Source of the DNA: Thermoanaerobaculia bacterium | GTDB lineage: Bacteria; Acidobacteriota; Thermoanaerobaculia; Multivoradales; JAHEKO01 | DNA length: 64,000 nucleotides | Direction of reading: 5' to 3' | NCBI GenBank assembly: GCA_945787635.1 | Contig: CALZIK010000113.1 | Span: 1 to 64,000 of the forward strand | Part shown: positions 1 through 64,000 of the stretch, piece after piece | Layout of the letters: each line of letters begins with the position of its first letter | Numbering within the stretch: the stretch's first letter is position 1 | Translations under genes and position numbers: made by a program | The notes under the pieces: model-generated | The model's input: the letters and a program-made list of their open reading frames with translations, nothing else | Told to the model about the DNA's origin: nothing | Databases searched by the model: none

Positions 1-842
1 CGCCGGCGGAGAGGGCCGGGGCGGACGGGCCCCGCCTGGCGCGACGTCTCTGCCGCGCCTGGCTCCGGCTCGGGTTTTCGGCTTCTACCGTACCGGTCGA
101 TCCTCGCGGTCGCAACGTGCTGTTTCTCGAAGACGGCAAGGTCGCGTTCTGCGGCGGGCCGTTTCAACCTCTGCCGGGCCACTCTCGCGACCTGCTGCGC
201 GAGTACCTGGTGGCGACCACGATTGGCGACCAGCAGTCGTGTGCCGACGCGTTTCTGGATCTGCACCACGCGCGGAGCCGGCAGGACGAGCGCCGCCTGC
301 GGCACCAGCTGCGCCACACGGCTCCGTTCCGGGATGGCGGCTGGGACCCCGGCAGCGACAGCCTCTCGAGAGCGCTCCTCGCGCATTGGCACCAGGCGGC
401 GGTTCTGGGTTTTCGGCCACGCCGGCCGTTGCGGACATTTCTTTCGGGCCTCGCTCTGCTGACGCGCGAAGCCGGCAGGCTGGCGCCCGGTGAGAATTCG
501 TTTCGCGAGGCGTTCCAGGAGCTGCGCCTGTACGAGCTGTTGTCGGAGTCGGCGCGTCTGGCGACCGGTGGCGAGGCGGCTCCGATGGCCGATCTGCCCC
601 GCAAGCTGGATCGCGGCCTGACGCTGGCGGCCGCCGAATCACGGCCCCGGCGCGAGCGAGCGCAAGAGAGTCGGGGAGGCTCTTGGAGCGTCGTCATTGC
701 GCTCTTCGCGGCGATCGCGGCGGTGGTGCTGCTCGTTCATCACATCGCACCGGACGTCGGTGCGCCGATGTGGATCGAGCGATCCGGCGCGGTTCTCGTC
801 CTGGTTCTGGGCGGCCTTCTGCTGCGTTTCGCCGCGGAGTGA
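1..842 (+). CDS. ABC1/UbiB-like atypical kinase, degenerate, 3' part only
   Basis: The reading frame is open to the left edge, so the gene starts outside the window. The visible part aligns by eye with the C-terminal lobe of the ABC1/AarF/UbiB family. Where the family has HADPHPGN there is VPVDPRGRN, followed by NVLFLEDGKVAF. Where the family has the metal-binding DFG there is CGG. A helical region follows, and the end carries two hydrophobic segments (WSVVIALFAAIAAVVLLV and an AVLVLVLGGLL segment), matching the two C-terminal membrane helices of UbiB proteins. The DFG aspartate is lost, so this looks like a pseudokinase; that is inference, because the N-lobe is not visible. It converges on the SRPBCC/cyclic-nucleotide-binding operon with only 8 bases between stops. 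Family assignment is moderate. Confidence 0.6.
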   Translation, partial: PAERAGADGPRLARRLCRAWLRLGFSASTVPVDPRGRNVLFLEDGKVAFCGGPFQPLPGHSRDLLREYLVATTIGDQQSCADAFLDLHHARSRQDERRLRHQLRHTAPFRDGGWDPGSDSLSRALLAHWHQAAVLGFRPRRPLRTFLSGLALLTREAGRLAPGENSFREAFQELRLYELLSESARLATGGEAAPMADLPRKLDRGLTLAAAESRPRRERAQESRGGSWSVVIALFAAIAAVVLLVHHIAPDVGAPMWIERSGAVLVLVLGGLLLRFAAE

Positions 843-850
843 TCCCGCAT

Positions 851-1405
851 TCAGTCCGTCGCCTGAGCGACGTACTTGCGATCTCCGATCCAGATCTCGA
901 GCTCGGTCGGCGTGGCGAAGATCTGGACTCTGGGGACCGGGGCTGCCGGCTCCGCTCCGACTACGGCGGTCGCCGCGTCCGGCAGACGAGCCTGCTCCCG
1001 AGCTCCGCGCAGCGTCTTCTCGAAGGTCTCGTCGATCCATCGCTGGATCATCCGTGACGGCGCCAGCAGGCCCATGAGACCCATGTCGAGGTCGAGCCGG
1101 CAGGAAACCAGAGTGCCGGTGTTCCGGGGTCCGGTTTGAAATCGCCAGTTCGATTCCCACTTCTTGGCCATTCCGGCGATCTGCCGCTCGATTTGGCCGT
1201 TCGAGCTGAAGAGGAACTCGAAGGTCGTCGTTTGAACTCGGCGCCTCTGGATTCTGTCGATCTCGGCGAGAACTCGGGTCTCCGATCTCTCGAGCACCCG
1301 GACCTCCCTGACGGTCGGCATCCATTGCGGCCACGATTCGATGTCCGCGAACAGAGCGCGGACGACTTCGACCGGAGCATCGACCGTGCCGAATTTGCGG
1401 ATCAA
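851..1405 (-). CDS. SRPBCC (START-like) domain protein, second of a pair
   Basis: A 184-residue protein beginning with the typical SRPBCC pattern: a beta-strand with a VDAPVEVVRALFADIESWPQW signature (helix-grip N-terminus), then RVLERSETRVLAEID and a TFEFLFSSNGQIERQ strand region. The C-terminal amphipathic helix (WIDETFEKTLRGAREQAR) is the usual lid helix. A tail of about 50 residues follows with a short hydrophilic strand region (TPTELEIWIGDRKYVAQ). The family binds hydrophobic ligands such as quinones, polyketides or lipids in a cytoplasmic cavity. Its start overlaps the stop of the upstream SRPBCC gene by 4 bases (ATGA), so the two are translationally coupled. Ligand is unknown; a UbiB-like neighbour makes a quinone or lipid ligand attractive (COQ10 is an SRPBCC protein) but this is inference. 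Confidence 0.82.
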   Translation of the reverse strand: MIRKFGTVDAPVEVVRALFADIESWPQWMPTVREVRVLERSETRVLAEIDRIQRRRVQTTTFEFLFSSNGQIERQIAGMAKKWESNWRFQTGPRNTGTLVSCRLDLDMGLMGLLAPSRMIQRWIDETFEKTLRGAREQARLPDAATAVVGAEPAAPVPRVQIFATPTELEIWIGDRKYVAQATD

Positions 1406-1962
1406 GTGCTCTTCTCACTTGTGTGAGGGACCAGATCATAGATCCGGCCGTCGAAGTGAAGCCGCAAGGAGTCGCCGGTTTTGTCCAGTTCGAGGATTTT
1501 GTGCTTGCCGAGGCCCTCACCGGCGGCGCCGTGCGCCACCAGGCGCAGGGACCGGGCCGACAGCGCATCCAGTGTCCTCTCCATGACCTGCCGAAGCTTC
1601 GTGCGGGTGCCGAGCTTGAGGAAGCCGTTTCGGAGGCTCAAGGAGGCCCGCACGACGACGCCCGCGCCACCGTCGGCGTCCTCGAGGTCCCAACGGCCGG
1701 ACACCCCGTCTCGGCGGTAACGATCGACCTGATTGAAGAGCAGCCAGTCGTCGGATGACTCAACGAACTCGAGAACGAACTTGCCTCGGCTAAGTGCCGG
1801 GGCCACGAGCTCCACGATCGAGACATCGTTCTCGGCGGCGAGGAGCCGCGATTCGAGGAGATCGGGCACCCAGCTTCGGTACGCCTCGTAGCTGGTGAGG
1901 ACGGCAAAGGCAAGCCGCCTCGGGACCTTGATGTAGGTCGAGGCGCGGACCGTTCTCAGCAT
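1402..1962 (-). CDS. SRPBCC (START-like) domain protein, first of a pair
   Basis: 186 residues. The N-terminus (STYIKVPRRLAFAVLTSYEAY) and the RSWVPDLLESRLLAAEND stretch match the COQ10/polyketide-cyclase type SRPBCC fold: strand, two short helices, then antiparallel strands. ASLSLRNGFLKLGTRTKLRQ leads into the C-terminal helix. The last 35 residues (KHKILELDKTGDSLRLHFDG) form a short extra strand region, and the downstream paralogue has a comparable tail, so the two genes probably arose by duplication and diverged strongly. It lies 15 bases after the cyclic-nucleotide-binding gene and overlaps the next gene by 4 bases. A role in binding or transferring a hydrophobic ligand is family knowledge; the ligand cannot be read from the sequence. 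Confidence 0.8.
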   Translation of the reverse strand: MLRTVRASTYIKVPRRLAFAVLTSYEAYRSWVPDLLESRLLAAENDVSIVELVAPALSRGKFVLEFVESSDDWLLFNQVDRYRRDGVSGRWDLEDADGGAGVVVRASLSLRNGFLKLGTRTKLRQVMERTLDALSARSLRLVAHGAAGEGLGKHKILELDKTGDSLRLHFDGRIYDLVPHTSEKST

Positions 1963-1977
1963 GAAAGGCGTTCGGCC

Positions 1978-2832
1978 TCAGGCGTCTTTGTAGATGTCGC
2001 GAAAGCTGTCCACCATGTCCTGCGGCATCTTCTCCATCTCGGAAAGAGCTTCCCTGGAAGCCGCCACAAAGCCGTCGGGCGCTTTGTCCATGACATCGGA
2101 GAAGGTGTCGCTGTCCCGGAGCTCGGTCTCGTCCGCCAGCTTGCGAAAGAAGGTCTCGCCCAGCTTGGCCATCGCGGTCATGCCGGTTAATCCGCCCACC
2201 ATCATTCCGTAGGGCATCCGCATCATCCGGGCCATGGTCTCCCAGGCCTCGGAGCTCAGGTCGTCGTCATCCTCTTCATCTGCACTCTCGGTGTCGGCTG
2301 GGGCACTGGCATCCTCGACGTCGACGGGTGCTGCCCGTTTCTTGGTCTTGCTCTTCGAATCGCTGAGCCGGAAGCGCTCCTCCGCCGCCAGCGCCCGAGC
2401 GTGAAGCTCGCGGACTCTCTCGGCGAGGCTCGGAACGATGCACCACGCGATCTCGGGCTCGGTCTTGACCAGGGTCTCGAAACTGTCCCGGGTGAGCAAC
2501 AGACATTCGGTGGCCGTCGCGGCCACGGCGCTCGCCGAACGCGGCTGATCGTCGATCAGGGCGATCTCCCCGAGCACCTCACCCGCTTCCATCGCTCCCA
2601 GGACGACCTTGTCCTCTCCCTTGCCCTTGAAGACCTCGGCCCTGCCCGAGGTAATGACGAAGAGCCCGAGACCGGTCGCCCCTTCCTGGATGATCGACTC
2701 CCCCTCCCCGAAGGTCTTGGGAACGCAGAGTTTGGCCAGCTTCTTCAAGTCGCGCTTGTTCAGGCGCGAGAAGATTGGCACTGCAGCGAGGATCTCCTCG
2801 ACGCGCTCATTGGGGGTCGCGACGTCGCTCAT
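1978..2832 (-). CDS. Cyclic-nucleotide-binding domain protein
   Basis: 284 residues from ATG 2832, chosen because AGAAGGAGG lies just upstream; a longer frame to 2889 has no such site. Residues about 10-130 are a CAP/CRP-type cyclic-nucleotide-binding beta-barrel: PIFSRLNKRDL opens the domain and the phosphate-binding cassette is GEVLGEIALIDDQPRSASA, with the conserved Glu and Arg. No helix-turn-helix follows, so it is not a CRP regulator. Instead there is a basic helix, an acidic low-complexity linker (ESADEEDDDDLSSE) and a C-terminal region of about 90 residues with a glycine/methionine-rich patch (MRMPYGMMVGGLTGMTAM) that could touch a membrane. First gene of a three-gene minus-strand operon with two SRPBCC proteins. 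It probably senses a nucleotide and acts on a partner; the partner is unknown. Confidence 0.85.
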   Translation of the reverse strand: MSDVATPNERVEEILAAVPIFSRLNKRDLKKLAKLCVPKTFGEGESIIQEGATGLGLFVITSGRAEVFKGKGEDKVVLGAMEAGEVLGEIALIDDQPRSASAVAATATECLLLTRDSFETLVKTEPEIAWCIVPSLAERVRELHARALAAEERFRLSDSKSKTKKRAAPVDVEDASAPADTESADEEDDDDLSSEAWETMARMMRMPYGMMVGGLTGMTAMAKLGETFFRKLADETELRDSDTFSDVMDKAPDGFVAASREALSEMEKMPQDMVDSFRDIYKDA

Positions 2833-2906
2833 GTGGAACCTCCTTCTGGATTCTGGCTCGGATCGAAACCGAGCCCGCGGGTTCCCCATGAGTCTAGCAG
2901 GATAGG

Positions 2907-3962
2907 CTAGAGGTCACGGATTTCGACACCGCCCAGTTCGGTGAGCAGCTCGGCGCCGTAGGCCTGAGCCGGCGTGCGGACTCCGGCTTGGAGATCTCCA
3001 GTGAGGGCTTTGGAGGCTATGACGACCGCGGCGTCGGCGGTGACGTCGTAGACCTGTGGCGTCGTCATGCGAGCGCGGACGATGTTTCCTGAGCGGTCTT
3101 CGGCCTCGGCGACGATGATCATGCGCTCCCGGTCGCGCTCGGCTCGGGACGGGCCCTCGGGTAGCGAGCGTAGCCAGGTCTCGGCGATCGGGCGAGCCAG
3201 CCCCCGAAAGCCGGCCAGGTAGCGGGTCCACAGGAGGCCTATCCGCTCCCAGGGGAAGGTTTCGAGATAGGTCGTGACGTCGGGGATCCGGGTGGATCGA
3301 TGGGCCGTGGCGACGTCGCCCCAGGCCATGGCCGCGCAGACCACCGGGCCTCGGCCGAAGTCGAAGGCGCGCTCGAGCCGCCCGGCCGGCACCGTCTCGA
3401 GCCGCCCACCTCTGCGCACCGGCACCTCGCCGGTGAGCATGTCGAGCGCGGTCCGGTAAGAGCCTCGGGATCCCAGCCGGAAACGCGAAAAGCCCAGGTG
3501 CAGGCGCCTCGCGTCGGGCAGGCGTTTCGCGACCCACATCGCCAAGCAGTCCGAAGCGACCACCGCGAAGGCGGAGCCGGGCAAAACCATGAGGTCCCGA
3601 GAGCGGGCCTCGCCATGGTAGCGGAGGAGACCCTCGAGGACCGCGAATTCGCCGGCCACGTCGAGGTAGTGCGCGCCCGAGCGCAAGCATGCCTCGACCA
3701 TCGGCGCGGCGGTCTCCGCGAAAGGGCCGGCCAGATGGACGACCACGGCGACGTCTGCCAGTGCGGCGTCGAGGCCGGCGGGGTCGTCGAGCGCGACCAC
3801 GCGTGACGGAAGGCCTGCCGCCGCAGCCAGGGGCTCGACCCGTCGCGGGTTGCGGCCCGCCACGATCGGAACCAGCCCTCGAGAGACGGCTCGCTCGAGC
3901 GTCAGCCGGCCGGTGTAGCCGGTGACTCCATACAGCAGGAGCCGGTTGCGCGCGGCCGTCAG
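2907..3962 (-). CDS. Saccharopine-dehydrogenase-like NAD(P)-binding protein, start uncertain
   Basis: About 351 residues if the CTG at 3962 is the start. The N-terminus has the Rossmann fingerprint LLYGVTGYTGRL with AGRNPRRVEPLAAAAGLPSR, then VVHLAGPFAETAAPMVEACL and SGAHYLDVAGEF, the pattern of the saccharopine-dehydrogenase NADP domain / trans-acting enoyl reductase family. The C-terminal half (about residues 150-350) carries the family's substrate region. No ATG, GTG or TTG lies in frame between the end of the GYD gene and the Rossmann strand. The likeliest start is CTG at 3962, overlapping the upstream TGA. A TTG near 4120 lies deep inside the upstream gene and is less likely. A base error is possible. 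Substrate unknown; it ends the putative amino-acid operon. Confidence 0.75.
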   Translation of the reverse strand: MTAARNRLLLYGVTGYTGRLTLERAVSRGLVPIVAGRNPRRVEPLAAAAGLPSRVVALDDPAGLDAALADVAVVVHLAGPFAETAAPMVEACLRSGAHYLDVAGEFAVLEGLLRYHGEARSRDLMVLPGSAFAVVASDCLAMWVAKRLPDARRLHLGFSRFRLGSRGSYRTALDMLTGEVPVRRGGRLETVPAGRLERAFDFGRGPVVCAAMAWGDVATAHRSTRIPDVTTYLETFPWERIGLLWTRYLAGFRGLARPIAETWLRSLPEGPSRAERDRERMIIVAEAEDRSGNIVRARMTTPQVYDVTADAAVVIASKALTGDLQAGVRTPAQAYGAELLTELGGVEIRDL

Positions 3963-4249
3963 CCCGCCCCGATCAACTCCTGGGCCTCGGCCCAGTCGAA
4001 CGCGCGCAGGGTGGTCGTTCGAACGTTGCCGCTGGCGCCCAGGTGAAGCAGCACGGAGGCGGCCTTCTCCTCGCTGGGCGCGTCCATGATCAGGATGCCG
4101 TCGTGACTGCCGATGGTCCAATACTGGCCGACGATCGACACACCCATCTTTTCCGCGAACTCGTTGAACGCGTCGGCGCGCTGCGGGGAGTCTTTGAGGT
4201 TGCGGATTCCCAGGTCGGTGTAGTCGAGCAGGACGATGAATGTGGCCAT
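3959..4249 (-). CDS. GYD domain protein
   Basis: 96 residues, matching the small GYD family (PF08734): MATFIVLLDYTDLGIRNLKD at the N-terminus, then ADAFNEFAEKMGVSIVGQYW, SHDGILIMDAPSEEKAASVLL, and the C-terminal FDWAEAQELI. The fold is a ferredoxin-like alpha/beta barrel similar to EthD/Dabb proteins. Function is not established for the family. ATG 4249 has GAGGAGC nine bases upstream. It lies 42 bases downstream of the ornithine-cyclodeaminase-like gene, and its stop overlaps the presumed start of the saccharopine-dehydrogenase-like gene, so it appears to be in the same transcription unit. A second GYD protein is at 17700-17999. Confidence 0.88.
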   Translation of the reverse strand: MATFIVLLDYTDLGIRNLKDSPQRADAFNEFAEKMGVSIVGQYWTIGSHDGILIMDAPSEEKAASVLLHLGASGNVRTTTLRAFDWAEAQELIGAG

Positions 4250-4291
4250 GGCGCTCCTCGGGAGAATGGATTGGCTTCCAGCGGCTCGATC

Positions 4292-5266
4292 TTAGCCTGT
4301 GGTTCGGTAGGCACGAAAGACCGCCGACGCGATCTCGACATCCTGCACCGCAACGCCGGTGAGGTCGACGACCGTGACCGCGTCGTCGCTCCGGCGCCCG
4401 GTGGCGTCGCCGGCGACGATCGCGCCAAGCTCGACGACATCTCGCTCCGCAAGGACGCCTTCCCTGAGAGCGTGGCTGATCTCGCCTCGCAGCCGGCACT
4501 GGCTGAGGCTGTCCGCCACTACCATGTGGGCGCTGGCAAGGATCGCGGAGTCGAGCTCCTGCTTGTCGGGGGTGTCGGAGCCGACCGCGGTAATGTGCGT
4601 GCCCGTGCGAATCTCTTCGGCGGTAAGAAGCGGTTCATGGGAGGGCGTGGTGGTGACGATCAGGTTGCAGCGATCGGCTATCGCGCTCGGCTCGAGAGTT
4701 GTCTCGACCTCGAAGCCCAGTGCGCTCATTTCCTCGCGGAAGGCCTCGAGGGCGGCCGGGCTACGTCCCGAGACCAGGACCGCGCGGCAGTCGATCACGC
4801 CGCGAAGCGCCTCGAGTTGGCGGCGAGCCTGAACACCGGTGCCGACGATGCCGATTCGCTCGACGACGCTGGGCGCGAGGTGCTTGGCGGCGACCGCGCC
4901 GGCGGCGGCGGTGCGCAGATCGGTGAGCCGGCCCTCGTCGAGGAGCACCGCACGCGGCTCGCCGGTCGCCTGGGCGAAAAGCAGCATCATGCCGTTGCCC
5001 GCCGCAAGGCCGAGCTTCGGGTTGTCGAAGAACCCCGAAGCGATCTTGACGACGTAGAAGTCGTCGCCGCGAACGTAGCCGTACTTGATGTGGACCTCGC
5101 CGGGCGCCTCATCGAGCAGAAGCTCACCGACCGGTGGTACGACCGCGCGCCCTCGAGAGTAGGCGGCAAAGCCTCTCTCCATGGCGGTGACCAGATCGAG
5201 CCCGTCGAGAAGCTCTTCGATCTCGGGCCAGTGCAGAACGATTGGACCGTGCTCGGGGCTTGCCAT
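4292..5266 (-). CDS. Ornithine cyclodeaminase / mu-crystallin family protein
   Basis: 324 residues from ATG 5266, preceded by AAGGAGG; the ATG shares one base with the stop of the dehydratase gene (TGATG), so the pair is coupled. Family signatures: a lysine-containing strand (EVHIKYGYV), GRLTDLRTAAAGAVAAKHLA, the NAD-binding glycine motif IGIVGTGVQARRQLEAL, and VGSDTPDKQELDS with the conserved Asp. The family includes ornithine cyclodeaminase, L-alanine dehydrogenase, ketimine reductases, EutC of (hydroxy)ectoine catabolism and iminosuccinate reductase BhcD. Pairing with a threonine-dehydratase-like gene occurs for eutB-eutC and for bhcB-bhcD. None of the other genes of either pathway lies in the window, so the reaction is left open. 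Confidence 0.85.
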   Translation of the reverse strand: MASPEHGPIVLHWPEIEELLDGLDLVTAMERGFAAYSRGRAVVPPVGELLLDEAPGEVHIKYGYVRGDDFYVVKIASGFFDNPKLGLAAGNGMMLLFAQATGEPRAVLLDEGRLTDLRTAAAGAVAAKHLAPSVVERIGIVGTGVQARRQLEALRGVIDCRAVLVSGRSPAALEAFREEMSALGFEVETTLEPSAIADRCNLIVTTTPSHEPLLTAEEIRTGTHITAVGSDTPDKQELDSAILASAHMVVADSLSQCRLRGEISHALREGVLAERDVVELGAIVAGDATGRRSDDAVTVVDLTGVAVQDVEIASAVFRAYRTTG

Positions 5267-6270
5267 CAGAGCACCTCCTTGAGCACCTGCGCATCGATGT
5301 TGGCGCCACACAGGACGATGGCGACATTGGCTTCGGCGAACTCCTCCCGGCGCGCGAGGTAGGCCGCGACCGCGGTCGCCGCCGCTCCCTCGACCAGAGT
5401 ATGGTGCCGGCCGATCAGAAGGCGAAGAGCGTTGCGGATCTCGTCCTCAGAGACCAGCACCGACTCGTCGATGACCTGCCGGCAAAGGTCGAAGGTGATC
5501 GAGTCCGGCTCGACTCCGCCGGCACTGCCGTCTGAAAGCGTCGGCAGCGACTCGAGCTCGAGGACGCGGCCGGCTTCGAGAGAGGCGTGCATGACGCACG
5601 AGTTCTCGGGCGAGCAGGCGATGACCCGAACGCCGGGCCAGATGGTCTTGAGAAAACCGCCGACGCCCGAGATGAGGCCTCCGCCTCCGAGGGTGACGAA
5701 GACCGCGTCGAGCTCACGACCCGGCGTTTCCATGGCCAGCTGCTCGGCGAGCTCGGCCGCAAGAGTGCCCTGGCCGGCGACAACCAGAGGATCGTTGTAG
5801 GGCGACACATAGACCATGCCCCGGTCGGCGGCGTGGCGCCTCGCCTCGGCTTCGGCGAGGACGCAGTCGTTGCCGTGGACGCGGACCTCGCCGCCATAGG
5901 TGCGAATCACCTCGAGCTTCGAGCTCACCGCGCCTTCGGGCACGAAGACCACCGCCCTGGTGCCGACCGCCGCCGCCGCGCAGGCGACGGCGGCGCCGTG
6001 GTTGCCCGAGGAGGCCGCGACGACACCCGAAGCTCGGTCTTTTTCGCTCAGCCAGAGAATCTTGTTCGTCGCGCCCCTGAGCTTGAACGAGCCGGTGAGC
6101 TGGAGGTTCTCGAGCTTGAGCCAGACTGCGCCGCCGGCTCCCCTGGCTCCCCTGGCTCCCCTGGCTTCACTACCGCCGTTCGAGAGCGCCGCAGAGCGCT
6201 CGATCGGCGTTCGCCGCACTCGATCTCGGATGCGCTCGGCAGCCGTTTCGACCTCGCTTCGGAAATCCAT
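5266..6270 (-). CDS. Threonine-dehydratase-like PLP enzyme (fold type II)
   Basis: 334 residues. PLP lysine sits in TGSFKLRGA; the substrate/phosphate region SSGNHGAAVA and the glycine loop TLGGGGLISG are both intact. SITFDLCRQVIDESVLVSE and GRHHTLVEGAAATAVAA follow the serine/threonine dehydratase and serine racemase family. There is no C-terminal ACT domain, so this is the short catabolic-type form. Between the first helix and the first strand of the catalytic core the protein contains ARGARGARGAGG, encoded by a 9-bp tandem repeat (6136-6167). The gene leads an apparent operon with the ornithine-cyclodeaminase-like gene, the GYD gene and the saccharopine-dehydrogenase-like gene. EutB-like or beta-hydroxyaspartate-dehydratase-like roles are as possible as threonine deamination. 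Confidence 0.87.
   Translation of the reverse strand: MDFRSEVETAAERIRDRVRRTPIERSAALSNGGSEARGARGARGAGGAVWLKLENLQLTGSFKLRGATNKILWLSEKDRASGVVAASSGNHGAAVACAAAAVGTRAVVFVPEGAVSSKLEVIRTYGGEVRVHGNDCVLAEAEARRHAADRGMVYVSPYNDPLVVAGQGTLAAELAEQLAMETPGRELDAVFVTLGGGGLISGVGGFLKTIWPGVRVIACSPENSCVMHASLEAGRVLELESLPTLSDGSAGGVEPDSITFDLCRQVIDESVLVSEDEIRNALRLLIGRHHTLVEGAAATAVAAYLARREEFAEANVAIVLCGANIDAQVLKEVL
6136..6167. repeat. 9-bp tandem repeat inside the dehydratase gene
   Basis: Three perfect copies of GGCTCCCCT (6136-6162) and a partial fourth. On the coding strand it encodes repeated Ala-Arg-Gly in a surface position before the PLP lysine region. The unit is a multiple of three, so gain or loss of copies would keep the frame. 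Confidence 0.9.
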
Positions 6271-6360
6271 GGGTCGATCGTACCGGGTCCGGTCGGAGGC
6301 GTCGGGGGACGGAGCCGCGACGCTCCCCGGGACCGGGCGCCGCGACGCTCAGCGACGGGT

Positions 6361-6388
6361 AGCGTCGCACCTGCGTGTGCGACGAAAT
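6361..6388 (-). repeat. Intergenic palindrome family 2, copy 1
   Basis: Perfect 8-bp stem CGTCGCAC (6363-6370) / GTGCGACG (6377-6384) with a six-base loop. It begins 6 bases beyond the stop of the FG-GAP gene in that gene's direction. A near-identical element lies at the same relative place after the amidohydrolase gene (13246-13269). It could act as a transcription terminator or mRNA 3' stabiliser; no T-run follows. Confidence 0.7.
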
Positions 6389-6390
6389 AC

Positions 6391-9300
6391 TCAGCGCCAG
6401 GAGCCGAAGCCGTCCAGCTCGAGAAAGCCGCTCGCGTTGTCGAGAACGGCGGTCGGAGTAGCGACGTTGCCCCACTCGATCGCGTCGACCGTGTTGGCGG
6501 CGTTGTCGAGGGCGGTCAGCGCGCCAGTGGGTGTGCCGTCGAGGGTGAGCGACATGGCCCCGGTTCCTGCGCCGGCCCGCCAGGTGATCCGGAGGCGGTG
6601 CCAACCGGCGGAGATGGCGATCTCCTGGCCGGTCGGAGTGATGGCGAAGGAACCGTCGTCCAGCCGAGCTTCGAGCATGGCTCGAGCGCCTCCCGCGCCG
6701 TCCGATTGCAGGACGATACGGAAAACCTCTTCGCCCGCGCTGGAACGGGCGACGGCATGCGCCAGCCGATCCCCGGGGCCGAGCGTCAGTCCGTCGAGAC
6801 GGAGATCATACTCGACGGTGTAGGTGATCTCGGCCTGCGGGGAGTCGTCTTTCAGCCACGCGAACGGGGTGAGGGCCGGATCGGTTTCGACGGTGAAATC
6901 TGCGCTTACAGAAAAGCCCTCGTTCAGGACGACCCTCTCGCCCGCGCGGAGTGTCGCTCCGGGAGAAACGACTTCGACTCCGCCGGCCGTGAGCTCATGG
7001 CACGCTTCATGGGTGCCCGCTAGGGTCGGAGGAGGCGGGCCGAGAGTCTTGAATTGTTCCGCGATGCACGATGTGCCGGCGTTGGCCTGGAGCCCTCGGG
7101 TGCCGGTACGCGCCGATCCCGGCAGTACCTGGAGCGATCCGCTCGTCGTCCCCCAGCGCGCAAGGCCGCCCGATTCGAAGCCGTCGGTGAAGATCCACAT
7201 CGCGCTCGGTGGCGGCAGCGTCGCGAGCTCGGCCGCCGAGAGGGCGCGGCTGTAGATCCGCACGTCGTCGATTCTTCCTCGCCAGGGCTTTTCGGATGGC
7301 ACGGTCGGGTTGCCGCCGATCCAGACGGGTACGGCAGGATTCTGGCTGAGAGCGCCGGCCTTGCCCGTGCTGCCGACCGGTGCGCCATCGACGAACAACT
7401 CCATGGTCGATCCGTCGTAGACGGCGGCCACGTGCTGCCACTGGTTCTCGACGAGATCGCCGCTCGAAGCGATCAGCGTCGTGGTGGCGCCGCCGGTCTT
7501 GAGACGGAAGCGCAAGCGGGTCGCGCTGCCGCTCGAGATGGTACTCAGCATGAAGTAGTGGTCGCCTTCAGCCGTACCGGTCGCCTTGGAGAGAATCCGG
7601 CAGTCTCGCGAGCTGCAGTTGGCGAGGTCCTCCGGGTGGATCCAGGCTGCGAGGGTCAGGGCCGAACCGGCGACGTCGAGGTGGCCCGCATCGACGTGGT
7701 CATTGGCACCGTCGAAAGAAAGCGCCGGATCGGCGAGCCACTGGGGCCCATTGGTCAAGAAGCCGGTGTGACCGTTGCCGGAGTGATCGAGCGCGAGCGT
7801 TCCCGCGCCTTCGTCGAGCGGCCAGTGAGCCACCAGGCCGGCGGTTGAATCGCCCGCGGCGAGCTCGAAGGTGGCGGTCGAGCCCGGGACGATGGCGTTG
7901 CCGGAAAGGTCCTCAACATTGTCGATGGTCAGCGTGTACGTCACCGAAGGCGCGAGCGCCGTGGTTGTGAGCGTCACCGCCTGTTGGTTCGCTGTGGGCG
8001 TCGCCGCGGTCACCGTGACGCCTCCCGAGATCGCGTAGTTGGATGCGTTGCCGGCGCTCGCGGTGGTCACGGGCTCACTGAAGTCCACCAGGACCGCGGT
8101 CGCGGTACCGAGCGCTTCGGCGGCGACGATTGTCGGCGGCATGGAGTCGCCGTCCCCGCCGCCCCCGTCGATCGCCAGATTCTCGTAGATCACCAGGCTC
8201 TTCTTGGTCCAGCCGACAGAGATCACGTCGAGGTCGCGGTCGAGGTCCATGTCGACCAGGACCGTGCCGTCGTGGTGATCGAGAGTCGTCAAGTCACCGC
8301 TGTCGACGACGTAGGTCGTCCAAGTGGTACCCGAGCCGTTGTTCGCGTAGATCGAGACCTCCCCGTTGCTCTGGTGCGCCCCGCCGACAACGTCGATATC
8401 GCCGTCGCCATCGACATCAGCGGCAGCGACGCTGAAATAGTCGAAGTCGGAGGCGATCGCTCGATTCGTCCAGGTGCCGCCCGAGCCGTCGTTTTCGCCC
8501 CACACCAGGGACGAGCCGAACTCGACCCCGATGACGACGTCGAGATCGCCGTCGCCGTCGATGTCGGCCAAAACCACCCGGTCGGGAACGCTACCGCCGC
8601 CGAGAGCGATCCCGCTCTGGACAGAGAAGACGTCGCCGGCGTCCTGCCGCAGCCAGGAGGTCCCCAGATGAATGTCGGTATCACCGTCGCCGTCGAGGTC
8701 GCCGGTGGGGACCTGTTCCTGGTTGGTCGTCGCCGAGAGAAGAGTCATAGGCCAGGCTGCGGTGGTGGGGTCGTCGGGAATCGAGAGCATCGCCGTGCCG
8801 GTGCCCCCGTTGTGCCAGGAGAGGATGACCTCTTCCTGGCCGCCGGCCGGACCGTCGAGCACCTGGTCGAGACTCACACCCTGGAGAAAATCGCCGCCGG
8901 TTGCGGCGTTGGTGATGTCGAAGTTGGTGAAGATTCCCGTTCCGTCGTTGCGCGCCCACGAGAAGTCTTCGCCTCCGACTTGCCCGTTGGTGCCGAAGAT
9001 GTCGAGATCACCATCGTTGTCGAAGTCGTGCACCACTGCCATGTTGTGAAGCGGCGTGCCGATCGTCTGCCGGGTCCAGGTTCCGGCGAGAGAGCCGGGG
9101 TTCGGATACCACCAGCCTCCGGCGACGAGATCCGGAAGGCCGTCGCCGTTCAGGTCCTTGCCGTCGACGAAGACCGCGTTCCAGGGAAGCGAGGTCTCGA
9201 CGATGTGCCGCTGCCAGGCGCCGAGGGGTAGGGGGCTGGTCCGGTTCTCCCAGATCTCGACAATCGCCGAGTTGGCCGCACTGTCGTTCCAATTGGCGCC

Positions 9301-10365
9301 GAAGACATCGAGATCGCCGTCACCGCCGATGTCCCCGACGCGGACGTTGTGCGATCCGGACTCGGCGAGGATTTGCTGACTCCAGGCGGTGCCGTTCGAT
9401 TCATTGAAGTAGATCGAGACCTCGTCGGGATTCGAGGACTGATGCATCTCGGCCGTCACCAGGTCCGGATCGCCATCGTTGTCCAGGTCGGCGGCCTTGA
9501 AGGTGTGGATGAAGGAAACCGACGGGTCGATTGAGTGCTCGACCCACGGTCCGGCGACCGGGTCCACCGCGTCGTACCAGGACAACCGCCCGGAGCTCTC
9601 GGACGGAGCCAGCACGACGTCGTTGTCGCCATTGCCGTCGATGTCGGCGATCGTCACGCCGACGTCCCCGGGCCAGTTCGAGTCGATCGTGTGCGAGGTC
9701 CAACTGGTCGGACTGACTTGCTCCTCCCAGCGTCCGTTCTGGGCGACGTCGAGATCGCCGTCGCCGTCGAGATCGCCGAGCGCGATCCCTTCTCCGGAGG
9801 CCGACGACACGGTCACCCGAGCCCAGGTATTGGGGCCGATCTGGCGCCAGAAGTAAGTTCCGTTACCGCCCTTGCGGCGAGTCACCACGTCGAGGTCGCC
9901 GTCGGGCTCGAGGTCTCCGACCTCGACGTCGTGGTTGTTGGCGCCGCCGGCGCCGATCGAGTGCTCGGTCCAGAAGGCGGTGCGCGGGTCGAGGCCGGGC
10001 CGCGGGTTCTCGTACCACTTGAGGGCGGCCGAATCCGGAATCACGACGTCGAGATCCCCGTCGCCGTCGACGTCGGCGGCCTGCATGTCGGTCGTCCACG
10101 ACCCCGTGGCCCGGATCGCATGCTTCGTCCACGTCGGGTGCTCGTACCAGAACAGGCCGTCTCCGGCGGAGCTCGCCACGATCGCGTCGAGCTGGCCGTC
10201 GCCGTCGATGTCGCCGAGGGTCTTGCAGTGGGGATTGGTCGGATTCGAGGCGTCGATGGTCACGCGCTCGAAGGCGAGCTCGGCCGGAGACGGCCGAGCG
10301 GCAGCGATCGCGAAGACGGCGATCAGGGCAATGCGCCGAAGGGAGAGCTTGCCGGAAGCGATCAT
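6391..10365 (-). CDS. Secreted FG-GAP/VCBS repeat protein with Ig-like and LamG domains
   Basis: 1324 residues from ATG 10365. The frame runs further upstream, but that part lies antisense inside the TonB receptor gene, and a clear signal peptide begins at 10365 (LRRIALIAVFAIAAARPSPA). I count 13 repeats of the calcium-loop type DxDGDGDLDV between about residues 45 and 660, the FG-GAP/VCBS beta-propeller signature. These are followed by an Ig-like domain (about 675-770, PPTIVAAEALGTATAVLVDF), then a concanavalin-A/LamG-like domain (about 780-980, LVAHWPLDEGAGTLALDHSG), then a second jelly-roll-like region to the end. No cell-wall anchor or type IX sorting motif is obvious. Likely an extracellular, calcium-binding surface or secreted protein, possibly binding glycans. 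Divergent from the TonB receptor. Confidence 0.85.
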   Translation of the reverse strand: MIASGKLSLRRIALIAVFAIAAARPSPAELAFERVTIDASNPTNPHCKTLGDIDGDGQLDAIVASSAGDGLFWYEHPTWTKHAIRATGSWTTDMQAADVDGDGDLDVVIPDSAALKWYENPRPGLDPRTAFWTEHSIGAGGANNHDVEVGDLEPDGDLDVVTRRKGGNGTYFWRQIGPNTWARVTVSSASGEGIALGDLDGDGDLDVAQNGRWEEQVSPTSWTSHTIDSNWPGDVGVTIADIDGNGDNDVVLAPSESSGRLSWYDAVDPVAGPWVEHSIDPSVSFIHTFKAADLDNDGDPDLVTAEMHQSSNPDEVSIYFNESNGTAWSQQILAESGSHNVRVGDIGGDGDLDVFGANWNDSAANSAIVEIWENRTSPLPLGAWQRHIVETSLPWNAVFVDGKDLNGDGLPDLVAGGWWYPNPGSLAGTWTRQTIGTPLHNMAVVHDFDNDGDLDIFGTNGQVGGEDFSWARNDGTGIFTNFDITNAATGGDFLQGVSLDQVLDGPAGGQEEVILSWHNGGTGTAMLSIPDDPTTAAWPMTLLSATTNQEQVPTGDLDGDGDTDIHLGTSWLRQDAGDVFSVQSGIALGGGSVPDRVVLADIDGDGDLDVVIGVEFGSSLVWGENDGSGGTWTNRAIASDFDYFSVAAADVDGDGDIDVVGGAHQSNGEVSIYANNGSGTTWTTYVVDSGDLTTLDHHDGTVLVDMDLDRDLDVISVGWTKKSLVIYENLAIDGGGGDGDSMPPTIVAAEALGTATAVLVDFSEPVTTASAGNASNYAISGGVTVTAATPTANQQAVTLTTTALAPSVTYTLTIDNVEDLSGNAIVPGSTATFELAAGDSTAGLVAHWPLDEGAGTLALDHSGNGHTGFLTNGPQWLADPALSFDGANDHVDAGHLDVAGSALTLAAWIHPEDLANCSSRDCRILSKATGTAEGDHYFMLSTISSGSATRLRFRLKTGGATTTLIASSGDLVENQWQHVAAVYDGSTMELFVDGAPVGSTGKAGALSQNPAVPVWIGGNPTVPSEKPWRGRIDDVRIYSRALSAAELATLPPPSAMWIFTDGFESGGLARWGTTSGSLQVLPGSARTGTRGLQANAGTSCIAEQFKTLGPPPPTLAGTHEACHELTAGGVEVVSPGATLRAGERVVLNEGFSVSADFTVETDPALTPFAWLKDDSPQAEITYTVEYDLRLDGLTLGPGDRLAHAVARSSAGEEVFRIVLQSDGAGGARAMLEARLDDGSFAITPTGQEIAISAGWHRLRITWRAGAGTGAMSLTLDGTPTGALTALDNAANTVDAIEWGNVATPTAVLDNASGFLELDGFGSWR

Positions 10366-10433
10366 CGAAGAGACAGCCTCGCCGTTCGTCCCCTGAACCG
10401 CTATGAGAAGGGTAACGGCGGCAGATGACTGGG

Positions 10434-10448
10434 CGGAAACCGTTTCCG
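10434..10448. promoter_or_regulatory. Palindromic operator candidate (LacI-type)
   Basis: CGGAAACCGTTTCCG is a perfect 15-base odd palindrome with the GGAAAC/GTTTCC half-sites seen in many LacI/CcpA-type operators. It lies in the divergent region between the FG-GAP gene and the TonB receptor, 35 bases upstream of a predicted -35 box. No LacI-family gene is in the window. Confidence 0.45.
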
Positions 10449-10483
10449 GGACGAGGCAAGCGGGGTGGGCCAGGACGCTCGAA

Positions 10484-10512
10484 TTGACCTGGCCTGTAAT
10501 CAGATAGACAAT
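10484..10512 (+). promoter_or_regulatory. Sigma-70-like promoter for the TonB-dependent receptor
   Basis: TTGACC (10484-10489), 17-base spacer, GACAAT (10507-10512). The start codon at 10541 lies 28 bases further on, leaving a short leader that contains AAGGAGG. Confidence 0.55.
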
Positions 10513-10540
10513 AAAGCATCTTTCGGACAAGGAGGGTGCC

Positions 10541-13180
10541 ATGAAACGTCTCGCAGCAACAGGTCTCATCGGTGTGATGCTTGTGTTCCTCATTTGTCCA
10601 GGCGTGCCCGTCCTGGCGCAGGACGACACCGGCCAGGCAGCCGATGAGGAGGCGCCTGACGACGAGTCGGCAGACGAGCAGGCCGCCGGGCAGCCGTTCG
10701 AGGAGGCGATTGTCGTCACCGGGACCCGCAAGGTAGGCCTCGTGCCCACCGAGACCCTTTCGCCCATCGACGTCATGCCCAGCGAAGCGATTTCCGAGCA
10801 AGCAAGCTTCGATCTGACCGACGGCATCAGCCGGATCGCACCCTCTTTCAACACCCAGCGCTTCCCGATAGCCGACGGCACGGCGTTCATTCGCCCGGTA
10901 AGCCTGCGCAACCTCTCGCCCGACCACACCCTGGTGTTGGTCAACGGAACGAGGCGTCATCGGTCGGCGCTGGTCAACCTGCAGCTGGCGCCGCTCGGAA
11001 CGGTCAATCAAGGCTCGCAGGCGGTGGATTTCTCAACCTTGCCGGCGGCCGCCATCGAGAGGATCGAGGTTTTGCGTGACGGTGCCTCAGCGCAGTACGG
11101 ATCGGATGCGATTGCCGGTGTGGTCAACGTGATCCTCAAAGACGCCGCCGAGGGGGTTTCCATCTCGCTTCAGACCGGCGAGTACTTCGAAGGCGACGGC
11201 GCCCGAACCACGGTGGGTGTGAACGCGGGCTTTCCCCTGGGCGCCGACGGATTCCTGAATGCGACCTTCGAGAACTCGACGTCGGAGACGACCTCGCGCG
11301 GCGTCGCGCGCCCCGACGCGGCCTTCGTGGCCAGCATCGTCGGAGCGGCACAGACACCTCTCAACGGCCTCGGCCAACGCTGGGGTGACCCCGACGTGGA
11401 TGTTTCGAAGTTCTTCCTCAACGCCGGGAAGGAAGTCAACGACAGCGTCGACGTCTACTCCCACGTCAGTTACGCTGAGAACGAGACTCTCTCGGACTTC
11501 TTCTATCGCGGTCCGGTATTGGACCCCGTGCATGAGTTCGATGCGCGCACGACCCTACAGGCGGATGGTAATGGTGATTTCCTACCCGATCCCGCGCCTC
11601 AGTCGTTGATCGATGAGATCCTGGCGGCGGGATTGAACCCGTCCGACTATCTGGTGGCTGATGCATCGAGTCCGAGCGGCTTCGTGCTGCGAAACCCGGC
11701 GTTCGCTCTGTTCCCCGGAGGCTACAACCCGAACTTCGGGGCCGACCTCACCGACTTCGGATTGGTGTTCGGCGTCAAGGGCACGACGGCCGGCGATTTG
11801 TTCTGGGACGCTCGGGTCCGGCTCGGAGAGAGCGAGGTCAAGTACGTCATCTCGGAAACCATCAATCCGAGCCTCGGTGGTCTGTCGCCGACCTCGTTCA
11901 ATCCCGGCACCTTGACGCAGGAAGAGACCAGCTTCAACGTGGATTTCGTCAAGCCTCTCGACGTGGGCTCTCTGGCGTCGCCGCTAAACTTGGCCTTCGG
12001 CGTCGAATTCCGGGATGAGACCTACAAGATCGGCGCGGGAGATCAGGCCTCGATCGAGGCCGGTCCTACGGCGGCGATTTTCGGCGTCGGCTCCGACGGT
12101 TTTCAGGGCTTTCCTCGCGAGTCGGCCGGGAGCTTCGGCAGCGAGAGCTACGCCGGCTATCTGGATCTGGAAGCCGACTTCACCGACCGCTTCTCGGGCG
12201 GTCTCGCCCTGCGATTCGAGGATTACGATGCCTTCGGTTCGACCTTCGACTGGAAGATCTCCGGACGCCTCGATGTCACGGACAAGTTCGCTCTGCGTGG
12301 GACCGCCAACACGGGTTTCCGGGCGCCGACACCGGGGCAGGTCAACACCCTGAACGTCACCACCAGTGCCGACGCCAGCGGCAATCTGATTCCCAGCGGC
12401 GTTTATCCCGTCAATCATCCGGTCGCGCTGGCGTTGGGCTCGATCCCGCTGGTGCCGGAGGAGTCGACCAGCTTTACCGTCGGTTTCGTGGCCTCGCTGT
12501 CTGCCACTACCAGTTTCACGGTGGATTACTACGACATCTCCATCGACGACCGCCTGGCGCTTCAGAACAACACCGTCAGCGCGGCGGACATTCCGGTGCT
12601 GACGGCCGCCGGTGTCACCAACGCGAACCTGCTCTTGGGCAGCATCGCCAACTTCTTCAGCAACGCCTATGACTCCGACATCACCGGCATCGACCTGGCG
12701 CTCACCAGTAATTTCGCAGTGGGCTCGGGCCTGCTTACCCTCGATGTTCGTCACAACAACAATGAGCAAAAGGTTTCGGGCGTCGCGCCGGGCACGATCA
12801 ACGTCTCTCGTGTCTTCGACCTGGAGAATCAAGTGCCCGAGCAGAGGTCGAACCTGACCGTGAGCTACGACAGCGGGGTGCTCTTCAGTGGTTACGTCCG
12901 CGCCAACCGCTATGGCAGCTGGAAATCCACCGGCGGGCTGTTCAGCCCCGGCGACGCCAGCGATGCATCGTCCTACGGTTCGGAGACCCTGGTCGACATC
13001 GAGGCCCGATTCGGCTTTGAACGCTTCGCGGTTGCCATCGGAGGCGAGAACGTATTCGATACGCTGCCCGACAACGAGCAGGATGGAGTCCTACAGTTCC
13101 TGGGGGTCGTCGGCTCGCTGACGTCGCCGTTCGGCTTCAACGGCGGCTACTGGTACGCGCGGCTGTCGGTGGACTTCTAG
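10541..13180 (+). CDS. TonB-dependent outer membrane receptor
   Basis: 879 residues. ATG 10541 is preceded by AAGGAGGGTGCC. Signal peptide of about 27 residues (GVMLVFLICPGVPVLAQ), then an acidic linker, then a TonB-box-like EEAIVVTGTR. The plug domain spans about residues 55-190 (RIAPSFNTQRFPIADGTAF, LVLVNGTRRHRSALVN, IERIEVLRDGASAQYGSDAI, GVVNVIL). The remaining about 680 residues are a beta-barrel ending in ARLSVDF with the terminal aromatic typical of barrels. It imports a substrate across the outer membrane using TonB-ExbBD energy; the substrate cannot be told from the sequence. The plug ends with NQGSQAVDFSTLP, a variant seen in receptors for organic molecules rather than classical siderophores. 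A LacI-type operator upstream would suit a carbohydrate, as a hypothesis. Confidence 0.95.
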   Translation: MKRLAATGLIGVMLVFLICPGVPVLAQDDTGQAADEEAPDDESADEQAAGQPFEEAIVVTGTRKVGLVPTETLSPIDVMPSEAISEQASFDLTDGISRIAPSFNTQRFPIADGTAFIRPVSLRNLSPDHTLVLVNGTRRHRSALVNLQLAPLGTVNQGSQAVDFSTLPAAAIERIEVLRDGASAQYGSDAIAGVVNVILKDAAEGVSISLQTGEYFEGDGARTTVGVNAGFPLGADGFLNATFENSTSETTSRGVARPDAAFVASIVGAAQTPLNGLGQRWGDPDVDVSKFFLNAGKEVNDSVDVYSHVSYAENETLSDFFYRGPVLDPVHEFDARTTLQADGNGDFLPDPAPQSLIDEILAAGLNPSDYLVADASSPSGFVLRNPAFALFPGGYNPNFGADLTDFGLVFGVKGTTAGDLFWDARVRLGESEVKYVISETINPSLGGLSPTSFNPGTLTQEETSFNVDFVKPLDVGSLASPLNLAFGVEFRDETYKIGAGDQASIEAGPTAAIFGVGSDGFQGFPRESAGSFGSESYAGYLDLEADFTDRFSGGLALRFEDYDAFGSTFDWKISGRLDVTDKFALRGTANTGFRAPTPGQVNTLNVTTSADASGNLIPSGVYPVNHPVALALGSIPLVPEESTSFTVGFVASLSATTSFTVDYYDISIDDRLALQNNTVSAADIPVLTAAGVTNANLLLGSIANFFSNAYDSDITGIDLALTSNFAVGSGLLTLDVRHNNNEQKVSGVAPGTINVSRVFDLENQVPEQRSNLTVSYDSGVLFSGYVRANRYGSWKSTGGLFSPGDASDASSYGSETLVDIEARFGFERFAVAIGGENVFDTLPDNEQDGVLQFLGVVGSLTSPFGFNGGYWYARLSVDF

Positions 13181-13189
13181 ACCAAAGAA

Positions 13190-13211
13190 CGTCGGGCACG
13201 GAGGCCCGACG
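13190..13211 (+). terminator. Hairpin after the TonB receptor gene
   Basis: Perfect 8-bp inverted repeat CGTCGGGC / GCCCGACG with a six-base loop, 9 bases after the receptor stop. No T-run follows, so it is either a weak intrinsic terminator or an mRNA 3' end structure. Confidence 0.5.
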
Positions 13212-13245
13212 CTGCCGGCCTAGGGGGGTGGCTCGTTCCTGGGTT

Positions 13246-13269
13246 GCGTCGCACCTCCGTGTGCGCCGC
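13246..13269 (-). repeat. Intergenic palindrome family 2, copy 2
   Basis: GCGTCGCAC / GTGCGCCGC stem with one mismatch and loop CTCCGT, abutting the stop of the amidohydrolase gene. Compared with copy 1 at 6361 it differs at only a few of about 28 positions and has the same orientation relative to the gene it follows. Confidence 0.7.
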
Positions 13270-16200
13270 TAGTGCCGGCAGCCGTGGCGCTCGGCGCGTT
13301 CCTCCATCCAGGTGGCGGTCGAGGGATGGATCGTGTCTCCGCCTTCGAGCTCCCAGAAAAACGGCGTTCGCTCGACCTGATCGGGCCAGACCTGATTCAT
13401 GGTCGCGGCCTCGAACAACCTTCCGTTGACCATGGTCGCGTGGACAAACTCCGCTTTCTCGATGTCCTCTAGCGGGTTGCCGTCGATGACAACCAGATCC
13501 GCCAGCTTGCCGGGCTCGAGCGAGCCGATGTCGTCGATCATTCCGAGCGCGGTCGCGCCGCTCGCGGTTGCCGCTCGGAGCGCCTCCCAGGGGGTGAAAC
13601 CGCCCTGGACCAGCATCCGCATCTCCCAGTGCGTGGCCAGGCCCTCGCGCTGGCCGTGGGCTCCGGTGTTGACCGGCACCCCCAAGCGCATCAGGTCCTT
13701 GGCCGATGAAGCCACGTGGACATGGTTGTAGTGATCATCGGGCGCCTTCTGGCGGCGAATCGCGCGCGGCTCGACGCGGGAGCGAGGCGTGTAGCGCATC
13801 AGGCGCTCGTTTTGCCAGACATTGTCGCGATCGTAGAACCAGCGCTCGCCCTCCATGCCGCCGAAGGAGACCACCAGGGTCGGCGTATAGCCGGTGCCGG
13901 CTTGAGACCAGAGCTGGAGCACGTCGTCGTAGATCTTCTTGACCGTCATCGAATGCTCGATGGTGGTGTGACCGTCGACGATCTCGGTCATGTTGTGCTG
14001 GAACTTCATGCCGCCTTCGATCACCACCATGACGTCGAGCTCGTTGCCGGCGGCGATCAGCTGCTGGCGCGAGTCGCGCCTGGGAAGCTGGTAACTCTTG
14101 ACCGAGATCGCGCCGACGTCCTTCATTCGCTGAATATGGAACCTGGCGTCCTCGAGGGAGTCGACGTCGACGTGATAGCCGTTGCCTTTGGCGCCGTAGA
14201 GGATCGTGCCGGTCGAGAAGACCCTGGGCGCGACGATCCTGCCAGCCTTCTGGAGCTCGGCCGCGGCGAACACCTCATAGGTGTCGTTCGAGGGATCATG
14301 GATCGTGGTGACGCCGAAGGCGAGGTTCGAGAACTGCATCCAGTTCTGCTCGGGGATGATCTGCGAGCGCCCGAACCCGCCGTGGGCGTGGGCGTCGAGA
14401 AGACCGGGGATGATGGTCTTGCCCGAGACGTCGACAATGTGAGCATCTTCTTCGATGTGCATCTCATCGAGCTTTCCGACTTCGACGATGCGGTTGCCAC
14501 GGACGACGACCGTGCCGTCTTCGATCACTTCCCGGGCACCGGACATGGCGTCGCGCATCGTGACAAGGCGCGCGCCGACGAGCGCGATGTAGGTGTCGGG
14601 CTCGTCGTGCTCGACCTCGAAACCGAGATCGACACCCTCTTCCAGAGGCTCTGGAAGCTCGTCGGGCGAGCCCGAGACGAACGCGAACGCCTCGTTCAGA
14701 CTCCTCCGGTAGAGGACTGGGCCGCGGCTCCAGGTGAGGGTGTCGGCGTCCTCCCATGCGAGAAAATCCCCGGCGCGACCGGAGAGCGTCGACACCGGGA
14801 TCGATTTTGTGTCCTTGCCGAGGTCGACCGCTTTGCCGGTCAGGGCGAACGGCGCTACGTGCGCTCGATAGTCCTCGACGAACGCCACCCACTTGCCGTC
14901 AGGTGAAACCGCCAGCTCGACCATTTTGGAGCCCGTGACGTGCGTGCGCTCGTCGTCACCGGCGAGATTGACGCTCTTCAAGACGTAGCCGCTCTCCTCG
15001 CCCGAGACGAGCAGGAAGATGCGCTTGCCGTCGGGTGAGAAGCTGGGCTCGACGCCAGAATCGGTGACCTTGGCCGGGTCGCCTCCCGCAGCGGGTACGG
15101 TGTAGATCCCCGGTTCGAGCGACCACATCGGCGAGAGCAGATAGCCGCCGCCGACCTGGCGAAAGACGACGGTCCGGCCGTCGGGCGAGAACGCCGGCTC
15201 GAGATAGTTGCCCGGGCGGCTGGTGAGAGCGCGACCGGTGCCGCCCGAAGCCGAGACGATCCGCACGCTCCCTTGAGAGTCGTCGTCCCAAGTCGTGTAG
15301 ACGACCGAGCGTCCGTCGGCCGAAAACGCCGGGAACATCTCGAAATGGTCGCTCTGGCTGGTCAGGCGCTTGGCCTTGCCGTCGGGGAGTGTCTTCGTCC
15401 ACAAAACACCGAGCGCCTGGAAGACGACGCTCTTGCCGTCGGGCGGCACCACCGGCCAGCGCGGCATCTTGATGCGAAAGCTCTCGGAGGCGACCTCGAC
15501 CGGGCGCCGAAGGGTCGCCTGAACTTTCATTTCTTTCTTGACCCGCACCGGGATGTCGGTCACCGTGCGAGTTTCAGCGTCGATCGAGTGAAAGCCGCCT
15601 CCCGACCAGAAGACGATCGAGCCGGAGTCGGGCGTCCAGGCGATTGACGGCGCGTTGCCTTCGGTGCCCGAAGTCTCCTGCAGATCTCTTTCGAAGTTGT
15701 CGTAGAGAGCCCATTCCTTGCCGGAGTCGAGGTCCTTGAGATAGATCGCCGACTGCAGCCCCGGCAGGCGCTTGATGAAGGCGAGGTGCTTGCCGTCGGG
15801 CGATGGCGTCGGCCGGATGGCGCCGCCCGGGCCGGTGACGAAGCTCGAGGTCTCGCCCTTGGTCAAGTCGTAGCGCTGAATGGCGAAGATCTCGCCGGTC
15901 GAGTCCTTGCCGTATTGCCAGACACGGCCCGGCGTCACATCTTGAGAAAAGTAGACGTACTTGCCGTCGAGCGAGAACGCCGGCTCGGCCTGGTTCTTCT
16001 GGTCGTCGTCACCGTGTGGTCGCTCGGTGAGTTGGAGGCCTTCTCCCTCGTGGCCGGCGTGGAACATCCAGATCTCGCCGGCGCCGATCGACCGGGTCGA
16101 CATGAAGGTCTTCTTCGCCACCAGAAACCTGCCGTCGGGACTCCAGGCAGGGTTGTGAACGATGTTGGCCTTCTCGGCGGTGACCGCGCGCGGATCGGAG

Positions 16201-16574
16201 CCGTCGGCGTTCATCGTCCAGAGGTTGTCGCCGCCGGCACGGTCCGAGACGAACGCGATCCGTGAGCCGTCGGGGCTGTAGCGGGGTTGATAGTTCCACT
16301 CAATGCCGGAGGTGAGAGCCTTCGCATCTCCGCCGCCGACCGGCACGGTGAAGATGTCTCCGAGCATGTCGAAGACGAGGGTCTTGCCATCGGGCGAGAC
16401 ATCCACGTTCGACCAGGTGGTCTCGGTGGTGTTGATCGAGATGGTTCGCCACTCGCCGGGGGGCTCGCCCACCTTCCACTTTTCGGAATCCGCGTCTTCG
16501 TCGGCGACGGCGGCGAACGGGGCAAGGGAGATGAAGAAAAGAGCGATGACGGCGAAAACGAAACGGTGCTTCAT
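13269..16574 (-). CDS. Exported TolB-propeller amidohydrolase
   Basis: 1101 residues from ATG 16574 (AGGAG nine bases upstream; signal peptide FVFAVIALFFISLAPFAAVA). Residues about 35-720 hold repeated PD40/WD40-like blades (VSPDGKTLVFD, YSPDGSRIAFVSDRAG, WSPDGRFLV, FSLDGKYVYFS and others), forming one or two TolB-type propellers. Residues about 755-1090 are a metal-dependent amidohydrolase: the metal-binding HxH is in LLDAHAHGG, a possible bridging Lys is in ISVKSYQLP, further His ligands are in TTIEHSM and VNTGAHG, and the end has IGSLEPGKLADLVVIDGNPL. This fused architecture occurs in many environmental bacteria; substrates are thought to be cyclic amides or peptides but are mostly unproven. 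Location is periplasmic. The gene ends against a family 2 palindrome. Confidence 0.9.
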   Translation of the reverse strand: MKHRFVFAVIALFFISLAPFAAVADEDADSEKWKVGEPPGEWRTISINTTETTWSNVDVSPDGKTLVFDMLGDIFTVPVGGGDAKALTSGIEWNYQPRYSPDGSRIAFVSDRAGGDNLWTMNADGSDPRAVTAEKANIVHNPAWSPDGRFLVAKKTFMSTRSIGAGEIWMFHAGHEGEGLQLTERPHGDDDQKNQAEPAFSLDGKYVYFSQDVTPGRVWQYGKDSTGEIFAIQRYDLTKGETSSFVTGPGGAIRPTPSPDGKHLAFIKRLPGLQSAIYLKDLDSGKEWALYDNFERDLQETSGTEGNAPSIAWTPDSGSIVFWSGGGFHSIDAETRTVTDIPVRVKKEMKVQATLRRPVEVASESFRIKMPRWPVVPPDGKSVVFQALGVLWTKTLPDGKAKRLTSQSDHFEMFPAFSADGRSVVYTTWDDDSQGSVRIVSASGGTGRALTSRPGNYLEPAFSPDGRTVVFRQVGGGYLLSPMWSLEPGIYTVPAAGGDPAKVTDSGVEPSFSPDGKRIFLLVSGEESGYVLKSVNLAGDDERTHVTGSKMVELAVSPDGKWVAFVEDYRAHVAPFALTGKAVDLGKDTKSIPVSTLSGRAGDFLAWEDADTLTWSRGPVLYRRSLNEAFAFVSGSPDELPEPLEEGVDLGFEVEHDEPDTYIALVGARLVTMRDAMSGAREVIEDGTVVVRGNRIVEVGKLDEMHIEEDAHIVDVSGKTIIPGLLDAHAHGGFGRSQIIPEQNWMQFSNLAFGVTTIHDPSNDTYEVFAAAELQKAGRIVAPRVFSTGTILYGAKGNGYHVDVDSLEDARFHIQRMKDVGAISVKSYQLPRRDSRQQLIAAGNELDVMVVIEGGMKFQHNMTEIVDGHTTIEHSMTVKKIYDDVLQLWSQAGTGYTPTLVVSFGGMEGERWFYDRDNVWQNERLMRYTPRSRVEPRAIRRQKAPDDHYNHVHVASSAKDLMRLGVPVNTGAHGQREGLATHWEMRMLVQGGFTPWEALRAATASGATALGMIDDIGSLEPGKLADLVVIDGNPLEDIEKAEFVHATMVNGRLFEAATMNQVWPDQVERTPFFWELEGGDTIHPSTATWMEERAERHGCRH

Positions 16575-16670
16575 AGAGCGAATCTCCTGATCGGCTGTGA
16601 AGGTGCGCCTCGCGACGAGGCCGGCCGATCCTACCTTGGGGACACGATTCGTTCGCGTCCCGGGAAATGA

Positions 16671-16772
16671 AGCGGTCGACGCCCCTGTCCACCGATCCTT
16701 CGGATCGTAGCGGTCGACCTTGTGTCGACCTTCTTCCTCCGGATTAGTAGCGGTCGACGTCTCTGTCGACCG
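16671..16772. repeat. Intergenic palindrome family 1, three copies
   Basis: Three successive copies of CGGTCGAC-loop-GTCGACCG. Copy A (16673-16694) has loop GCCCCT and one stem mismatch. Copy B (16711-16731) has a five-base loop CTTGT. Copy C (16751-16772) is a perfect stem with loop GTCTCT. Copies B and C are preceded by TAG, as in the reverse complement of the pair at 36183-36253. An extra small hairpin CGATCC/GGATCG lies between A and B. The array sits between the agmatinase-like stop and the amidohydrolase start. Confidence 0.8.
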
Positions 16773-16780
16773 TCTTTCTC

Positions 16781-17596
16781 TCAGGCCTCGAGCAACCGCC
16801 CGACGAGCTCCTTGACCAGCTTGGCTGCGGCCGCGGCGGTGATCTCGCCGACGTCGCGCTCGGGGTTGAGCTCGACGACGTCGGCGCCGACCAACCCAGG
16901 GATCTTCCACACGATCTCGAGCACTTCACGCGTGCTCAGACCCCCGGCCTCCGGGTGGGCCACGCCGGGCGCGAAGGCCGGATCGAGACCGTCGAGGTCG
17001 ATCGAGAGATAGGTCGGCGCTTCGAGCGCGAGCGCTTCGGTTTCGAGCCACGCGGCCCGCGGCACGATCTCGACCCCGAACCGTTCGGCCTGCTCGAGCT
17101 GGTGGCCGGTCGCGGTGCGAATGCCGATCTGAACCAGGCGTCGGGCGAGTCCGTCCTCCATGATCCGGGCGAACGGGCAGGCGTGCGAGTAGCGGTCGCC
17201 GTCGAAACTCTCGTAGAGGTCGGGATGGGCGTCGATCTGGACCACGGTCAGCGGCGTGCCGCGGGCGCGAAAGGCGGAGCCGTAGGCCCGCAGGATCGGA
17301 TAGCTGACGCTGTGATCGCCGCCGAGCGAGACAACGCGGGCACCCTCGGAGAGCTGCTCGGTCACCGCGCGCTCGATCGCACGACGGGTCTCGGCGCCTC
17401 CGGCGAGCTCCAGATCGCCGAGATCCTCGAAGCTCTTCGCCCCACCGAGGTCTCGCCCGGTCTCGGTGGTGAGATTCGAGGACTCCGACCGAAGCGCTGC
17501 GCGAATCGCCGCCGGCCCTTCGGCCGCGCCGCGCGCGAAGCTCGACGCCTCGTCGGTGGGCAAGCCGAGAAGGCACACGGAAAACGTTGCAGGCAT
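16781..17596 (-). CDS. Agmatinase/arginase-family ureohydrolase
   Basis: 271 residues from ATG 17596; the longer frame upstream overlaps the divergent GYD gene region. Manganese-binding signatures of the ureohydrolase fold are intact: SLGGDHSVSYP, VQIDAHPDLYE and LSIDLDGLDPAFAPG. PEAGGLSTREVLEIV and ADVVELNPERD follow, as in SpeB-type agmatinases. The family hydrolyses agmatine, guanidinobutyrate, formiminoglutamate or arginine, releasing urea or formamide in the cytoplasm; the VELNPERD end fits agmatinase best. It stands alone, divergent from the GYD gene, with the family 1 palindrome array directly after its stop. The precise substrate is not fixed by these motifs. Confidence 0.85.
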   Translation of the reverse strand: MPATFSVCLLGLPTDEASSFARGAAEGPAAIRAALRSESSNLTTETGRDLGGAKSFEDLGDLELAGGAETRRAIERAVTEQLSEGARVVSLGGDHSVSYPILRAYGSAFRARGTPLTVVQIDAHPDLYESFDGDRYSHACPFARIMEDGLARRLVQIGIRTATGHQLEQAERFGVEIVPRAAWLETEALALEAPTYLSIDLDGLDPAFAPGVAHPEAGGLSTREVLEIVWKIPGLVGADVVELNPERDVGEITAAAAAKLVKELVGRLLEA

Positions 17597-17699
17597 TGGT
17601 CGCGCGAAGTCTACCTCCCACCTGCCGGGGTGGCGCGAGGGCTCGCGCGGCCGAGGTAGGCTGATGACATCGGAAACTCGCTCAAAAAAGGAGGGCACG

Positions 17700-17999
17700 A
17701 TGCCGACATTCGTTCTGATGACCCGCTTACAGCCCGAGCAGATGAGGGATGTGGATGCGCGCACGAGATCCGGCAAGGAGTGGCTTGAGAAGGTCAACAA
17801 GGCCTGTCCGGAGGTGGAGTGGGTCGCTTCCTATGCCCTCCTGGGTCCCTACGACTTCATGAACATCTATGAAGCTCCGGACGTCGAGACGGCGCACAAG
17901 GTCTCGATGATCTCGCGCGCCGAGGGAGCGCTATCGGCCGAGAGCTGGGAGGCTCTTCACTACGATCGCTATCTCGACATCATGGAAGAGGTGACCTAG
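17700..17999 (+). CDS. GYD domain protein
   Basis: 99 residues from ATG 17700, preceded by AAAAGGAGGGCACG; the frame extends upstream but without a comparable site. TFVLMTRLQPEQMRD, VEWVASYALLGPYDFMNIYE, ETAHKVSMISRAEGALSAES match the GYD family (PF08734) and resemble the protein at 3959-4249 in layout. Function not established for the family. Followed after 24 bases by a CBS-domain gene, so the two may be cotranscribed. It is divergent from the agmatinase-like gene with about 100 bases between them, which must hold both promoters. Confidence 0.85.
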   Translation: MPTFVLMTRLQPEQMRDVDARTRSGKEWLEKVNKACPEVEWVASYALLGPYDFMNIYEAPDVETAHKVSMISRAEGALSAESWEALHYDRYLDIMEEVT

Positions 18000-18023
18000 G
18001 CGAGGCCCGCAGGGCTGCGAACG

Positions 18024-18449
18024 ATGAAGAGGATCCCGACCATCAAGAGCGTCATGACGCCGTTTCCGTACTCGATTGGCCTGGATCGGCCGCTTGCGGA
18101 GGCGCTCGAGATGATGCGAGAGCACGGCTTTCGGCATCTGCCGGTGGTCGACGGGAGCAAGCTCGTCGGGGTCCTGAGTGAGAGGCTGCTGGGAGAGATC
18201 GCCGAGCGGGCGCGCACCTCGACCGGTCCACTGCGCGTTCGGGACGCCCCGATGGCGAAGGCCTACGTAGCGAGTCTCGACGAGAGGCTCGACAACGTGG
18301 TCCTCGCGATGGCGGATCGCCACCTCGGCTCGGCGCTCGTGGTCAGAAACAGGCAGGTGGTTGGGATCTTCACGTCCACCGATGCCTGCCGGTATCTGGG
18401 AGAGATTCTGCGATCCGAGTTTCCGGTCGGCGGTGACGACGTCGCTTAG
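18024..18449 (+). CDS. Tandem CBS-domain protein
   Basis: 141 residues made of two CBS motifs (a Bateman module) and nothing else. CBS1: IKSVMTPFPYSIGLDRPLAE, REHGFRHLPVVDGSKLVGVL. CBS2: VRDAPMAKAYVASLDERLDN, LGSALVVRNRQVVGIFTSTD. Such modules bind adenosine nucleotides and regulate partner proteins in the cytoplasm. No fused enzyme or channel is present, and the partner is unknown. It follows the GYD gene by 24 bases and precedes the sulfatase-fold gene by 42 bases. No strong ribosome binding site is visible, so coupling to the GYD gene is plausible. Confidence 0.9.
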   Translation: MKRIPTIKSVMTPFPYSIGLDRPLAEALEMMREHGFRHLPVVDGSKLVGVLSERLLGEIAERARTSTGPLRVRDAPMAKAYVASLDERLDNVVLAMADRHLGSALVVRNRQVVGIFTSTDACRYLGEILRSEFPVGGDDVA

Positions 18450-18491
18450 GAGCACGACGGCCCGCCCGAAGCGGTAATATCCGCCGGCGAG

Positions 18492-19910
18492 ATGAGGTCC
18501 CGAGATTCGAGAATCCGCTGGCTGGCGGGTGCCTGCGTGATGCTTGCCTTCGGGGGCCTGGGGCTGATGGCTTGCCGGAAGCCGAGCCGGGTCGACCGCC
18601 TCTTTCTGGTCACCGTCGATACCCTGCGGGCCGATCATCTGGGCTCGTTCGGGCATCCTCTGGACCCGGCGCCGTTCATCGATCGCCTCGCGCGAGAGGG
18701 ACTCTCCTTTCATCGGGCCTACGCCCACGCCGCGGCGACCGGTCCCTCGCACAGCTCGATCTTCACGTCGCTCTATCCCATCCAGCACGGCGTCGAGGCC
18801 AATGGCAGGAAGCTCGACGGGTCGTTTGTGACCCTGGCCGAGGCGCTCTCGGCGGCCGGCTACCGGACCGCAGCCTTCGTCAGCACCAACGCCCATTTCA
18901 AATGGGGCGGGATGAACCAGGGCTTCGAGGTTTACGACGAGCAGCCCGAGCCGGCCGCCGGTACCGGCCGCGGGGGTCGCAAGCGCTACCGGCGCGCGAA
19001 CCAGACCGTGGACGCGACCCTGTCGTGGCTCGAGACCGTCGATCCGTCCGAGAAGCTCTTTGTCTGGGTTCACCTCTTCGATCCGCACGCGCGTCTGCGG
19101 CCGCCGCCGGAGCACTTCGAAGAGATCAAACGCCAAGCTCAAGAGATGGGTATGTCGGCGCTGATCGAAGCTCTTCAACCGGGCCACCGCAAGATCGCGC
19201 TCTCCGGGAACCGGGCCCGAGTGCTGAAATACGACGCCGAGATCCGATTCGTCGATACCGAGCTCGCGCGTTTGTTCGAAGCCGTCTCGGCGACCGAGTC
19301 CAGGGATCTCTGGGTCCTGACCTCGGATCACGGTCAGGGGCTCGGCACCCACGGCATCCGGGGCCACGCCAAGCACGTCTACAACGAGCAGCTTCGCGTG
19401 CCGTTGATCTTCTACTCCAACACCGGCGAGATCGTCTCCAAAGTGGTCGAGGACGTTCTGGTCGAGCACGTCGACATCGCTCCGACCCTGGCCGACTGGA
19501 TGGGCTTTGACTTCGAGGACCAGGTCGCTCCGATCCAGGGTGAATCGCTTGCTGGATTTCTGAGTGGCGGGTCACCGAAACGCGCCAAGCGGTTCGGCTA
19601 CGGTCAGAGCAGCCGGTACGAAAAACCCAAGCGCCGCAAGCTGCGTAACTACGAGCCTCCCAAGTACGCGATTCAAGATCTGCGGATGAAGTTCATCTTG
19701 AACGCGGCCGGTGACGATGAGCTCTTTGATCTGACCGATGATCCCTACGAGCAGAAAAATCTGGCCGGCAACCCACGCCTACGCGCCGAACAGCGCGAGC
19801 TCGAAGAAGCGCTCGCGAGCTGGCTCGAAGATCTCGCCACCGGCCGCGAGGCCGAGGCGGTCGCTCCGGAAGCGATCGAACGCTTGAGGGCGCTCGGCTA
19901 CCTGCAGTAG
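18492..19910 (+). CDS. Sulfatase-fold (alkaline phosphatase superfamily) lipoprotein
   Basis: 472 residues. The N-terminus is a lipoprotein signal ending LGLMAC (Cys28). Alkaline-phosphatase-superfamily metal sites are visible: VTVDTLRADHLG (Asp43), VLTSDHGQGLGTHG with Asp and His, and HVDIAPTLADWMG. At the nucleophile position the sequence is AATGPSHSS instead of the classical sulfatase C/S-x-P-x-R. The likely nucleophile is Thr83, and the Arg needed for formylglycine conversion is replaced by His. Classical formylglycine-type sulfatase activity is therefore doubtful; phosphodiesterase or phosphonate/phosphate-ester hydrolysis is more likely. A C-terminal DELFDLTDDPYEQKNLAG segment is typical of the sulfatase-like group. 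Its stop is 12 bases from the convergent beta-lactamase-fold gene. Substrate unknown. Confidence 0.85.
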   Translation: MRSRDSRIRWLAGACVMLAFGGLGLMACRKPSRVDRLFLVTVDTLRADHLGSFGHPLDPAPFIDRLAREGLSFHRAYAHAAATGPSHSSIFTSLYPIQHGVEANGRKLDGSFVTLAEALSAAGYRTAAFVSTNAHFKWGGMNQGFEVYDEQPEPAAGTGRGGRKRYRRANQTVDATLSWLETVDPSEKLFVWVHLFDPHARLRPPPEHFEEIKRQAQEMGMSALIEALQPGHRKIALSGNRARVLKYDAEIRFVDTELARLFEAVSATESRDLWVLTSDHGQGLGTHGIRGHAKHVYNEQLRVPLIFYSNTGEIVSKVVEDVLVEHVDIAPTLADWMGFDFEDQVAPIQGESLAGFLSGGSPKRAKRFGYGQSSRYEKPKRRKLRNYEPPKYAIQDLRMKFILNAAGDDELFDLTDDPYEQKNLAGNPRLRAEQRELEEALASWLEDLATGREAEAVAPEAIERLRALGYLQ

Positions 19911-19922
19911 CGAGCTTTTGCT

Positions 19923-21341
19923 TTAGCCGGGGATTCTGATCGCTTTCTTGCCAACCGCTACGTTGTTGTCTCGGCGCAGATCGTAGTTGGCCTTGGCGTC
20001 GTCGACCACGGCGGCGAGGTAGTACCGGCCGGGTTCGAGGTTCGCGGGAAGCCGGGTCTTCAACCGGAGGGTCTTGCGCTCTCCGGAGCCCAGCGCCGGC
20101 AGGGTCGCTTCACCGATCCAGATCGCTTCGCGAGTGAGTCCCCTCACCTGGGTGAGGTAGACGCTGAGCTGAGTCGTCCGCGACCGCTCGGAGCTTCTAT
20201 TACGGATCTTGATGACCGACCGGAGCCTGTCGGCCGCAAGGGTGGTCGGCGACTTCGCCTTGACGCGCACCGCCTCGAGATCGACGATCTTCGGTGAGGT
20301 GAGGATGGTCTCGAGGATCGGGGCTGTTTCTTCTATGTCGATGTCGCCGCCGGCTGGAACATCGGCGGAAAACACGACCACGAGCTCCTGGCCCGGCAGC
20401 ACCATGATCGCCTGACCGCCGTAGCCGCTGGCCGAGTAGCCGCGCAGATGGTGCAAGCGAGGATCCGCGAAGGTGAGCTCGAAGAACGCCGGCCCATACG
20501 TCCACCACATGTAGCCGTAGCCGCGTCCGGGAATCCCCGTGGTTGAATGGGTCTGGACGCTCTCTTCGATCCAGTCCGGGGGGAGGATCTGTCGATCGCC
20601 CCAACGCCCGTTCTGCAGCAGGAGCTGCCCTAAGCGAGCCCGATCGCGGGGGGACATCCTGAAGGTGTAGCAGGGGTGCTCCGAAAGGACCACCTCATAG
20701 AAGTACTCGCACGAGCTCGGAACGAAGTCCTGCATGCCGATCTTGCGTGCGATCCTCGAGTTGAACTCCTCGAAGATGTCGCGCCCGGTCTGCTCGCGGA
20801 AGATGGTCCCGAGGGCGTTGAAGTCCCAGTTGTTGTAGTACCAGAATGTTCCGGGGAGATGTGATCCACGCGCCGGGCGGGCGTCTTTCATCGACTGCGC
20901 TTCGCAGGCGGCTTCGATGTAGATACCCGAGCGGGCTCGGAGCAGGTCGACCACGCGCGCCTGTTTCTCGGTGGCGGTGAGAGGCACGAGGTCGTCGATG
21001 CCGAGATCGGTCAGGGTGGCGTGGAGGTCGAGGTTGCCCTTGTCGACATGAATGCCGTAGAGGGCGCTCAGAAAGCTCTTACGCATCGAGTGGCACCAAT
21101 AGGGATAAGTCTCGCTGCCGAAGGATGCCAGCACCCTGCCCTTGTAGACCAGAAAGAACGACGCGACCGGGGCGTCCGGCAGGGCTTGCCAGGCGCGCTC
21201 GGCGGCGGCGACGGCCTGGGAGGAAAAGCCCGCTTCTTCGGGCGAGCTCCAGCGGGGCCAGTCCTGGCCGGTCGCGGCGAAGCTGACCGCCAATAGAAAG
21301 GCCAGAAAAGCGAAAGTAGGGCGCATTGGGCGCTCGTTCAT
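19923..21341 (-). CDS. Serine beta-lactamase-fold hydrolase with C-terminal CARDB-like domain
   Basis: 472 residues from ATG 21341, with AAGGAGACAGGT upstream. Signal peptide to about residue 25. The class C beta-lactamase/DD-peptidase fold is shown by SxxK as SMRK (Ser85, Lys88), YxN as WYYNN, and SGYGGQAIMVLPGQELVVVF near the position of the third motif. Such proteins are often esterases or peptidases rather than antibiotic resistance enzymes. Residues about 350-472 form a separate CARDB/Ig-like domain (VIKIRNRSSERSRTTQLSVY, ALGSGERKTL, LEPGRYYLAAVVDD), probably for adhesion or protein contact. Periplasmic or surface exposed. It is divergent from the DUF2807 operon. Substrate unknown; resistance should not be inferred. 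Confidence 0.85.
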   Translation of the reverse strand: MNERPMRPTFAFLAFLLAVSFAATGQDWPRWSSPEEAGFSSQAVAAAERAWQALPDAPVASFFLVYKGRVLASFGSETYPYWCHSMRKSFLSALYGIHVDKGNLDLHATLTDLGIDDLVPLTATEKQARVVDLLRARSGIYIEAACEAQSMKDARPARGSHLPGTFWYYNNWDFNALGTIFREQTGRDIFEEFNSRIARKIGMQDFVPSSCEYFYEVVLSEHPCYTFRMSPRDRARLGQLLLQNGRWGDRQILPPDWIEESVQTHSTTGIPGRGYGYMWWTYGPAFFELTFADPRLHHLRGYSASGYGGQAIMVLPGQELVVVFSADVPAGGDIDIEETAPILETILTSPKIVDLEAVRVKAKSPTTLAADRLRSVIKIRNRSSERSRTTQLSVYLTQVRGLTREAIWIGEATLPALGSGERKTLRLKTRLPANLEPGRYYLAAVVDDAKANYDLRRDNNVAVGKKAIRIPG

Positions 21342-21519
21342 ACCTGTCTCCTTTCCTCGTAACGCGAGGTTCGAGACAGAACTCCGCATTCGGCCACGCC
21401 AGGCGGTTTGAAAGGGCGGACAGGCCGATTGCGGGCTTCCGGAGAAAACGGCGCGTTTCTCCATGAAGGCCAATCGCCGAGGCGACCCGTTCGACAAGAG
21501 AAATAAAGGAGGAATCAAG

Positions 21520-22590
21520 ATGCAATCCGTTCGAATCGACACGATCCGCTGGTGTCTGCTGGTCTTGCTGGCGTTGGCAACGGCGCTCGGGGCTCTGGTC
21601 GAGCCCGCGGAGGCGGCCCGGCCACCGGTCGGCCGCGTCTACTACACCGTCGCCATGGGTCTGGAGACCGGCTACGACACCAAGACCCAGTGCTTCGAGT
21701 TTCACCGGGACAAGCTCTGCACGCTCGATGGGCTGATTTGTGGCTCGTGGGCTCCGACCGAGGGCATCCACCGCGAGATGGGGCTGTCCTTCGATCTGAC
21801 CACCCTCGCCGGGGGGGACCTGATGGCGCTCGAGGGGCTCGGCCGCCTCGATACGCGCGGTCCGAAGAGCGCGCTCGCCGGCACCGGCCGATTCAGTCCG
21901 GTCGACGGCGAGGACTCGGAAGCCAACTTCTCGTTCGCGGCTCGAGAGGTCACCAGGGCCGAGTGCCTGGATCTCCTCGAAGAAGCGCCGGGCGGAGGTG
22001 ATGGCGCTCACGTCGACGGCTCGGGCAACCTGGTGACCGAAGAGCGGCCCGTGAGTGAGTTCCACGGTCTCGTCGCGACCGGAGTCGGACGGATCGAGAT
22101 CCGGCGCGGCGCCACCGAGTCGCTGCGCATCACCGCCGACGACAACATTCTGCCGATCCTGACCTCGGAGGTTCGCAACGGCCGCCTGCACCTGGGCTCC
22201 GATGGAACGTTCACCAGCCACGACGGCCCTCGTTACGAGATCACCGTGCGCGACTTGGACGAGCTGACGCTGGCCGGAGTGATGGCCGTCGAAGCCACCG
22301 GGATCGACACCGAGCTCTTCAAGGTCAATATCAGCGGCGTTAGCGTCGCGACCGTCTCGGGCCGCGCAGATCGCCAGAAGGTGACCGTCGCCGGGGTCAG
22401 CCGCTATGACGCGCGAGACCTTGTGAGCCGAACCGTCGACGTCGATGTCACCGGTCCGAGCTCGGCGGTCGTTCGCGCAAGCGGCGCACTCAGGGGCAGC
22501 GCCATTGGCGGCGCCACGATCGAGTACATCGGCAACCCGACGATCAACGTCAAGGTCGACTTGCTGTCCAAGCTCCGCAAGATCGGCTGA
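21520..22590 (+). CDS. Exported protein: unknown N-terminal domain plus DUF2807 domain
   Basis: 356 residues from ATG 21520, preceded by AAAGGAGGAATC. Signal peptide of about 31 residues (LLVLLALATALGALVEPAEA). Residues about 33-160 form a domain with conserved cysteines (QCFEFHRDKLCTLDGLICGS) and a LEGLGRLDTRGPKSALAGTG stretch. The same domain makes up the whole of the next gene's product. Residues about 180-340 match the DUF2807 / head-GIN beta-solenoid family (VSEFHGLVATGVGRIEI, LRITADDNILP, YEITVRDLDELTLAGVM). DUF2807 proteins are periplasmic or surface beta-helices without a settled function. It leads a three-gene operon with its paralogue and a small barrel protein. Confidence 0.82.
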   Translation: MQSVRIDTIRWCLLVLLALATALGALVEPAEAARPPVGRVYYTVAMGLETGYDTKTQCFEFHRDKLCTLDGLICGSWAPTEGIHREMGLSFDLTTLAGGDLMALEGLGRLDTRGPKSALAGTGRFSPVDGEDSEANFSFAAREVTRAECLDLLEEAPGGGDGAHVDGSGNLVTEERPVSEFHGLVATGVGRIEIRRGATESLRITADDNILPILTSEVRNGRLHLGSDGTFTSHDGPRYEITVRDLDELTLAGVMAVEATGIDTELFKVNISGVSVATVSGRADRQKVTVAGVSRYDARDLVSRTVDVDVTGPSSAVVRASGALRGSAIGGATIEYIGNPTINVKVDLLSKLRKIG

Positions 22591-22612
22591 CAACCGGAAC
22601 AAGGAGACGAAA

Positions 22613-23116
22613 ATGAGAGAACAAAGGAACTGGAAAGTCATGGTCGTAGCGAGCTGTTTCGTGCTCGCGGTAGCGGTTCTCACCACCGCGCAGGAGGCCG
22701 GCGCTGCCAAGGCGCCGGTGGGCAAGACCTACTTTGTGGTGTCACTCGGCGTCGCGACCGACGAGGGCGAGGCCTACGAGATCAGCGCCGGCTGCGTCCG
22801 CTTTGATCGGTCGGAGATCTGTGAGACGGACGGTGACTGCGGAAGGTGGTGGCGGATCAAGGAGGAGAGGAAGGCGAACAAGCAGTGGGCTGTCGGCTTC
22901 GAGTTCAACCTCATCGACGATGAGACCGGTTTGCCGGTGAAGATCGAAGGCACCGGGCGAATCGACTCTCGCGGTCCGAGAAGCTCGATCGCGGGAGCCG
23001 CTCATGGCATGGAGCCGAGCTCAGACGTAATGATCAACTTCGCTCTCGCCGGTCGCGCGGTCGGTGAGCTTCGGTGCGAGCAGTTGGTGGCCGACTTCGA
23101 AGCGGCTCGGCAATAA
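22613..23116 (+). CDS. Exported protein made of the unknown domain of the upstream gene
   Basis: 167 residues from ATG 22613, preceded by AAGGAGACGAAA. Signal peptide to about residue 32 (VLAVAVLTTAQEAGAA). The rest aligns with residues about 33-160 of the preceding protein: shared PVGxxYxxV, a Cys-x-x-Phe then I/L-Cys-x-x-Asp-Gly-x-x-Cys-Gly pattern, IEGTGRIDSRGPRSSIAG against LEGLGRLDTRGPKSALAG, and a terminal Cys after a NFxxAxRxV stretch. Five cysteines in the mature part suggest disulfides in the periplasm or outside the cell. I do not recognise the family. It arose by duplication of the upstream gene's first domain, or was fused to DUF2807 there. Spacing in the operon is 22 bases upstream and 24 downstream. 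Confidence 0.75.
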   Translation: MREQRNWKVMVVASCFVLAVAVLTTAQEAGAAKAPVGKTYFVVSLGVATDEGEAYEISAGCVRFDRSEICETDGDCGRWWRIKEERKANKQWAVGFEFNLIDDETGLPVKIEGTGRIDSRGPRSSIAGAAHGMEPSSDVMINFALAGRAVGELRCEQLVADFEAARQ

Positions 23117-23140
23117 CAGATGACCAGGAGGAGAATTGTG

Positions 23141-23839
23141 ATGACCAGCAGGAAGTCTCGAGAAAGAACTCGCTGTCGGCAGGTAGGTGTGCTGTTGGTC
23201 GCGGTTGCCCTGGCCTTCGCGGCAGGTGCGCCGGCTGCGACCGAGCCGGGTTGGCAGATCCGCTTCTACGCCGCCGCCATCGATATGGACGACGGTCCTG
23301 GCGAGCCCAACCGGACCGGCGGCGTGGGCTTTGACCTCGACGTCGGCGCCGGCCTGGGCTTCAACGCCGAGTACCGGTTCACGCCGCGGTTCGGGCTCGA
23401 TCTGGGAATCCTGAGCGGGGCGGGAGTCGACGTGGAAACCGGCGCGAGCTGGGACGGAAGTTACGGCTGGATCGGCAATGACACTGTGACCTTCACACCG
23501 CTGACCGCGGGTCTCGACATCCACCTGACGCCCGACGCCCGGGTCGATTTCTATGCCTGTCCGATGGTGGCGTTGGTTCAATACGGCAGCCTGGCGGTTC
23601 GCAATGGGCCGACCGGAGTCAGGACGCACTGGAATTTCGACGAAGACTTCGCTGTCGGCGCCGCGCTGGGTGTCGGCGTGCCCTTTGGTCGCGACCGCTG
23701 GTCGTTTCAGGCCAGCCTTTCCTACCTCGAGAGCGACATCGACGGGAGCAGCAGCGACGGCCGGAGGTTCGCGGGCGGCTACGACTCGACGATCTTCGGC
23801 TTCGGATTCGGCTACCGTTTCGGGCAGCGCTCCGGATAG
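23141..23839 (+). CDS. Outer membrane beta-barrel protein
   Basis: 232 residues from ATG 23141, with AGGAGGAG about eight bases upstream; an ATG at 23120 is the alternative. Signal peptide to about residue 33 (LLVAVALAFAAGAPA). The mature part alternates polar and hydrophobic residues in strands joined by Gly/Asp turns (WQIRFYAAAIDMDD, FDLDVGAGLGFNAEYRF, LTAGLDIHLTPDARVDFYA, FAVGAALGVGVPFG). It ends with FGFGFGYRFGQRSG, close to the OmpW/OmpA-barrel type of eight strands. Third gene of the small exported operon; probably its outer-membrane component. Convergent with the kinase-sigma fusion gene with 18 bases between stops. Ligand unknown. Confidence 0.8.
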   Translation: MTSRKSRERTRCRQVGVLLVAVALAFAAGAPAATEPGWQIRFYAAAIDMDDGPGEPNRTGGVGFDLDVGAGLGFNAEYRFTPRFGLDLGILSGAGVDVETGASWDGSYGWIGNDTVTFTPLTAGLDIHLTPDARVDFYACPMVALVQYGSLAVRNGPTGVRTHWNFDEDFAVGAALGVGVPFGRDRWSFQASLSYLESDIDGSSSDGRRFAGGYDSTIFGFGFGYRFGQRSG

Positions 23840-23857
23840 GCCCCGGGTCCGGCCTGG

Positions 23858-26419
23858 TTACGCGAGTCGCTGGCGTAGCCAGGCCCGGGCCGCGGCCCAG
23901 TCCGCTTCGACGGTTCGTTTGGACAGACCCAGCTGCTCGGCGACCTCCTCGACGGTCAGGCCGCCGAAAAAACGCTGCTCCACGATCAGCGCCTGCCGAG
24001 GTTTCTCGGCCGCCAGCTCTTCCAGGGCGGCGTCGAGGCTCAGCAGCTCGTCGAGACCGAGATCGTGGCCTCCGTCGGGAGTCAGGCCTTCGAGCAAGGT
24101 CACCTTCTGGACGTCACCGCCGCGCTTCGAACGAGCATGAGCGCGGGCATGGTCGATCAGAAGCCGACGCATCATCTTGGCTCCGACGGCGAAAAAGTGG
24201 GTGCGCCCGGCCCAGTCGACCCGGCTCTGCTCGGCGAGACGCAGGTAGGCCTCGTGGACCAGCGCCGTGGGTTGCAGGGTGTGGCCGGGCCGCTCGCGGG
24301 CGAGGAATCCTCGGGCCAGGCGCCGCAGCTCGTTGTAGACCAAGGGCAGAAGTTCGTCGGCGGAGGGGTGGGTGCTCGCTCCGTCAGCGCCTCTCCGGGC
24401 CTCGGCAGAGTCGTCTCGCAAGAGCTCGGCACCGGTCTGAGTGAGTACCGCCGCCGAGTGCTCCGGCGCCCGGCCTTCTGGTAGCAGCCGCTCCAAGCGC
24501 GACCGCAGCTCGGCCGCGGTCGCGACTCGCCGCAGCCGGTCCTTCTCCAGACAGGAGAGGATGATGCCAGCGAGGGTGGCAGAGAGGTCGGCGACGATAT
24601 CGCGAGGGTCGGGCGGCGGCTGGCTACGATGAAGCTGCAGAAGCTCACCGGCGCTTTCGCCGCGAAACGGGCACCTTCCCGTGGCCATCTCGAACAGCAC
24701 GACGCCCAGGGAATAGAGATCGGATCGTCCGTCCAGCGTCTCGAGGCGAGCCTGCTCGGGAGACACGTAGTTCGGCGTGCCGAGAAACACGCCGGCGGTG
24801 GTGACCCCCGGCCCTTCGAGCAGCCGAGCCAGTCCGAAGTCGGTCAGGAGGGGCTCGCCACTCTTGTCGAGGAGGACGTTCTGCGGCTTGATGTCGCGAT
24901 GGAGGACGTTATGAGTGTGGGCGGCGTCTAGAGCGGACGCCAGACGGGCGCCTACGAAGGCGACCCGGTCCTCCGGCAATGGCGCTTCCCCGGATATCTC
25001 CTCGGCGAGGGTGCGTCCCTCGACCCACTGCATGGTCAGGTAGGCTCGATTTTGAAACTCGCCCAGGTGGTAGAGCCGCAAGATATTGGGATGGCCGAGG
25101 TTGCGGGAAAGGAGAATTTCCTGGCGGAAACGCTCGAGCACAAGACGGTTGCCGGCGTACTCCTGGCGCAGCAGCTTGATCGCGATCCGGGTCTCGAGGA
25201 GCCGATCGCGGGCCTCGTAGACGACTCCGGTGGCGCCTTCGCCGACCTTGCGCTGGAGCTCGTAGCGGCCGTCGAGCACCGAGGGCTGTGCCGGCCAGAG
25301 CAGGGTCGACACCCGGCTGGGGTCCGCAGTGGCGAGGTTCGAGCCGTCCCCTCCGGCGGGGCCTCCCAGGCTCGTGCCTCTGGGCTTGAGATCGGTCAGC
25401 CAGCGGCGGAAGAAGTAGTTGGCCAGGATCACGCGGCGGTCTTCGTTGCGACTGATGAACCCGAGATTGCCGAGGTTCTGGAGCGCGCTCTGGAGGGGCG
25501 CGGCGTCGAGCGCCAGATCCGCCTCGAGCGAGGCGCTGGCTGCTGATTGGTCACGGGCGACGGCTCGGAGGATGTCGCGTTCGACCTCACTGAGCATGTC
25601 GAAGTCGACCGAGAAGAAGTAGCTGACCATCTGATCGGCCGCGACCTCCTCGATCGCTTGGTCGAGATCGCCGGTTTCGAGCGACCGCTTGGCGACGAGC
25701 TGGAGCAGATAGGGGTGATTGTCGCAGCGCGCACACAGGCGCTCGACGTCCTCGGCCTCGAAGCGGGGGCGCGCTTCGACGGGAAGTTGCTCCTGGCGAA
25801 CCAGCGCGCGCGCGTCGTCGCTCGACAGGACCTTGATAAAGAGCGGCGGGCTGAAGCCGTGTAGAAACGGCGACGTGTCACCGCGCTGATCGGCGAGCGC
25901 CCACAACCGGATGGTCGATGCGAGGATCGAGCGCACGTCTTGCGAAGAGAGCATCGCGTGGCGCAGCTTGCGCAAGAGAGCCGGGTCCTTCTGGTCGAGC
26001 CCGATCAGCTCTTCGACCTCGTCACAGAGCAGGAGGAGCTTGAAGCCGCGGGCGCGGAGCGTGCGCCGCAAACGGGCCATAGAAGTAAAGAGGTCGTCGG
26101 ACAAGAACTCGGCGGCGGTCAGGCCGAAAGCGTCGAGCCGGTCCTCGGTATCCAGGAGCGCCTCGGCGAAACCGGTGTGAAGCTCTTCCGGCTCGTCGGC
26201 TCCCTGCAGGTCCCAGAACAGCGGCAGGTAGCGAGCTGGCGATTCGGCGGCGCTCAGGCGCTCGAGCTGCTTCAGGAGCGAGGTCTTGCCGACGCGGCGG
26301 GTGCCCAGCACCCAGAGCGCGTCGCGCGGTCCGTTCAGGGCCTCGTCGATGAGGCGGCGACGACCGTAGAAGCGTTCCCCTCGGACCCACTGGCCGATGA
26401 CGAAAGGAACCGAAATCAT
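23858..26419 (-). CDS. Fusion protein: P-loop ATPase, Ser/Thr kinase and ECF sigma factor
   Basis: 853 residues in one uninterrupted frame. Residues 1-340 are a STAND/AAA-type ATPase: Walker A GTRRVGKT (39-46), DLQG (70-73), Walker B LLLLCDE (Asp133, Glu134), then a helical/winged region to about 340. Residues 385-645 are a Hanks-type kinase: glycine loop GEGATGVV (393-400), Lys415, HRDIKPQN (507-514), DFG (527-529), GTPNYVSPEQ. All catalytic residues are present. Residues about 685-853 are a PF07638-type ECF sigma factor: region 2 ELLPLVYNELRRLARGFL and ALVHEAYLRLAEQ, region 4 VEQRFFGGLTVEEVAEQLGL with SKRTVEADWAAARAWLRQRL. No membrane segment, so cytoplasmic. The start overlaps the stop of the TPR-ATPase gene by 4 bases. 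Phosphorylation of an ECF factor by a kinase is known from Vibrio EcfP/PknT; here it could be intramolecular. ATPase oligomerisation as the switch is inference. Confidence 0.93.
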   Translation of the reverse strand: MISVPFVIGQWVRGERFYGRRRLIDEALNGPRDALWVLGTRRVGKTSLLKQLERLSAAESPARYLPLFWDLQGADEPEELHTGFAEALLDTEDRLDAFGLTAAEFLSDDLFTSMARLRRTLRARGFKLLLLCDEVEELIGLDQKDPALLRKLRHAMLSSQDVRSILASTIRLWALADQRGDTSPFLHGFSPPLFIKVLSSDDARALVRQEQLPVEARPRFEAEDVERLCARCDNHPYLLQLVAKRSLETGDLDQAIEEVAADQMVSYFFSVDFDMLSEVERDILRAVARDQSAASASLEADLALDAAPLQSALQNLGNLGFISRNEDRRVILANYFFRRWLTDLKPRGTSLGGPAGGDGSNLATADPSRVSTLLWPAQPSVLDGRYELQRKVGEGATGVVYEARDRLLETRIAIKLLRQEYAGNRLVLERFRQEILLSRNLGHPNILRLYHLGEFQNRAYLTMQWVEGRTLAEEISGEAPLPEDRVAFVGARLASALDAAHTHNVLHRDIKPQNVLLDKSGEPLLTDFGLARLLEGPGVTTAGVFLGTPNYVSPEQARLETLDGRSDLYSLGVVLFEMATGRCPFRGESAGELLQLHRSQPPPDPRDIVADLSATLAGIILSCLEKDRLRRVATAAELRSRLERLLPEGRAPEHSAAVLTQTGAELLRDDSAEARRGADGASTHPSADELLPLVYNELRRLARGFLARERPGHTLQPTALVHEAYLRLAEQSRVDWAGRTHFFAVGAKMMRRLLIDHARAHARSKRGGDVQKVTLLEGLTPDGGHDLGLDELLSLDAALEELAAEKPRQALIVEQRFFGGLTVEEVAEQLGLSKRTVEADWAAARAWLRQRLA

Positions 26420-28851
26420 GTGGCGCCTCGGCTGTCCGGATCGCCGATTTCCTCGACGTCGGCCACCGAGATGGAGCTGCGCTTCAGCTCATAGGCGCGA
26501 CTGATCAGCTTCATGCACAGCCTCTGGATGCGGTAAGGGCGGCCTTCGGTGAGCTCGACGATGCGCTCGACGACATCGTCCTCGAGTTGAAAAACGCCGC
26601 GGATCGGCTCTTCGACCAGCTCTCGCGCATGCTCGGGCGTGAACGGCCCGACGTCGATCTCCTCGAAGAAGTTGTACCAGGGGCTGCCTTCGCGATCCCA
26701 TTCGCGCTTGATCGCGACGCCCGAAACCACTGCCACGAGTTCCTCGGCGAAACTCTTCATGAACAGGCTCCGCAGCTTCTGGTTGACTTTGGGGTCGTAG
26801 TCGTTGAGTTCATCGACCTCATCGATCAAGAGCACCAGGCGAACGCGCTTGTCGGTGTGCGCGCGCAGGGTTTTGAGGATGGCGCGTAGATCGGCGACCA
26901 GATTGCGGTAGGAATACGCAGTCGAAAACGGCGCACTCGGCTCGAGCCCCCCGAGAGCCGGGGCCAGCTCGTCGAAGATCTCTTCTCCCAGGGTTGCGAA
27001 GAAATGCTCTTCACGAGTGCCCTGCAAGTCGATGTAGACCGGAAAGAACTCATAGGCAGGGTCTTCCAGGGCTTCGAGCCGTTTCTTGAGTTGGTGCTGG
27101 AGCGAAGTCTTGCCGATCCGGCGTTCGCCGTGAAGGAGCAGGCTGTTGTTGTGGAGCGTCTGGAGAATGCGCTCGAGAAGCTGTTCGCGGCCGAAGAAGA
27201 GCTTGCCGTCGAGGACCGGCGCGCCGGCCATGTAGGGATTGAAGCGGCGTCGGCGCAGACGGAGCCTGCGGCGCGCGCGCACGGTGAGAAGGGCACCCGC
27301 GGCCACCGCGAGTAGAGCGGCCAAGGCGCCGTAGAACCAAGCCGCGCGGAAGAACGGTTTCAAATAGACGACCGTGTACTCGGCGCTCGAAGTCAGAGTC
27401 TCGGCATCCATGGCGACCAGGCGAAGCGTGGTCACCCCGGGCTCGAGGCTGTGCGCGAGCTGGAACTCGGTGATGTAGAGATCACCCAGGGGCTGGCTTG
27501 AGGCCGAGACCGCCAGCGGATGATCGTCTGATGTAAGGAGTTCGACGGTGACCGCGGAATCGTCGATCACGACCCCGGTCAAGCGCAGTTTCGGGCGGCG
27601 CACGAGTTCGGCGAACCCGCCGTCTTCGAGCTCCTGGCGTCGGTCGGCGAATCGGATGGCGGGAGGAAAATTCTGCCGTGGGGAAGTCCCCAGTAGGCGC
27701 CGGTTAATCGCCCGGTAGGCGCGCGCGAGCTGGTCCAGAGCGGTCTCGTTGCCGGTGTCGATGGCCAGGACGCGGTTGGCGGACGCGAGGGAGTCTTCGA
27801 ACTTCGCGGCGGCGAGCGCCGTTTCGGCTGCGGCCAGAAACTCGTTGACCGCTTCGCTTCTGAGGCGAAGCTGCTCCGCCTGCGCCTGTTGATCGAGTAG
27901 CGTCCTCTCGAGCGAGCGCACCTCACTGTTGGTCGGGTCGAGGGTGAGGAGAGGTTGGAGCTGCCCGAGCGCTTCCTCGATTCGGCCGGCATCGCGGAGC
28001 GTGACAACCTCGGCGAGACCCCGATCCACCGAGCGTGAGCGTTGCTCGCCCTGAAGCTCGGCCCGCAGCCGGCGCTCGGCCTGATCGAGAAGCGCGCGCG
28101 CCTCCGAGTTTTCCGCCAGGTCCAAAGCCTGCCGCAGCACGCTCGAGGCCTCGGCGAGACGATCCTTACCGAGCAGATCACGACCGCGACCGACCAGTCC
28201 GGACACGCGCTCTCGCTGCTCTTCCTGCGCTTGCTGATCCGCCAGCTCGGCTCGCAGGCGTTGCAGCACTCCCAGCGCGCTCTTGTCGTCGGGCGAAACC
28301 GCGAGCGCTTGTCCCAAGGCGGCGATGGCGCCTTCGGCGTCGCCCGCGCTCTCGAGCCGCGCGGCTTCGGCCAGGCCGTACTGGACCACGCGCTGGATCC
28401 GAGCGGCCTCTTCTTCGGCCCTTGATCTCTGCGCTTCGAGCGCCAGACTCCGATACCGTTCCAGCTCGGCGCGATCCGGCGCGGACTGAGCGATGGCCCC
28501 CAGCCGCTCTTCGGTCTCGAAGGCCTGGAGCGCGGCGTCGATCCGCCCGAGCTCGTAGTAGGCGATGCCGAGCTTCAGATACGGGAAGTAGGCGGTGAAC
28601 TTCATTCCGTAGGTGCGTGCCCGCGCTCCGGGGTCACCCTTCTTTTCGAGTGCGTTGTTGAGCTCGTCGATGGCTGCCGACCACTTCGCCTCGGAGAGAG
28701 CCTTCTCGGCCGCGGCGTAGTGCTCGTACCAGAGGTCGGCGAAGACCGGATCGGCAAGGGTGAGGACCCCGGCCAGCATCAGAAGGCTCGATCCGATTGC
28801 AATGGACTGCCGGGCCTGTTTGAGCATGTTCTTGCGATCCGCGCCTTGCAT
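26416..28851 (-). CDS. Inner-membrane TPR-type sensor with cytoplasmic P-loop ATPase
   Basis: 811 residues from ATG 28851, which shares one base with the upstream stop; ATG 28827 is an alternative. Residues 9-38 are a signal or first membrane helix. Residues about 40-385 are TPR-like helical repeats (AEKALSEAKWSAAIDELNNA, YYELGRIDAALQAFETEE, ALGQALAVSPDDKSAL, LQPLLTLDPTN). A beta-rich segment follows (about 405-500). One membrane helix lies at about 506-528 (YGALAALLAVAAGALLTV) with a strongly basic flank RARRRLRLRRRRF, placing the C-terminus in the cytoplasm. Residues about 540-811 are a STAND-like ATPase: FFGREQLLERIL, Walker A GERRIGKTSL, DLQG, Walker B LVLLIDEVDEL. This ATPase resembles the one in the downstream sigma fusion, with the same DLQG motif. 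It likely relays a periplasmic signal to the fusion protein. Confidence 0.88.
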   Translation of the reverse strand: MQGADRKNMLKQARQSIAIGSSLLMLAGVLTLADPVFADLWYEHYAAAEKALSEAKWSAAIDELNNALEKKGDPGARARTYGMKFTAYFPYLKLGIAYYELGRIDAALQAFETEERLGAIAQSAPDRAELERYRSLALEAQRSRAEEEAARIQRVVQYGLAEAARLESAGDAEGAIAALGQALAVSPDDKSALGVLQRLRAELADQQAQEEQRERVSGLVGRGRDLLGKDRLAEASSVLRQALDLAENSEARALLDQAERRLRAELQGEQRSRSVDRGLAEVVTLRDAGRIEEALGQLQPLLTLDPTNSEVRSLERTLLDQQAQAEQLRLRSEAVNEFLAAAETALAAAKFEDSLASANRVLAIDTGNETALDQLARAYRAINRRLLGTSPRQNFPPAIRFADRRQELEDGGFAELVRRPKLRLTGVVIDDSAVTVELLTSDDHPLAVSASSQPLGDLYITEFQLAHSLEPGVTTLRLVAMDAETLTSSAEYTVVYLKPFFRAAWFYGALAALLAVAAGALLTVRARRRLRLRRRRFNPYMAGAPVLDGKLFFGREQLLERILQTLHNNSLLLHGERRIGKTSLQHQLKKRLEALEDPAYEFFPVYIDLQGTREEHFFATLGEEIFDELAPALGGLEPSAPFSTAYSYRNLVADLRAILKTLRAHTDKRVRLVLLIDEVDELNDYDPKVNQKLRSLFMKSFAEELVAVVSGVAIKREWDREGSPWYNFFEEIDVGPFTPEHARELVEEPIRGVFQLEDDVVERIVELTEGRPYRIQRLCMKLISRAYELKRSSISVADVEEIGDPDSRGAT

Positions 28852-29234
28852 CAGAAGCTGTAGATCGCCGAGAGAGAAGCCGTGTCCCTGCGCTCCGAGA
28901 GGTCCACGCCGAGATCGATCTGGAGCCTGTCGAGGGCTATGCCGAGACCGGCGGCCAGATGTATTTCGTTCGCACCCGGAACGGCTTCCGCTTGAGCGAA
29001 CGGTCCGGGGTCTGACTGTTGCGCTGAGTGATCGGGATCGAGCCAGGCTCCTAGACGGGCGGCCACGACCGCGGAGCCGGCGAAGAAGGCGTATTCGGCG
29101 CCGAGATGAATCTCGTTCGTGTCGTCGACCGTGGTCAAGACCTGGGCTTCAAGAATCGCCGGCGCAAGAGCGGTGAGTGTAATCGCCAGGGTGAAGAAGT
29201 GAGCGTGGGGCCGAGGTGCCGTGGTGAATGACAT
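28851..29234 (-). CDS. Mini outer-membrane protein, copy of the C-terminal barrel segment
   Basis: 127 residues from ATG 29234, which follows the stop of the larger barrel gene by 13 bases. Signal peptide of about 30 residues (FFTLAITLTALAPAILEAQ). The mature 95 residues closely match the last 95 residues of the upstream barrel: HLGAEYAFFAGSA, RLGAWLDPDH, and LDRLQIDLGVDLSERRDT ending in ASLSAIYSF. It holds only about four strands, so it cannot form a full FadL barrel alone; it may oligomerise, complement a barrel or act as a soluble decoy. It has its own signal peptide, ribosome site and place in the operon, so it is more likely functional than a remnant. Confidence 0.78.
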   Translation of the reverse strand: MSFTTAPRPHAHFFTLAITLTALAPAILEAQVLTTVDDTNEIHLGAEYAFFAGSAVVAARLGAWLDPDHSAQQSDPGPFAQAEAVPGANEIHLAAGLGIALDRLQIDLGVDLSERRDTASLSAIYSF

Positions 29235-29247
29235 CGAAGCCCTGACC

Positions 29248-30585
29248 TCAAAAACTGTAGATGGCCGAGAGCGACGCCGTGTCGATGCGCTCTGAGAGAT
29301 CGAAACCCAGATCGATCTGGAGGCGCTCGAAGGCGATGCCGAACCCGCCGGTGAAATGCAGCTCGTCTTCGCCCGCGGGCAGGATCGCTGCAAGAAAAGA
29401 TTCCTCCACTGGGTTCGCCTCGCTACGGATCTGGTGGTCCGGGTCGTGCCAGATGCCCAGGCGAACGGCGAGCAGCGAGGTGCCGGCGAAGAAGGCGTAC
29501 TCGCCGCCGAGATGGAGCTCGTCCGCATCGTCTAGGACGTCCCCTTCGTCGCGCTGCTGGGGAAGAAGGCTCTCGAGGAAGGCGGAGTACTCGATCCGCC
29601 TCCACTCGAGCGCTCCGGTCCAGCGGCCGTCGCGGGACCGGTAGGCTGTTCCCAGAGCGTAAACTTCGGGAAACGAGTAGGTCACTTCGAAGCCGTCGAC
29701 AAACCGGACGCCGGCCGGAAAATCGGTGTTTGCCGGGCCGGCCTCGAGGCCCAGCTGGTAGTTGAGATCGGCGCCCTGCCGGTACAGCCCGCCCAGGTTC
29801 CATTTCTCCGCCATCCGCCACAAGAACCCGGCGGTAAGGCTCCACTCGGGCCTGTCTGCCTCCAGCGAAACAACCTGCTGCAAGCGTTCGGGCAAGAAAG
29901 ACGCCGCCGCGAAGCCGCTCTCGGCCGTGTCCTCGTCCGGGAGATAGTCCCAGCCGAGGAGGAGGATGCTGGGATCCAGATGGGACAGGCCGAGACCGAA
30001 GCTCAGCCGGTCACCGGCGCGGAACCCAAGTGCCAGCCCCCGGGTGAGAATCTCGAGGTCGATTCGGCTCGTTTGGATCTGGGACCGCAAGTCACCGGGG
30101 ATTCCGGGCAGCGTGCCGAACAGCCCCTGCGTCTCGAGACCGAACTCGAAGTTCGCCAGCTGATGCCGGAAGAACGCCAACGCCCAACGCTTGCGAGGGT
30201 AGACGAGGGAAACGTAGGAGAGCCCGGTAAGGTCCGCTGCGGATACCGATCGCTGGGGCACTGCGACGGTGTCGATGCCCCGACCGGTGGGCTCTCCGGA
30301 GGCTCGGCCGCCGCTCGTGTAGGGCGTCGAGTAGCGCCAGGATCGTCCTTCGACGGAGACCTCGGGCTCGGCGATCTGGATGAGTCCGGCCGGATTGGCA
30401 AAGGCGGCGGTGGCGTCGTCGGCCAGGGCCACGAAGGCTCCGCCGAAGCCGAGGCTCCTTGCGCCGGGGTTCGAGAAGCTGAACTCCAGACTCGTGATGG
30501 CTTGCGCGCTCACTTCGGGCGATCCGATCACGCACATCAGACACACCACCAACGTGGCGCGCACTTTGCGAGCCCGAGGAGTCAT
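29248..30585 (-). CDS. FadL/OmpP1-like outer membrane protein
   Basis: 445 residues from ATG 30585; upstream codons in frame are antisense to nothing useful and lack a signal peptide. Signal peptide ends near VSAQ (about residue 29). The N-terminus FSFSNPGARSLGFGGAFVAL followed by ADDATAAFANPAGLIQIAEP is the hallmark of the FadL/OmpP1 (Toluene_X) and PorV-like families, where this segment forms the hatch. The remainder is beta-barrel, ending in TASLSAIYSF. FadL proteins carry hydrophobic compounds across the outer membrane; PorV-like relatives handle secreted proteins. It sits between a lipoprotein gene and the mini-barrel, TPR-ATPase and kinase-sigma genes, so a sensory role is possible. Related to the product at 31544-32863. 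Confidence 0.87.
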   Translation of the reverse strand: MTPRARKVRATLVVCLMCVIGSPEVSAQAITSLEFSFSNPGARSLGFGGAFVALADDATAAFANPAGLIQIAEPEVSVEGRSWRYSTPYTSGGRASGEPTGRGIDTVAVPQRSVSAADLTGLSYVSLVYPRKRWALAFFRHQLANFEFGLETQGLFGTLPGIPGDLRSQIQTSRIDLEILTRGLALGFRAGDRLSFGLGLSHLDPSILLLGWDYLPDEDTAESGFAAASFLPERLQQVVSLEADRPEWSLTAGFLWRMAEKWNLGGLYRQGADLNYQLGLEAGPANTDFPAGVRFVDGFEVTYSFPEVYALGTAYRSRDGRWTGALEWRRIEYSAFLESLLPQQRDEGDVLDDADELHLGGEYAFFAGTSLLAVRLGIWHDPDHQIRSEANPVEESFLAAILPAGEDELHFTGGFGIAFERLQIDLGFDLSERIDTASLSAIYSF

Positions 30586-30647
30586 GGCTGAATCGACCCT
30601 GGCAGGCGCCGGGCGCATCCTCAATACCCTCAGAGACGGGGACAAGC

Positions 30648-30664
30648 CCACCCCGGCCGGGTGG
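30648..30664 (-). terminator. Hairpin between lipoprotein and barrel genes
   Basis: CCACCC / GGGTGG stem with loop CGGCC in the 115-base gap downstream of the lipoprotein stop (30701). No T-run. It may attenuate rather than end transcription, since the genes on both sides have the same direction. Confidence 0.3.
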
Positions 30665-30700
30665 CCGGAGCGATTCGTCGAGTGTTCCAACCCGTTTGGC

Positions 30701-31384
30701 TCATCCGCGATAGGGGAACTTCTTGGACAGCTTCTTGGTGAGGCCGACGATGACGTCGTTGGCCGGACGGCGCCAGTCGGTCGCTCGGTGCACCTCGACC
30801 TTCCAGAGCATGTCGCCCTCGGGACAGCCAACCAGCTCGCTGTCGACATGGATGTCGTGGGTGCGGGTCAGCCCCGGAGGAATGAGCCAGTCGGTCTTGC
30901 CTTCGGTCGCTCGATGCATGACCTCGAGGCCGACCTCGGTGCCGTACGAAGCGAGATCGGACAGATAACGCTCCTTGACCACCCGGGTCCGGATCACCGC
31001 GTCCACTCCGAGAGTCTCGGCCAGCTCATCGGGCGGCAACGTCCAACTCTCGCGCACTCCGATCTGATTCTCGCTGAGGATGCGATTGGTGGTCTGGACC
31101 GGCTGGATGCGCACCAGGATCGGTTGCTTGCGAGTGGCGCTCGAGCGATCCAGGAGCCGGTTGTAGAAGGCGTGCTGAAACGCTAGGCTCTCGGCTTCTT
31201 CGATGGCCAGGATCTGGCGCGGGCCGACGTCGGCGGGAAGGTTGCCGGTGAAGATCATCTCGAACGGCAGCACGGCGATCGTTTCACGCGCCGCCTCACG
31301 TTCGGCCAGTCGGGGTGACTCGTAGTGGACCGCGGTGCAGGCGGAGAGAATCACCGTCAGGATGAGCAGTCGCTGGGTTTTCAT
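30701..31384 (-). CDS. Lipoprotein with CsgG/LpoB-like N-terminal strand pattern
   Basis: 227 residues from ATG 31384 with AAAGGAGGACGCC upstream. Lipobox ILSAC (Cys16). Mature part: ETIAVLPFEMIFTGNLPAD, then AFYNRLLDRSS, ILVRIQPVQTTNRILSE and LAETLGVDAVIRTRVVKERY. This order (IAVLPF strand, helix, Q-x-x-x-x-L, GVDAVI) is that of the CsgG/LpoB/TolB-N-type and DUF799-like lipoproteins. I do not assign a closer family. The C-terminal part has two cysteine-poor strands (VGLEVMHRATEGKTDWLIPP). Location is the periplasmic leaflet of the outer or inner membrane. First gene of the operon that ends with the kinase-sigma fusion, and divergent from the third barrel gene. Confidence 0.75.
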   Translation of the reverse strand: MKTQRLLILTVILSACTAVHYESPRLAEREAARETIAVLPFEMIFTGNLPADVGPRQILAIEEAESLAFQHAFYNRLLDRSSATRKQPILVRIQPVQTTNRILSENQIGVRESWTLPPDELAETLGVDAVIRTRVVKERYLSDLASYGTEVGLEVMHRATEGKTDWLIPPGLTRTHDIHVDSELVGCPEGDMLWKVEVHRATDWRRPANDVIVGLTKKLSKKFPYRG

Positions 31385-31543
31385 GGCGTCCTCCTTTGCG
31401 GGAGTCAAGAGGGCCCGCTTCACCTTGTAACGCGACATTGCGAGTCAATTACCGCAGTCTTATTTGCCCACCCCCTGGGACGGCGCGAGACGCCTACCCA
31501 GGCAGTGGTTGCGCTGCAACGCCGGCCGCGTACCAATGGGCCC
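31385..31543. promoter_or_regulatory. Divergent control region of the sigma-linked operon
   Basis: 159 bases between the start of the lipoprotein gene (minus) and the third barrel gene (plus). On the plus strand TTGCGA (31438-31443), 17 bases, TATTTG (31461-31466) is a weak sigma-70-like promoter. On the minus strand TTGACT occurs but without a convincing -10 at normal spacing, so this side may be read by another sigma factor, perhaps the operon's own. That last point is speculation. Confidence 0.35.
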
Positions 31544-32863
31544 ATGGCACACAGGGTGCGCCTGCGTGCGCCGGCACTGCTTTGCTTCGGTCTTCTTGTC
31601 GTGCCGGTCGCGGTGCAGGCGCAGGCCGGCTTCAACACCTTTCAGTTCAGCTTCTCCAACCCCGGAGCTCGCAGCATGGGCTTCGGCGGTGCCTTCGTGG
31701 CTCTCGCCGACGATGCAACCGCGGCGTTCGCCAATCCCGCAGGTCTGGTGCAGATCATCGAACCCGAGATTTCGCTGGAGGGGCGGACCTGGAGCTACTC
31801 GACGCCTTTCACTGTTGGCGGTCGGCTGGATGGCGAGCCCTCCGGCTGGGGGCTCGACCAGACCGCCGGGCTGCGTTTCGGACGATCCGAACGGGACGTG
31901 GCCGGACTCTCGTTTCTTTCCTTCGTCTATCCGAGAAACCGGTGGACCTTCGCTTTTTATAGGCACGTGCTCTCGAGCTTCGAGTTCGTGGGCGAGACCC
32001 AGGGTCTCTTCGCGATTCCGTTCCCGCCCGACAGCGGCTTCCGGCGGGAGTTCGATCGCCGGATCGCGACCGAGTACGACATAGTCGGTTACGGCCTGAC
32101 CGGGGCCTGGCGGGCGACCGACACCTTGAGTGTCGGCGTCGGCCTGGTCTACTTCGATGTCGGGCTCACTGGAACCGAAGAACGCTTTTCCTTCGACTCC
32201 CTCGACAGGTTCTTTGAGAGGAACTCCTATCTGCCGGAGCGCAATTTCGAAAACCTGTTCTTCGACCTGGACGACACCGACTGGGGACTGACGGCGGGTT
32301 TCCTCTGGAGTCCGACCCCGCACTGGCGGCTGGGTGGGGCCTATCGAGAGGGTCCGGAGGCGGACGACCTCAGGATCGAGATTCAGTCGGGCCAAGCCGA
32401 CTCGATCTTGCCCGTGGGTACGACACTCGGCCGACTGACCTCACCCCTGTCCTTCCCGGACACATATGGCCTGGGCGTCGCCTATCGGGCGTCCGGCGAC
32501 CGGCTGACGCTGAGCTTCGAGTGGGACCGGGTCGAATACTCGAGGATTCTGGAGAGCGTCACCTTCGACAACGAAACCGTGATTGATGACGCGGATGAGC
32601 TGCACGTCGGAGCCGAGTTCGTGTTCCTCGCGCGCCAACCCGTGATCGCGCTCCGTGGTGGAGTCTGGCTGGATCCCGATCATCGAATCCGTCTGGAGGC
32701 CGACGAGCCGGTTTTGGATCGAGCCCTGTTCCGGCGCGGCGATGACGAGATGCATTGGACCGTGGGTGTGGGGTTCGTCTTCCGGCGCTTTCAGCTCGAC
32801 ATCGGAGTGGAAGTGTCCGACCTCGTGGACACCGTCTCACTGTCGACGATCTACGGTCTGTGA
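31544..32863 (+). CDS. FadL/OmpP1-like outer membrane protein, divergent paralogue
   Basis: 439 residues from ATG 31544, directly before a signal peptide (ALLCFGLLVVPVAVQAQA). The same hatch signature as the minus-strand barrel: FSFSNPGARSMGFGGAFVAL then ADDATAAFANPAGLVQIIEP. The C-terminus has the same strand order (DELHVGAEFVFLAR, GVWLDPDHRI, FQLDIGVEVSDLVD) and ends VSLSTIYGL, with a Leu rather than the usual terminal Phe. Clearly duplicated from the same ancestor as 29248-30585. It is divergent from the sigma-linked operon and followed after 37 bases by phoB, so readthrough into the two-component genes is possible. Ligand unknown. Confidence 0.87.
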   Translation: MAHRVRLRAPALLCFGLLVVPVAVQAQAGFNTFQFSFSNPGARSMGFGGAFVALADDATAAFANPAGLVQIIEPEISLEGRTWSYSTPFTVGGRLDGEPSGWGLDQTAGLRFGRSERDVAGLSFLSFVYPRNRWTFAFYRHVLSSFEFVGETQGLFAIPFPPDSGFRREFDRRIATEYDIVGYGLTGAWRATDTLSVGVGLVYFDVGLTGTEERFSFDSLDRFFERNSYLPERNFENLFFDLDDTDWGLTAGFLWSPTPHWRLGGAYREGPEADDLRIEIQSGQADSILPVGTTLGRLTSPLSFPDTYGLGVAYRASGDRLTLSFEWDRVEYSRILESVTFDNETVIDDADELHVGAEFVFLARQPVIALRGGVWLDPDHRIRLEADEPVLDRALFRRGDDEMHWTVGVGFVFRRFQLDIGVEVSDLVDTVSLSTIYGL

Positions 32864-32900
32864 GACCGTAGCGGCGTTTGCGCCCTGCTAAGCTGACCGC

Positions 32901-33584
32901 GTGTCGAGCCAGCGAATCGTGGTCGTCGAGGACGAGCCCGACATCCTGGAGATTCTGCGATTCAACCTGGAGCGCGAGGGCTATGCTGTCGAGTCCTTCA
33001 CGCGAGGGGACGACGCCTTGGATGCGGTGCGCGGCGATCCGCCGGACCTGCTGCTACTTGACCTCATGCTTCCGGGCGTCGATGGGCTGGAGATCACGCG
33101 GATCTTGAAGCGCGAGCCGGAAACCGCGCGGATGCCTCTGATCATGCTGACCGCCCGAAACGAGGAGATCGACCGCATCGTCGGCCTGGAACTCGGGGCC
33201 GACGACTATCTGGCAAAGCCCTTCAGCCCGCGAGAGGTCGTGCTGCGGGTGAAGGCGGTGCTGCGTCGCGGAGAGGGCACGGCGGAAACGGCCAGCGTGG
33301 TGAGAGTCGGCGAGCTCAAGCTCGACCGCCCCGCTCATCGGCTGTTCGTCGGAGGAGAGGAAGTCACGGTCACGGCCACCGAGTTTCGGCTGATGACCGT
33401 GCTGATGGAGAGGGCCGGTCGAGTGCAGACTCGAGAACAGCTCCTCTCAGACGTCTGGAAGTACGCCGAGAACGTCGACAGCCGGACAGTCGACACCCAC
33501 GTCCGCCGTCTGCGCAAGAAGCTGGGCAGGGAGGCGTCTCGCATCGAAACCGTGATCGGCCTCGGCTACCGCTTGAAGGCCTGA
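32901..33584 (+). CDS. phoB: PhoB-type response regulator
   Basis: 227 residues from GTG 32901. Receiver domain residues 1-120: acidic pocket VVEDEPD (Glu10, Asp11), phosphoacceptor Asp54 in LLLLDLMLP, Thr in IMLTARNEE, Lys in YLAKPFSPRE. OmpR-type winged helix residues 130-227: FRLMTVLMERAGRVQTREQL, NVDSRTVDTHVRRLRKKLG, IGLGYRLKA. Length and spacing fit PhoB. It is followed after 7 bases by the histidine kinase gene and then by a porin gene with a Pho box, with the pst operon nearby, which supports the phosphate-starvation role. It would bind the boxes at 34876-34893 and 41850-41889. Confidence 0.93.
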   Translation: MSSQRIVVVEDEPDILEILRFNLEREGYAVESFTRGDDALDAVRGDPPDLLLLDLMLPGVDGLEITRILKREPETARMPLIMLTARNEEIDRIVGLELGADDYLAKPFSPREVVLRVKAVLRRGEGTAETASVVRVGELKLDRPAHRLFVGGEEVTVTATEFRLMTVLMERAGRVQTREQLLSDVWKYAENVDSRTVDTHVRRLRKKLGREASRIETVIGLGYRLKA

Positions 33585-33591
33585 GCCAACG

Positions 33592-34863
33592 TTGAGCTTC
33601 GCGAGCCGGACGTTTCTGATGATCTTGGCGGCGGTGCTCGCGAGCCTCGTTCTCTTGTGGTTGCTCACGCCGGCTCGGCCGGCCGGATCCCTGGCCGGGA
33701 CTCTCGCGGCCGCGACGCTGGCGGCGGTCGCGCTCTCGGCAGGCGCGGCATGGCTCGTCGTCCGGTCGGCCGCCGCTCGGCAACAGGCCATCGAGCGAGA
33801 GATCACTCAGCGTGCGGCTGCGAAGGTGGCTGCGGCGGAGGCGGAGACGGAGCAGCTGATGGCGGTCATGGGCGGCATGTCCGAAGGGGTTCTAGTGACC
33901 GATGCCGAGGGTCGGGTTTCGTTCGCCAATCCGCAGTGGCGCCTGCTGTTCGGTCTCACCGGCGATGTCGAAGGCGCCTCGGTGCTCGAGATGAGCCGTC
34001 AAACGGCTCTCGACCAGATGCTCGGCAAGACGCTCGCGAGCGGAGAGTCGCAGCAGATCGAGCTCGAGCTGTCGGACTCCCCGTCCGGCGCTCGGAGCAC
34101 CCTGATTCTGACCAGTGCCTCCTTGAGCGACGGAGAGGGCGCGGTGGTGGTCGCGCAAGACGTGACCGCGGTCTTGCGACTCACCGAGATCCGGCGAGAT
34201 TTCGTCGCCAATGTCTCCCATGAGCTCAAGACGCCGCTGTCGGCGATCCGGGGATTCGCGGAGACGCTGGCGGACGGCCTGGTCGAGGATCCGGAGGCGT
34301 CCAAGGAGTATCTCGATCGCATTCTCAAGCAGTGTCGAAGGCTCGAGGCTCTGCTCTCCGATCTTCTGACGCTGTCCAGGCTGGAGCATGCGGCCGACGA
34401 ACGGCGTCAGGCTCCCATCGACCTGGGCAGGATTCTGCAAGAGGCGATCGAGGTGGTGAACGAGGGGGTTTCCGGCAAGAAGCTGGATCTCGCGGTCACT
34501 GCCCAGCCGATTCCCAGGATCGAAGGCGATGCCACGGCGCTCGAGCGCATGTGCGTCAATCTCCTCGATAACGCGGTCAAGTACAACCGGGAGGGCGGCA
34601 AGATCCAGGTGCGTCTCTTCGAGTCGGGGCGCCGTGTCGTGCTCGAAGTCGAGGACACCGGTATCGGGATCCCGGAGGGCTCGGTCGAGCGCCTGTTCGA
34701 GCGCTTCTATCGAGTCGATAAGGGGCGCTCCCGGCAGGAGGGAGGGACCGGCCTCGGCCTCGCGATCGTCAAGCATGCAGCGCATCTTCACGGTGGGACG
34801 GTGGAAGTCGACAGCGAGCTCGGCCGTGGCTCGCTGTTTCGCGTTCTGTTGCCGGTGGACTGA
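33592..34863 (+). CDS. phoR: PhoR-type sensor histidine kinase
   Basis: 423 residues from TTG 33592; ATG 33619 is the alternative, and neither has a strong ribosome site. Two N-terminal membrane segments (MILAAVLASLVLLWLL and LAAVALSAGAAWLVV) with only a short loop, so no periplasmic sensor domain, as in PhoR. A PAS domain follows (about 85-190: LMAVMGGMSEGVLVTDAEGR). HisKA: DFVANVSHELKTPLSAIRGF (His210). ATPase: N box LLDNAVKYN, G1 DTGIGIP, F box FERFYRVDKGRS, G2 GGTGLGLAIVKH. All catalytic motifs are intact. It would sense phosphate status through PstSCAB and PhoU. Next to phoB and near the pst operon. Confidence 0.92.
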   Translation: MSFASRTFLMILAAVLASLVLLWLLTPARPAGSLAGTLAAATLAAVALSAGAAWLVVRSAAARQQAIEREITQRAAAKVAAAEAETEQLMAVMGGMSEGVLVTDAEGRVSFANPQWRLLFGLTGDVEGASVLEMSRQTALDQMLGKTLASGESQQIELELSDSPSGARSTLILTSASLSDGEGAVVVAQDVTAVLRLTEIRRDFVANVSHELKTPLSAIRGFAETLADGLVEDPEASKEYLDRILKQCRRLEALLSDLLTLSRLEHAADERRQAPIDLGRILQEAIEVVNEGVSGKKLDLAVTAQPIPRIEGDATALERMCVNLLDNAVKYNREGGKIQVRLFESGRRVVLEVEDTGIGIPEGSVERLFERFYRVDKGRSRQEGGTGLGLAIVKHAAHLHGGTVEVDSELGRGSLFRVLLPVD

Positions 34864-34875
34864 GCTCCAGAGCAC

Positions 34876-34893
34876 CTGTCACCCGCCTGTCAC
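34876..34893 (+). promoter_or_regulatory. Pho box upstream of the porin gene
   Basis: CTGTCACCCGCCTGTCAC: two perfect CTGTCAC half-sites separated by four bases, i.e. an 11-base period as in the classical PhoB box. The stretch after it (ATCGGCGTCG) is nearly identical to that after the pstS Pho box (AGCGGCGTCG), so the -10 region probably begins about 10 bases downstream of the box (TCGATT). Confidence 0.85.
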
Positions 34894-34997
34894 ATCGGCG
34901 TCGCTCGATTGAACGGCCACCCCTCTAGGTTACGAATGACCGGGCCGCATCCTAGGCCTGATCATTCAAACAACGAATCACAGGGAGGCCGTTGCAC

Positions 34998-36161
34998 ATG
35001 CTTAAAGGCTGTTTCACGGGCGCGGTTGCCGCGCTGGCGCTAGGCGGGGTCCTCGCTTCTCCGGTTTCCGCGGGGATCAAGGTCTTCGAGGACGGCGACA
35101 AGTTCGTCGAGATCGGGGCGCGCCTGCAGCTCCAGTACATGAGATCGGATCCCGATGGGGGCGTGGCGACGGACGACTGGTTTTTTCGCCGTCTGAGGCC
35201 CTACATCTCGGGTAGCGTCACCAAAGACTGGGTCGGGAAGTTCCAGTTTGACCTGGGGAAGTCGAGCGGCGACAACGAGGTCGCCGTCAAAGACGTCTAT
35301 ATGGCGTATAAGGGTTGGAAGAACCGTACGCTATACATCGGCAATACCAAGACGGTCTTCTCGCGCGAGTTCCTGACTTCGTCCAAGCGCCAGCAGATGA
35401 TCGAGCGCAGCTTCGTTGGGGATCACAACTACGGCGCGCCCGATCGTCAGCTCGGCATCCGTCTGGACGGGATGAACGAAACCAAGAAGATCGGCTGGAA
35501 GGTCAATATCGGAAGCGAGTCGGTTGATCCGGATGCCAAGAAGCTCGATTTCGATTCCCCAGCCAACCGCGACTCCGACTTCAACGACGGCACCGTCATC
35601 GCGGCTCGGGTAGACATCAATCCTCGGGGTGAGATGAAGCTCGATCAAGGCGACTTTCACAGCGAGGAGGGCAAGTTCAGCGTCAGTCTGGCCGCCTTTG
35701 ACTGGGCCAACGACGATGACAACAACACCTATACCTCGGGTGGCGCTTCGACCTCCTCATCGAAGGCGGACGTCGACAGCGCCAAGGGTTACGAGATTTC
35801 AGCCGGCTATCGCGGGAAGGGCTTTTCGATCGACGGGCAATACAACCTGATTGACGCCGACACCGTGGATCGGGGTTTCACCGGCGGCCTGTACCGCAAC
35901 GGTACGACCGCTATCGACACCTTCGCGCTCGAAGCGGGCTACATGCTGGCCGACAACCCGATCGAGCTCGTGCTCGGCGCCGAGAGCCTGGATGCGGACA
36001 ACTACTCTGACTCCTGGAACCGCAATTCGGTGGGGATCAACTACTTCATGAACAAACACAAGGCCAAAATTCAGTTCACTTATCGGATGAGCGAGAACCT
36101 CGACGGCGTGCGAGGGGCGGATGAGGTCGAGGCATTCGTGCAGTTTCAGTTCGTCTTCTAG
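34998..36161 (+). CDS. OprP/OprO-like phosphate-selective porin
   Basis: 387 residues from ATG 34998 with GGGAGG upstream; a TTG at 34992 is in frame but inferior. Signal peptide to about residue 25 (AVAALALGGVLASPVSA). Mature N-terminus KVFEDGDKFVEIGARLQLQY and FFRRLRPYISGSVTKDWVGK followed by FQFDLGKS are the signature of the Porin_O_P family (PF07396). VKDVYMAYKGW and LYIGNTKTVFSREFLTSSKR follow it. C-terminus ends QFQFVF with a terminal Phe. Such porins form trimeric anion channels for phosphate or polyphosphate. The Pho box 105 bases upstream supports phosphate-starvation control. Lies downstream of phoR and converges with the pst operon. Confidence 0.9.
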   Translation: MLKGCFTGAVAALALGGVLASPVSAGIKVFEDGDKFVEIGARLQLQYMRSDPDGGVATDDWFFRRLRPYISGSVTKDWVGKFQFDLGKSSGDNEVAVKDVYMAYKGWKNRTLYIGNTKTVFSREFLTSSKRQQMIERSFVGDHNYGAPDRQLGIRLDGMNETKKIGWKVNIGSESVDPDAKKLDFDSPANRDSDFNDGTVIAARVDINPRGEMKLDQGDFHSEEGKFSVSLAAFDWANDDDNNTYTSGGASTSSSKADVDSAKGYEISAGYRGKGFSIDGQYNLIDADTVDRGFTGGLYRNGTTAIDTFALEAGYMLADNPIELVLGAESLDADNYSDSWNRNSVGINYFMNKHKAKIQFTYRMSENLDGVRGADEVEAFVQFQFVF

Positions 36162-36182
36162 AAAGCGGGCTCGACCGAACCC

Positions 36183-36253
36183 AGGACGGTCGACAGGGGC
36201 GTCGACCGCTACAACCGGAGGAGGACGGTCGACAGGGGCGTCGACCGCTACAA
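36183..36253. repeat. Intergenic palindrome family 1, two tandem copies
   Basis: Two identical 32-base copies (36183-36214 and 36222-36253) separated by 7 bases. Each holds the perfect palindrome CGGTCGAC-AGGGGC-GTCGACCG followed by CTACAA. They fill the gap between the convergent porin and pstB stops and could terminate or stabilise transcripts from both sides. Same family, opposite orientation, as 16671-16772. Confidence 0.88.
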
Positions 36254-36261
36254 ACCTGGGC

Positions 36262-37056
36262 TTACCCGTACTTGCCTTCGATGTAGTCGGCCGTTTGCTG
36301 ATCCTGGGGAGTGACAAAGAGCTCTTCTGTCAGCCCATGCTCGATCACCTTGCCGAGGAGCATGAAGATGCACTCGTTGCTGGCGCGGCGGGCCTGGGCC
36401 ATGTTGTGGGTGACGATGAGGATCGTATAGTCGCCGGCGAGGCGCCAGAGGAGCTCCTCGACCGCCTCGGTCGCTTCCGGGTCGAGAGCCGAGCAGGGCT
36501 CGTCCATCAGGAGCACCTCGGGCTTGACCGGCAAGAGCCGAGCGATGCAGAGCTTCTGCTGTTCCTCGAGCGAGAGGCCGGTGGCCGGCCCGTCCAACCG
36601 ATCCTTGACCGAGGACCAGAGCAGAACCTCGCGCAGGGCCTTCTCGACGATCTCGTCCCGATCGGACTTCGAAAGCGTCCGAGCGTCGGCTTCGTGCAGC
36701 CTGTAGCCGAACAGGACGTTGTCGCGAATCGACAGAGGCAGCGGATTTGGGCGCTGGAAGACCATGCCGACCTCCTTGCGCACCTGGACCAGCTCGTTGG
36801 CGGGCGCGAAGATGTCGTGACCCAGGACTTCTATCTTCCCGGTCGTCCGGACGTATCCGAGCCGCTCGATGATCCGGTTGACACTCCTCAAGAAGGTCGA
36901 CTTGCCGCATCCCGACGGCCCGATGAGTGAGGTGATGATTCCGGGCTTGATCTCGAGATCGACGTCGAAGAGGGCCTGAAACGTTCCGTACCAGAGATTG
37001 AGCTTCTCCGTACGGATAGCCGGGGTTCCGGGTGGAGCCTGGTAGCGGTCAGCCAA
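36262..37056 (-). CDS. pstB: Phosphate ABC transporter ATPase PstB, signature motif degenerate
   Basis: 264 residues. Walker A GPSGCGKS (46-53), Q-loop GMVFQRPNPLPLS, Walker B VLLMDEPCSALDP and H-switch ILIVTHNMAQARR are all canonical for PstB. The ABC signature, LSGGQQQRLCIAR in normal PstB, is here LSLEEQQKLCIAR: the two glycines that contact ATP across the dimer are replaced by Leu-Glu. Its start overlaps the stop of the other pstB gene by 8 bases, so the two are coupled and most likely form a heterodimer. Last gene of the pst operon. In that dimer this subunit would supply a good nucleotide core but a poor signature. Confidence 0.9.
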   Translation of the reverse strand: MADRYQAPPGTPAIRTEKLNLWYGTFQALFDVDLEIKPGIITSLIGPSGCGKSTFLRSVNRIIERLGYVRTTGKIEVLGHDIFAPANELVQVRKEVGMVFQRPNPLPLSIRDNVLFGYRLHEADARTLSKSDRDEIVEKALREVLLWSSVKDRLDGPATGLSLEEQQKLCIARLLPVKPEVLLMDEPCSALDPEATEAVEELLWRLAGDYTILIVTHNMAQARRASNECIFMLLGKVIEHGLTEELFVTPQDQQTADYIEGKYG

Positions 37057-37864
37057 AGCGTCCCTCTAGATAGCCGAGCGTCCGCTGATCGCGGACCTTG
37101 CCCTCGAAGAGCTCGGCGGTTTCGCCGACCTCGACCAGCTCGCCGGAGAGCAGGAACGCGGTCCGGTCGGAGAGTCTGCGGGTCTGCTGGACGAGATTGG
37201 TCACCAGGACGATCGTGATCTCGTGCTTTAGCTCCTTCAGAACGTCCTCGATTCTCATGGTCGTCACCGGATCTACGGCGATCGAGAACTCGTCGAGAAG
37301 CAAGAGGTCCGGGTCTTGGGACAGAGCTCGCGCGATCGTGAGCCGTTGCTGCTGGCCCCCGGAGAGAAGACTCCCGAGAGAGTCGAGGCGATCCTTGACC
37401 TCTTCCCACAGCGCCGCTCGGGTCAAGCAGCGCTCGACGATGATGTCGAGCTCCGACCTTCGCTTGATGCCGGCGAGTCGCGGCGCCAGAGCGACGTTGT
37501 CGTAAACCGAGAGCGGCAGTCCGACCGGAAGCGGAAAAACGACCCCAATCCGCCGCCTCAGGGCGTAGACGTTTTTCCACCGCTGGATGTCATGACCGTC
37601 GATCTTGATGGTTCCGGTCACGTTCATCCCGGGCGTGAACATGTCCATGCGGTTCAGGGCGCGCAGGAACGAGGTCTTGCCGCTGTTGGCCGGGCCGATG
37701 ATCCCGAAGATCTCGTTCTCGTAGATATCGAAGCTGACTCCGGACAGGATCTTCTTCCCGCCGTAGTGGATCGAGAGGTCCTGAACTTCCACGAACGGCG
37801 GCGTGGGCTCGGTCTGGACGCGAGCGTTGGATGCGCTCGCCGTGACGGGCGTTTCGGCTACCAT
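37049..37864 (-). CDS. pstB: Phosphate ABC transporter ATPase PstB, Q-loop and H-switch degenerate
   Basis: 271 residues. Walker A GPANSGKT, signature LLSGGQQQRLTIARAL and Walker B LLLLDEFSIAVDP are intact. The Q-loop, normally VVFQxPNPFP, reads VVFPLPVGLP (Gln to Pro). The H-switch, normally VTHNMQQ, reads VTNLVQQ (His lost). A 25-residue N-terminal extension precedes the first strand. It overlaps pstA by 7 bases and the other pstB by 8. Its defects mirror those of its partner: good signature, poor catalytic loops. The pair would thus have one canonical and one degenerate ATP site, as in asymmetric ABC exporters. Confidence 0.88.
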   Translation of the reverse strand: MVAETPVTASASNARVQTEPTPPFVEVQDLSIHYGGKKILSGVSFDIYENEIFGIIGPANSGKTSFLRALNRMDMFTPGMNVTGTIKIDGHDIQRWKNVYALRRRIGVVFPLPVGLPLSVYDNVALAPRLAGIKRRSELDIIVERCLTRAALWEEVKDRLDSLGSLLSGGQQQRLTIARALSQDPDLLLLDEFSIAVDPVTTMRIEDVLKELKHEITIVLVTNLVQQTRRLSDRTAFLLSGELVEVGETAELFEGKVRDQRTLGYLEGRFG

Positions 37865-38727
37865 TTCTTGCGGCCTCGCAGGTAGGTGCGAAACGCGATC
37901 GAGAGCGCGTTCATGGCTAGAACCATGCTGATCAGGACCAGGGCGACTCCGAAGGGCAGCTCCTCAGGAACTCCCGGAACCTGTGTGGAGATTACGAAGA
38001 GATGGAGAGACATCGCCATCGTCTGGTCGAAGACGCTCTGCGGTAGAAACGGCAGGAAGAACGCTGCGCCGGTGAACATGATCGGAGCGGTCTCGCCCGC
38101 CGTGCGGGAGACCTCGAGAATCACGCCGGTCAGGATGCCGCTCACTGAATTGGGCAGCACCACGCGCCGAATCGTCTGCCAGCGCGTGGCGCCCATATTC
38201 CAGCAGGCCTCGCGGAAGGCGAACGGGACCGACTGCAGGGCTTCTTTGGTGGCCACGATAACGACCGGCAGGGTCATCACCGCCAGGGTCAAGCTGGCGG
38301 CGAGAATGCTGGTTCCGAAGCGGAAGAACAGCACGAAAGCGCCGACGCCGAACAAAGCGTGGACGATCGACGGCACGCCGGCCAGATTGATGATCGCGAG
38401 GTTGATGATCCGGGTGAGCCAGTTGTCCGAAGCGTATTCGCTCAGGTAGAGCGCGGCGGCGATGCCGATCGGTACCGAGGCCAACAGCGCGACCACCACC
38501 AGCCAGACGGTTCCCACGAGAGCCGGCAGGATGCCGCCGGCGGTCATCCCGTTGGTGGGCTCGGTGAGCAGGAAATCGACCGAGATCATCGGCCCGCCGC
38601 GATAGACGAGGATGCCGAGGATCAGGACGACCGGGATGATCAGCATCGTCGCCATCCACAAGAACAGCATCCGAACCAGCCGCTGATTGCGCCGGTTCTT
38701 GTGATTGAGCTCGGTGGGGGCGAACAT
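37858..38727 (-). CDS. pstA: Phosphate ABC transporter permease PstA
   Basis: 289 residues with six predicted membrane segments, the first near residues 20-42 (LFLWMATMLIIPVVLILGIL). Domain matches PstA: GGILPALVGTVWLVVVALLA, IGIAAALYLSEYA, VPSIVHALFGVGAFVLFF. The EAA coupling loop that docks to PstB is KEALQSVPFAFREACWNMGA. Followed by VVLPNSVSGILTGVILEVSR with TAGETAPIMFTG. Sits 3 bases after pstC and overlaps pstB by 7 bases. Forms the inner-membrane channel with PstC. Confidence 0.93.
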   Translation of the reverse strand: MFAPTELNHKNRRNQRLVRMLFLWMATMLIIPVVLILGILVYRGGPMISVDFLLTEPTNGMTAGGILPALVGTVWLVVVALLASVPIGIAAALYLSEYASDNWLTRIINLAIINLAGVPSIVHALFGVGAFVLFFRFGTSILAASLTLAVMTLPVVIVATKEALQSVPFAFREACWNMGATRWQTIRRVVLPNSVSGILTGVILEVSRTAGETAPIMFTGAAFFLPFLPQSVFDQTMAMSLHLFVISTQVPGVPEELPFGVALVLISMVLAMNALSIAFRTYLRGRKKW

Positions 38728-38730
38728 CGG

Positions 38731-39675
38731 CTATTTCTTGCGAATCCCGCGGACCACAAGATCGGCGGTGAGGTTGATGACGAAGGTGACGACGAAGAGC
38801 AGGATGCCGAGCGTGAAGAGCGCTCGGTAGTGGTCTGAGCCGACCGCGGTCTCGCCCAGCTCGGCGGCAATGGTGGCGGTCAGGGCACGCACCGAGTCGA
38901 ACACGCTGGTCGGAAGGTTGATCGAATGGCCGCTCGCCATGAGAACCGCCATGGTTTCTCCGAATCCGCGGCCGACCCCCAGAAGCACCGCGGCTACCAG
39001 ACCGTTCTTGCCGGCCGGCAGGACGACCCGGTAGATCACCTGCCACTTGGTCGCTCCGAGTGCCTCGGCCGCCTCCCGGTAGGTGTCGGGCACGGCTTTG
39101 AGCGCGTCCTCCGCGATCGTGGTCATGATCGGTGCCGCCATCAAACCCAGAATCAGGCCCGAGTTGAGAACGTTGAGGCCGATCGGGACGTTGAAGGTCT
39201 TGATGATCAAGGGATTCATGATCGAAAGACCTATGAATCCCCAGACCACCGAGGGAATCGCGGCAAGCAGCTCGACCAGAATCTTCAGGGTCTCCCGCGT
39301 CCTGCCCTTGGCGAACTCCCCGATGTAGATCGCGGCGCCGAGGGAGAACGGCACCGACACCAGCATGGCGAGGCCGGTGACACTCGTGGTGCCTGCGATC
39401 AGGGCCAGGGCGCCATAGGTCGGGTTGTGGTCCGAGGTCGGCCGCCAGCGCGGTGAGGTAAGAAACTCGCCGATATCGAGCGTTTCGGCGATGAAGCCGT
39501 AGCCCTCTTTGGTGATGAAGACGAAGATGCCGATGATGAAGAGAATTCCGGAGATGCCGCCGATGAAGACCAAGGCCTGAACGGCCTTGTCGATGTACCA
39601 GTTCCGGTCGCGACGGTCTTCGCCGCGACGGCGCTCCCGGCGCGATCGGGCGCGATCGGTGGTCTGAGGCTCCAA
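38731..39675 (-). CDS. pstC: Phosphate ABC transporter permease PstC
   Basis: 314 residues from TTG 39675, chosen because the frame upstream of it lies inside the phoU gene, a weak AGGGG precedes it, and the length is normal for PstC. After an Arg-rich cytoplasmic tail (about 30 residues) come six membrane segments: ALVFIGGISGILFIIGIFVF, YGALALIAGTTSVTGLAMLV, and the AIPSVVWGFIGLSIMNPLII region. The EAA loop EDALKAVPDTYREAAEALGA is intact. GRGFGETMAVLMASG is typical of PstC. It begins 11 bases after phoU and precedes pstA by 3 bases. Confidence 0.9.
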   Translation of the reverse strand: MEPQTTDRARSRRERRRGEDRRDRNWYIDKAVQALVFIGGISGILFIIGIFVFITKEGYGFIAETLDIGEFLTSPRWRPTSDHNPTYGALALIAGTTSVTGLAMLVSVPFSLGAAIYIGEFAKGRTRETLKILVELLAAIPSVVWGFIGLSIMNPLIIKTFNVPIGLNVLNSGLILGLMAAPIMTTIAEDALKAVPDTYREAAEALGATKWQVIYRVVLPAGKNGLVAAVLLGVGRGFGETMAVLMASGHSINLPTSVFDSVRALTATIAAELGETAVGSDHYRALFTLGILLFVVTFVINLTADLVVRGIRKK

Positions 39676-39686
39676 CGGGGTGGCCC

Positions 39687-40778
39687 CTAGTCCGCCTCGT
39701 CGCCGCGGAGAACGAGCATCAGATCTCTCAACCGGTCGGCGATCTCTTTGTAGGCCGCCGCCAGCATGGCCTGCGAGCGCTCTTCGTCCAGGCCGGACGC
39801 GAACTGGCCCACGTCCCACTCCAGGACAACCGTGCGAAACGGGATGGCCGGCAGGCGTTCCCGGGCGCCCGGTTCGAGGCTGATGACCAGGTGAAAGGCG
39901 GCTAGCGCCTCGGGCAGCTCGGGCATCGGCCGAGGCTCGTGAATTTCCCCGTTGTAACCGTTGCGGTCGAGGAAGTGCCGGCACTGCGGATGGACCTTCT
40001 CGGCCGGTTCCCAGCCCGCGCTTTCATACTCTCCGCTGTTGGGGTACGCCTTGCGAGCGAAGGCTTCCGCGACCTGGCTCAGACTGTCGTTGGCAGAGTC
40101 GAGAAACAGGATCCGGTAGGTCCGTTCCTCCTTCACTTCACCGGTGATCGCGAAGATCACCTGTTCGCATATGTTCTTGGCCTGATCCGCGACCCGCCCG
40201 ATGCCGGAGAGGACGACCAGGAGCGCGAACAGGTCTTCCACCGGGCGTTTCTGCTTTTTCGCTGCGGTGAGAAGGTCGAGGTAGGCGCGCTGAAAGGTGG
40301 TTCGGACCTGGTCGGCCATGCTCGACGTCGCCTTGGCGAAGTCCGCGTTGCCGTCGCGGAAGGCCAGAAGCGCCTGATCGAGAAGCTCGCCGGCCTGGCC
40401 GGCCATCAACTCGATGTCTCGAACCACTTTGCCCGGCGGCTGCTCCGAAAGCTGCACCGCTTCGCGACAGATGGTCACCGCGTAGTCGCCGATTCGCTCG
40501 AGCTCGACATTGAGCCGCAGCACCGACGAGACGAACCGCAGGTGTCCGGCGCTCGGAAGGTGCCGAACGACGAAGGTATGACAGAGGTGATCGATCTCCC
40601 GCACCTCGCGATTGACCGGCCGGTCTCCCAGGATGACCTGGGCGGCAAGGTCCTTGTCTCCGACCAGAAACGCGTGGACCGCCTTCTCGGTGGCCTCCTT
40701 CACGGTCGAGCCGATGGCCTGGACGCGTTTGCGGATCTCGTCGAGATCCTGCTGCAGACTCTCCTCGTAATGACTCAT
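39687..40778 (-). CDS. phoU: PhoU fused to a catalytically dead LMW-phosphatase/ArsC-like domain
   Basis: 363 residues from ATG 40778 (GAGGGGCAACC upstream). Residues about 1-215 are a normal PhoU with two three-helix bundles: NREVREIDHLCHTFVVRH, VSSVLRLNVELERIGDYAVT, and the second repeat VVLSGIGRVADQAKNICEQV. Residues about 222-355 follow the low-molecular-weight phosphatase / arsenate reductase fold: YRILFLDSANDSLSQVAEAF aligns with ILFVCTGNSCRSQMAEAFA, and ESAGWEPAEKVHPQCRHFL and AFHLVISLEP continue it. In the P-loop C-x5-R the Cys is Asp227 and the Arg is Leu, so no phosphatase or reductase chemistry is expected. It may have become an oxyanion-sensing or protein-binding module. The gene lies between pstS and pstC, not at the operon end as usual. 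Confidence 0.85.
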   Translation of the reverse strand: MSHYEESLQQDLDEIRKRVQAIGSTVKEATEKAVHAFLVGDKDLAAQVILGDRPVNREVREIDHLCHTFVVRHLPSAGHLRFVSSVLRLNVELERIGDYAVTICREAVQLSEQPPGKVVRDIELMAGQAGELLDQALLAFRDGNADFAKATSSMADQVRTTFQRAYLDLLTAAKKQKRPVEDLFALLVVLSGIGRVADQAKNICEQVIFAITGEVKEERTYRILFLDSANDSLSQVAEAFARKAYPNSGEYESAGWEPAEKVHPQCRHFLDRNGYNGEIHEPRPMPELPEALAAFHLVISLEPGARERLPAIPFRTVVLEWDVGQFASGLDEERSQAMLAAAYKEIADRLRDLMLVLRGDEAD

Positions 40779-40906
40779 GGTTGCCCCTCGTTGAGGTTGC
40801 TGGAGATCGACCGAAACAGAGGACTCTTAGCGAAGCGGCGTCCGGCCGGGTGGTCGGCGGTCGCTTCTCTTCTCTTCCGAGAGCTAGCCCTCTTCAGGCG
40901 ATCGAA

Positions 40907-41794
40907 CTAGCCACAGCTTACCTCAGCGACCGGTGCGTAACCCTTACGGGCGATGATGCATTGGCCCTCATCGGAGAGGATCCAGTTCAGGTACTCCTTG
41001 ACCGCCCCCTCGGGCTCGCCGGAGGTGTACATGAAGAGCGGCCGGGCGATCGCGTAGCTGCGATCCAGTGCGGTTTCCACCGAAGGCGCAACGCAGGCGC
41101 CGTCCGCTTGCTTGGCGACGCAGGGCATCTTGACGTGCTCGTTGGCGTAGGCCAGGCCGCTGTACCCGATGGCGCAGGGCGTGTGCTCGACGAGATCGAC
41201 GACGTCCTTCGACCCGTGCATGTCACGCGATCCGAGTTCGTAGTCGCGTGTCTTGCCGAGCACGGCTTCTTTGAAGTAGACGTAGGTGCCGGAGTTGTTC
41301 TGGCGGCTCACGCGGATGATCTCGCCGCTCCGGCAGCCGGGCACCTCGACGCCGAGCTGGTCCCAGGTCTTGATCGTGGCGCCTTCGCCGTAGATCTCTG
41401 CAAGCTGGGCGAGGGTAATCTTCTCGATCGGGTTGTCCGGGTGGACGAAGATCGCCATGGCGTCGAATCCGACGGTGTGCTCGACCGGCTCGATGCCGTT
41501 CTTGCGGGCCATCTCCAGTTCCTTGTCCTTCATTTCGCGGCTGGAGTTGGCGATGTCGACGGTGCCGTTGATCATCGAAGAGATGCCGGTTCCCGAGCCG
41601 CCGCCGGAGACGGCGATGGCGAGGTTGGGATTGACTTCTTTGTAGGCCTCGGCCCACGCCTGGGCGACGTTGACCAGGGTGTCGGAGCCCTTGTTCTGAA
41701 GCACGACGCGAGACGAGCGCTCCGCGCCCCCGCCGCAGCCGACGAGAACAAGGGTGATGGCGAGCACGAAGCCGCCGAGTAGATGTTGTTTCAT
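40907..41794 (-). CDS. pstS: Phosphate-binding lipoprotein PstS
   Basis: 295 residues from ATG 41794 with AAGGAATCC upstream. Lipobox LVLVGC (Cys20), so membrane-anchored rather than soluble. Phosphate-binding loops: NKGSDTLVNVAQAW, VSGGGSGTGISSMI, IANSSREMKD and SRQNNSGTYVYF. The protein belongs to the PstS group with cysteines (VPGCRSGE, HTPCAIGY, MPCVAKQADGACV) that probably form disulfides in the periplasm. It leads the pst operon, under a Pho box at 41850-41889. A gap of 128 bases separates it from phoU; I see no clear terminator or second Pho box there. Confidence 0.93.
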   Translation of the reverse strand: MKQHLLGGFVLAITLVLVGCGGGAERSSRVVLQNKGSDTLVNVAQAWAEAYKEVNPNLAIAVSGGGSGTGISSMINGTVDIANSSREMKDKELEMARKNGIEPVEHTVGFDAMAIFVHPDNPIEKITLAQLAEIYGEGATIKTWDQLGVEVPGCRSGEIIRVSRQNNSGTYVYFKEAVLGKTRDYELGSRDMHGSKDVVDLVEHTPCAIGYSGLAYANEHVKMPCVAKQADGACVAPSVETALDRSYAIARPLFMYTSGEPEGAVKEYLNWILSDEGQCIIARKGYAPVAEVSCG

Positions 41795-41849
41795 GGATTC
41801 CTTTATGCGGGTGAGTTGTCCCGCTATCAACCAACACTACGACGCCGCT

Positions 41850-41889
41850 GTGACAATGGCGTGACAGCTTGCCGAGCTTGCTGTGACAA
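41850..41889 (-). promoter_or_regulatory. Pho box of the pst operon, with a third half-site
   Basis: Read on the minus strand: CTGTCAC GCCA TTGTCAC (plus-strand 41867-41850), two half-sites with four bases between. A further TTGTCAC lies 22 bases upstream (41889-41883), exactly two 11-base periods away, with the in-between position degenerate. The bases after the box (AGCGGCGTCG then TAGTGT) align with those after the porin Pho box and may mark the -10. Confidence 0.85.
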
Positions 41890-41900
41890 GCGGTCCACGG

Positions 41901-42488
41901 CTAGGGCGTGGATCGGTTCCGGAATCGTCCGACCTCGCGGCGCACGGCGCAGAGCATCCGGCGTCGGATCCAGCCGCTAAAGGGCCGCACCAAGAGCCAG
42001 TAGATGCGAAACTTGCGCCGGCTCGCGGGGTCGCCGCACAGGATGCGGGTTTCGGTGCGCAGGATCGTCGCTCCGGCGCCTGCGGCCTCGACACGGAAGT
42101 TCCACGCCGCCACCGCGAATCCGGCGGGCGGTGCCCCGTCGAAGATCTTGCGGCGAAACGGCGCGAGATTGCCGGTCGGTCGCCAGAATCGGCCTACGAC
42201 GCCGAGAACGATCTCTCGGCTGGGTTCCTCGGCGAGCTTGCCGAAGCCCGCGGCGATGATGGCGTCGAGGTCGAGCCGTGCCCGGGCTCTCTCGGCGGGG
42301 CGTTCCAAACGGCGCCTGCCGCTGATGGCTCCCGGCAGAGCCCGCAGGCCCAGAAGGCCCTTGACGATCCAGGAGGCTCCGAAGTCGGTTCGCAGAAGCG
42401 CCCCGTAGACCTCGGCCGGAGTCGCCGCGATCCGGATGCGATGGGTTTCGCTGGCGTCTGGGGCGGGGACAAAACGGTCGATCAGCAT
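41901..42488 (-). CDS. SRPBCC-family protein
   Basis: 195 residues from ATG 42488. The N-terminal strand-helix unit THRIRIAATPAEVYGALLRT, then EIVLGVVGRFWRPTGNLAPF and FAVAAWNFRVEAAGAGATIL with the strand RTETRILCGD, follow the SRPBCC/polyketide-cyclase-like fold. The C-terminus is a long basic helix (RREVGRFRNR). A hydrophobic ligand is expected but unknown. It is unrelated to the pst operon by sequence, but its 3' end lies only 11 bases from the upstream edge of the pst Pho box. Divergent from the DUF1801 gene with 23 bases between starts, which is very short for two promoters. Confidence 0.78.
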   Translation of the reverse strand: MLIDRFVPAPDASETHRIRIAATPAEVYGALLRTDFGASWIVKGLLGLRALPGAISGRRRLERPAERARARLDLDAIIAAGFGKLAEEPSREIVLGVVGRFWRPTGNLAPFRRKIFDGAPPAGFAVAAWNFRVEAAGAGATILRTETRILCGDPASRRKFRIYWLLVRPFSGWIRRRMLCAVRREVGRFRNRSTP

Positions 42489-42511
42489 GGGCGCTTCGCT
42501 ACACTATCCTC

Positions 42512-42922
42512 ATGAAAGGGAACTCCAAGGCCAAGACCCACGCCGCCTACATCGCCGAGATCGACGACGACGCCCGGCGAGAGGATATTCGACAGCTTCA
42601 CGATCTGGTGCGCAAGACCGCGCCCGAGCTCGCGCCGACGATGGAGTTCGGCATGCTCGGCTACGGCAAGTATCACTACAAGTACAAGAGTGGGCGGGAG
42701 GGCGACTGGATGAAGGTTGGCATCGCCAACAACAAGAGCTACATCTCGCTCTACTGCTGTGCTTCACTCGACGGCGGCTACGTCGCCGAGGCCTTCAAGG
42801 AACGTCTGCCCAAGGCCGACATCGGCAAGAGCTGCGTGCGCTTCAAGAGACTGTCGGATCTCGATCCCGGGGTGCTCGAGGAGCTGATCCGAACGACAGC
42901 CGCCGCCAACTTGATGACCTAG
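42512..42922 (+). CDS. DUF1801 (YdhG-like) domain protein
   Basis: 136 residues from ATG 42512. Matches the DUF1801 family (PF08818): TMEFGMLGYGKYHYKYKSGR, WMKVGIANNKSYISLYCCAS, YVAEAFKERLPKADIGKSCV and RFKRLSDLDPGVLEELIRTT. The family is a small alpha/beta fold found in many bacteria with no agreed function; iron-chaperone-like proposals exist for some members. Cytoplasmic, no signal peptide. Its stop overlaps the stop of the convergent 3-hydroxyacyl-CoA dehydrogenase gene by 4 bases. Confidence 0.85.
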   Translation: MKGNSKAKTHAAYIAEIDDDARREDIRQLHDLVRKTAPELAPTMEFGMLGYGKYHYKYKSGREGDWMKVGIANNKSYISLYCCASLDGGYVAEAFKERLPKADIGKSCVRFKRLSDLDPGVLEELIRTTAAANLMT

Positions 42923-43803
42923 GTCTCGGTCGGCGTCGGCGGGTCGGTCGAGTAGTCGTAGAAGCCGCGGCCGGTCTTTCTGCCCAGGTCACCTCGCTCG
43001 ACCCTGCTCTTGAGCGACGGCGCCGGGGCGTCTTCCTCATGCCCCGTGCGGGTGAAGATCTCCATCCGCGCGTTGTAGCCGATGTCGAGACCCGAGAAAT
43101 CAGCGAGCTCGAACGGTCCGAGTGGATGATTCAAGCCCAGTCGGCATGCCCTGTCGATGTCCTCGAAGGAGGCGACGCCATTCTCGAGCAGGAAATAAGC
43201 TTCGTTCGAGATCGCCCGCAGGACCCGGTTGACGAGAAACCCGGGCATCTCCTTGTGCAGCAAAACCGCCTGCTTGCCCATGCGCCGGGCGAGCTCGACG
43301 GTAGCGGCGAGGGTGTAATCCGACGTCGCTTCACCGCGCACGACCTCGACAAGGCGCATCACCAGCGGCGGAAAGAAAAAGTGCATGTTGCAGACTTTCT
43401 CGGGCCGCGATGTCGCGCCGGCGATCTCCGAGCTCATGAGATACGAGCTGTTGGTCGCGAGAATCGCGTGCTCGGGGCAGGCGCGGTCAAGCTCGGCGAA
43501 GACCTCCCGCTTGACGTCGAGGCGCTCGACCACGGCCTCGATGACGAAGTCGGCGCCACGGCCCGCGGCCGCGAGATCGGTCGTCGAGGTCAACCGACCG
43601 AACGCAGCCTCGAGCTCGTCGGCGGTCATCTTGGCTTTGTCCACTCGCCGCTGGATGTGCTTGCGGTTGGTCGCGACCGCGGTGTCGAGCTGTTCTCTGG
43701 AGATGTCGTGGAGACGGGTCTCGATCCCGGCCAGCGCTCCCAGCATCGCGATCTGGGAACCCATCTGGCCGGCGCCGGTGACGCATAGAGTGCTGATGTC
43801 CAT
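42919..43803 (-). CDS. 3-hydroxyacyl-CoA dehydrogenase family protein
   Basis: 294 residues. N-terminal NAD domain: TLCVTGAGQMGSQIAMLGAL (GxGxMG), GADFVIEAVVERLDVKREVF, catalytic region ILATNSSYLMSSEIAGAT and the catalytic His in VCNMHFFFPPLVMRLVEVV. C-terminal helical domain: EMPGFLVNRVLRAISNEAYF, LGLNHPLGPFELADFSGLDI, GRKTGRGFYDY. It is the single-function, Hbd/PaaH-type enzyme oxidising (S)-3-hydroxyacyl-CoA to 3-ketoacyl-CoA in the cytoplasm. HFFFPP replaces the usual HFFNPxP-type pattern in part, so chain-length preference is open. It stands alone, not in a beta-oxidation operon. Confidence 0.9.
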   Translation of the reverse strand: MDISTLCVTGAGQMGSQIAMLGALAGIETRLHDISREQLDTAVATNRKHIQRRVDKAKMTADELEAAFGRLTSTTDLAAAGRGADFVIEAVVERLDVKREVFAELDRACPEHAILATNSSYLMSSEIAGATSRPEKVCNMHFFFPPLVMRLVEVVRGEATSDYTLAATVELARRMGKQAVLLHKEMPGFLVNRVLRAISNEAYFLLENGVASFEDIDRACRLGLNHPLGPFELADFSGLDIGYNARMEIFTRTGHEEDAPAPSLKSRVERGDLGRKTGRGFYDYSTDPPTPTET

Positions 43804-43832
43804 AGCGAAAGACTATCGCGGCTCGGACCGAT

Positions 43833-43897
43833 GGCCGGCCGTGTGCCTCCCTTCGCTCGCGCGGAGAGGCTTCGCTCCAGGAGGCACCCGGCCGGCC
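43833..43897. repeat. Large intergenic inverted repeat
   Basis: Left arm 43833-43850 and right arm 43880-43897 are 18-base inverted repeats with one mismatch (GGCCGGCC core plus GTGCCTCC). The 29-base loop contains the direct repeat CTTCGCTC / CTTCGCTCC. Located between the oxidoreductase stop (43914) and the dehydrogenase start (43803). Probably a terminator for the oxidoreductase operon; no T-run is seen. Confidence 0.75.
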
Positions 43898-43913
43898 TCT
43901 CCATTACGGACCG

Positions 43914-45449
43914 CTACATGTCGTTGGAACGAATCGCCTGCGCCGCCAACGCGCCAGGCGCGCACGTGAGACCGCCGCCAGGATGGCTACCGGAACCGCA
44001 CAAATAGAGCCCGGCCAGTGGTGTCGCGTACTTGGAGCACTGTGGCGTCGGGCGGATGAGGAGCTGGTCGAGGGCGTGCTCGCCGTGGAAGAGGTGTCCT
44101 TGGGAAAGCCGATAGCGCTCGGCCAGATCCGCCGGCGTCAGTACCTCGCGGCCGACGATGAGCCTTTCGATGCCCGGAGCATATTCGTCGAGTACCGCAA
44201 GCACGGCGCGGTAGAGGCCTTCCCGGGCCGATTCGGTCCATCCTCCGGCGAGCTCGTACGGCGCGAAGCTGACCAGAATCGAGGCGACGTGGTGCCCGTC
44301 GGGGGCGAGCTCGGGCGTTTCGATGCTCGGGAAGCGGATGTCGAGGACCGGGCGCTCCGAGAACCGGCGGTATTTGGCCGCGTCGAAAGCACGCTCGAGT
44401 TCGTCGAGAGCCTCGCCGGTTCTGACCTGCTCGAAGAGGCGCCCGGGGCGGGACGAGAACTGGGGATATCCCGAGAGTGCAAGATGCACCTTGGCGGCGG
44501 TTCCCCGCGTGCGGAACGAGAGCAGTTCGGCCTCGAGGCTCAATGCGAGAGCCGCGGGAGGCAGGAGGTCGAGAAAGAGCTGCCGGGGATCACACGAGGC
44601 CGCCACCGAGCCGGTCGCGACGCACTCGCCACCGGCGAGCTCGATGCCACGGACGCGGCCGGCTTCGATCACGAGCCGGGTTACCGCGACTCCCGTGCGG
44701 ATCTCGACCCCCCGCGCTCGGGCGGCGCGCTCGATGGCACCGATCAGCGCCGGCGCGCCGCCGGCGACCGGGTCTTCCGAGCGCGCGGCTGAGAAAAGCA
44801 GGTTGGCGTTCGTGCCCGGAGAACGTGGGCCGCTGTAGGTCGAGTAGATCGCCGGGCCGGCGAGGGCCGCTTTGAGAAGGTCGGAGGCGAACCACTCGCC
44901 CAGCCAATCGGCGACCGGCATCGGGACGACTCGAAGAAATTCCATCAGGTCGTGCCTGCCGAGACGTCGTAGCCTCAGGCCGGCGAGCCCAAGCCTCAAG
45001 AGGTCGCCTGCGCCGGTATCGACGAGGTCGATCGGTGGTCGATCGAGCAGTCCGGCGAATCCCGGTGCGATTCGATCCAGAAACGCCTGATACCCGGCGA
45101 GACTCTCGGCGTCGTTCGCCGACAGCCCTTCCGAACCTTTCACGGTGGTTGCCAGAACGAGCCCCTGGCCGCCGGTTTCGGGAACCAGGAGATCCGTCGG
45201 CTCGCGCCGCCTGAGGCCGAAGCGGTCGAGCCCGAGCTCGTCGACAACCCACGGCCGGACCAGGCGGGTGTCGTCGAGGATTCCGGCGTGCCGGTAGCCG
45301 GGGTGAAACTCGGCGCCGGCGGCGAGGCCGCCGACCGTGTCGCGCGCCTCCACGACCAGCACCCGGCGACCCTTCTCGGCGAGCAGAGTCGCTGCGGTGA
45401 GGCCGTTGTGACCGGCTCCGATGACGACGATGTCGTAGCGTTCCGTCAT
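43914..45449 (-). CDS. PYROXD2/phytoene-desaturase-like FAD oxidoreductase
   Basis: 511 residues from ATG 45449, which overlaps the upstream paralogue's stop by 4 bases. N-terminal FAD fold: DIVVIGAGHNGLTAATLLAE (GxGxxG with the HNGL variant of the COG1233/PYROXD2 group), RRVLVVEARDTVGGLAAGAE. A substrate domain follows, then the second FAD region SGSHPGGGLTCAPGALAAQA near the C-terminus. No signal peptide; cytoplasmic or peripheral membrane. The family includes carotenoid desaturases and uncharacterised oxidases. Last gene of an operon with a paralogue, a GcvT-like protein and an acyltransferase. No phytoene synthase is present, so carotenoid work is not indicated. Substrate unknown. Confidence 0.87.
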   Translation of the reverse strand: MTERYDIVVIGAGHNGLTAATLLAEKGRRVLVVEARDTVGGLAAGAEFHPGYRHAGILDDTRLVRPWVVDELGLDRFGLRRREPTDLLVPETGGQGLVLATTVKGSEGLSANDAESLAGYQAFLDRIAPGFAGLLDRPPIDLVDTGAGDLLRLGLAGLRLRRLGRHDLMEFLRVVPMPVADWLGEWFASDLLKAALAGPAIYSTYSGPRSPGTNANLLFSAARSEDPVAGGAPALIGAIERAARARGVEIRTGVAVTRLVIEAGRVRGIELAGGECVATGSVAASCDPRQLFLDLLPPAALALSLEAELLSFRTRGTAAKVHLALSGYPQFSSRPGRLFEQVRTGEALDELERAFDAAKYRRFSERPVLDIRFPSIETPELAPDGHHVASILVSFAPYELAGGWTESAREGLYRAVLAVLDEYAPGIERLIVGREVLTPADLAERYRLSQGHLFHGEHALDQLLIRPTPQCSKYATPLAGLYLCGSGSHPGGGLTCAPGALAAQAIRSNDM

Positions 45450-47059
45450 CCTGAGGACGGCTTTCCGTTCGAGTTCAGCATCGCCTGCGCCGCCAGTTGT
45501 CCGGGAGCTCCCATCAGCCCGCCGCCCGGGTGGGTTCCCGAGCCGCACATCCAGAGGTTTCTGATCGGGGTCCGGTAACGCGCCCAGCCCGCCGCCGGGC
45601 GTTGAAACAGGAGCTGCTCGAGACTGAGCTCGCCGTGGAAGATGTTGCCTTCGCTCAGCCCGAACTCCTGCTCCATGTCCCACGGCGTCAGTACCTGCCG
45701 GTAGAGAATCGACTCCTTGAGTCCCGGGCAGTATTCGGCGAGGGTGTCGACCACCGCGTCGCCGAAGGCTTCGCGCTTGGCCGGCCAATTGTCGGCGCCC
45801 TCTTTGATGTCATAGGGCGCGTACTGCACGAACATCGAGATCACGTGCTGGCCCGGAGGCGCGACGCTCGGATCCATGATCGACGGAATCACCGCGTTGA
45901 TGTAGGGGCGCTCCGAGAACTCCCCGTACTTCGCCTGGTCGTACGCGCGCTCGAGATAGTCGATACCTGGAGCAATCGCGATATCGCCGCGCAAGAAGTC
46001 CGAGCCCTCGCGGCCGGGAAACCTCGGCAGCCGATCCACGGCGAGATTGACCTTGCCGGAAGAGCCGCGGAGCTTGTAGCGTTCGATCTGCCGCACGAAG
46101 TCGCCGTCGAGGTGCTTGCTGCCGACCAACCCCAGAAAGGTCAGGCGTGGGTCGCAGCTCGAGACGATCGTCCCGGCCTCGATCTCGTCGCCGTTGGCGA
46201 GCACCACGCCGGTAGCGCGGCCGGCCGCAACGCGAATTCGCTCGACCGCGCTTTCGGTGCGGATCTCGGCGCCGAAACTCTCGGCGGCCCGCGCGCAGGC
46301 CAGGGAAACCCCGCCGGTGCCGCCCTTCGAATAGCCCCACGATCGGAACGCCCCGTCGATCTCCCCCATGTAGTGGTGAAGCAGCACATAGGCGGTTCCC
46401 GGCGACCGCACCCCCAAGAAGGTGCCGATGATGCCGCTCACCGACATCGGCGCTTTCAACACCTCGGACTCGAACCAGCGGTCGAGAAAATCGACTGCGC
46501 TCATGGTCAGGAGCCGTAGATGCATTGCGACGCCGTCGCTGCCTTGGCGCTGGAGCTCGCGCCCGAGACGAAGCAGCCTCCAGAGCTCGACGGGGTTCCA
46601 GGACGTCGGGTCGGGCGCGGGGGAATCGATCAGATTCCTGACGTACCGAGCCATCTTGGTCATGGCCAGACTGAACTCGGGATGGATCTCGGCATCGCGC
46701 GGGCTGAAGCGCGAGATCTCGCGGCGGGTGCGCGCGGGGTCGGACCAGCGGCACAGGCCTCGATCGCCGAGGCGCGGTGTGAAGGCGGTCTCGAGGGGAA
46801 TGATCTCGAGGCCGTGGCGCGCAAGCTCGAGTTCGCGAATGATCGACGGTCGGAAGAGACTCACCACATAGGAGCAGACGGAAAACTGAAAGCCCGGGTA
46901 GAGCTCCTCGGTGACCGCAGCGCCGCCCAGGACGTGGCGGCGCTCGAGCACCAGGACCTTGCGCCCTGCGCGGGCCAGATAGGCGGCGCAGACCAAGCCG
47001 TTGTGCCCGCCGCCGACGATGACCGCGTCGTAACGGCCGGACTTTCGGATTGCGGTCAC
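45446..47059 (-). CDS. PYROXD2/phytoene-desaturase-like FAD oxidoreductase, paralogue
   Basis: 537 residues from GTG 47059, preceded by GAGGAAGCGAGC and overlapping the GcvT-like stop by 4 bases; the long frame upstream of it is antisense noise inside the next gene. FAD motifs: AVIVGGGHNGLVCAAYLARA, RKVLVLERRHVLGGAAVTEE, and CGSGTHPGGGLMGAPGQLAA at the C-terminus. The middle region (VRSPGTAYVLLHHYMGEIDG, GYSKGGTGGVSLACARAAE) is close to human PYROXD2-like proteins. Clearly homologous to the downstream paralogue: the two probably work together, perhaps as a heterodimer, or on related substrates. Substrate unknown. Confidence 0.87.
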   Translation of the reverse strand: MTAIRKSGRYDAVIVGGGHNGLVCAAYLARAGRKVLVLERRHVLGGAAVTEELYPGFQFSVCSYVVSLFRPSIIRELELARHGLEIIPLETAFTPRLGDRGLCRWSDPARTRREISRFSPRDAEIHPEFSLAMTKMARYVRNLIDSPAPDPTSWNPVELWRLLRLGRELQRQGSDGVAMHLRLLTMSAVDFLDRWFESEVLKAPMSVSGIIGTFLGVRSPGTAYVLLHHYMGEIDGAFRSWGYSKGGTGGVSLACARAAESFGAEIRTESAVERIRVAAGRATGVVLANGDEIEAGTIVSSCDPRLTFLGLVGSKHLDGDFVRQIERYKLRGSSGKVNLAVDRLPRFPGREGSDFLRGDIAIAPGIDYLERAYDQAKYGEFSERPYINAVIPSIMDPSVAPPGQHVISMFVQYAPYDIKEGADNWPAKREAFGDAVVDTLAEYCPGLKESILYRQVLTPWDMEQEFGLSEGNIFHGELSLEQLLFQRPAAGWARYRTPIRNLWMCGSGTHPGGGLMGAPGQLAAQAMLNSNGKPSSG

Positions 47060-48258
47060 GCTCGCTTCCTCGGCGGATTGAAGAATGGCGCTCGAATCAC
47101 CGTCGCGGCGATACGGTGGCGCCGGTACTCCGCGGTCAGCTCGATCTCGACAGCCTCGCCGGGTGTGGCGAAGGCGGACTCGAGCTGGGCCAGAGCCAGG
47201 TTCTTTTTGAGAGTCGGCGACCACGCCCCGCTCGTCGCCTGGCCTATCCAGCGCCCGTCGTGGTCGTAGACCGGACGTCCGTCTCGCCAGGCGGTGGAGG
47301 AAAGCTCGGGCGGCAGGCCGTACCCCGCGAAGACCCGCTCGAGATCGGCCCAACTGACGTCGAGGCCGACGAACGCCCGCCTCGAGCCGGCTCGTTTTTC
47401 GCGCTCGAGCGCCGCCTGGCCGACGAAGGGGTCGCGCTCGAGCTTGACCGTCCAGCCGAGGCCCAGCTCGTAGGGGGACGATTTCCGCATCTCGGTCAGG
47501 CAGTGGTGGGCGCTGAAGTAATCGACGCCATTCATGATGAAACCGGCTTCCACTCGAGTGACGTCCATGGCGTCGAGGCCGGCCGGGAGCAGGCCGAAGC
47601 TGCGGCCGGCGTCTTCGAGCGCGTCGTAGACGCGCTCGGCGCCGGTTAGCGATCCGGCCGCCTCGACCCAGATCTCGTAACCGAGATCGCCGGTGTAGCC
47701 GGTGCGCGAGATGAATACCTCGACGCCGTCGAGTCGCGCCTGGGCAACGCGAAAGAACTTGAGCGCATCTATGTCGGCATCGGTGGTTCGCCTGAGAATC
47801 TCGCGCGAGTTGGGGCCCTGTAGCGCGAGAGCGCCCAGACGCGGGGTGCTGTCTTCGATCGTGACCCGGTAGCCGCGGGTTCGCCGCTCGAACCACGAGA
47901 GCGTGGGCTCGGCTGCGGTGACGCGAAAGTGCTCCTCGTCGAGGCGCGCGACCGTGCCGTCATCGACGACCTTGCCCTCGCCGTCGCACCAGCACAGATA
48001 GGTCACCCGGCCGACGCTCAGCCGGGTGATGTCGCGCACGGTGACGTGGGCCAGAAACGCCGCCGCGTCCGGACCGCGGACCTCGTACTTAAAAAGTGGC
48101 GTGACGTCGATCAAGCCGGCCGCGTGCCGAAGCGCGAAGTACTCGGGCTCATGGCAGCTCCGGTAGGAGCGAACCGCGTGGTATCCCGCCCAGTCCTTCC
48201 AGAGCAGGCTCCGGCAGCGGGCCGAGGTGCGGGAATGAAACGGCGATGGGAGCGGCAT
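47056..48258 (-). CDS. GcvT-like (aminomethyltransferase/T-protein family) protein
   Basis: 400 residues from ATG 48258, one base after the acyltransferase stop. Folate-binding GcvT fold: RSYRSCHEPEYFALRHAAGL, FKYEVRGPDAAAFLAHVTVR, SRTGYTGDLGYEIWVEA, LLPAGLDAMDVTRVEAGFIM. The C-terminal barrel domain has GWTVKLERDPFVGQAALERE. Compared with T-protein there is an insertion after the conserved Arg-x-Glu-Ala-Gly (NGVDYFSAHHCLTEMRKSSP). No gcvH, gcvP or lpd gene is near, so a role in the glycine cleavage system is unlikely. Related proteins demethylate other C1 donors on tetrahydrofolate. With two FAD oxidoreductases it may handle an N- or S-methyl compound; this is inference. Confidence 0.85.
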   Translation of the reverse strand: MPLPSPFHSRTSARCRSLLWKDWAGYHAVRSYRSCHEPEYFALRHAAGLIDVTPLFKYEVRGPDAAAFLAHVTVRDITRLSVGRVTYLCWCDGEGKVVDDGTVARLDEEHFRVTAAEPTLSWFERRTRGYRVTIEDSTPRLGALALQGPNSREILRRTTDADIDALKFFRVAQARLDGVEVFISRTGYTGDLGYEIWVEAAGSLTGAERVYDALEDAGRSFGLLPAGLDAMDVTRVEAGFIMNGVDYFSAHHCLTEMRKSSPYELGLGWTVKLERDPFVGQAALEREKRAGSRRAFVGLDVSWADLERVFAGYGLPPELSSTAWRDGRPVYDHDGRWIGQATSGAWSPTLKKNLALAQLESAFATPGEAVEIELTAEYRRHRIAATVIRAPFFNPPRKRA

Positions 48259-48259
48259 A

Positions 48260-49585
48260 TCAGGCTCCCTGGGAGCGGGCCAGAACCTGGCCGAAGGCCG
48301 CGCCGACGAATGGCAGTGCGAGGACGCCGGCGCGAAGCCCGAGCGCTCCGCCACCCACACCTTCGAGCGCCAGAAGGCCGATGCCCGCACAGAAGCAGGC
48401 CGAGCCGACCAGCAGTCGGCCGGTTCCCGGCGGCGAGCCGGAGCGAGCTCCTGGGCGCTCGAATCGACCGAAGATGATCAGGAAGGGTATGAGAAGCACG
48501 CCGAGCGCGAGCACCCAGGGAACGCGCGCGAGCCACCAGATGCCGGTCCCCGGCACCAAGCCGAGGCCCGGCCCACCCAGCTGCATCAGAGCTCCGATCG
48601 CGAGCACCAGCACCGTCGAGTGCCACAGAAACAGCGTCATGATGTTGGCGTTGACCAGTACCGTCGCCGCCCACGCGCGCCGGCCCTCGAGCCACCGGCG
48701 AAAGGGACTCTCGAAGGTAAGCAGAAGCCCACCCTGGAACATCCCGAGGGCGAGCAGAGCGATCGTCGGCGGTAAGCTGTTCGAGATCTCCTCGCCCGGG
48801 ACCCCGACCATGCTGACGGGGTAGGGACCGTAGAGGACGAGAGCGAAGAGAGCCGCCAGGCCGCTCGCGGCGAGGACCGGCAGTCGCCAGCCGCCCAGGC
48901 GGCCCGCCTGCCAGGCATAGCCGAGCTGATGGACAGCCGCCCAGACGAAGGCGTAGTTGAGCCAGCGCAGCCAGCCGGGGCCGCCTCCGAAGGCTCCGAC
49001 GTCGGCGAGAACGGCGGCGAGCGCCAGGACCGCAAACGAGGCGAGGCCGAGCTTAAGCCAGAGTCGAAATGTCCAAGGCACCGCCAGGATCACGATCAAA
49101 TAGACCGAGAGAAACCAGGTCGGTACCAGCGCCACCTGGGAACCGATCCGGAGCGTCGCGGCTGCGACGCCGCCCGAGATCGCCGCCAGACCGAGCAGCG
49201 CCCAGGCCGCGAGCAGCGGCAGGACCGGAACCACCAACCGCCGGAAACGTGAGTCGAGCCAGTGTGCATAGCTGTGTCCGCGCTCTAAGGCCTTCTGCCA
49301 GGAGATCGCGTTCGAGAATCCCCCGACGATGAAGAAGATCGGCATCACCTGGAGCGCCCATGTCAGCCAGTGGGTCCAGGGCTCGAGATCGAGCATGTGG
49401 GCGAGTCGGGGCTCGCCCTCGGCGAGGAACGGCGCCGCCATCAGCCAGTGGCCAAGAACCACCACCAGGATGGAAGCTGCTCGGAGGAAATCAGCGTAAC
49501 GGTTGCGGCTCGGCGGAGTCCGGGCCCCGAGCTCCAGGGCTCGTCGCCAGGCGTTCGGCCTCGGGCGCGTCCGGGAGTCTGCCAT
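48260..49585 (-). CDS. Acyltransferase 3 (OafA/YrhL-type) membrane protein
   Basis: 441 residues from ATG 49585; the frame above it is not supported. About ten to eleven hydrophobic helices. Family residues at the start: RYADFLRAASILVVVLGHWL with the conserved Arg and the catalytic His, then QVMPIFFIVGGFSNAISW, RFRRLVVPVLPLLAAWALLG, VPTWFLSVYLIVILAVPW and FLWHSTVLVLAIGAL. These fit the acyltransferase 3 family (PF01757), which transfers acetyl or other acyl groups to sugars or lipids at the membrane. First gene of a minus-strand operon with the GcvT-like and two FAD genes. The acceptor is unknown. Confidence 0.87.
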   Translation of the reverse strand: MADSRTRPRPNAWRRALELGARTPPSRNRYADFLRAASILVVVLGHWLMAAPFLAEGEPRLAHMLDLEPWTHWLTWALQVMPIFFIVGGFSNAISWQKALERGHSYAHWLDSRFRRLVVPVLPLLAAWALLGLAAISGGVAAATLRIGSQVALVPTWFLSVYLIVILAVPWTFRLWLKLGLASFAVLALAAVLADVGAFGGGPGWLRWLNYAFVWAAVHQLGYAWQAGRLGGWRLPVLAASGLAALFALVLYGPYPVSMVGVPGEEISNSLPPTIALLALGMFQGGLLLTFESPFRRWLEGRRAWAATVLVNANIMTLFLWHSTVLVLAIGALMQLGGPGLGLVPGTGIWWLARVPWVLALGVLLIPFLIIFGRFERPGARSGSPPGTGRLLVGSACFCAGIGLLALEGVGGGALGLRAGVLALPFVGAAFGQVLARSQGA

Positions 49586-49725
49586 CACAGAGAGCTTAGC
49601 GCGCCGGGTGCGCAACCCGTAGCTGGCGAAACCGTAGTAGTTTAGGTCATCTGCAAGGCGAGCTGGACGGTTCCGATCCGCCGGCTGGTTGTGGCGTTGC
49701 CCCTTCGGGAGACTTCTGTAGGCGT

Positions 49726-50961
49726 ATGTTTTTCAATCAACTGAAACGGGTGGGGCAGCTCGCTCTGCTGCTGGTGGTGCTGACGGCTTCAAGCGGCGCC
49801 TGCTCGCGGCCGGAGGCCTCGGCTGATGACGACGGCGCGACAGCGGCCTCGGATGCCGACAGTCAAGCCTCGGACAAGGGCGGGACCGAAGATAGCAAGG
49901 CCGAGGGCGACAAAGACGAGGGCGCGAAAGACGAGGCGGTGCCGATCGAGGTCGTCGAGCTCGGCCGCGGCCGCATCGAGACCGTGCTTCGCTTTTCGAC
50001 CAATCTCGAGGCGGAAAACGAGGTCACGGTGGTGTCTCAGGCGACCCGGCAGCTGCCAGTCGTGCGCCTCTTGGCCGAAGAGGGCGACGACGTCGACAAG
50101 GGCGAGCCTCTCCTGCGCCTCCAGAACGATCAGCTCAAGACCGCGCTCGAGCGCACTCGAGGCCAGCTCGCCAAGGCCGAGCGAGAGTACCGTCGCCAGA
50201 CCAAGCTCCACGAACAGCAGCTGATCAGCGAGCAGGCCTACACGGAGGCGACCTACGAGCTGGAGCAGCTTCAGCTGGCCTTGAGGGACGCCGAGCGCGA
50301 GCTCGGCTACACCGAGGTGCGAGCTCCGATCTCGGGCACGATCACCGAGCGCCACGTGAACGTCGGCAACCAGGTCGCTCCCGGTCAGGCGCTTTTCGGC
50401 ATCGTTGACTTCGACTCCATTGTGGCGCGGGTGTACGTACCTGAAAAGGAGCTGTTTCGGATCCGCCCGGGCCTTGAAGCGCGTGTCTTCGCCGAGGGGG
50501 CTCGGGGGAGAGAGCGCCTCGGCTCTATCGATCGCATCGCTCCGCGGGTGGACCCCCGCAGCGGCACGGTCAAGACCACGGTGGCGATGCCGCGCAGCGC
50601 GGAGCTTCTGCCCGGGATGTACGTCTCGGTCGAGCTGGTGACGGCGGTCAACGAGGACGCGGTGCTGGTTCCCAAGAAAGCGCTGATCTACGACGCCGAG
50701 CAGATTTTCGTTTTCCGGCTGGTCGAGGCGGCGGGTTCGGGTGAGGTCGTGGGAGAGGATCGGGTCGAGCGCCTCTTGCTGCGACCGCGACTCGAGGATC
50801 GCGACCACATCGAGGTCGGAGAAATGCTCGCCGAGGGCGACCGGATCGTGGTTGGCGGGCAGGCGGGCTTGAAGGACGGATCTCGCGTGCGCTTGATCGG
50901 CGCGGAGACCGACACCGAAGACGCCGACGGCGCGGCCGAGTCCTTGGCGGCGGGAGAATAG
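49726..50961 (+). CDS. RND efflux periplasmic adaptor (membrane fusion protein)
   Basis: 411 residues. Lipoprotein signal (LALLLVVLTASSGAC; a Cys near residue 26) followed by an acidic, low-complexity Asp/Glu/Lys linker of about 40 residues (EASADDDGATAASDADSQAS). The core is HlyD/AcrA-like: beta-barrel strand PIEVVELGRGRIETVLRFST, lipoyl half-motifs LPVVRLLAEEGDDVDKGEPL and VRAPISGTITERHVNVGNQV, and an alpha-hairpin between (LEQLQLALRDAEREL). It links the inner-membrane RND pump to an outer membrane channel. The gene begins an operon with two RND permease genes; no TolC-like gene is seen here. Confidence 0.92.
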   Translation: MFFNQLKRVGQLALLLVVLTASSGACSRPEASADDDGATAASDADSQASDKGGTEDSKAEGDKDEGAKDEAVPIEVVELGRGRIETVLRFSTNLEAENEVTVVSQATRQLPVVRLLAEEGDDVDKGEPLLRLQNDQLKTALERTRGQLAKAEREYRRQTKLHEQQLISEQAYTEATYELEQLQLALRDAERELGYTEVRAPISGTITERHVNVGNQVAPGQALFGIVDFDSIVARVYVPEKELFRIRPGLEARVFAEGARGRERLGSIDRIAPRVDPRSGTVKTTVAMPRSAELLPGMYVSVELVTAVNEDAVLVPKKALIYDAEQIFVFRLVEAAGSGEVVGEDRVERLLLRPRLEDRDHIEVGEMLAEGDRIVVGGQAGLKDGSRVRLIGAETDTEDADGAAESLAAGE

Positions 50962-50978
50962 GCGCCGGGCACGACGGG

Positions 50979-53900
50979 ATGAGTCAGACGACGGACAGCG
51001 CCCTTTCGAGCTTCATGACCCGCCGGCCGGTGGCGATCACGATGGTGTTCGTCGCCGCGGTGGTGTTCGGCTACTTCTCGTACGGACGCCTGCCGGTGAC
51101 CCTGATGCCGGAGCTGTCCTACCCGACGCTGACGGTCCGGACCGAGTACCCGGGAGCCGCTCCGGAGGAGGTCGAAAACGACGTCAGCCGGCCGGTCGAA
51201 GAGGCCCTGGGAGTGGTCGGCGGTCTGCGCCGGGTGTCGTCGATCAGCCGGGCCGGGGTCAGTGACGTGGTGCTCGAGTTCAGCTGGGACACGGCGATGT
51301 CCGAGGCGATTCAGGACTCGCTCGAAAAGCTGGATCTGATCCTCCTGCCCGAGGAGGCCGAGCGGCCGCTCATCCTGCGCTTCGATCCCTCCCTGGATCC
51401 GGTGATGGAGTTGAGCCTCTCCGGGAGCGGCGATCGGTTCGACGGCGAGGAGGGGCTACGCCGGCTGCGCCGGATCGCCGATCTCCAGATCAAACGCTCG
51501 ATCGAACCGATCAAGGGCGTCGCGGCTGTGCGCGTGCGCGGCGGGCTGGAAGAGGAGATTCACGTTCTGTTGGACGAGGAGGAGCTGCGGCGCACCGGGC
51601 TCTCGATCCAGACGGTGATCGATCGCCTGGCCCAGGAGAACATCAACCTCGCCGGCGGGACCCTCACCGAGGGTCGGACCGAGTACATGGTGCGGACCCT
51701 GAACGAGTACGAGGATCTGGATCAGATACGAAACACAGTGGTCGCGCACTTCGAGGGACGCGACGTGCGCATCGGGTCGATCGGGCGGGTTCTGCGCTCG
51801 CACAAAGAGCGCGAGATTCTGACCCGCACGAATTCCCTCGAGAGCGTCCAGGTCGACATCTTCAAGGAAGCCGACGCGAACATCGTCGCCCTGGCCAAGC
51901 GGGTCAAGACCGAGCTCGGCAAGTTCGACCTCGACCTCGCGCGCCGCAAGGCAGCCGGTGAGGTGATCGAAGAGGAGGCCGACGGCAAGGCGACGAGCCG
52001 GTGGGGCAAGAAAGGCGATGACAAGAGCAAGCGACCCCAAGGCCTCATCGCCGAGGCCTGGAGCAATGAAGGCGCCGAGCTCTCTCTGGTCGCCGACCGT
52101 TCGCTCTTTATCGAGAGCTCGATCAAGGAGGTGCGCAACACCGCGCTCATCGGTGGGCTGCTGGCCGTGCTGGTCCTGTTCTTCTTTCTGAAGGACCTGC
52201 GCACCACCACCATCATCGCGGTCTCAATCCCGATCTCGCTTCTGGTCACGTTCGCGCCGTTGAATCTGCTGGGGGTCAGCCTCAACATCATGTCGCTGGG
52301 AGGTCTGGCTCTGGGCATCGGCATGCTGGTCGACTCGTCGATCGTGGTGCTCGAGTCGATCTTCCGCTGTCGCGAGGAGGGCGACGAGCTAGAAGCGGCT
52401 GCGGTCCGCGGAACCTCGGAGGTTCGCGGGGCGGTGGTGGCCTCGACGCTGACCACCATCGCGGTCTTTTTTCCCATGGTTTTTGTCGAAGGCGTGGCCG
52501 GCCAGGCGTTCGGGGATCTCGGGCTGGCGGTGGTGATCTCTCTGCTCGCCTCACTCGGAGTCGCCTTGTTCTTGATTCCGATGCTCGCGAGCCGCGCCGG
52601 GGTCCGCTGGACCGAAGAAGGACCGAGACCAATCGACTGGAAGACCTTCGCCAGCTGGAGAGCGCTGGCCGGGGACTGGAAGAGTTTTCGACGTCCGGCC
52701 GACGGCGGTCCCCAGCGGCGCAGTGGCAAGCTCTTGCGGGCGCCTGCCTATCTTGTCGTGCCTCTGTATTTCGGGCTCAGATTCCTGATCGGCGTGGTGC
52801 TCGAGTTCGTGGGCAAGCTCCTTCTGGGTCTTTTTTTCGGTGCTGTCTGGCTCGGCCGTAGATTTCTTGTTCCCGCTCTTGGCGTCGCGTTTCGGTTCCT
52901 GGTCGCGCTGCCGCTACGGTTCACCCAGCGCGCTCTCGACGACCTCCATGAGCTCTATCCGAGGAGCCTCCGGTGGGCGCTCCGCAATCCGCTGCCGATC
53001 GTAGTCCTGGTGGCCGCGACCTTCGGAGTCATCGCCTGGACGCTCGCGGCGCTCGACACCGAGCTTTTGCCGGAGGTGCATCAGGGAGAGTTCACCGTGG
53101 AGGTGGCTCTACCGGTGGGCACGCCGATCGAAGCGACCGAGAGCATTGTGGCTCCGGTCGAGAGTGCGATCCTCGCAGAAAAAGAGCACATGCGCTCGCT
53201 GCTTCTGACCGTCGGCTACGACCCCGCCTACTCCACTCGGTCGGACGAAGGTGAGCATACCGCTCGCTTCAAGGTGCTTTTGGATCGTGCGGATCCGCGC
53301 ACCGAGGCCGAGGTGATTCGCCGGCTGCGCGGTCGATTCGCCGCGATCCCCGATCTCGACGCCCGAGTCACGCGCCCGGTGCTCTTCAGCTTCAAGACGC
53401 CGATCGAAACCGAAGTGCACGGTGATGACCTCGTGATGCTCCGGCGCCAGGCGGAGCTCGCCAAGCGGACGCTCGCGGCGATGCCACAGCTTGCCGACGT
53501 CGAGACCACGCTGCGAAGGGGAGCACCCGAGGTTCAGGTCGTCTACGATCGCGATCTTTTAGCTCGCTACGGACTCAACCCTGGTCAGGTAGCGCGCCTG
53601 GTGCGCGACAAGGTCCAGGGCTTCGAAGCGACCCGGTTCAATTTGAAGGACCGGCGCATCCCGATCATCGTGCGTCTCAAGATGAGTGATCGCGAGTCGG
53701 TCGACAGTGTGGCCTCGTTGATCGTCAACCCCGGTGGTATGCGACCGATCCCGCTGTCGGCGGTGGCTTCGGTCGAGCTCGCCGAAGGACCTAGCGAGGT
53801 GAGGCGCGTGGACGGCCGGCGAGTGGCGCTGGTGACCGCTTCGATTGCGAGCGGCTCGCTCGGGAGCGCGGTGGAGGCGATCAAAGACGAGCTCGACGCG

Positions 53901-54572
53901 CTCACCTGGCCCTCGGGCACGACCTTCTTCATGTCTGGCCAGAACCAGGAGTGGGAGCAGAGCAAAGGCAGCCTGTGGCTGGCGATGGCGCTTTCGATCT
54001 TTCTCGTCTACGTCATCATGGCGGCACAGTTCGAGTCGATCTGGCATCCGCTGGTGATCTTGTTCACCATTCCCTTGGCGTTTTTCGGCACGGTCGTGAC
54101 CCTCTTTCTCCTCGGCATCAGCCTCTCGATCGTGGTCTTTCTGGGGATGATCATGCTTGCCGGAATCGTGGTCAACAACGCGATCGTCCTAGTCGACTAC
54201 ATCAACATCTTGCGACGTCGCGGCATGGAGGCGCTCGAGGCGGTGGTTACCGCCGGCTCGGTGCGATTGAGGCCGATCCTCATGACCACGGCGACCACCA
54301 CCCTGGGACTTCTGCCGATGGCGCTTGGTTTCGGCGACGGCGCCGAGCTGCGCACCCCGATGGCGATCGCCGTCATAAGCGGTCTGGTGATTTCCACGTT
54401 GCTGACTCTTTTCGTGATTCCGGTGATCTACTCGCTGGTCGACCGGGTCAAGGCGCGCATGACCGGCGAGGAATTGGTCGTCGAAAGCTCCACCCGGATC
54501 GGGAAGGACGCGGATCGAGGCATCGAGCCCGGAGCGGCGCCGGCAATGTCGTCGGCTCCCGAGGGGACCTAG
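50979..54572 (+). CDS. RND efflux permease with a long central insertion
   Basis: 1197 residues, longer than the usual 1030-1060. RND halves are clear: first helix RRPVAITMVFVAAVVFGYFS, porter start LPVTLMPELSYPTLTVRTEY, and ALGIGMLVDSSIVVLESIFR in TM4 with one Asp of the proton relay (Asp-Ser instead of Asp-Asp). The second half begins near residue 664 (RWALRNPLPIVVLVAATFGV) and has IFLVYVIMAAQFESIWHPLV and GIVVNNAIVLVDYINILRRR. Between the halves, at about residues 545-660, is an insertion with a hydrophilic stretch and two or three extra hydrophobic segments (YLVVPLYFGLRFLIGVVLEF, LLLGLFFGAVWLGRR). A charged loop also extends the first porter region near residues 315-360. Family HAE1/acriflavine type. 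Substrate unknown. Confidence 0.92.
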   Translation: MSQTTDSALSSFMTRRPVAITMVFVAAVVFGYFSYGRLPVTLMPELSYPTLTVRTEYPGAAPEEVENDVSRPVEEALGVVGGLRRVSSISRAGVSDVVLEFSWDTAMSEAIQDSLEKLDLILLPEEAERPLILRFDPSLDPVMELSLSGSGDRFDGEEGLRRLRRIADLQIKRSIEPIKGVAAVRVRGGLEEEIHVLLDEEELRRTGLSIQTVIDRLAQENINLAGGTLTEGRTEYMVRTLNEYEDLDQIRNTVVAHFEGRDVRIGSIGRVLRSHKEREILTRTNSLESVQVDIFKEADANIVALAKRVKTELGKFDLDLARRKAAGEVIEEEADGKATSRWGKKGDDKSKRPQGLIAEAWSNEGAELSLVADRSLFIESSIKEVRNTALIGGLLAVLVLFFFLKDLRTTTIIAVSIPISLLVTFAPLNLLGVSLNIMSLGGLALGIGMLVDSSIVVLESIFRCREEGDELEAAAVRGTSEVRGAVVASTLTTIAVFFPMVFVEGVAGQAFGDLGLAVVISLLASLGVALFLIPMLASRAGVRWTEEGPRPIDWKTFASWRALAGDWKSFRRPADGGPQRRSGKLLRAPAYLVVPLYFGLRFLIGVVLEFVGKLLLGLFFGAVWLGRRFLVPALGVAFRFLVALPLRFTQRALDDLHELYPRSLRWALRNPLPIVVLVAATFGVIAWTLAALDTELLPEVHQGEFTVEVALPVGTPIEATESIVAPVESAILAEKEHMRSLLLTVGYDPAYSTRSDEGEHTARFKVLLDRADPRTEAEVIRRLRGRFAAIPDLDARVTRPVLFSFKTPIETEVHGDDLVMLRRQAELAKRTLAAMPQLADVETTLRRGAPEVQVVYDRDLLARYGLNPGQVARLVRDKVQGFEATRFNLKDRRIPIIVRLKMSDRESVDSVASLIVNPGGMRPIPLSAVASVELAEGPSEVRRVDGRRVALVTASIASGSLGSAVEAIKDELDALTWPSGTTFFMSGQNQEWEQSKGSLWLAMALSIFLVYVIMAAQFESIWHPLVILFTIPLAFFGTVVTLFLLGISLSIVVFLGMIMLAGIVVNNAIVLVDYINILRRRGMEALEAVVTAGSVRLRPILMTTATTTLGLLPMALGFGDGAELRTPMAIAVISGLVISTLLTLFVIPVIYSLVDRVKARMTGEELVVESSTRIGKDADRGIEPGAAPAMSSAPEGT

Positions 54573-54596
54573 CCAGCGAAAACGAAAGGCCCGACC

Positions 54597-57500
54597 ATGA
54601 ACTCATCCGAAGAGCCAAGCCGCGACTCCAGCTTGCCCCGTTTTTCGCTCGACCGGCGGATCACCGTCGTGATGATCCTCTTGACCTTGGTGGTGCTCGG
54701 CACGGTCGCGACCGTGAGCATCCCGCTCGAGCTCTTTCCGTCGGGCTTCGAGGGCCCGATGCTGGAGGTGCAGGTTCCCTGGCGCGACGCGCCTTCGCAG
54801 GAGGTTCTGGAGAAGGTCGTTCTGCCGCTCGAAGAGGAGCTCTCGACCATTGCCGGCATCGATCAACTCGATACCTACGCCCGCACGGGATTCGGCATGG
54901 CGACACTCCGGTTCAAGCAGGGCACCGACATGGACGTCGCCTACCGCGAGGCGCGCGACCGGGTGGAGCGGGCTCGCGTCCGGATGCCCGATGACGTGCA
55001 GCAGGTTTTCATCTTCAAACACGACGTTTCCGGCATTCCAATTTACTTCGTCGGGCTGGCCATCGATCCGGCGGTAATCGACGTCTACAACCTGGTGCAG
55101 GACGAGGTCGTTCTGCCGCTCGAGCGCCTCGAGGGAGTCGCCTCGGTAGAAGCCTTCGGCCTCGAAGAGAAGGAAGTTCTGATCGAGCTCGACCGCGAGC
55201 GAACGGATGCCTCGGGCCTCAACATCTACGAGCTCGCCCAGCAGCTCGGTGGCGACAACTTCACTCTCTCGAGCGGCACGGTGCGGCAGGGTGGGAAGAA
55301 GCTCCTGCTGCGCTCGGTGGCTCGGTACCGGAGCCTCGAAGAGCTCGAGAACCGGCAGGTCGGGCCCCAGACTCGGCTCAAAGACATCGCCACCGTGACC
55401 TACGACCTTCCCGACAAGAAGTATCGTGTGCGCGCGATGAGCCGGCCGGCGGTGGCCATCGCAGTGAACAAGGAGGGCGACGCCAACGCCCTCGAAGTCG
55501 CCCAACGAGTCGACGCGGCGGTCGAGGAGATGCGCGAGAATCCGCGCCTCCAGCTGATCGAGGTCGCAACCCTGTTCGATCAGGGCGAGGTGATCATGGA
55601 GTCGTTGGGAACACTGCTTTCGAGCGGACGGATCGGCGGGATCATCGCCCTGCTGGTGCTTTTCTTTTTCCTGCGACGCTTCCGGATGACCCTGATCGTG
55701 ACGCTGTCGATTCCGGTGTCGATCGTGATCGCCTTGACCGCGATGTATTTCGCCGGCGAGTCGCTCAATATCTTGACGCTATTGGCGCTGATGATCTCGG
55801 TCGGGCTTTTGGTGGACAACTCCGTGGTGGTGGGCGAGAACATCTTCCGGCTCCATCGCGAGGGTCTCTCACGGCGGCGGGCCTGCATCGAGGGCGCCGG
55901 CGAAATCGCGCTCGCCATCGTCATGGCGACCTTGACCACGATCATCGTGTTTCTGCCGGTTTCGCTGGTTGAGGGGATGGGCCAGTTTTTCCTGCTGCGG
56001 CTGTCGATCCCGATCTCGGTGGCGCTTCTGGGCTCGCTTCTGGTCGCGCTGATCTTCATCCCGCTCTCGGTCTACCTGACCCTGCCGAAAAACGGCAGCG
56101 AGGAGGAGGCACCCCATCCGGTCTTCAACTGGCTGAAGCGCGCCTATGACGTCTCGTTCGGCCTGCTCAATCGGGCCTACACCGGCATGCTCGCGGTCTT
56201 CCTGCGGCGGCGGCTCGATCTGATCCTGGTTCTGGTCGCGGTCTTCGCAGTGAGCGCCGGTCTGGTCTTCAAGAAGGTCGAATTCGTCGAAGCCCAGGAA
56301 GAGGAGCGGGGTGGCTTCGAGCTCCAGGTGACCCTGCCACAAAACACCACGCTCCAAGAAGCGGAGGAGTATTTCCTGGCCGGCGAGAAAGTGATCGAGG
56401 ACCTCGCCGAAGAGCTCGACATGGACGGCTGGTTCATCTTCCACCGCCAGACCTTTGGTTCCTACCAGGGCTGGTTCAGGAGCCCGCGCACCAACGACGT
56501 GTCTCCCCGTGAGGCGACCAAGCGAGTGATGGATTCTCTGCCGGAAAAAGCCGGCGTCAAGGTGCAGACCACCGAAGACAACCAAGCGGACCAGCTCCAG
56601 AACAAGAACGTCTACACCGTGATGATCGAGGGCGAGGAGTCCGAGATTCTCGAGAGGGTCGCCGAAGATCTCGAACTGGTCTTTACCCGAGTGCCGGGAG
56701 TGCTGGGAACCAAGAAGGTGGCCGACGATTCGCCCAGCGAGATGGCTCTGGTGCTCGACCGCGAGCGCATGCAGGCCCAGAACATCAACCCAATGGTGGT
56801 GTCGGCGGTCGTAGGGTACGCCCTCAGGGGCCAGGGTCTGCCGCGGTTTCACTGGGGCGGCAAGGAGATTCCAGTCACGGTGCGTTTCAAGGAAGAGGAT
56901 CGCGACTCGCTCGACGAACTGGCCGACTTTGCCGTGCCGACACAAGACGGCGCGATGGTGCCGCTTTCGTCGCTGTCCGAGCCACGCTACCTGTCTTCGG
57001 CGACCCGCATCTTCCGCAAGAACAAACGCACGTCGCGCGAGATCACGATGGAGCTCGAAGAGGGCAAGGAAGACAAGACTCGCGAGACCCTCGCGGCTCT
57101 GGTCTCGGCGATCGACCTGCCCGAGGGCGTCACCTTCGGCTCGAATGGAGGCCGTGAGGGCCTGAGCGAAGATCTGCAGGGGATGCTCTTCGCCGGGATC
57201 GTCTCGATCCTGTTCATCTATCTCTTGATGGGCTTTCTGTTCGAGAGCTTCATTCTGCCGCTCTCGATCATCCTGACGATTCCGCTCGCGAGCCTAGGGG
57301 TCTACTGGAGCCACTTTCTGTTCGGGCTCAATATCGACTTTCTGGGCGCGGTGGGCTTGATTCTGCTGGTCGGCGTCGTGGTCAACAACGGCATCGTCCT
57401 GGTCGACTACGTGACCCGGCTTCGTCACCGCGGCTACGAGCGCAGCGAGGCGTTGCTTCTGGCCGCCGAGCGGCGCTTCCGGCCGATCATGATGACCGCG

Positions 57501-57740
57501 CTGACGACGATCGGTGGTTTGGTGCCGCTCACCGTCCAGGGCGCCTCGAGCATTGGCCTCAGCTATCGCAGCTTCGGGCTGACCCTCATCGGAGGCCTGA
57601 CCACCGCCACGCTTCTGACTCTGCTCGTGATTCCAGTCTTCTACACCCTGTTCGACGACGCTCGCAGAGTGACGGCGACGGCCTTGAAACGGGCGATGGG
57701 GCGGGACCAGGCCAAATCGATCGCTCCGGTCTCGAGCTAG
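54597..57740 (+). CDS. RND efflux permease, second of the operon
   Basis: 1047 residues, normal length. Starts LDRRITVVMILLTLVVLGTV and SIPLELFPSGFEGPMLEVQV. The TM4 motif is ISVGLLVDNSVVVGENIFRL with Asp-Asn. The C-terminal half has ILFIYLLMGFLFESFILPLS, LGAVGLILLVGVVVNNGIVL and VDYVTRLRHRGYERSEALLL. It follows the first permease by 24 bases. The two genes may form a hetero-trimeric pump sharing one adaptor, as MdtB and MdtC do, or two pumps in one unit. The product differs from the first permease across most of its length, so they are old paralogues. Confidence 0.93.
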   Translation: MNSSEEPSRDSSLPRFSLDRRITVVMILLTLVVLGTVATVSIPLELFPSGFEGPMLEVQVPWRDAPSQEVLEKVVLPLEEELSTIAGIDQLDTYARTGFGMATLRFKQGTDMDVAYREARDRVERARVRMPDDVQQVFIFKHDVSGIPIYFVGLAIDPAVIDVYNLVQDEVVLPLERLEGVASVEAFGLEEKEVLIELDRERTDASGLNIYELAQQLGGDNFTLSSGTVRQGGKKLLLRSVARYRSLEELENRQVGPQTRLKDIATVTYDLPDKKYRVRAMSRPAVAIAVNKEGDANALEVAQRVDAAVEEMRENPRLQLIEVATLFDQGEVIMESLGTLLSSGRIGGIIALLVLFFFLRRFRMTLIVTLSIPVSIVIALTAMYFAGESLNILTLLALMISVGLLVDNSVVVGENIFRLHREGLSRRRACIEGAGEIALAIVMATLTTIIVFLPVSLVEGMGQFFLLRLSIPISVALLGSLLVALIFIPLSVYLTLPKNGSEEEAPHPVFNWLKRAYDVSFGLLNRAYTGMLAVFLRRRLDLILVLVAVFAVSAGLVFKKVEFVEAQEEERGGFELQVTLPQNTTLQEAEEYFLAGEKVIEDLAEELDMDGWFIFHRQTFGSYQGWFRSPRTNDVSPREATKRVMDSLPEKAGVKVQTTEDNQADQLQNKNVYTVMIEGEESEILERVAEDLELVFTRVPGVLGTKKVADDSPSEMALVLDRERMQAQNINPMVVSAVVGYALRGQGLPRFHWGGKEIPVTVRFKEEDRDSLDELADFAVPTQDGAMVPLSSLSEPRYLSSATRIFRKNKRTSREITMELEEGKEDKTRETLAALVSAIDLPEGVTFGSNGGREGLSEDLQGMLFAGIVSILFIYLLMGFLFESFILPLSIILTIPLASLGVYWSHFLFGLNIDFLGAVGLILLVGVVVNNGIVLVDYVTRLRHRGYERSEALLLAAERRFRPIMMTALTTIGGLVPLTVQGASSIGLSYRSFGLTLIGGLTTATLLTLLVIPVFYTLFDDARRVTATALKRAMGRDQAKSIAPVSS

Positions 57741-57883
57741 GCGTCGCCCGATCTCTACTGCACGAGGACGCCGCCGGGCGCCTTGTCGGGTGCGTTGCAA
57801 GCTGCGCACGCGTCCGGTGAGACGGGATTGCGCTCCGTTCTATGCGATGCTTCGGGCGATCTACCGGAAGGAGGTTAGCGAAC

Positions 57884-58771
57884 ATGGATTGGAAGGATCG
57901 AGTGAAACAGGGCTGGACGATTCTCGACGTGCCGTTGGTCAAATTGGGCGATACCCAGGTGACCCTGGCGACACTCATCATGGCTTTGGTCATCGTGCTG
58001 GTGACGTTCTGGATCTCCGCGCTCTTGCGCAGGGCTCTTGCCAAGGCTTTTACGGGATGGGCGCCGGTGGACGAAGGCACCGTCGGAGTAGCTTCCCGGC
58101 TGGTTCACTATCTGATCGTGGTTGTCGGTGTGGGTATCGCCGTGCACAGCATGGGAATCAACCTGACCGCGCTGTTCGCCGCTGGCGCGCTATTCGCCGT
58201 GGGGATCGGGTTCGCGATGCAGAACCTGACCGCGAACTTCGTCTCGGGCTTCATCCTGCTGGCCGAGCGCGTGATCAAGCCGGGGGACGTCTTGGAGATC
58301 GAGGGGCAGATGGTGAAAGTCCGCGACATGGGGATTCGCGCGACCGTTGCGAGAACCCTAGACGACGAAGACATGATCATCCCAAACTCCCTGATCGTGC
58401 AGTCGAATGTCCGCAACTATACGTTTCGAGACTCGCTCTACCGGCTCAGGGTAATGGTCGGAGTCTCCTATGATTCTGACCTGAAGGCTGTGCGCCGCGT
58501 CCTCGAGACCACGGCGGCCGACGTGGAATGGCGATTGCGCGACAAGCAGCCGGTGATCCTGCTCGCGGATTTCGGAAGCTCGTCGGTGGACTACGAGGTG
58601 TCGGTCTGGATCCAGGACCCGTGGAACACCCGCAGAGCGAACTCGGCGCTGCGCGAAGCCATCTGGTGGGGCTTCAAGGACGCCGGGATCACGATCGCCT
58701 ACCCGCAGATCGACGTGCACCTCGACAAGCCGGTCATGAGCTCGCTCGAAGGGTTGCGCCGTGCCGTCTAG
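57884..58771 (+). CDS. MscS-family mechanosensitive channel
   Basis: 295 residues from ATG 57884, preceded by AAGGAGGTTAGCG; the longer frame to 57842 is not supported. Transmembrane helices at about residues 25-48 (LATLIMALVIVLVTFWISAL) and 72-95 (VHYLIVVVGVGIAVHSMG). The pore helix TM3 ALFAAGALFAVGIGFAMQNL, then the beta domain FILLAERVIKPGDVLEIEGQ, VKVRDMGIRATVARTLDDED and the IPNSLIVQSNVRNY stretch are typical of the small MscS type. It releases solutes under hypo-osmotic shock. In many bacteria such channels sit near CorA-type genes; here CorA follows after 24 bases. Confidence 0.92.
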   Translation: MDWKDRVKQGWTILDVPLVKLGDTQVTLATLIMALVIVLVTFWISALLRRALAKAFTGWAPVDEGTVGVASRLVHYLIVVVGVGIAVHSMGINLTALFAAGALFAVGIGFAMQNLTANFVSGFILLAERVIKPGDVLEIEGQMVKVRDMGIRATVARTLDDEDMIIPNSLIVQSNVRNYTFRDSLYRLRVMVGVSYDSDLKAVRRVLETTAADVEWRLRDKQPVILLADFGSSSVDYEVSVWIQDPWNTRRANSALREAIWWGFKDAGITIAYPQIDVHLDKPVMSSLEGLRRAV

Positions 58772-58795
58772 GCGGAATCGGCTATTCTTCGAAAG

Positions 58796-59875
58796 ATGAC
58801 CAGGAGACGGTCAAAAGAACGGCGTCGTAGGGGGCTTCCGGGTGCGCCGCCCGGTACTCTGGCGATCGATCCCGACGCGCCGAAGCCCGAGATTCGGGTG
58901 ATCGCCTTTGGTCCGGAGGCCTTCGTGGACGAGCCCGTCGCGCAGGCGGAGGACCTCGCGAGCTATCTCGAGGCGTGGCCGGTCACCTGGATCAACGTCG
59001 ATGGGCTCGGCGACGAGGCGACCTTGCGGGAGCTGGCCGGGGTCTTCGAGCTTCACCGCCTGGCGCTCGAGGACGTCGTGAGCCTCGGTCAGCGCGCCAA
59101 GGTCGAGCCCTACGAGAACTGCTTGTTCGTGGTCGTGCGGATGCCCACGCCGGAGCAAGATGAGGACACCGAGCAGGTGAGCCTGTTTTTCGGCAAGAAG
59201 TTCTTGCTCACCTTTCAAGAGCGCCGCGGGGATTGCTTCGACGGCGTGCGCGCGAGAATCCTGCAGGGTCGGCAGGTCATGCGAAGCTCGGGACCCGACT
59301 ACCTGGCCTACGCGCTGATCGACGCCGTCGTCGACGCGTACTTTCCGGAGCTCGAAAAGATCCGCGAGCAGCTCGACCAGCTCGACGACGAAGTGCTGGG
59401 CAACCCCCAGAAAAACACGGTCTCGAAGATCCACGAGATCAAGCACCACCTGCAGGCACTGCGACGCGCGATCGGACCCCATCGGGAGGCGATCAATTCC
59501 CTGCTTCGGGAATCGGCGGATTTCGTGACCGCCGAAACGTCGCTTCATCTCAGAGATTGCTACGACCACATGATCCGTTTGACCGAGCGCGTCGAGATCT
59601 ACCGCGAGCAGTGCGCCGATCTCATGAGCACCTATCTCACCGTCGTCTCCAACCGCATGAACGAGGTGATGAAGGTGCTGACCATCATCGCCACGATTTT
59701 TATTCCACTGGGCTTCATCGCCGGCCTCTACGGGATGAACTTCGATCCGGGAGTCTCGCGCCTGAACATGCCCGAGCTCGCCTGGGCCTGGGGCTATCCG
59801 TACGCTCTTGGCCTGATGGCCGCTCTCGCCGGCGGAATGCTGTGGTTCTTCAAGCGCAAGGGCTGGTTCGACTGA
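58796..59875 (+). CDS. corA: CorA-family magnesium/cobalt transporter
   Basis: 359 residues. A cytoplasmic alpha/beta domain (about 30-160) and long helices (YFPELEKIREQLDQLDDEVL, HHLQALRRAIGPHREAINSL). Two C-terminal membrane helices, the first ending with the selectivity motif YGMNF (about residues 314-318), and a short loop before the second (YALGLMAALAGGMLWFF) and a basic end KRKGWFD. The N-terminal 15 residues are very Arg/Lys rich (RRRSKERRRR). Homopentamer in the inner membrane importing Mg2+ or related divalent metals; metal choice is not readable. It is followed by the CHAD gene after 25 bases. Confidence 0.93.
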   Translation: MTRRRSKERRRRGLPGAPPGTLAIDPDAPKPEIRVIAFGPEAFVDEPVAQAEDLASYLEAWPVTWINVDGLGDEATLRELAGVFELHRLALEDVVSLGQRAKVEPYENCLFVVVRMPTPEQDEDTEQVSLFFGKKFLLTFQERRGDCFDGVRARILQGRQVMRSSGPDYLAYALIDAVVDAYFPELEKIREQLDQLDDEVLGNPQKNTVSKIHEIKHHLQALRRAIGPHREAINSLLRESADFVTAETSLHLRDCYDHMIRLTERVEIYREQCADLMSTYLTVVSNRMNEVMKVLTIIATIFIPLGFIAGLYGMNFDPGVSRLNMPELAWAWGYPYALGLMAALAGGMLWFFKRKGWFD

Positions 59876-59900
59876 TCCGGCGGCCCGGCCGACTCGACGC

Positions 59901-60881
59901 ATGACCTCGCCGGCAGGAGCGGACCCGTCGAGCTCGCGCTTGGGCCCGGGCTTGAGCGAATGGCGCTATCCGATCGACCGCTCGATGACTGCGACCGCGG
60001 CGATCGCGATCATTCTTCGTACCCTGCTCGAGGTCGTGGTCGGCAACCAAGACGGACTTGCGGCCCGACGCGGCGACGAGCCTCTCCACGACTATCGCGT
60101 CGCGGTCCGGCGCACGCGCTCGGCCCTGTCGCTCTACGCCGCCGCTTTGCCTCCGGCGATCGATAGGCGCGGACGGAGCCTGTTCAAGGATCTCGGGCGC
60201 CGGACCAACGCAGCCCGCGACCTCGACGTGCTTCTGCTCGCGCTTCCCGAGTACGTTGGAGAGCTGCCGGAGGTCGATCGTGCCGGCCTCGGCGCGCTCG
60301 AAGAGAGTCTCCATCGGAAAGTAGCCAGGGAATACGCTGCGCTGCGCCGCTGGCTAGAGGGCAAGACCTACGCGGCGAAGATCGCGGCTTGGCGAAGGAA
60401 CCTCGAGGCCCTGACACATGCCTCCGCAGGTGAGTCGATCACGGCGCTCTCGGCGGGAGCGATCGATCGTGCCTATGCCGCGGCGCTCGCCCAGATCGAC
60501 GTTGTGCGCCGGGAGAGCTCGGGAGCTTCGATTCACCGCCTGCGGATTCGGTTCAAGAAACTCCGCTACGCGCTCGAGTTCGCGCGCGCGCTGACGCCGG
60601 GAGGTGAAGCCGAGAGCTTCATCGTTTCGCTCAAGCTCCTCCAGGACGAGCTCGGAACAAACCAGGACCTCGCGATCCATCGCAAGTGGCTCGCCGAATC
60701 CGCGGCAGGCGGGGGCGCTTCGCCGGAGTCGGCGCGCACCGCAGAGGTACTGATCGAAGTCCTCGACCGGCGCAGGGCGCGGCTCCGGGAGTCGATTCTG
60801 GCCGATGTCTCCGCCTTCGGGAGCCGGGCGCGGCGCGATCTCGCCGCCGTGCTTACCGCGCTCCGCGGCGACAGTCGCTAA
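59901..60881 (+). CDS. CHAD domain protein
   Basis: 326 residues. The CHAD signatures are present twice, once per half of the helical bundle: LHDYRVAVRRTRSALSLYAA with RRTNAARDLDVLLLALPEYV, and IHRLRIRFKKLRYALEFARA with LKLLQDELGTNQDLAIHRKW. The conserved His and basic residues form the polyphosphate-binding surface known for CHAD proteins. No signal peptide and no CYTH domain. Its stop overlaps the stop of the convergent Ppx/GppA gene by 4 bases. A polyphosphate-linked role, perhaps scavenging or chelating together with metal homeostasis (CorA upstream), is a reasonable inference. Confidence 0.9.
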   Translation: MTSPAGADPSSSRLGPGLSEWRYPIDRSMTATAAIAIILRTLLEVVVGNQDGLAARRGDEPLHDYRVAVRRTRSALSLYAAALPPAIDRRGRSLFKDLGRRTNAARDLDVLLLALPEYVGELPEVDRAGLGALEESLHRKVAREYAALRRWLEGKTYAAKIAAWRRNLEALTHASAGESITALSAGAIDRAYAAALAQIDVVRRESSGASIHRLRIRFKKLRYALEFARALTPGGEAESFIVSLKLLQDELGTNQDLAIHRKWLAESAAGGGASPESARTAEVLIEVLDRRRARLRESILADVSAFGSRARRDLAAVLTALRGDSR

Positions 60882-62404
60882 CGGAGGACGGGCTCGCTGA
60901 CAACCGAGCTCAAGACCAGTTCTCGGCCGAAGGCCTGCTCGAAGAGCTCGGAGTGCTTTTCGGCTTCCCACAGCTCGAGGGTCGGTTGCTCGCGAGCCTC
61001 GACCGAGAGCCATACCCGGTCGGAGTCGGCCTCGACCTGGAAGTCGATGACCCGCGCCGAGCGCGCTCGCTCCAGGCTCTCGGCCAGACGCAGACAGGTC
61101 GTCAGTTGCAGCAGGCGAAGGGAGTCGTCCGGCGCCATCAGCACCTCGAATTCACCGAATCTCGGGTTGCCGCGACGGTGGAAGCGCACGAGCGCGCTGA
61201 TCAGAGCGAGCTCCCGGTGATCGAAGCCGTTGAGCGGCGAGATATTGACCAGATACGCGCCGTGTTTGTGATGGCGGTAGTAATCGAGGGTGGTGCCGAT
61301 ATCGTGAAGGGTCGCGGCGGCGTCGAGCAGCTCACGATCGACGGCGGTGAGTCCGTGAAGCGGCGCCAGCTCGTCGAAGAGGCGCCCGGCCAGGAACTTC
61401 ACGTGGTCGACGTGCTCGGCCGGAAGCGCGTAGCGATTGGCGCGGTTCTCGACGCTGAACCTGCGGACGTTGTCGAGCAGGTGCGGCTCGGGCAGGAAGT
61501 GGCGGTAGAAGGCGCCTTCGCGGACGCCGTGCCCCGAGATCACGATGTGATCGAGCCCCGAGCGGCGAACCAGCCATCGAAACTCCAGAGCTCCGGCGAC
61601 GATGATGTCTGCCCGATCCGGGTTGATCCCCGGCAGCTGCCGGCGAGTTGCGAGCGAGACCGCGAGCAGACGATCGGTGACCTCTTCGAGAGCTTCGCGC
61701 GACAGGCGATAGCCGTGGAGAAGCGGCAGCGGGTAGCCGCTCGCTTTCTGGACGATTCGGGTCAGATTGCGGATCGAGCCCCCGATCGCTACCAGGGGGA
61801 CCGAATCGTCGAAGGCCTCCACCACGCCGCCGAGCTCTCGGGCCACATGTTCTTCGAGGGAGTCGATCTCCGCACTGGTGGGCGGGTCGCTTGCGAGAAA
61901 TGTCTCGGTCAGCCGGACCGTTCCGAGGGGATAGGCCGCTCCGGACTCGTAGCGCCGGTCGACCATGCGCGAGAGCTGCGAGCTGCCACCGCCCAGGTCC
62001 ATGACCCAGGCGTCGTCGAAGTCGAAACCGTTCGCCACCGCCGCGACACCGAGCGCCGCCTCCTCTTCGCCGCTGATGACGTCGAGGCGGTAGCCGAGCC
62101 TCTCGACGCGGAGCATCAGCTCCTCGCCGTTTGAAGCCTCCCGGATGGCGCTGGTGCCCAGGATGGAAAGATCGTCGAGCTCCGCGGCGCGGGCGTAGTC
62201 GAAGAACAGCTCGAGAGCGGCGGAGGCCCGATCGATCGACGCCCGGCTCAACCCGCCTTGCTTCCACAGGCCCTCGCCGAGGCGAATCGGCTCGCGAATG
62301 CCGTCGGTGATCTGAAACCAGCGTCCGGGTTCGTAGGTGAAGACCACGAGGCGAGCCGTGTTGGAGCCCAGGTCGGCGATGCCGAGACGCATATCGACGT
62401 CCAT
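60878..62404 (-). CDS. Ppx/GppA-family exopolyphosphatase/pppGpp phosphatase with C-terminal HD-like domain
   Basis: 508 residues from ATG 62404; an ATG at 62392 is equally possible. Two actin-like phosphate loops: ADLGSNTARLVVF at the N-terminus and VMDLGGGSSQLSRMVD; the usual STE of the second loop is SSQ. The catalytic Glu region VISGEEEAALG is present. Residues about 310-500 form an HD-like helical domain (AAATLHDIGTTLDYYRHH, HRELALISALVRFHRRG) like that of E. coli Ppx/GppA. It should hydrolyse polyphosphate or pppGpp in the cytoplasm; which one is not decidable here. The convergent CHAD gene strengthens the polyphosphate reading. Confidence 0.88.
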   Translation of the reverse strand: MDVDMRLGIADLGSNTARLVVFTYEPGRWFQITDGIREPIRLGEGLWKQGGLSRASIDRASAALELFFDYARAAELDDLSILGTSAIREASNGEELMLRVERLGYRLDVISGEEEAALGVAAVANGFDFDDAWVMDLGGGSSQLSRMVDRRYESGAAYPLGTVRLTETFLASDPPTSAEIDSLEEHVARELGGVVEAFDDSVPLVAIGGSIRNLTRIVQKASGYPLPLLHGYRLSREALEEVTDRLLAVSLATRRQLPGINPDRADIIVAGALEFRWLVRRSGLDHIVISGHGVREGAFYRHFLPEPHLLDNVRRFSVENRANRYALPAEHVDHVKFLAGRLFDELAPLHGLTAVDRELLDAAATLHDIGTTLDYYRHHKHGAYLVNISPLNGFDHRELALISALVRFHRRGNPRFGEFEVLMAPDDSLRLLQLTTCLRLAESLERARSARVIDFQVEADSDRVWLSVEAREQPTLELWEAEKHSELFEQAFGRELVLSSVVSEPVLR

Positions 62405-62733
62405 ACTACCGAGAGCGATGCCCGGTGGCGCGCTACGACATTTCGGCCCTGTGCGAGCAGCGGGCCGGAATCTGCCCGCCCGCCACCCACACGGATGGCG
62501 CGGGAAGAACGGCGAATGCCGTAGATTGAGAGCGTCGTGCTCTCGCTACTCCTGTTGCGCAAGTGCTGCGCTTCACTGTGCGCATCCGATCGATCACCCG
62601 CGTGGGGTCGAGATGGAACGTATTTGAGGGAAACGAGTTATCGATTCGCGGAGGCGCAGGCGCACGACCGGCACTACGGTTGCTGTTCGAAACCTCGGGT
62701 CGGAACACACCGCCGACTCGGGAAGGACCGACG
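62405..62733. other. Divergent intergenic region, 329 bases
   Basis: Between the Ppx/GppA start and the Omp85-like start. I see no open frame with homology and no convincing tRNA. A 6-bp hairpin GAGAGC/GCTCTC with loop GTCGT lies at 62528-62544. It must hold promoters for both genes, but none is clear enough to place. Confidence 0.6.
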
Positions 62734-64000
62734 ATGAAACCGGACCAACATCCACAACGATCCTCGTGGCGTGAAGCTGCGCTCGCATTGGTCGCCTTGG
62801 TGGCGCTGGCAGTGAGCGCCGGCGCCGCGGCAGGCGACCCGCCGAGCTTCTTCATCGAAACGATCACCGTGGAAGCGCCTCGCCTGTCGCCCGAGATCGT
62901 GCTCTCCGAGTCTCTCTTGAGGCAAGGCAGGGAATACACCGAGAGCGACCTGCGCGAAGCGGTGCACCGGATCAATCGTCTGCCGTTCGTTCTGCTTGCG
63001 GAATTTTCGCTCCGCAAGGGCAGCGAACGAGGGCACTACGAGCTGATGATCAAGATCTACGAGGCCCGCCGCTGGTTTTTTCAGTTCGGCGGCGAATGGG
63101 AGCTGAATGACCCCATAGGCCTCGAGCTGATCGATCCTCGAGTAGACAACCTGCTCGGCGACCGGATCGGCGAGACCTCCGACGACGCATTCTCGATTGT
63201 CGGCCGGCGCTTCGCCGTCGGCAGGCGAGGACTCCTTTTTGCCAGCTTCGGCACCGAAGAGGGCGTCTTTGCCGTCGGCTACCAGCGCTACAACCTCTGG
63301 AACCGAAACGTCCTATTGAGTCTAACGATCGGCGGCGAAGACGAGATCGGCAACGTGCTCTTTGCCGGTAACACGTTGAGCGCGAGGGCTCAGCTCGGTG
63401 TTCCGATCAGAGGGAACCACGCACTACGGTTTCTGGCGCGGCGAGAGCGGCAAGATGAGAACTTCCTCTTCGGTGGCGGGATCGACCGGGAGGAAACCGA
63501 AGCCGAGATCGCCTGGGTCTTCAACTCGCTCGACGATCCGGTTTTTCCGCGCGAGGGATCGTTGTTCGAGGCGGGCGTCACCTGGTCGGACCTCAAAGAC
63601 GAGCGGATCTTCTTTGTCGTGGACGATTTCATCGACCGCGTCGATTTCTCGGAGCGAAGGCTGGGAACGATCGTCTCGGCCGGCCGGCACTGGCCCTTGG
63701 CCCGGCGGCAGAGCGCCTCGGCCAGTGTCCGGGGCTTCTACGGCGAGGGTCGCGAAGACAGCACGATCTGGGAGGCCGAGGCCAGCGTGGGTCACCAGGT
63801 CTTCCTGACGCAGCGATTGGAGCTCGACAACTGGCGAGAGTTGCGCTTGGAGACTCGACTTTCGGCTTTGCGCCAGAGTTTCTCCGACACCAGTGAGTTC
63901 CTCGGCCTGGGTGGAGTGACTCTGGATGGCTGGCAGGCCCGGACGGGGCTTGCCTACCGCAACGGTTGGGGGTTGTTCAGGTTCTTCGTCTCCTACACCG
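62734..64000 (+). CDS. Omp85-family protein with POTRA domain, 5' part
   Basis: The frame runs from ATG 62734 (GGGAAGGACC upstream) to the right edge, 422 codons without a stop, so it is incomplete. Signal peptide of about 32 residues (LALVALVALAVSAGAAAG). One POTRA-like domain at about residues 38-110: FFIETITVEAPRLSPEIVLS, LRQGREYTESDLREAVHRIN, FVLLAEFSLRKGS. A beta-barrel-like region follows, with ASFGTEEGVFAVGYQRYNLW, VFNSLDDPVFPREGSLFEAG (a surface-antigen / Omp85-type strand turn) and FLGLGGVTLDGWQARTGLAY. It resembles BamA/TamA/TpsB-type proteins but with only one POTRA visible, unlike BamA with five. Probably outer membrane assembly or secretion; the exact type needs the missing 3' part. 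Confidence 0.78.
   Translation, partial: MKPDQHPQRSSWREAALALVALVALAVSAGAAAGDPPSFFIETITVEAPRLSPEIVLSESLLRQGREYTESDLREAVHRINRLPFVLLAEFSLRKGSERGHYELMIKIYEARRWFFQFGGEWELNDPIGLELIDPRVDNLLGDRIGETSDDAFSIVGRRFAVGRRGLLFASFGTEEGVFAVGYQRYNLWNRNVLLSLTIGGEDEIGNVLFAGNTLSARAQLGVPIRGNHALRFLARRERQDENFLFGGGIDREETEAEIAWVFNSLDDPVFPREGSLFEAGVTWSDLKDERIFFVVDDFIDRVDFSERRLGTIVSAGRHWPLARRQSASASVRGFYGEGREDSTIWEAEASVGHQVFLTQRLELDNWRELRLETRLSALRQSFSDTSEFLGLGGVTLDGWQARTGLAYRNGWGLFRFFVSYT

Follow-up and report, generated by a model that had tools for sequence, protein, structure and literature searches.

The window, as we call the whole 64,000-nucleotide stretch of Thermoanaerobaculia DNA that was analysed, carries on its reverse strand a gene whose product joins a STAND-type ATPase, a Ser/Thr kinase and an ECF sigma factor in one polypeptide. 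The gene before it encodes a predicted membrane receptor, whose stop codon overlaps the start codon of the fusion by four nucleotides (ATGA), and further outer-membrane and lipoprotein genes precede the receptor in what we read as one operon. The features of the locus are as follows.

23858..26419 (-), STAND ATPase - Ser/Thr kinase - ECF sigma factor fusion, 853 aa (ORF from ATG, Pfam/NCBIfam, orthologues)
25385..26419 (-), STAND-type ATPase by modelled fold, with C-terminal winged helix, residues 1-345 (Pfam, AF2 model, fold and profile matches)
24485..25279 (-), Hanks-type Ser/Thr kinase, residues 381-645 (Pfam; catalytic motifs conserved in 7 genomes; best PDB matches PknB/StkP)
23864..24367 (-), ECF sigma factor of the kinase-linked class (PF07638/TIGR02999), residues 685-852 (Pfam/NCBIfam)
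24263..24274 (-), sigma region 2.2 motif QPTA, residues 716-719, with candidate phosphosite Thr718 (invariant in 7 fusions; EcfK/EcfP comparison)
26416..28851 (-), partner receptor, 811 aa, with predicted topology of signal peptide, periplasmic TPRs, one TM helix (about 500-524) and cytoplasmic STAND ATPase (about 550-780)
28851..29234 (-), shortened remnant of a second FadL-like outer-membrane protein (likeness read from the sequence, not from a Pfam score)
29248..30849 (-), FadL/TodX-like outer-membrane protein, start codon uncertain (PF03349; same order in L050, L052 and L057)
30701..31384 (-), small lipoprotein with lipobox LSAC, first gene of the operon (sequence, locus comparison)

Pfam matches AAA_22/ATPase_2 at residues 29-172 of the fusion, Pkinase at 386-634 (E 1.8e-49) and Sigma70_ECF at 686-852 (E 5.5e-54), and with the NCBIfam match they agree with the domain order that a sequence-only reading of this DNA had proposed. 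The motifs it had listed are also in place. The ATPase has Walker A GTRRVGKTS at residues 39-47 and Walker B LLLLCDE at residues 128-134, and the kinase has the complete Hanks set of glycine loop, Lys, HRD, DFG and SPE, conserved in seven genomes (GEGATG at 393, HRDIKPQN at 507, DFG at 527, SPE at 553). Both regions 2 and 4 are found in the sigma domain, which scores 191.8 bits with TIGR02999 (curated cut-off 126.15) and 183.3 with PF07638 (curated cut-off 21.1).

An AF2 model of the ATPase domain, built on 72 relatives (pLDDT 93), has a P-loop NTPase followed by helical and winged-helix domains, as is characteristic of the STAND fold. In structure it comes closest to the archaeal ATPases 2qen (Z 24.8 over 321 residues) and 2fna; Orc-type ATPases, NLR resistosomes, CED-4 (Z 16.5 over 294 residues) and Apaf-type apoptosomes also match, as does RPP1 (Z 18.3 over 290 residues), and a MalT chain stands among the Foldseek matches. 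Profile searches returned 2fna, 2qen and 6mfv and reached PH0952, described in the PDB as a tetratricopeptide repeat sensor, which we take to be a STAND protein. Residues G39, R41, G44, K45, S47, D133 and E134 are invariant across the 72 sequences. By its modelled fold and its motifs the ATPase is of the STAND type, and the label first given to it from the letters alone can be kept. A full-length AF2 model of the fusion was set aside, as it rested on 7 sequences only and reached pLDDT 50.

Conservation and origin of the fusion

Six further genomes of the family have the same three-domain frame at 66-79% identity, in each case at full length and free of stop codons. A missed stop or frameshift, the circumstance under which the sequence-only reading would have had to give up its 853 unbroken codons, is hence not tenable; with the frame open in seven genomes and the domains constrained, an assembly artefact was likewise rejected. 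Between the window and its same-genus orthologue, dN/dS (Nei-Gojobori) is 0.15 in the ATPase, 0.07 in the kinase and 0.04 in the sigma domain, against 1.05 and 0.28 in the two linkers. Purifying selection acts on the domains and not on the linkers, and the protein consists of three constrained, folded domains joined by stretches that vary more freely.

The kinase-sigma form arose once on the ATPase tree (SH-aLRT 99), beside the kinase forms. A survey of 149 genomes of the class found the ATPase in 24 and the full fusion in seven, and elsewhere in the phylum no kinase-sigma fusion was seen in 396 genomes (four candidates per genome scored, in a draw without other fusion genomes). The fusion is confined to one family while other members of the class are without it, which could be taken to mean that two genes were joined by accident, recently or without any function resulting. 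However, the fusion persists in seven diverged genomes from one origin, its catalytic and Thr residues are invariant and its domains show dN/dS of 0.04-0.15; an accident is so strongly disfavoured by these data that we give it next to no credence.

Candidate phosphosite and promoter element

Where canonical ECF factors have DAED in region 2.2, the fusion has QPTA, with Thr718 invariant in 7/7 fusions, so that the alignment check proposed earlier, for a Thr at the EcfP phosphosite, came out positive. Two ordinary ECFs in the same genome retain DAED. In EcfK and EcfP a Thr at this position of region 2.2 is phosphorylated, providing the charge for RNA polymerase contact and activating the factor (PMC13147305, PMC8103513). 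The ECF43 consensus motif is QTTA and EcfK has QATE (PMC13147305). Because EcfK T51A stays functional, with other linker sites phosphorylated (PMC13147305), Thr718 need not be the sole site. Among the stand-alone sigma relatives sampled, 13 of 14 adjoin a kinase gene, the neighbourhood that the sequence-only reading had named as usual for such factors, and all those aligned over the motif (14 relatives examined) keep an uncharged motif with Thr. No anti-sigma domain was matched in the operon proteins scanned with Pfam, which fits the earlier suggestion that the system works with no separate anti-sigma factor. Judged by sequence, the fusion is a putative kinase-activated ECF factor, in that it has the uncharged Thr motif and its cognate kinase is fused to it; its placement is by the PF07638/TIGR02999 profiles. 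By analogy with EcfK and EcfP, the kinase probably activates the attached sigma factor.

In the window's genome the fusion carries the only intact sigma factor of the kinase-linked class found. The only other is a truncated stand-alone remnant (G000:C129, L170:3612-3902, - strand), which carries the motif NTTA, has lost region 4 and is probably a pseudogene.

Upstream of the lipoprotein gene, in the window and three other genomes whose spacers are dissimilar, we derived the element TRCGG-N17-CGCGTTAC. In the window it is represented by the following sites.

31427..31457 (-), ECF-like promoter element CTGCGG-N17-CGCGTTAC, 42 nt before the lipoprotein start
21359..21388 (-), second exact element, 17 nt before the gene of a secreted beta-lactamase-fold hydrolase (19923-21341)
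21430..21459 (+), weaker element with one mismatch, CGCGTTTC, divergent, ahead of the gene of a secreted DUF2807 protein with its start at 21520

Exact sites number 10 in the seven fusion genomes and 1 in 11 non-fusion members of the family, while the reversed-pattern control gives 4 in each group; four of the ten sites defined the motif, and the other six versus one give p of about 0.04 (by hand). All ten lie upstream of start codons, and the genes behind them all encode envelope or secreted proteins: the operon, a TonB receptor (two orthologues), the hydrolase in the window, and HlyD-type, sortilin-like and DUF4410 proteins. The single non-fusion site is intragenic, inside a 990-aa frame. 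The element is associated with the fusion, and we infer that the fused sigma factor recognises it and autoregulates the operon. Two sites in G001 may serve a stand-alone sigma factor of that genome, and one fusion genome, G006, has no exact site. Only fusion genomes yielded close orthologues of the TonB receptor (62% or more); the exact element is absent upstream of two of the four (G006 and G011), where G011 keeps the -35 part and G006 has at best a three-mismatch match. One-mismatch sites do not exceed the reversed-pattern control in frequency and were rejected as a class, so only exact sites were used. A spacing-16 match (G000:C167) and a match in G007, both inside reading frames, were taken as chance.

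The partner receptor and a proposed relay

While the sequence-only reading had the three domains and the kinase-linked class right, it overlooked the partner of the fusion, the STAND-bearing membrane receptor at 26416-28851. The STAND ATPases of receptor and fusion are paralogues that share about 30% identity, and the gene order lipoprotein, outer-membrane protein, outer-membrane protein, receptor, fusion recurs in L050 and L052. The outer-membrane protein remnant at 28851-29234 (-) is internally shortened and has a full-length counterpart at the same place in both loci. No Pfam family was matched by the small lipoprotein (30701..31384). Adjoining the operon, window positions 32901-38727 hold a PhoB-type response regulator, then a likely histidine kinase gene, and porin-like and ABC genes; at 49726-57737 (+) genes reading as a membrane-fusion protein and two RND pumps stand in a row. 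Primary sensing is probably not the task of the fusion ATPase, and a periplasmic source of the signal is likely.

The pairing extends well beyond this family. Scanning the ATPase alignment against 84,980 species genomes gave 75 named loci in three phyla, and in 64 of them a receptor gene lies near a soluble STAND gene, in 50 of those 64 on the same strand and often with a 4-nt overlap. Most loci without a receptor gene are near contig ends, and three Chloroflexota loci with long flanks also lack one. Most receptors looked at have a TM helix, and the Caldilineaceae receptor scanned has regulator propellers in its outer part. The output of the soluble ATPase may be a Trans_reg_C winged helix, a kinase, a kinase with sigma, sigma alone, or none recognised. 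Since these outputs swap, the ATPase appears to be the constant switch, with a transcriptional output in several forms, and since the fusion ATPase is paired with a STAND-bearing receptor and has relatives with other outputs, the relevant unit is the receptor/soluble-STAND pair. The fusion has a naturally divided counterpart in G010, where one 8-kb contig encodes a STAND protein with the kinase and a second STAND protein with the sigma factor. In G003 a STAND-kinase is accompanied by a nearby, separate sigma gene (motif QTTG).

Several loci have features of their own. In L094/L039 (G010 contig C164) the STAND-kinase gene is apparently split by a frameshift near 4366, and the adjoining STAND-sigma gene is cut by the contig end. 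In L096-L129 (Caldilineaceae and relatives; L096 scanned) the receptor has propellers, a TM helix and a STAND ATPase replacing the histidine kinase, and adjoins a soluble STAND protein of about 445 aa with no output domain recognised. The winged-helix-STAND proteins and receptor genes of L064-L083 (Gammaproteobacteria, Woeseiaceae) are in opposite orientation; at least L064 also has two C-terminal TM helices, so this winged-helix-STAND transcription factor may be membrane-bound.

We would tentatively see in these pairs, and with more doubt than conviction, a general type of signalling across bacterial membranes that spans at least three phyla. Two paralogous STAND ATPases, one on a receptor in the membrane and one on a soluble output protein, would there pass the signal as histidine kinase and receiver do elsewhere, and the plug-in output would be a winged helix, a kinase, a kinase-sigma or a sigma factor. 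The protein in the window would be the member with a self-contained, self-phosphorylating sigma output. The pairing may deserve a class of its own.

For the locus itself we favour, with some confidence, a two-protein transmembrane STAND relay in which the kinase phosphorylates its own sigma domain and the latter autoregulates the operon. Phosphorylation, contact between the STAND ATPases, oligomerisation, promoter recognition and the nature of the signal are the steps that we infer, and they would run as follows. An envelope signal would be sensed by the periplasmic TPRs of the receptor (26416-28851), possibly together with the lipoprotein and the FadL-like outer-membrane protein, and the cytoplasmic STAND ATPase of the receptor would then engage its paralogue in the fusion, a contact suggested by the pairing of the genes and their paralogy. 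The fusion would thereby become active and probably clustered, and the clustered kinase domains could activate each other and phosphorylate the tethered sigma domain at Thr718 of QPTA, in cis or between neighbours. The phosphate would replace the negative charge of the canonical DAED and allow the sigma domain to bind RNA polymerase and to transcribe from TRCGG-N17-CGCGTTAC promoters, that of its own operon included. Several lines of evidence point this way: the invariant Thr of the uncharged QPTA taken with the activation of EcfK/EcfP at that Thr (PMC13147305, PMC8103513); the receptor found beside a soluble STAND protein in 64/75 loci, with exchangeable outputs; the full-length orthologues, single origin and constrained domains; the split in G010 and the TPRs of PknS; the concentration of exact promoter sites in fusion genomes; and the only intact kinase-linked sigma factor of the window's genome being in the fusion.

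The main rival is that the kinase mainly targets other proteins or the receptor, while a conformational change of the STAND ATPase, driven by nucleotide in the manner of MalT-type regulators, would deliver the sigma domain or unmask it without phosphorylation. STAND-kinase forms have no fused sigma factor and usually none in the fetched flank, so the kinase may indeed have other targets; moreover, in relatives the same ATPase drives winged-helix outputs without a kinase, and one protein joins the ATPase straight to sigma with no kinase. That protein, however, shares its contig with an ATPase-kinase protein, the catalytic residues of the kinase are kept in 7/7 fusions, and the sigma domain, lacking the acidic residues for RNA polymerase contact, keeps a Thr at the known phosphosite. 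Unmasking without phosphorylation therefore seems unlikely to us, if worth keeping in view. It might also be supposed that the STAND ATPase is the threshold device of an NLR-like conflict or stress sensor, with kinase and sigma firing a transcriptional defence programme, as its fold is close to NLR, CED-4 and archaeal STAND ATPases and ECF-like domains occur in TRADD-N conflict systems (PMC8195603). We consider this quite improbable: the ATPase is paired with a receptor of the envelope that bears TPRs or propellers on its periplasmic side, the products of the operon and of the candidate target genes are outer-membrane and secreted proteins, and no nuclease, TIR or caspase effector was seen in the genes scanned.

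Comparison with known systems

We class the fusion as a variant of the kinase-activated ECF sigma factors. Like EcfP-PknT of Vibrio and EcfK-PknS of Xanthomonas, it combines a Hanks kinase with an ECF sigma factor that has no DAED and a Thr at the same place in region 2.2, and PknS, the kinase for EcfK, has periplasmic TPRs as the receptor does here; the likeness to ECF43-type pairs is one of motif and kinase linkage. In those systems kinase and sigma are separate and the kinase spans the membrane, whereas here both belong to one soluble protein that is linked to its sensor, as we propose, through two STAND ATPases. No protein with the order STAND ATPase, kinase, sigma was found in the open-licence literature searched, whose coverage is incomplete, in agreement with the sequence-only reading, which knew of none. 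Planctomycete ECFs with kinase or WD40 extensions have been described, so a kinase-sigma fusion as such may have precedents.

Kinase-activated sigma factors are established with kinase and sigma as separate proteins, and here the path from switch to sigma lies in one polypeptide. With a candidate phosphosite, promoter and receptor at hand, the whole chain could be rebuilt with two proteins and one promoter, and an external signal might reach transcription by a route undescribed in the literature searched. If the STAND pair does pass the signal, NLR-like ATPases would be an ordinary bacterial transmembrane relay beside two-component and anti-sigma systems.

MalT, the AfsR/SARP-type regulators and, by fold, archaeal PH0952 likewise join a STAND switch to a transcription output, as do the winged-helix-STAND relatives found here. 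MalT and AfsR/SARP-type STAND regulators sense within the same cytoplasmic protein; here, in contrast, sensing apparently falls to a second protein, the membrane receptor, which has a STAND ATPase of its own, and a kinase-sigma serves as output. FecA-FecR-FecI resembles the present system in outline, with an outer-membrane protein, an inner-membrane receptor, an ECF sigma factor and an operon that includes the outer-membrane protein. However, the FecR-like anti-sigma that defines that system was absent from the operon proteins scanned with Pfam, the outer-membrane protein of the operon is FadL-like and not of the TonB kind, and a STAND/kinase relay would take the place of anti-sigma release. 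Hybrid two-component sensors with regulator propellers offer a last parallel, as the Chloroflexota receptors of the pairing also carry Reg_prop propellers and a TM helix, but with a STAND ATPase in the position of the histidine kinase.
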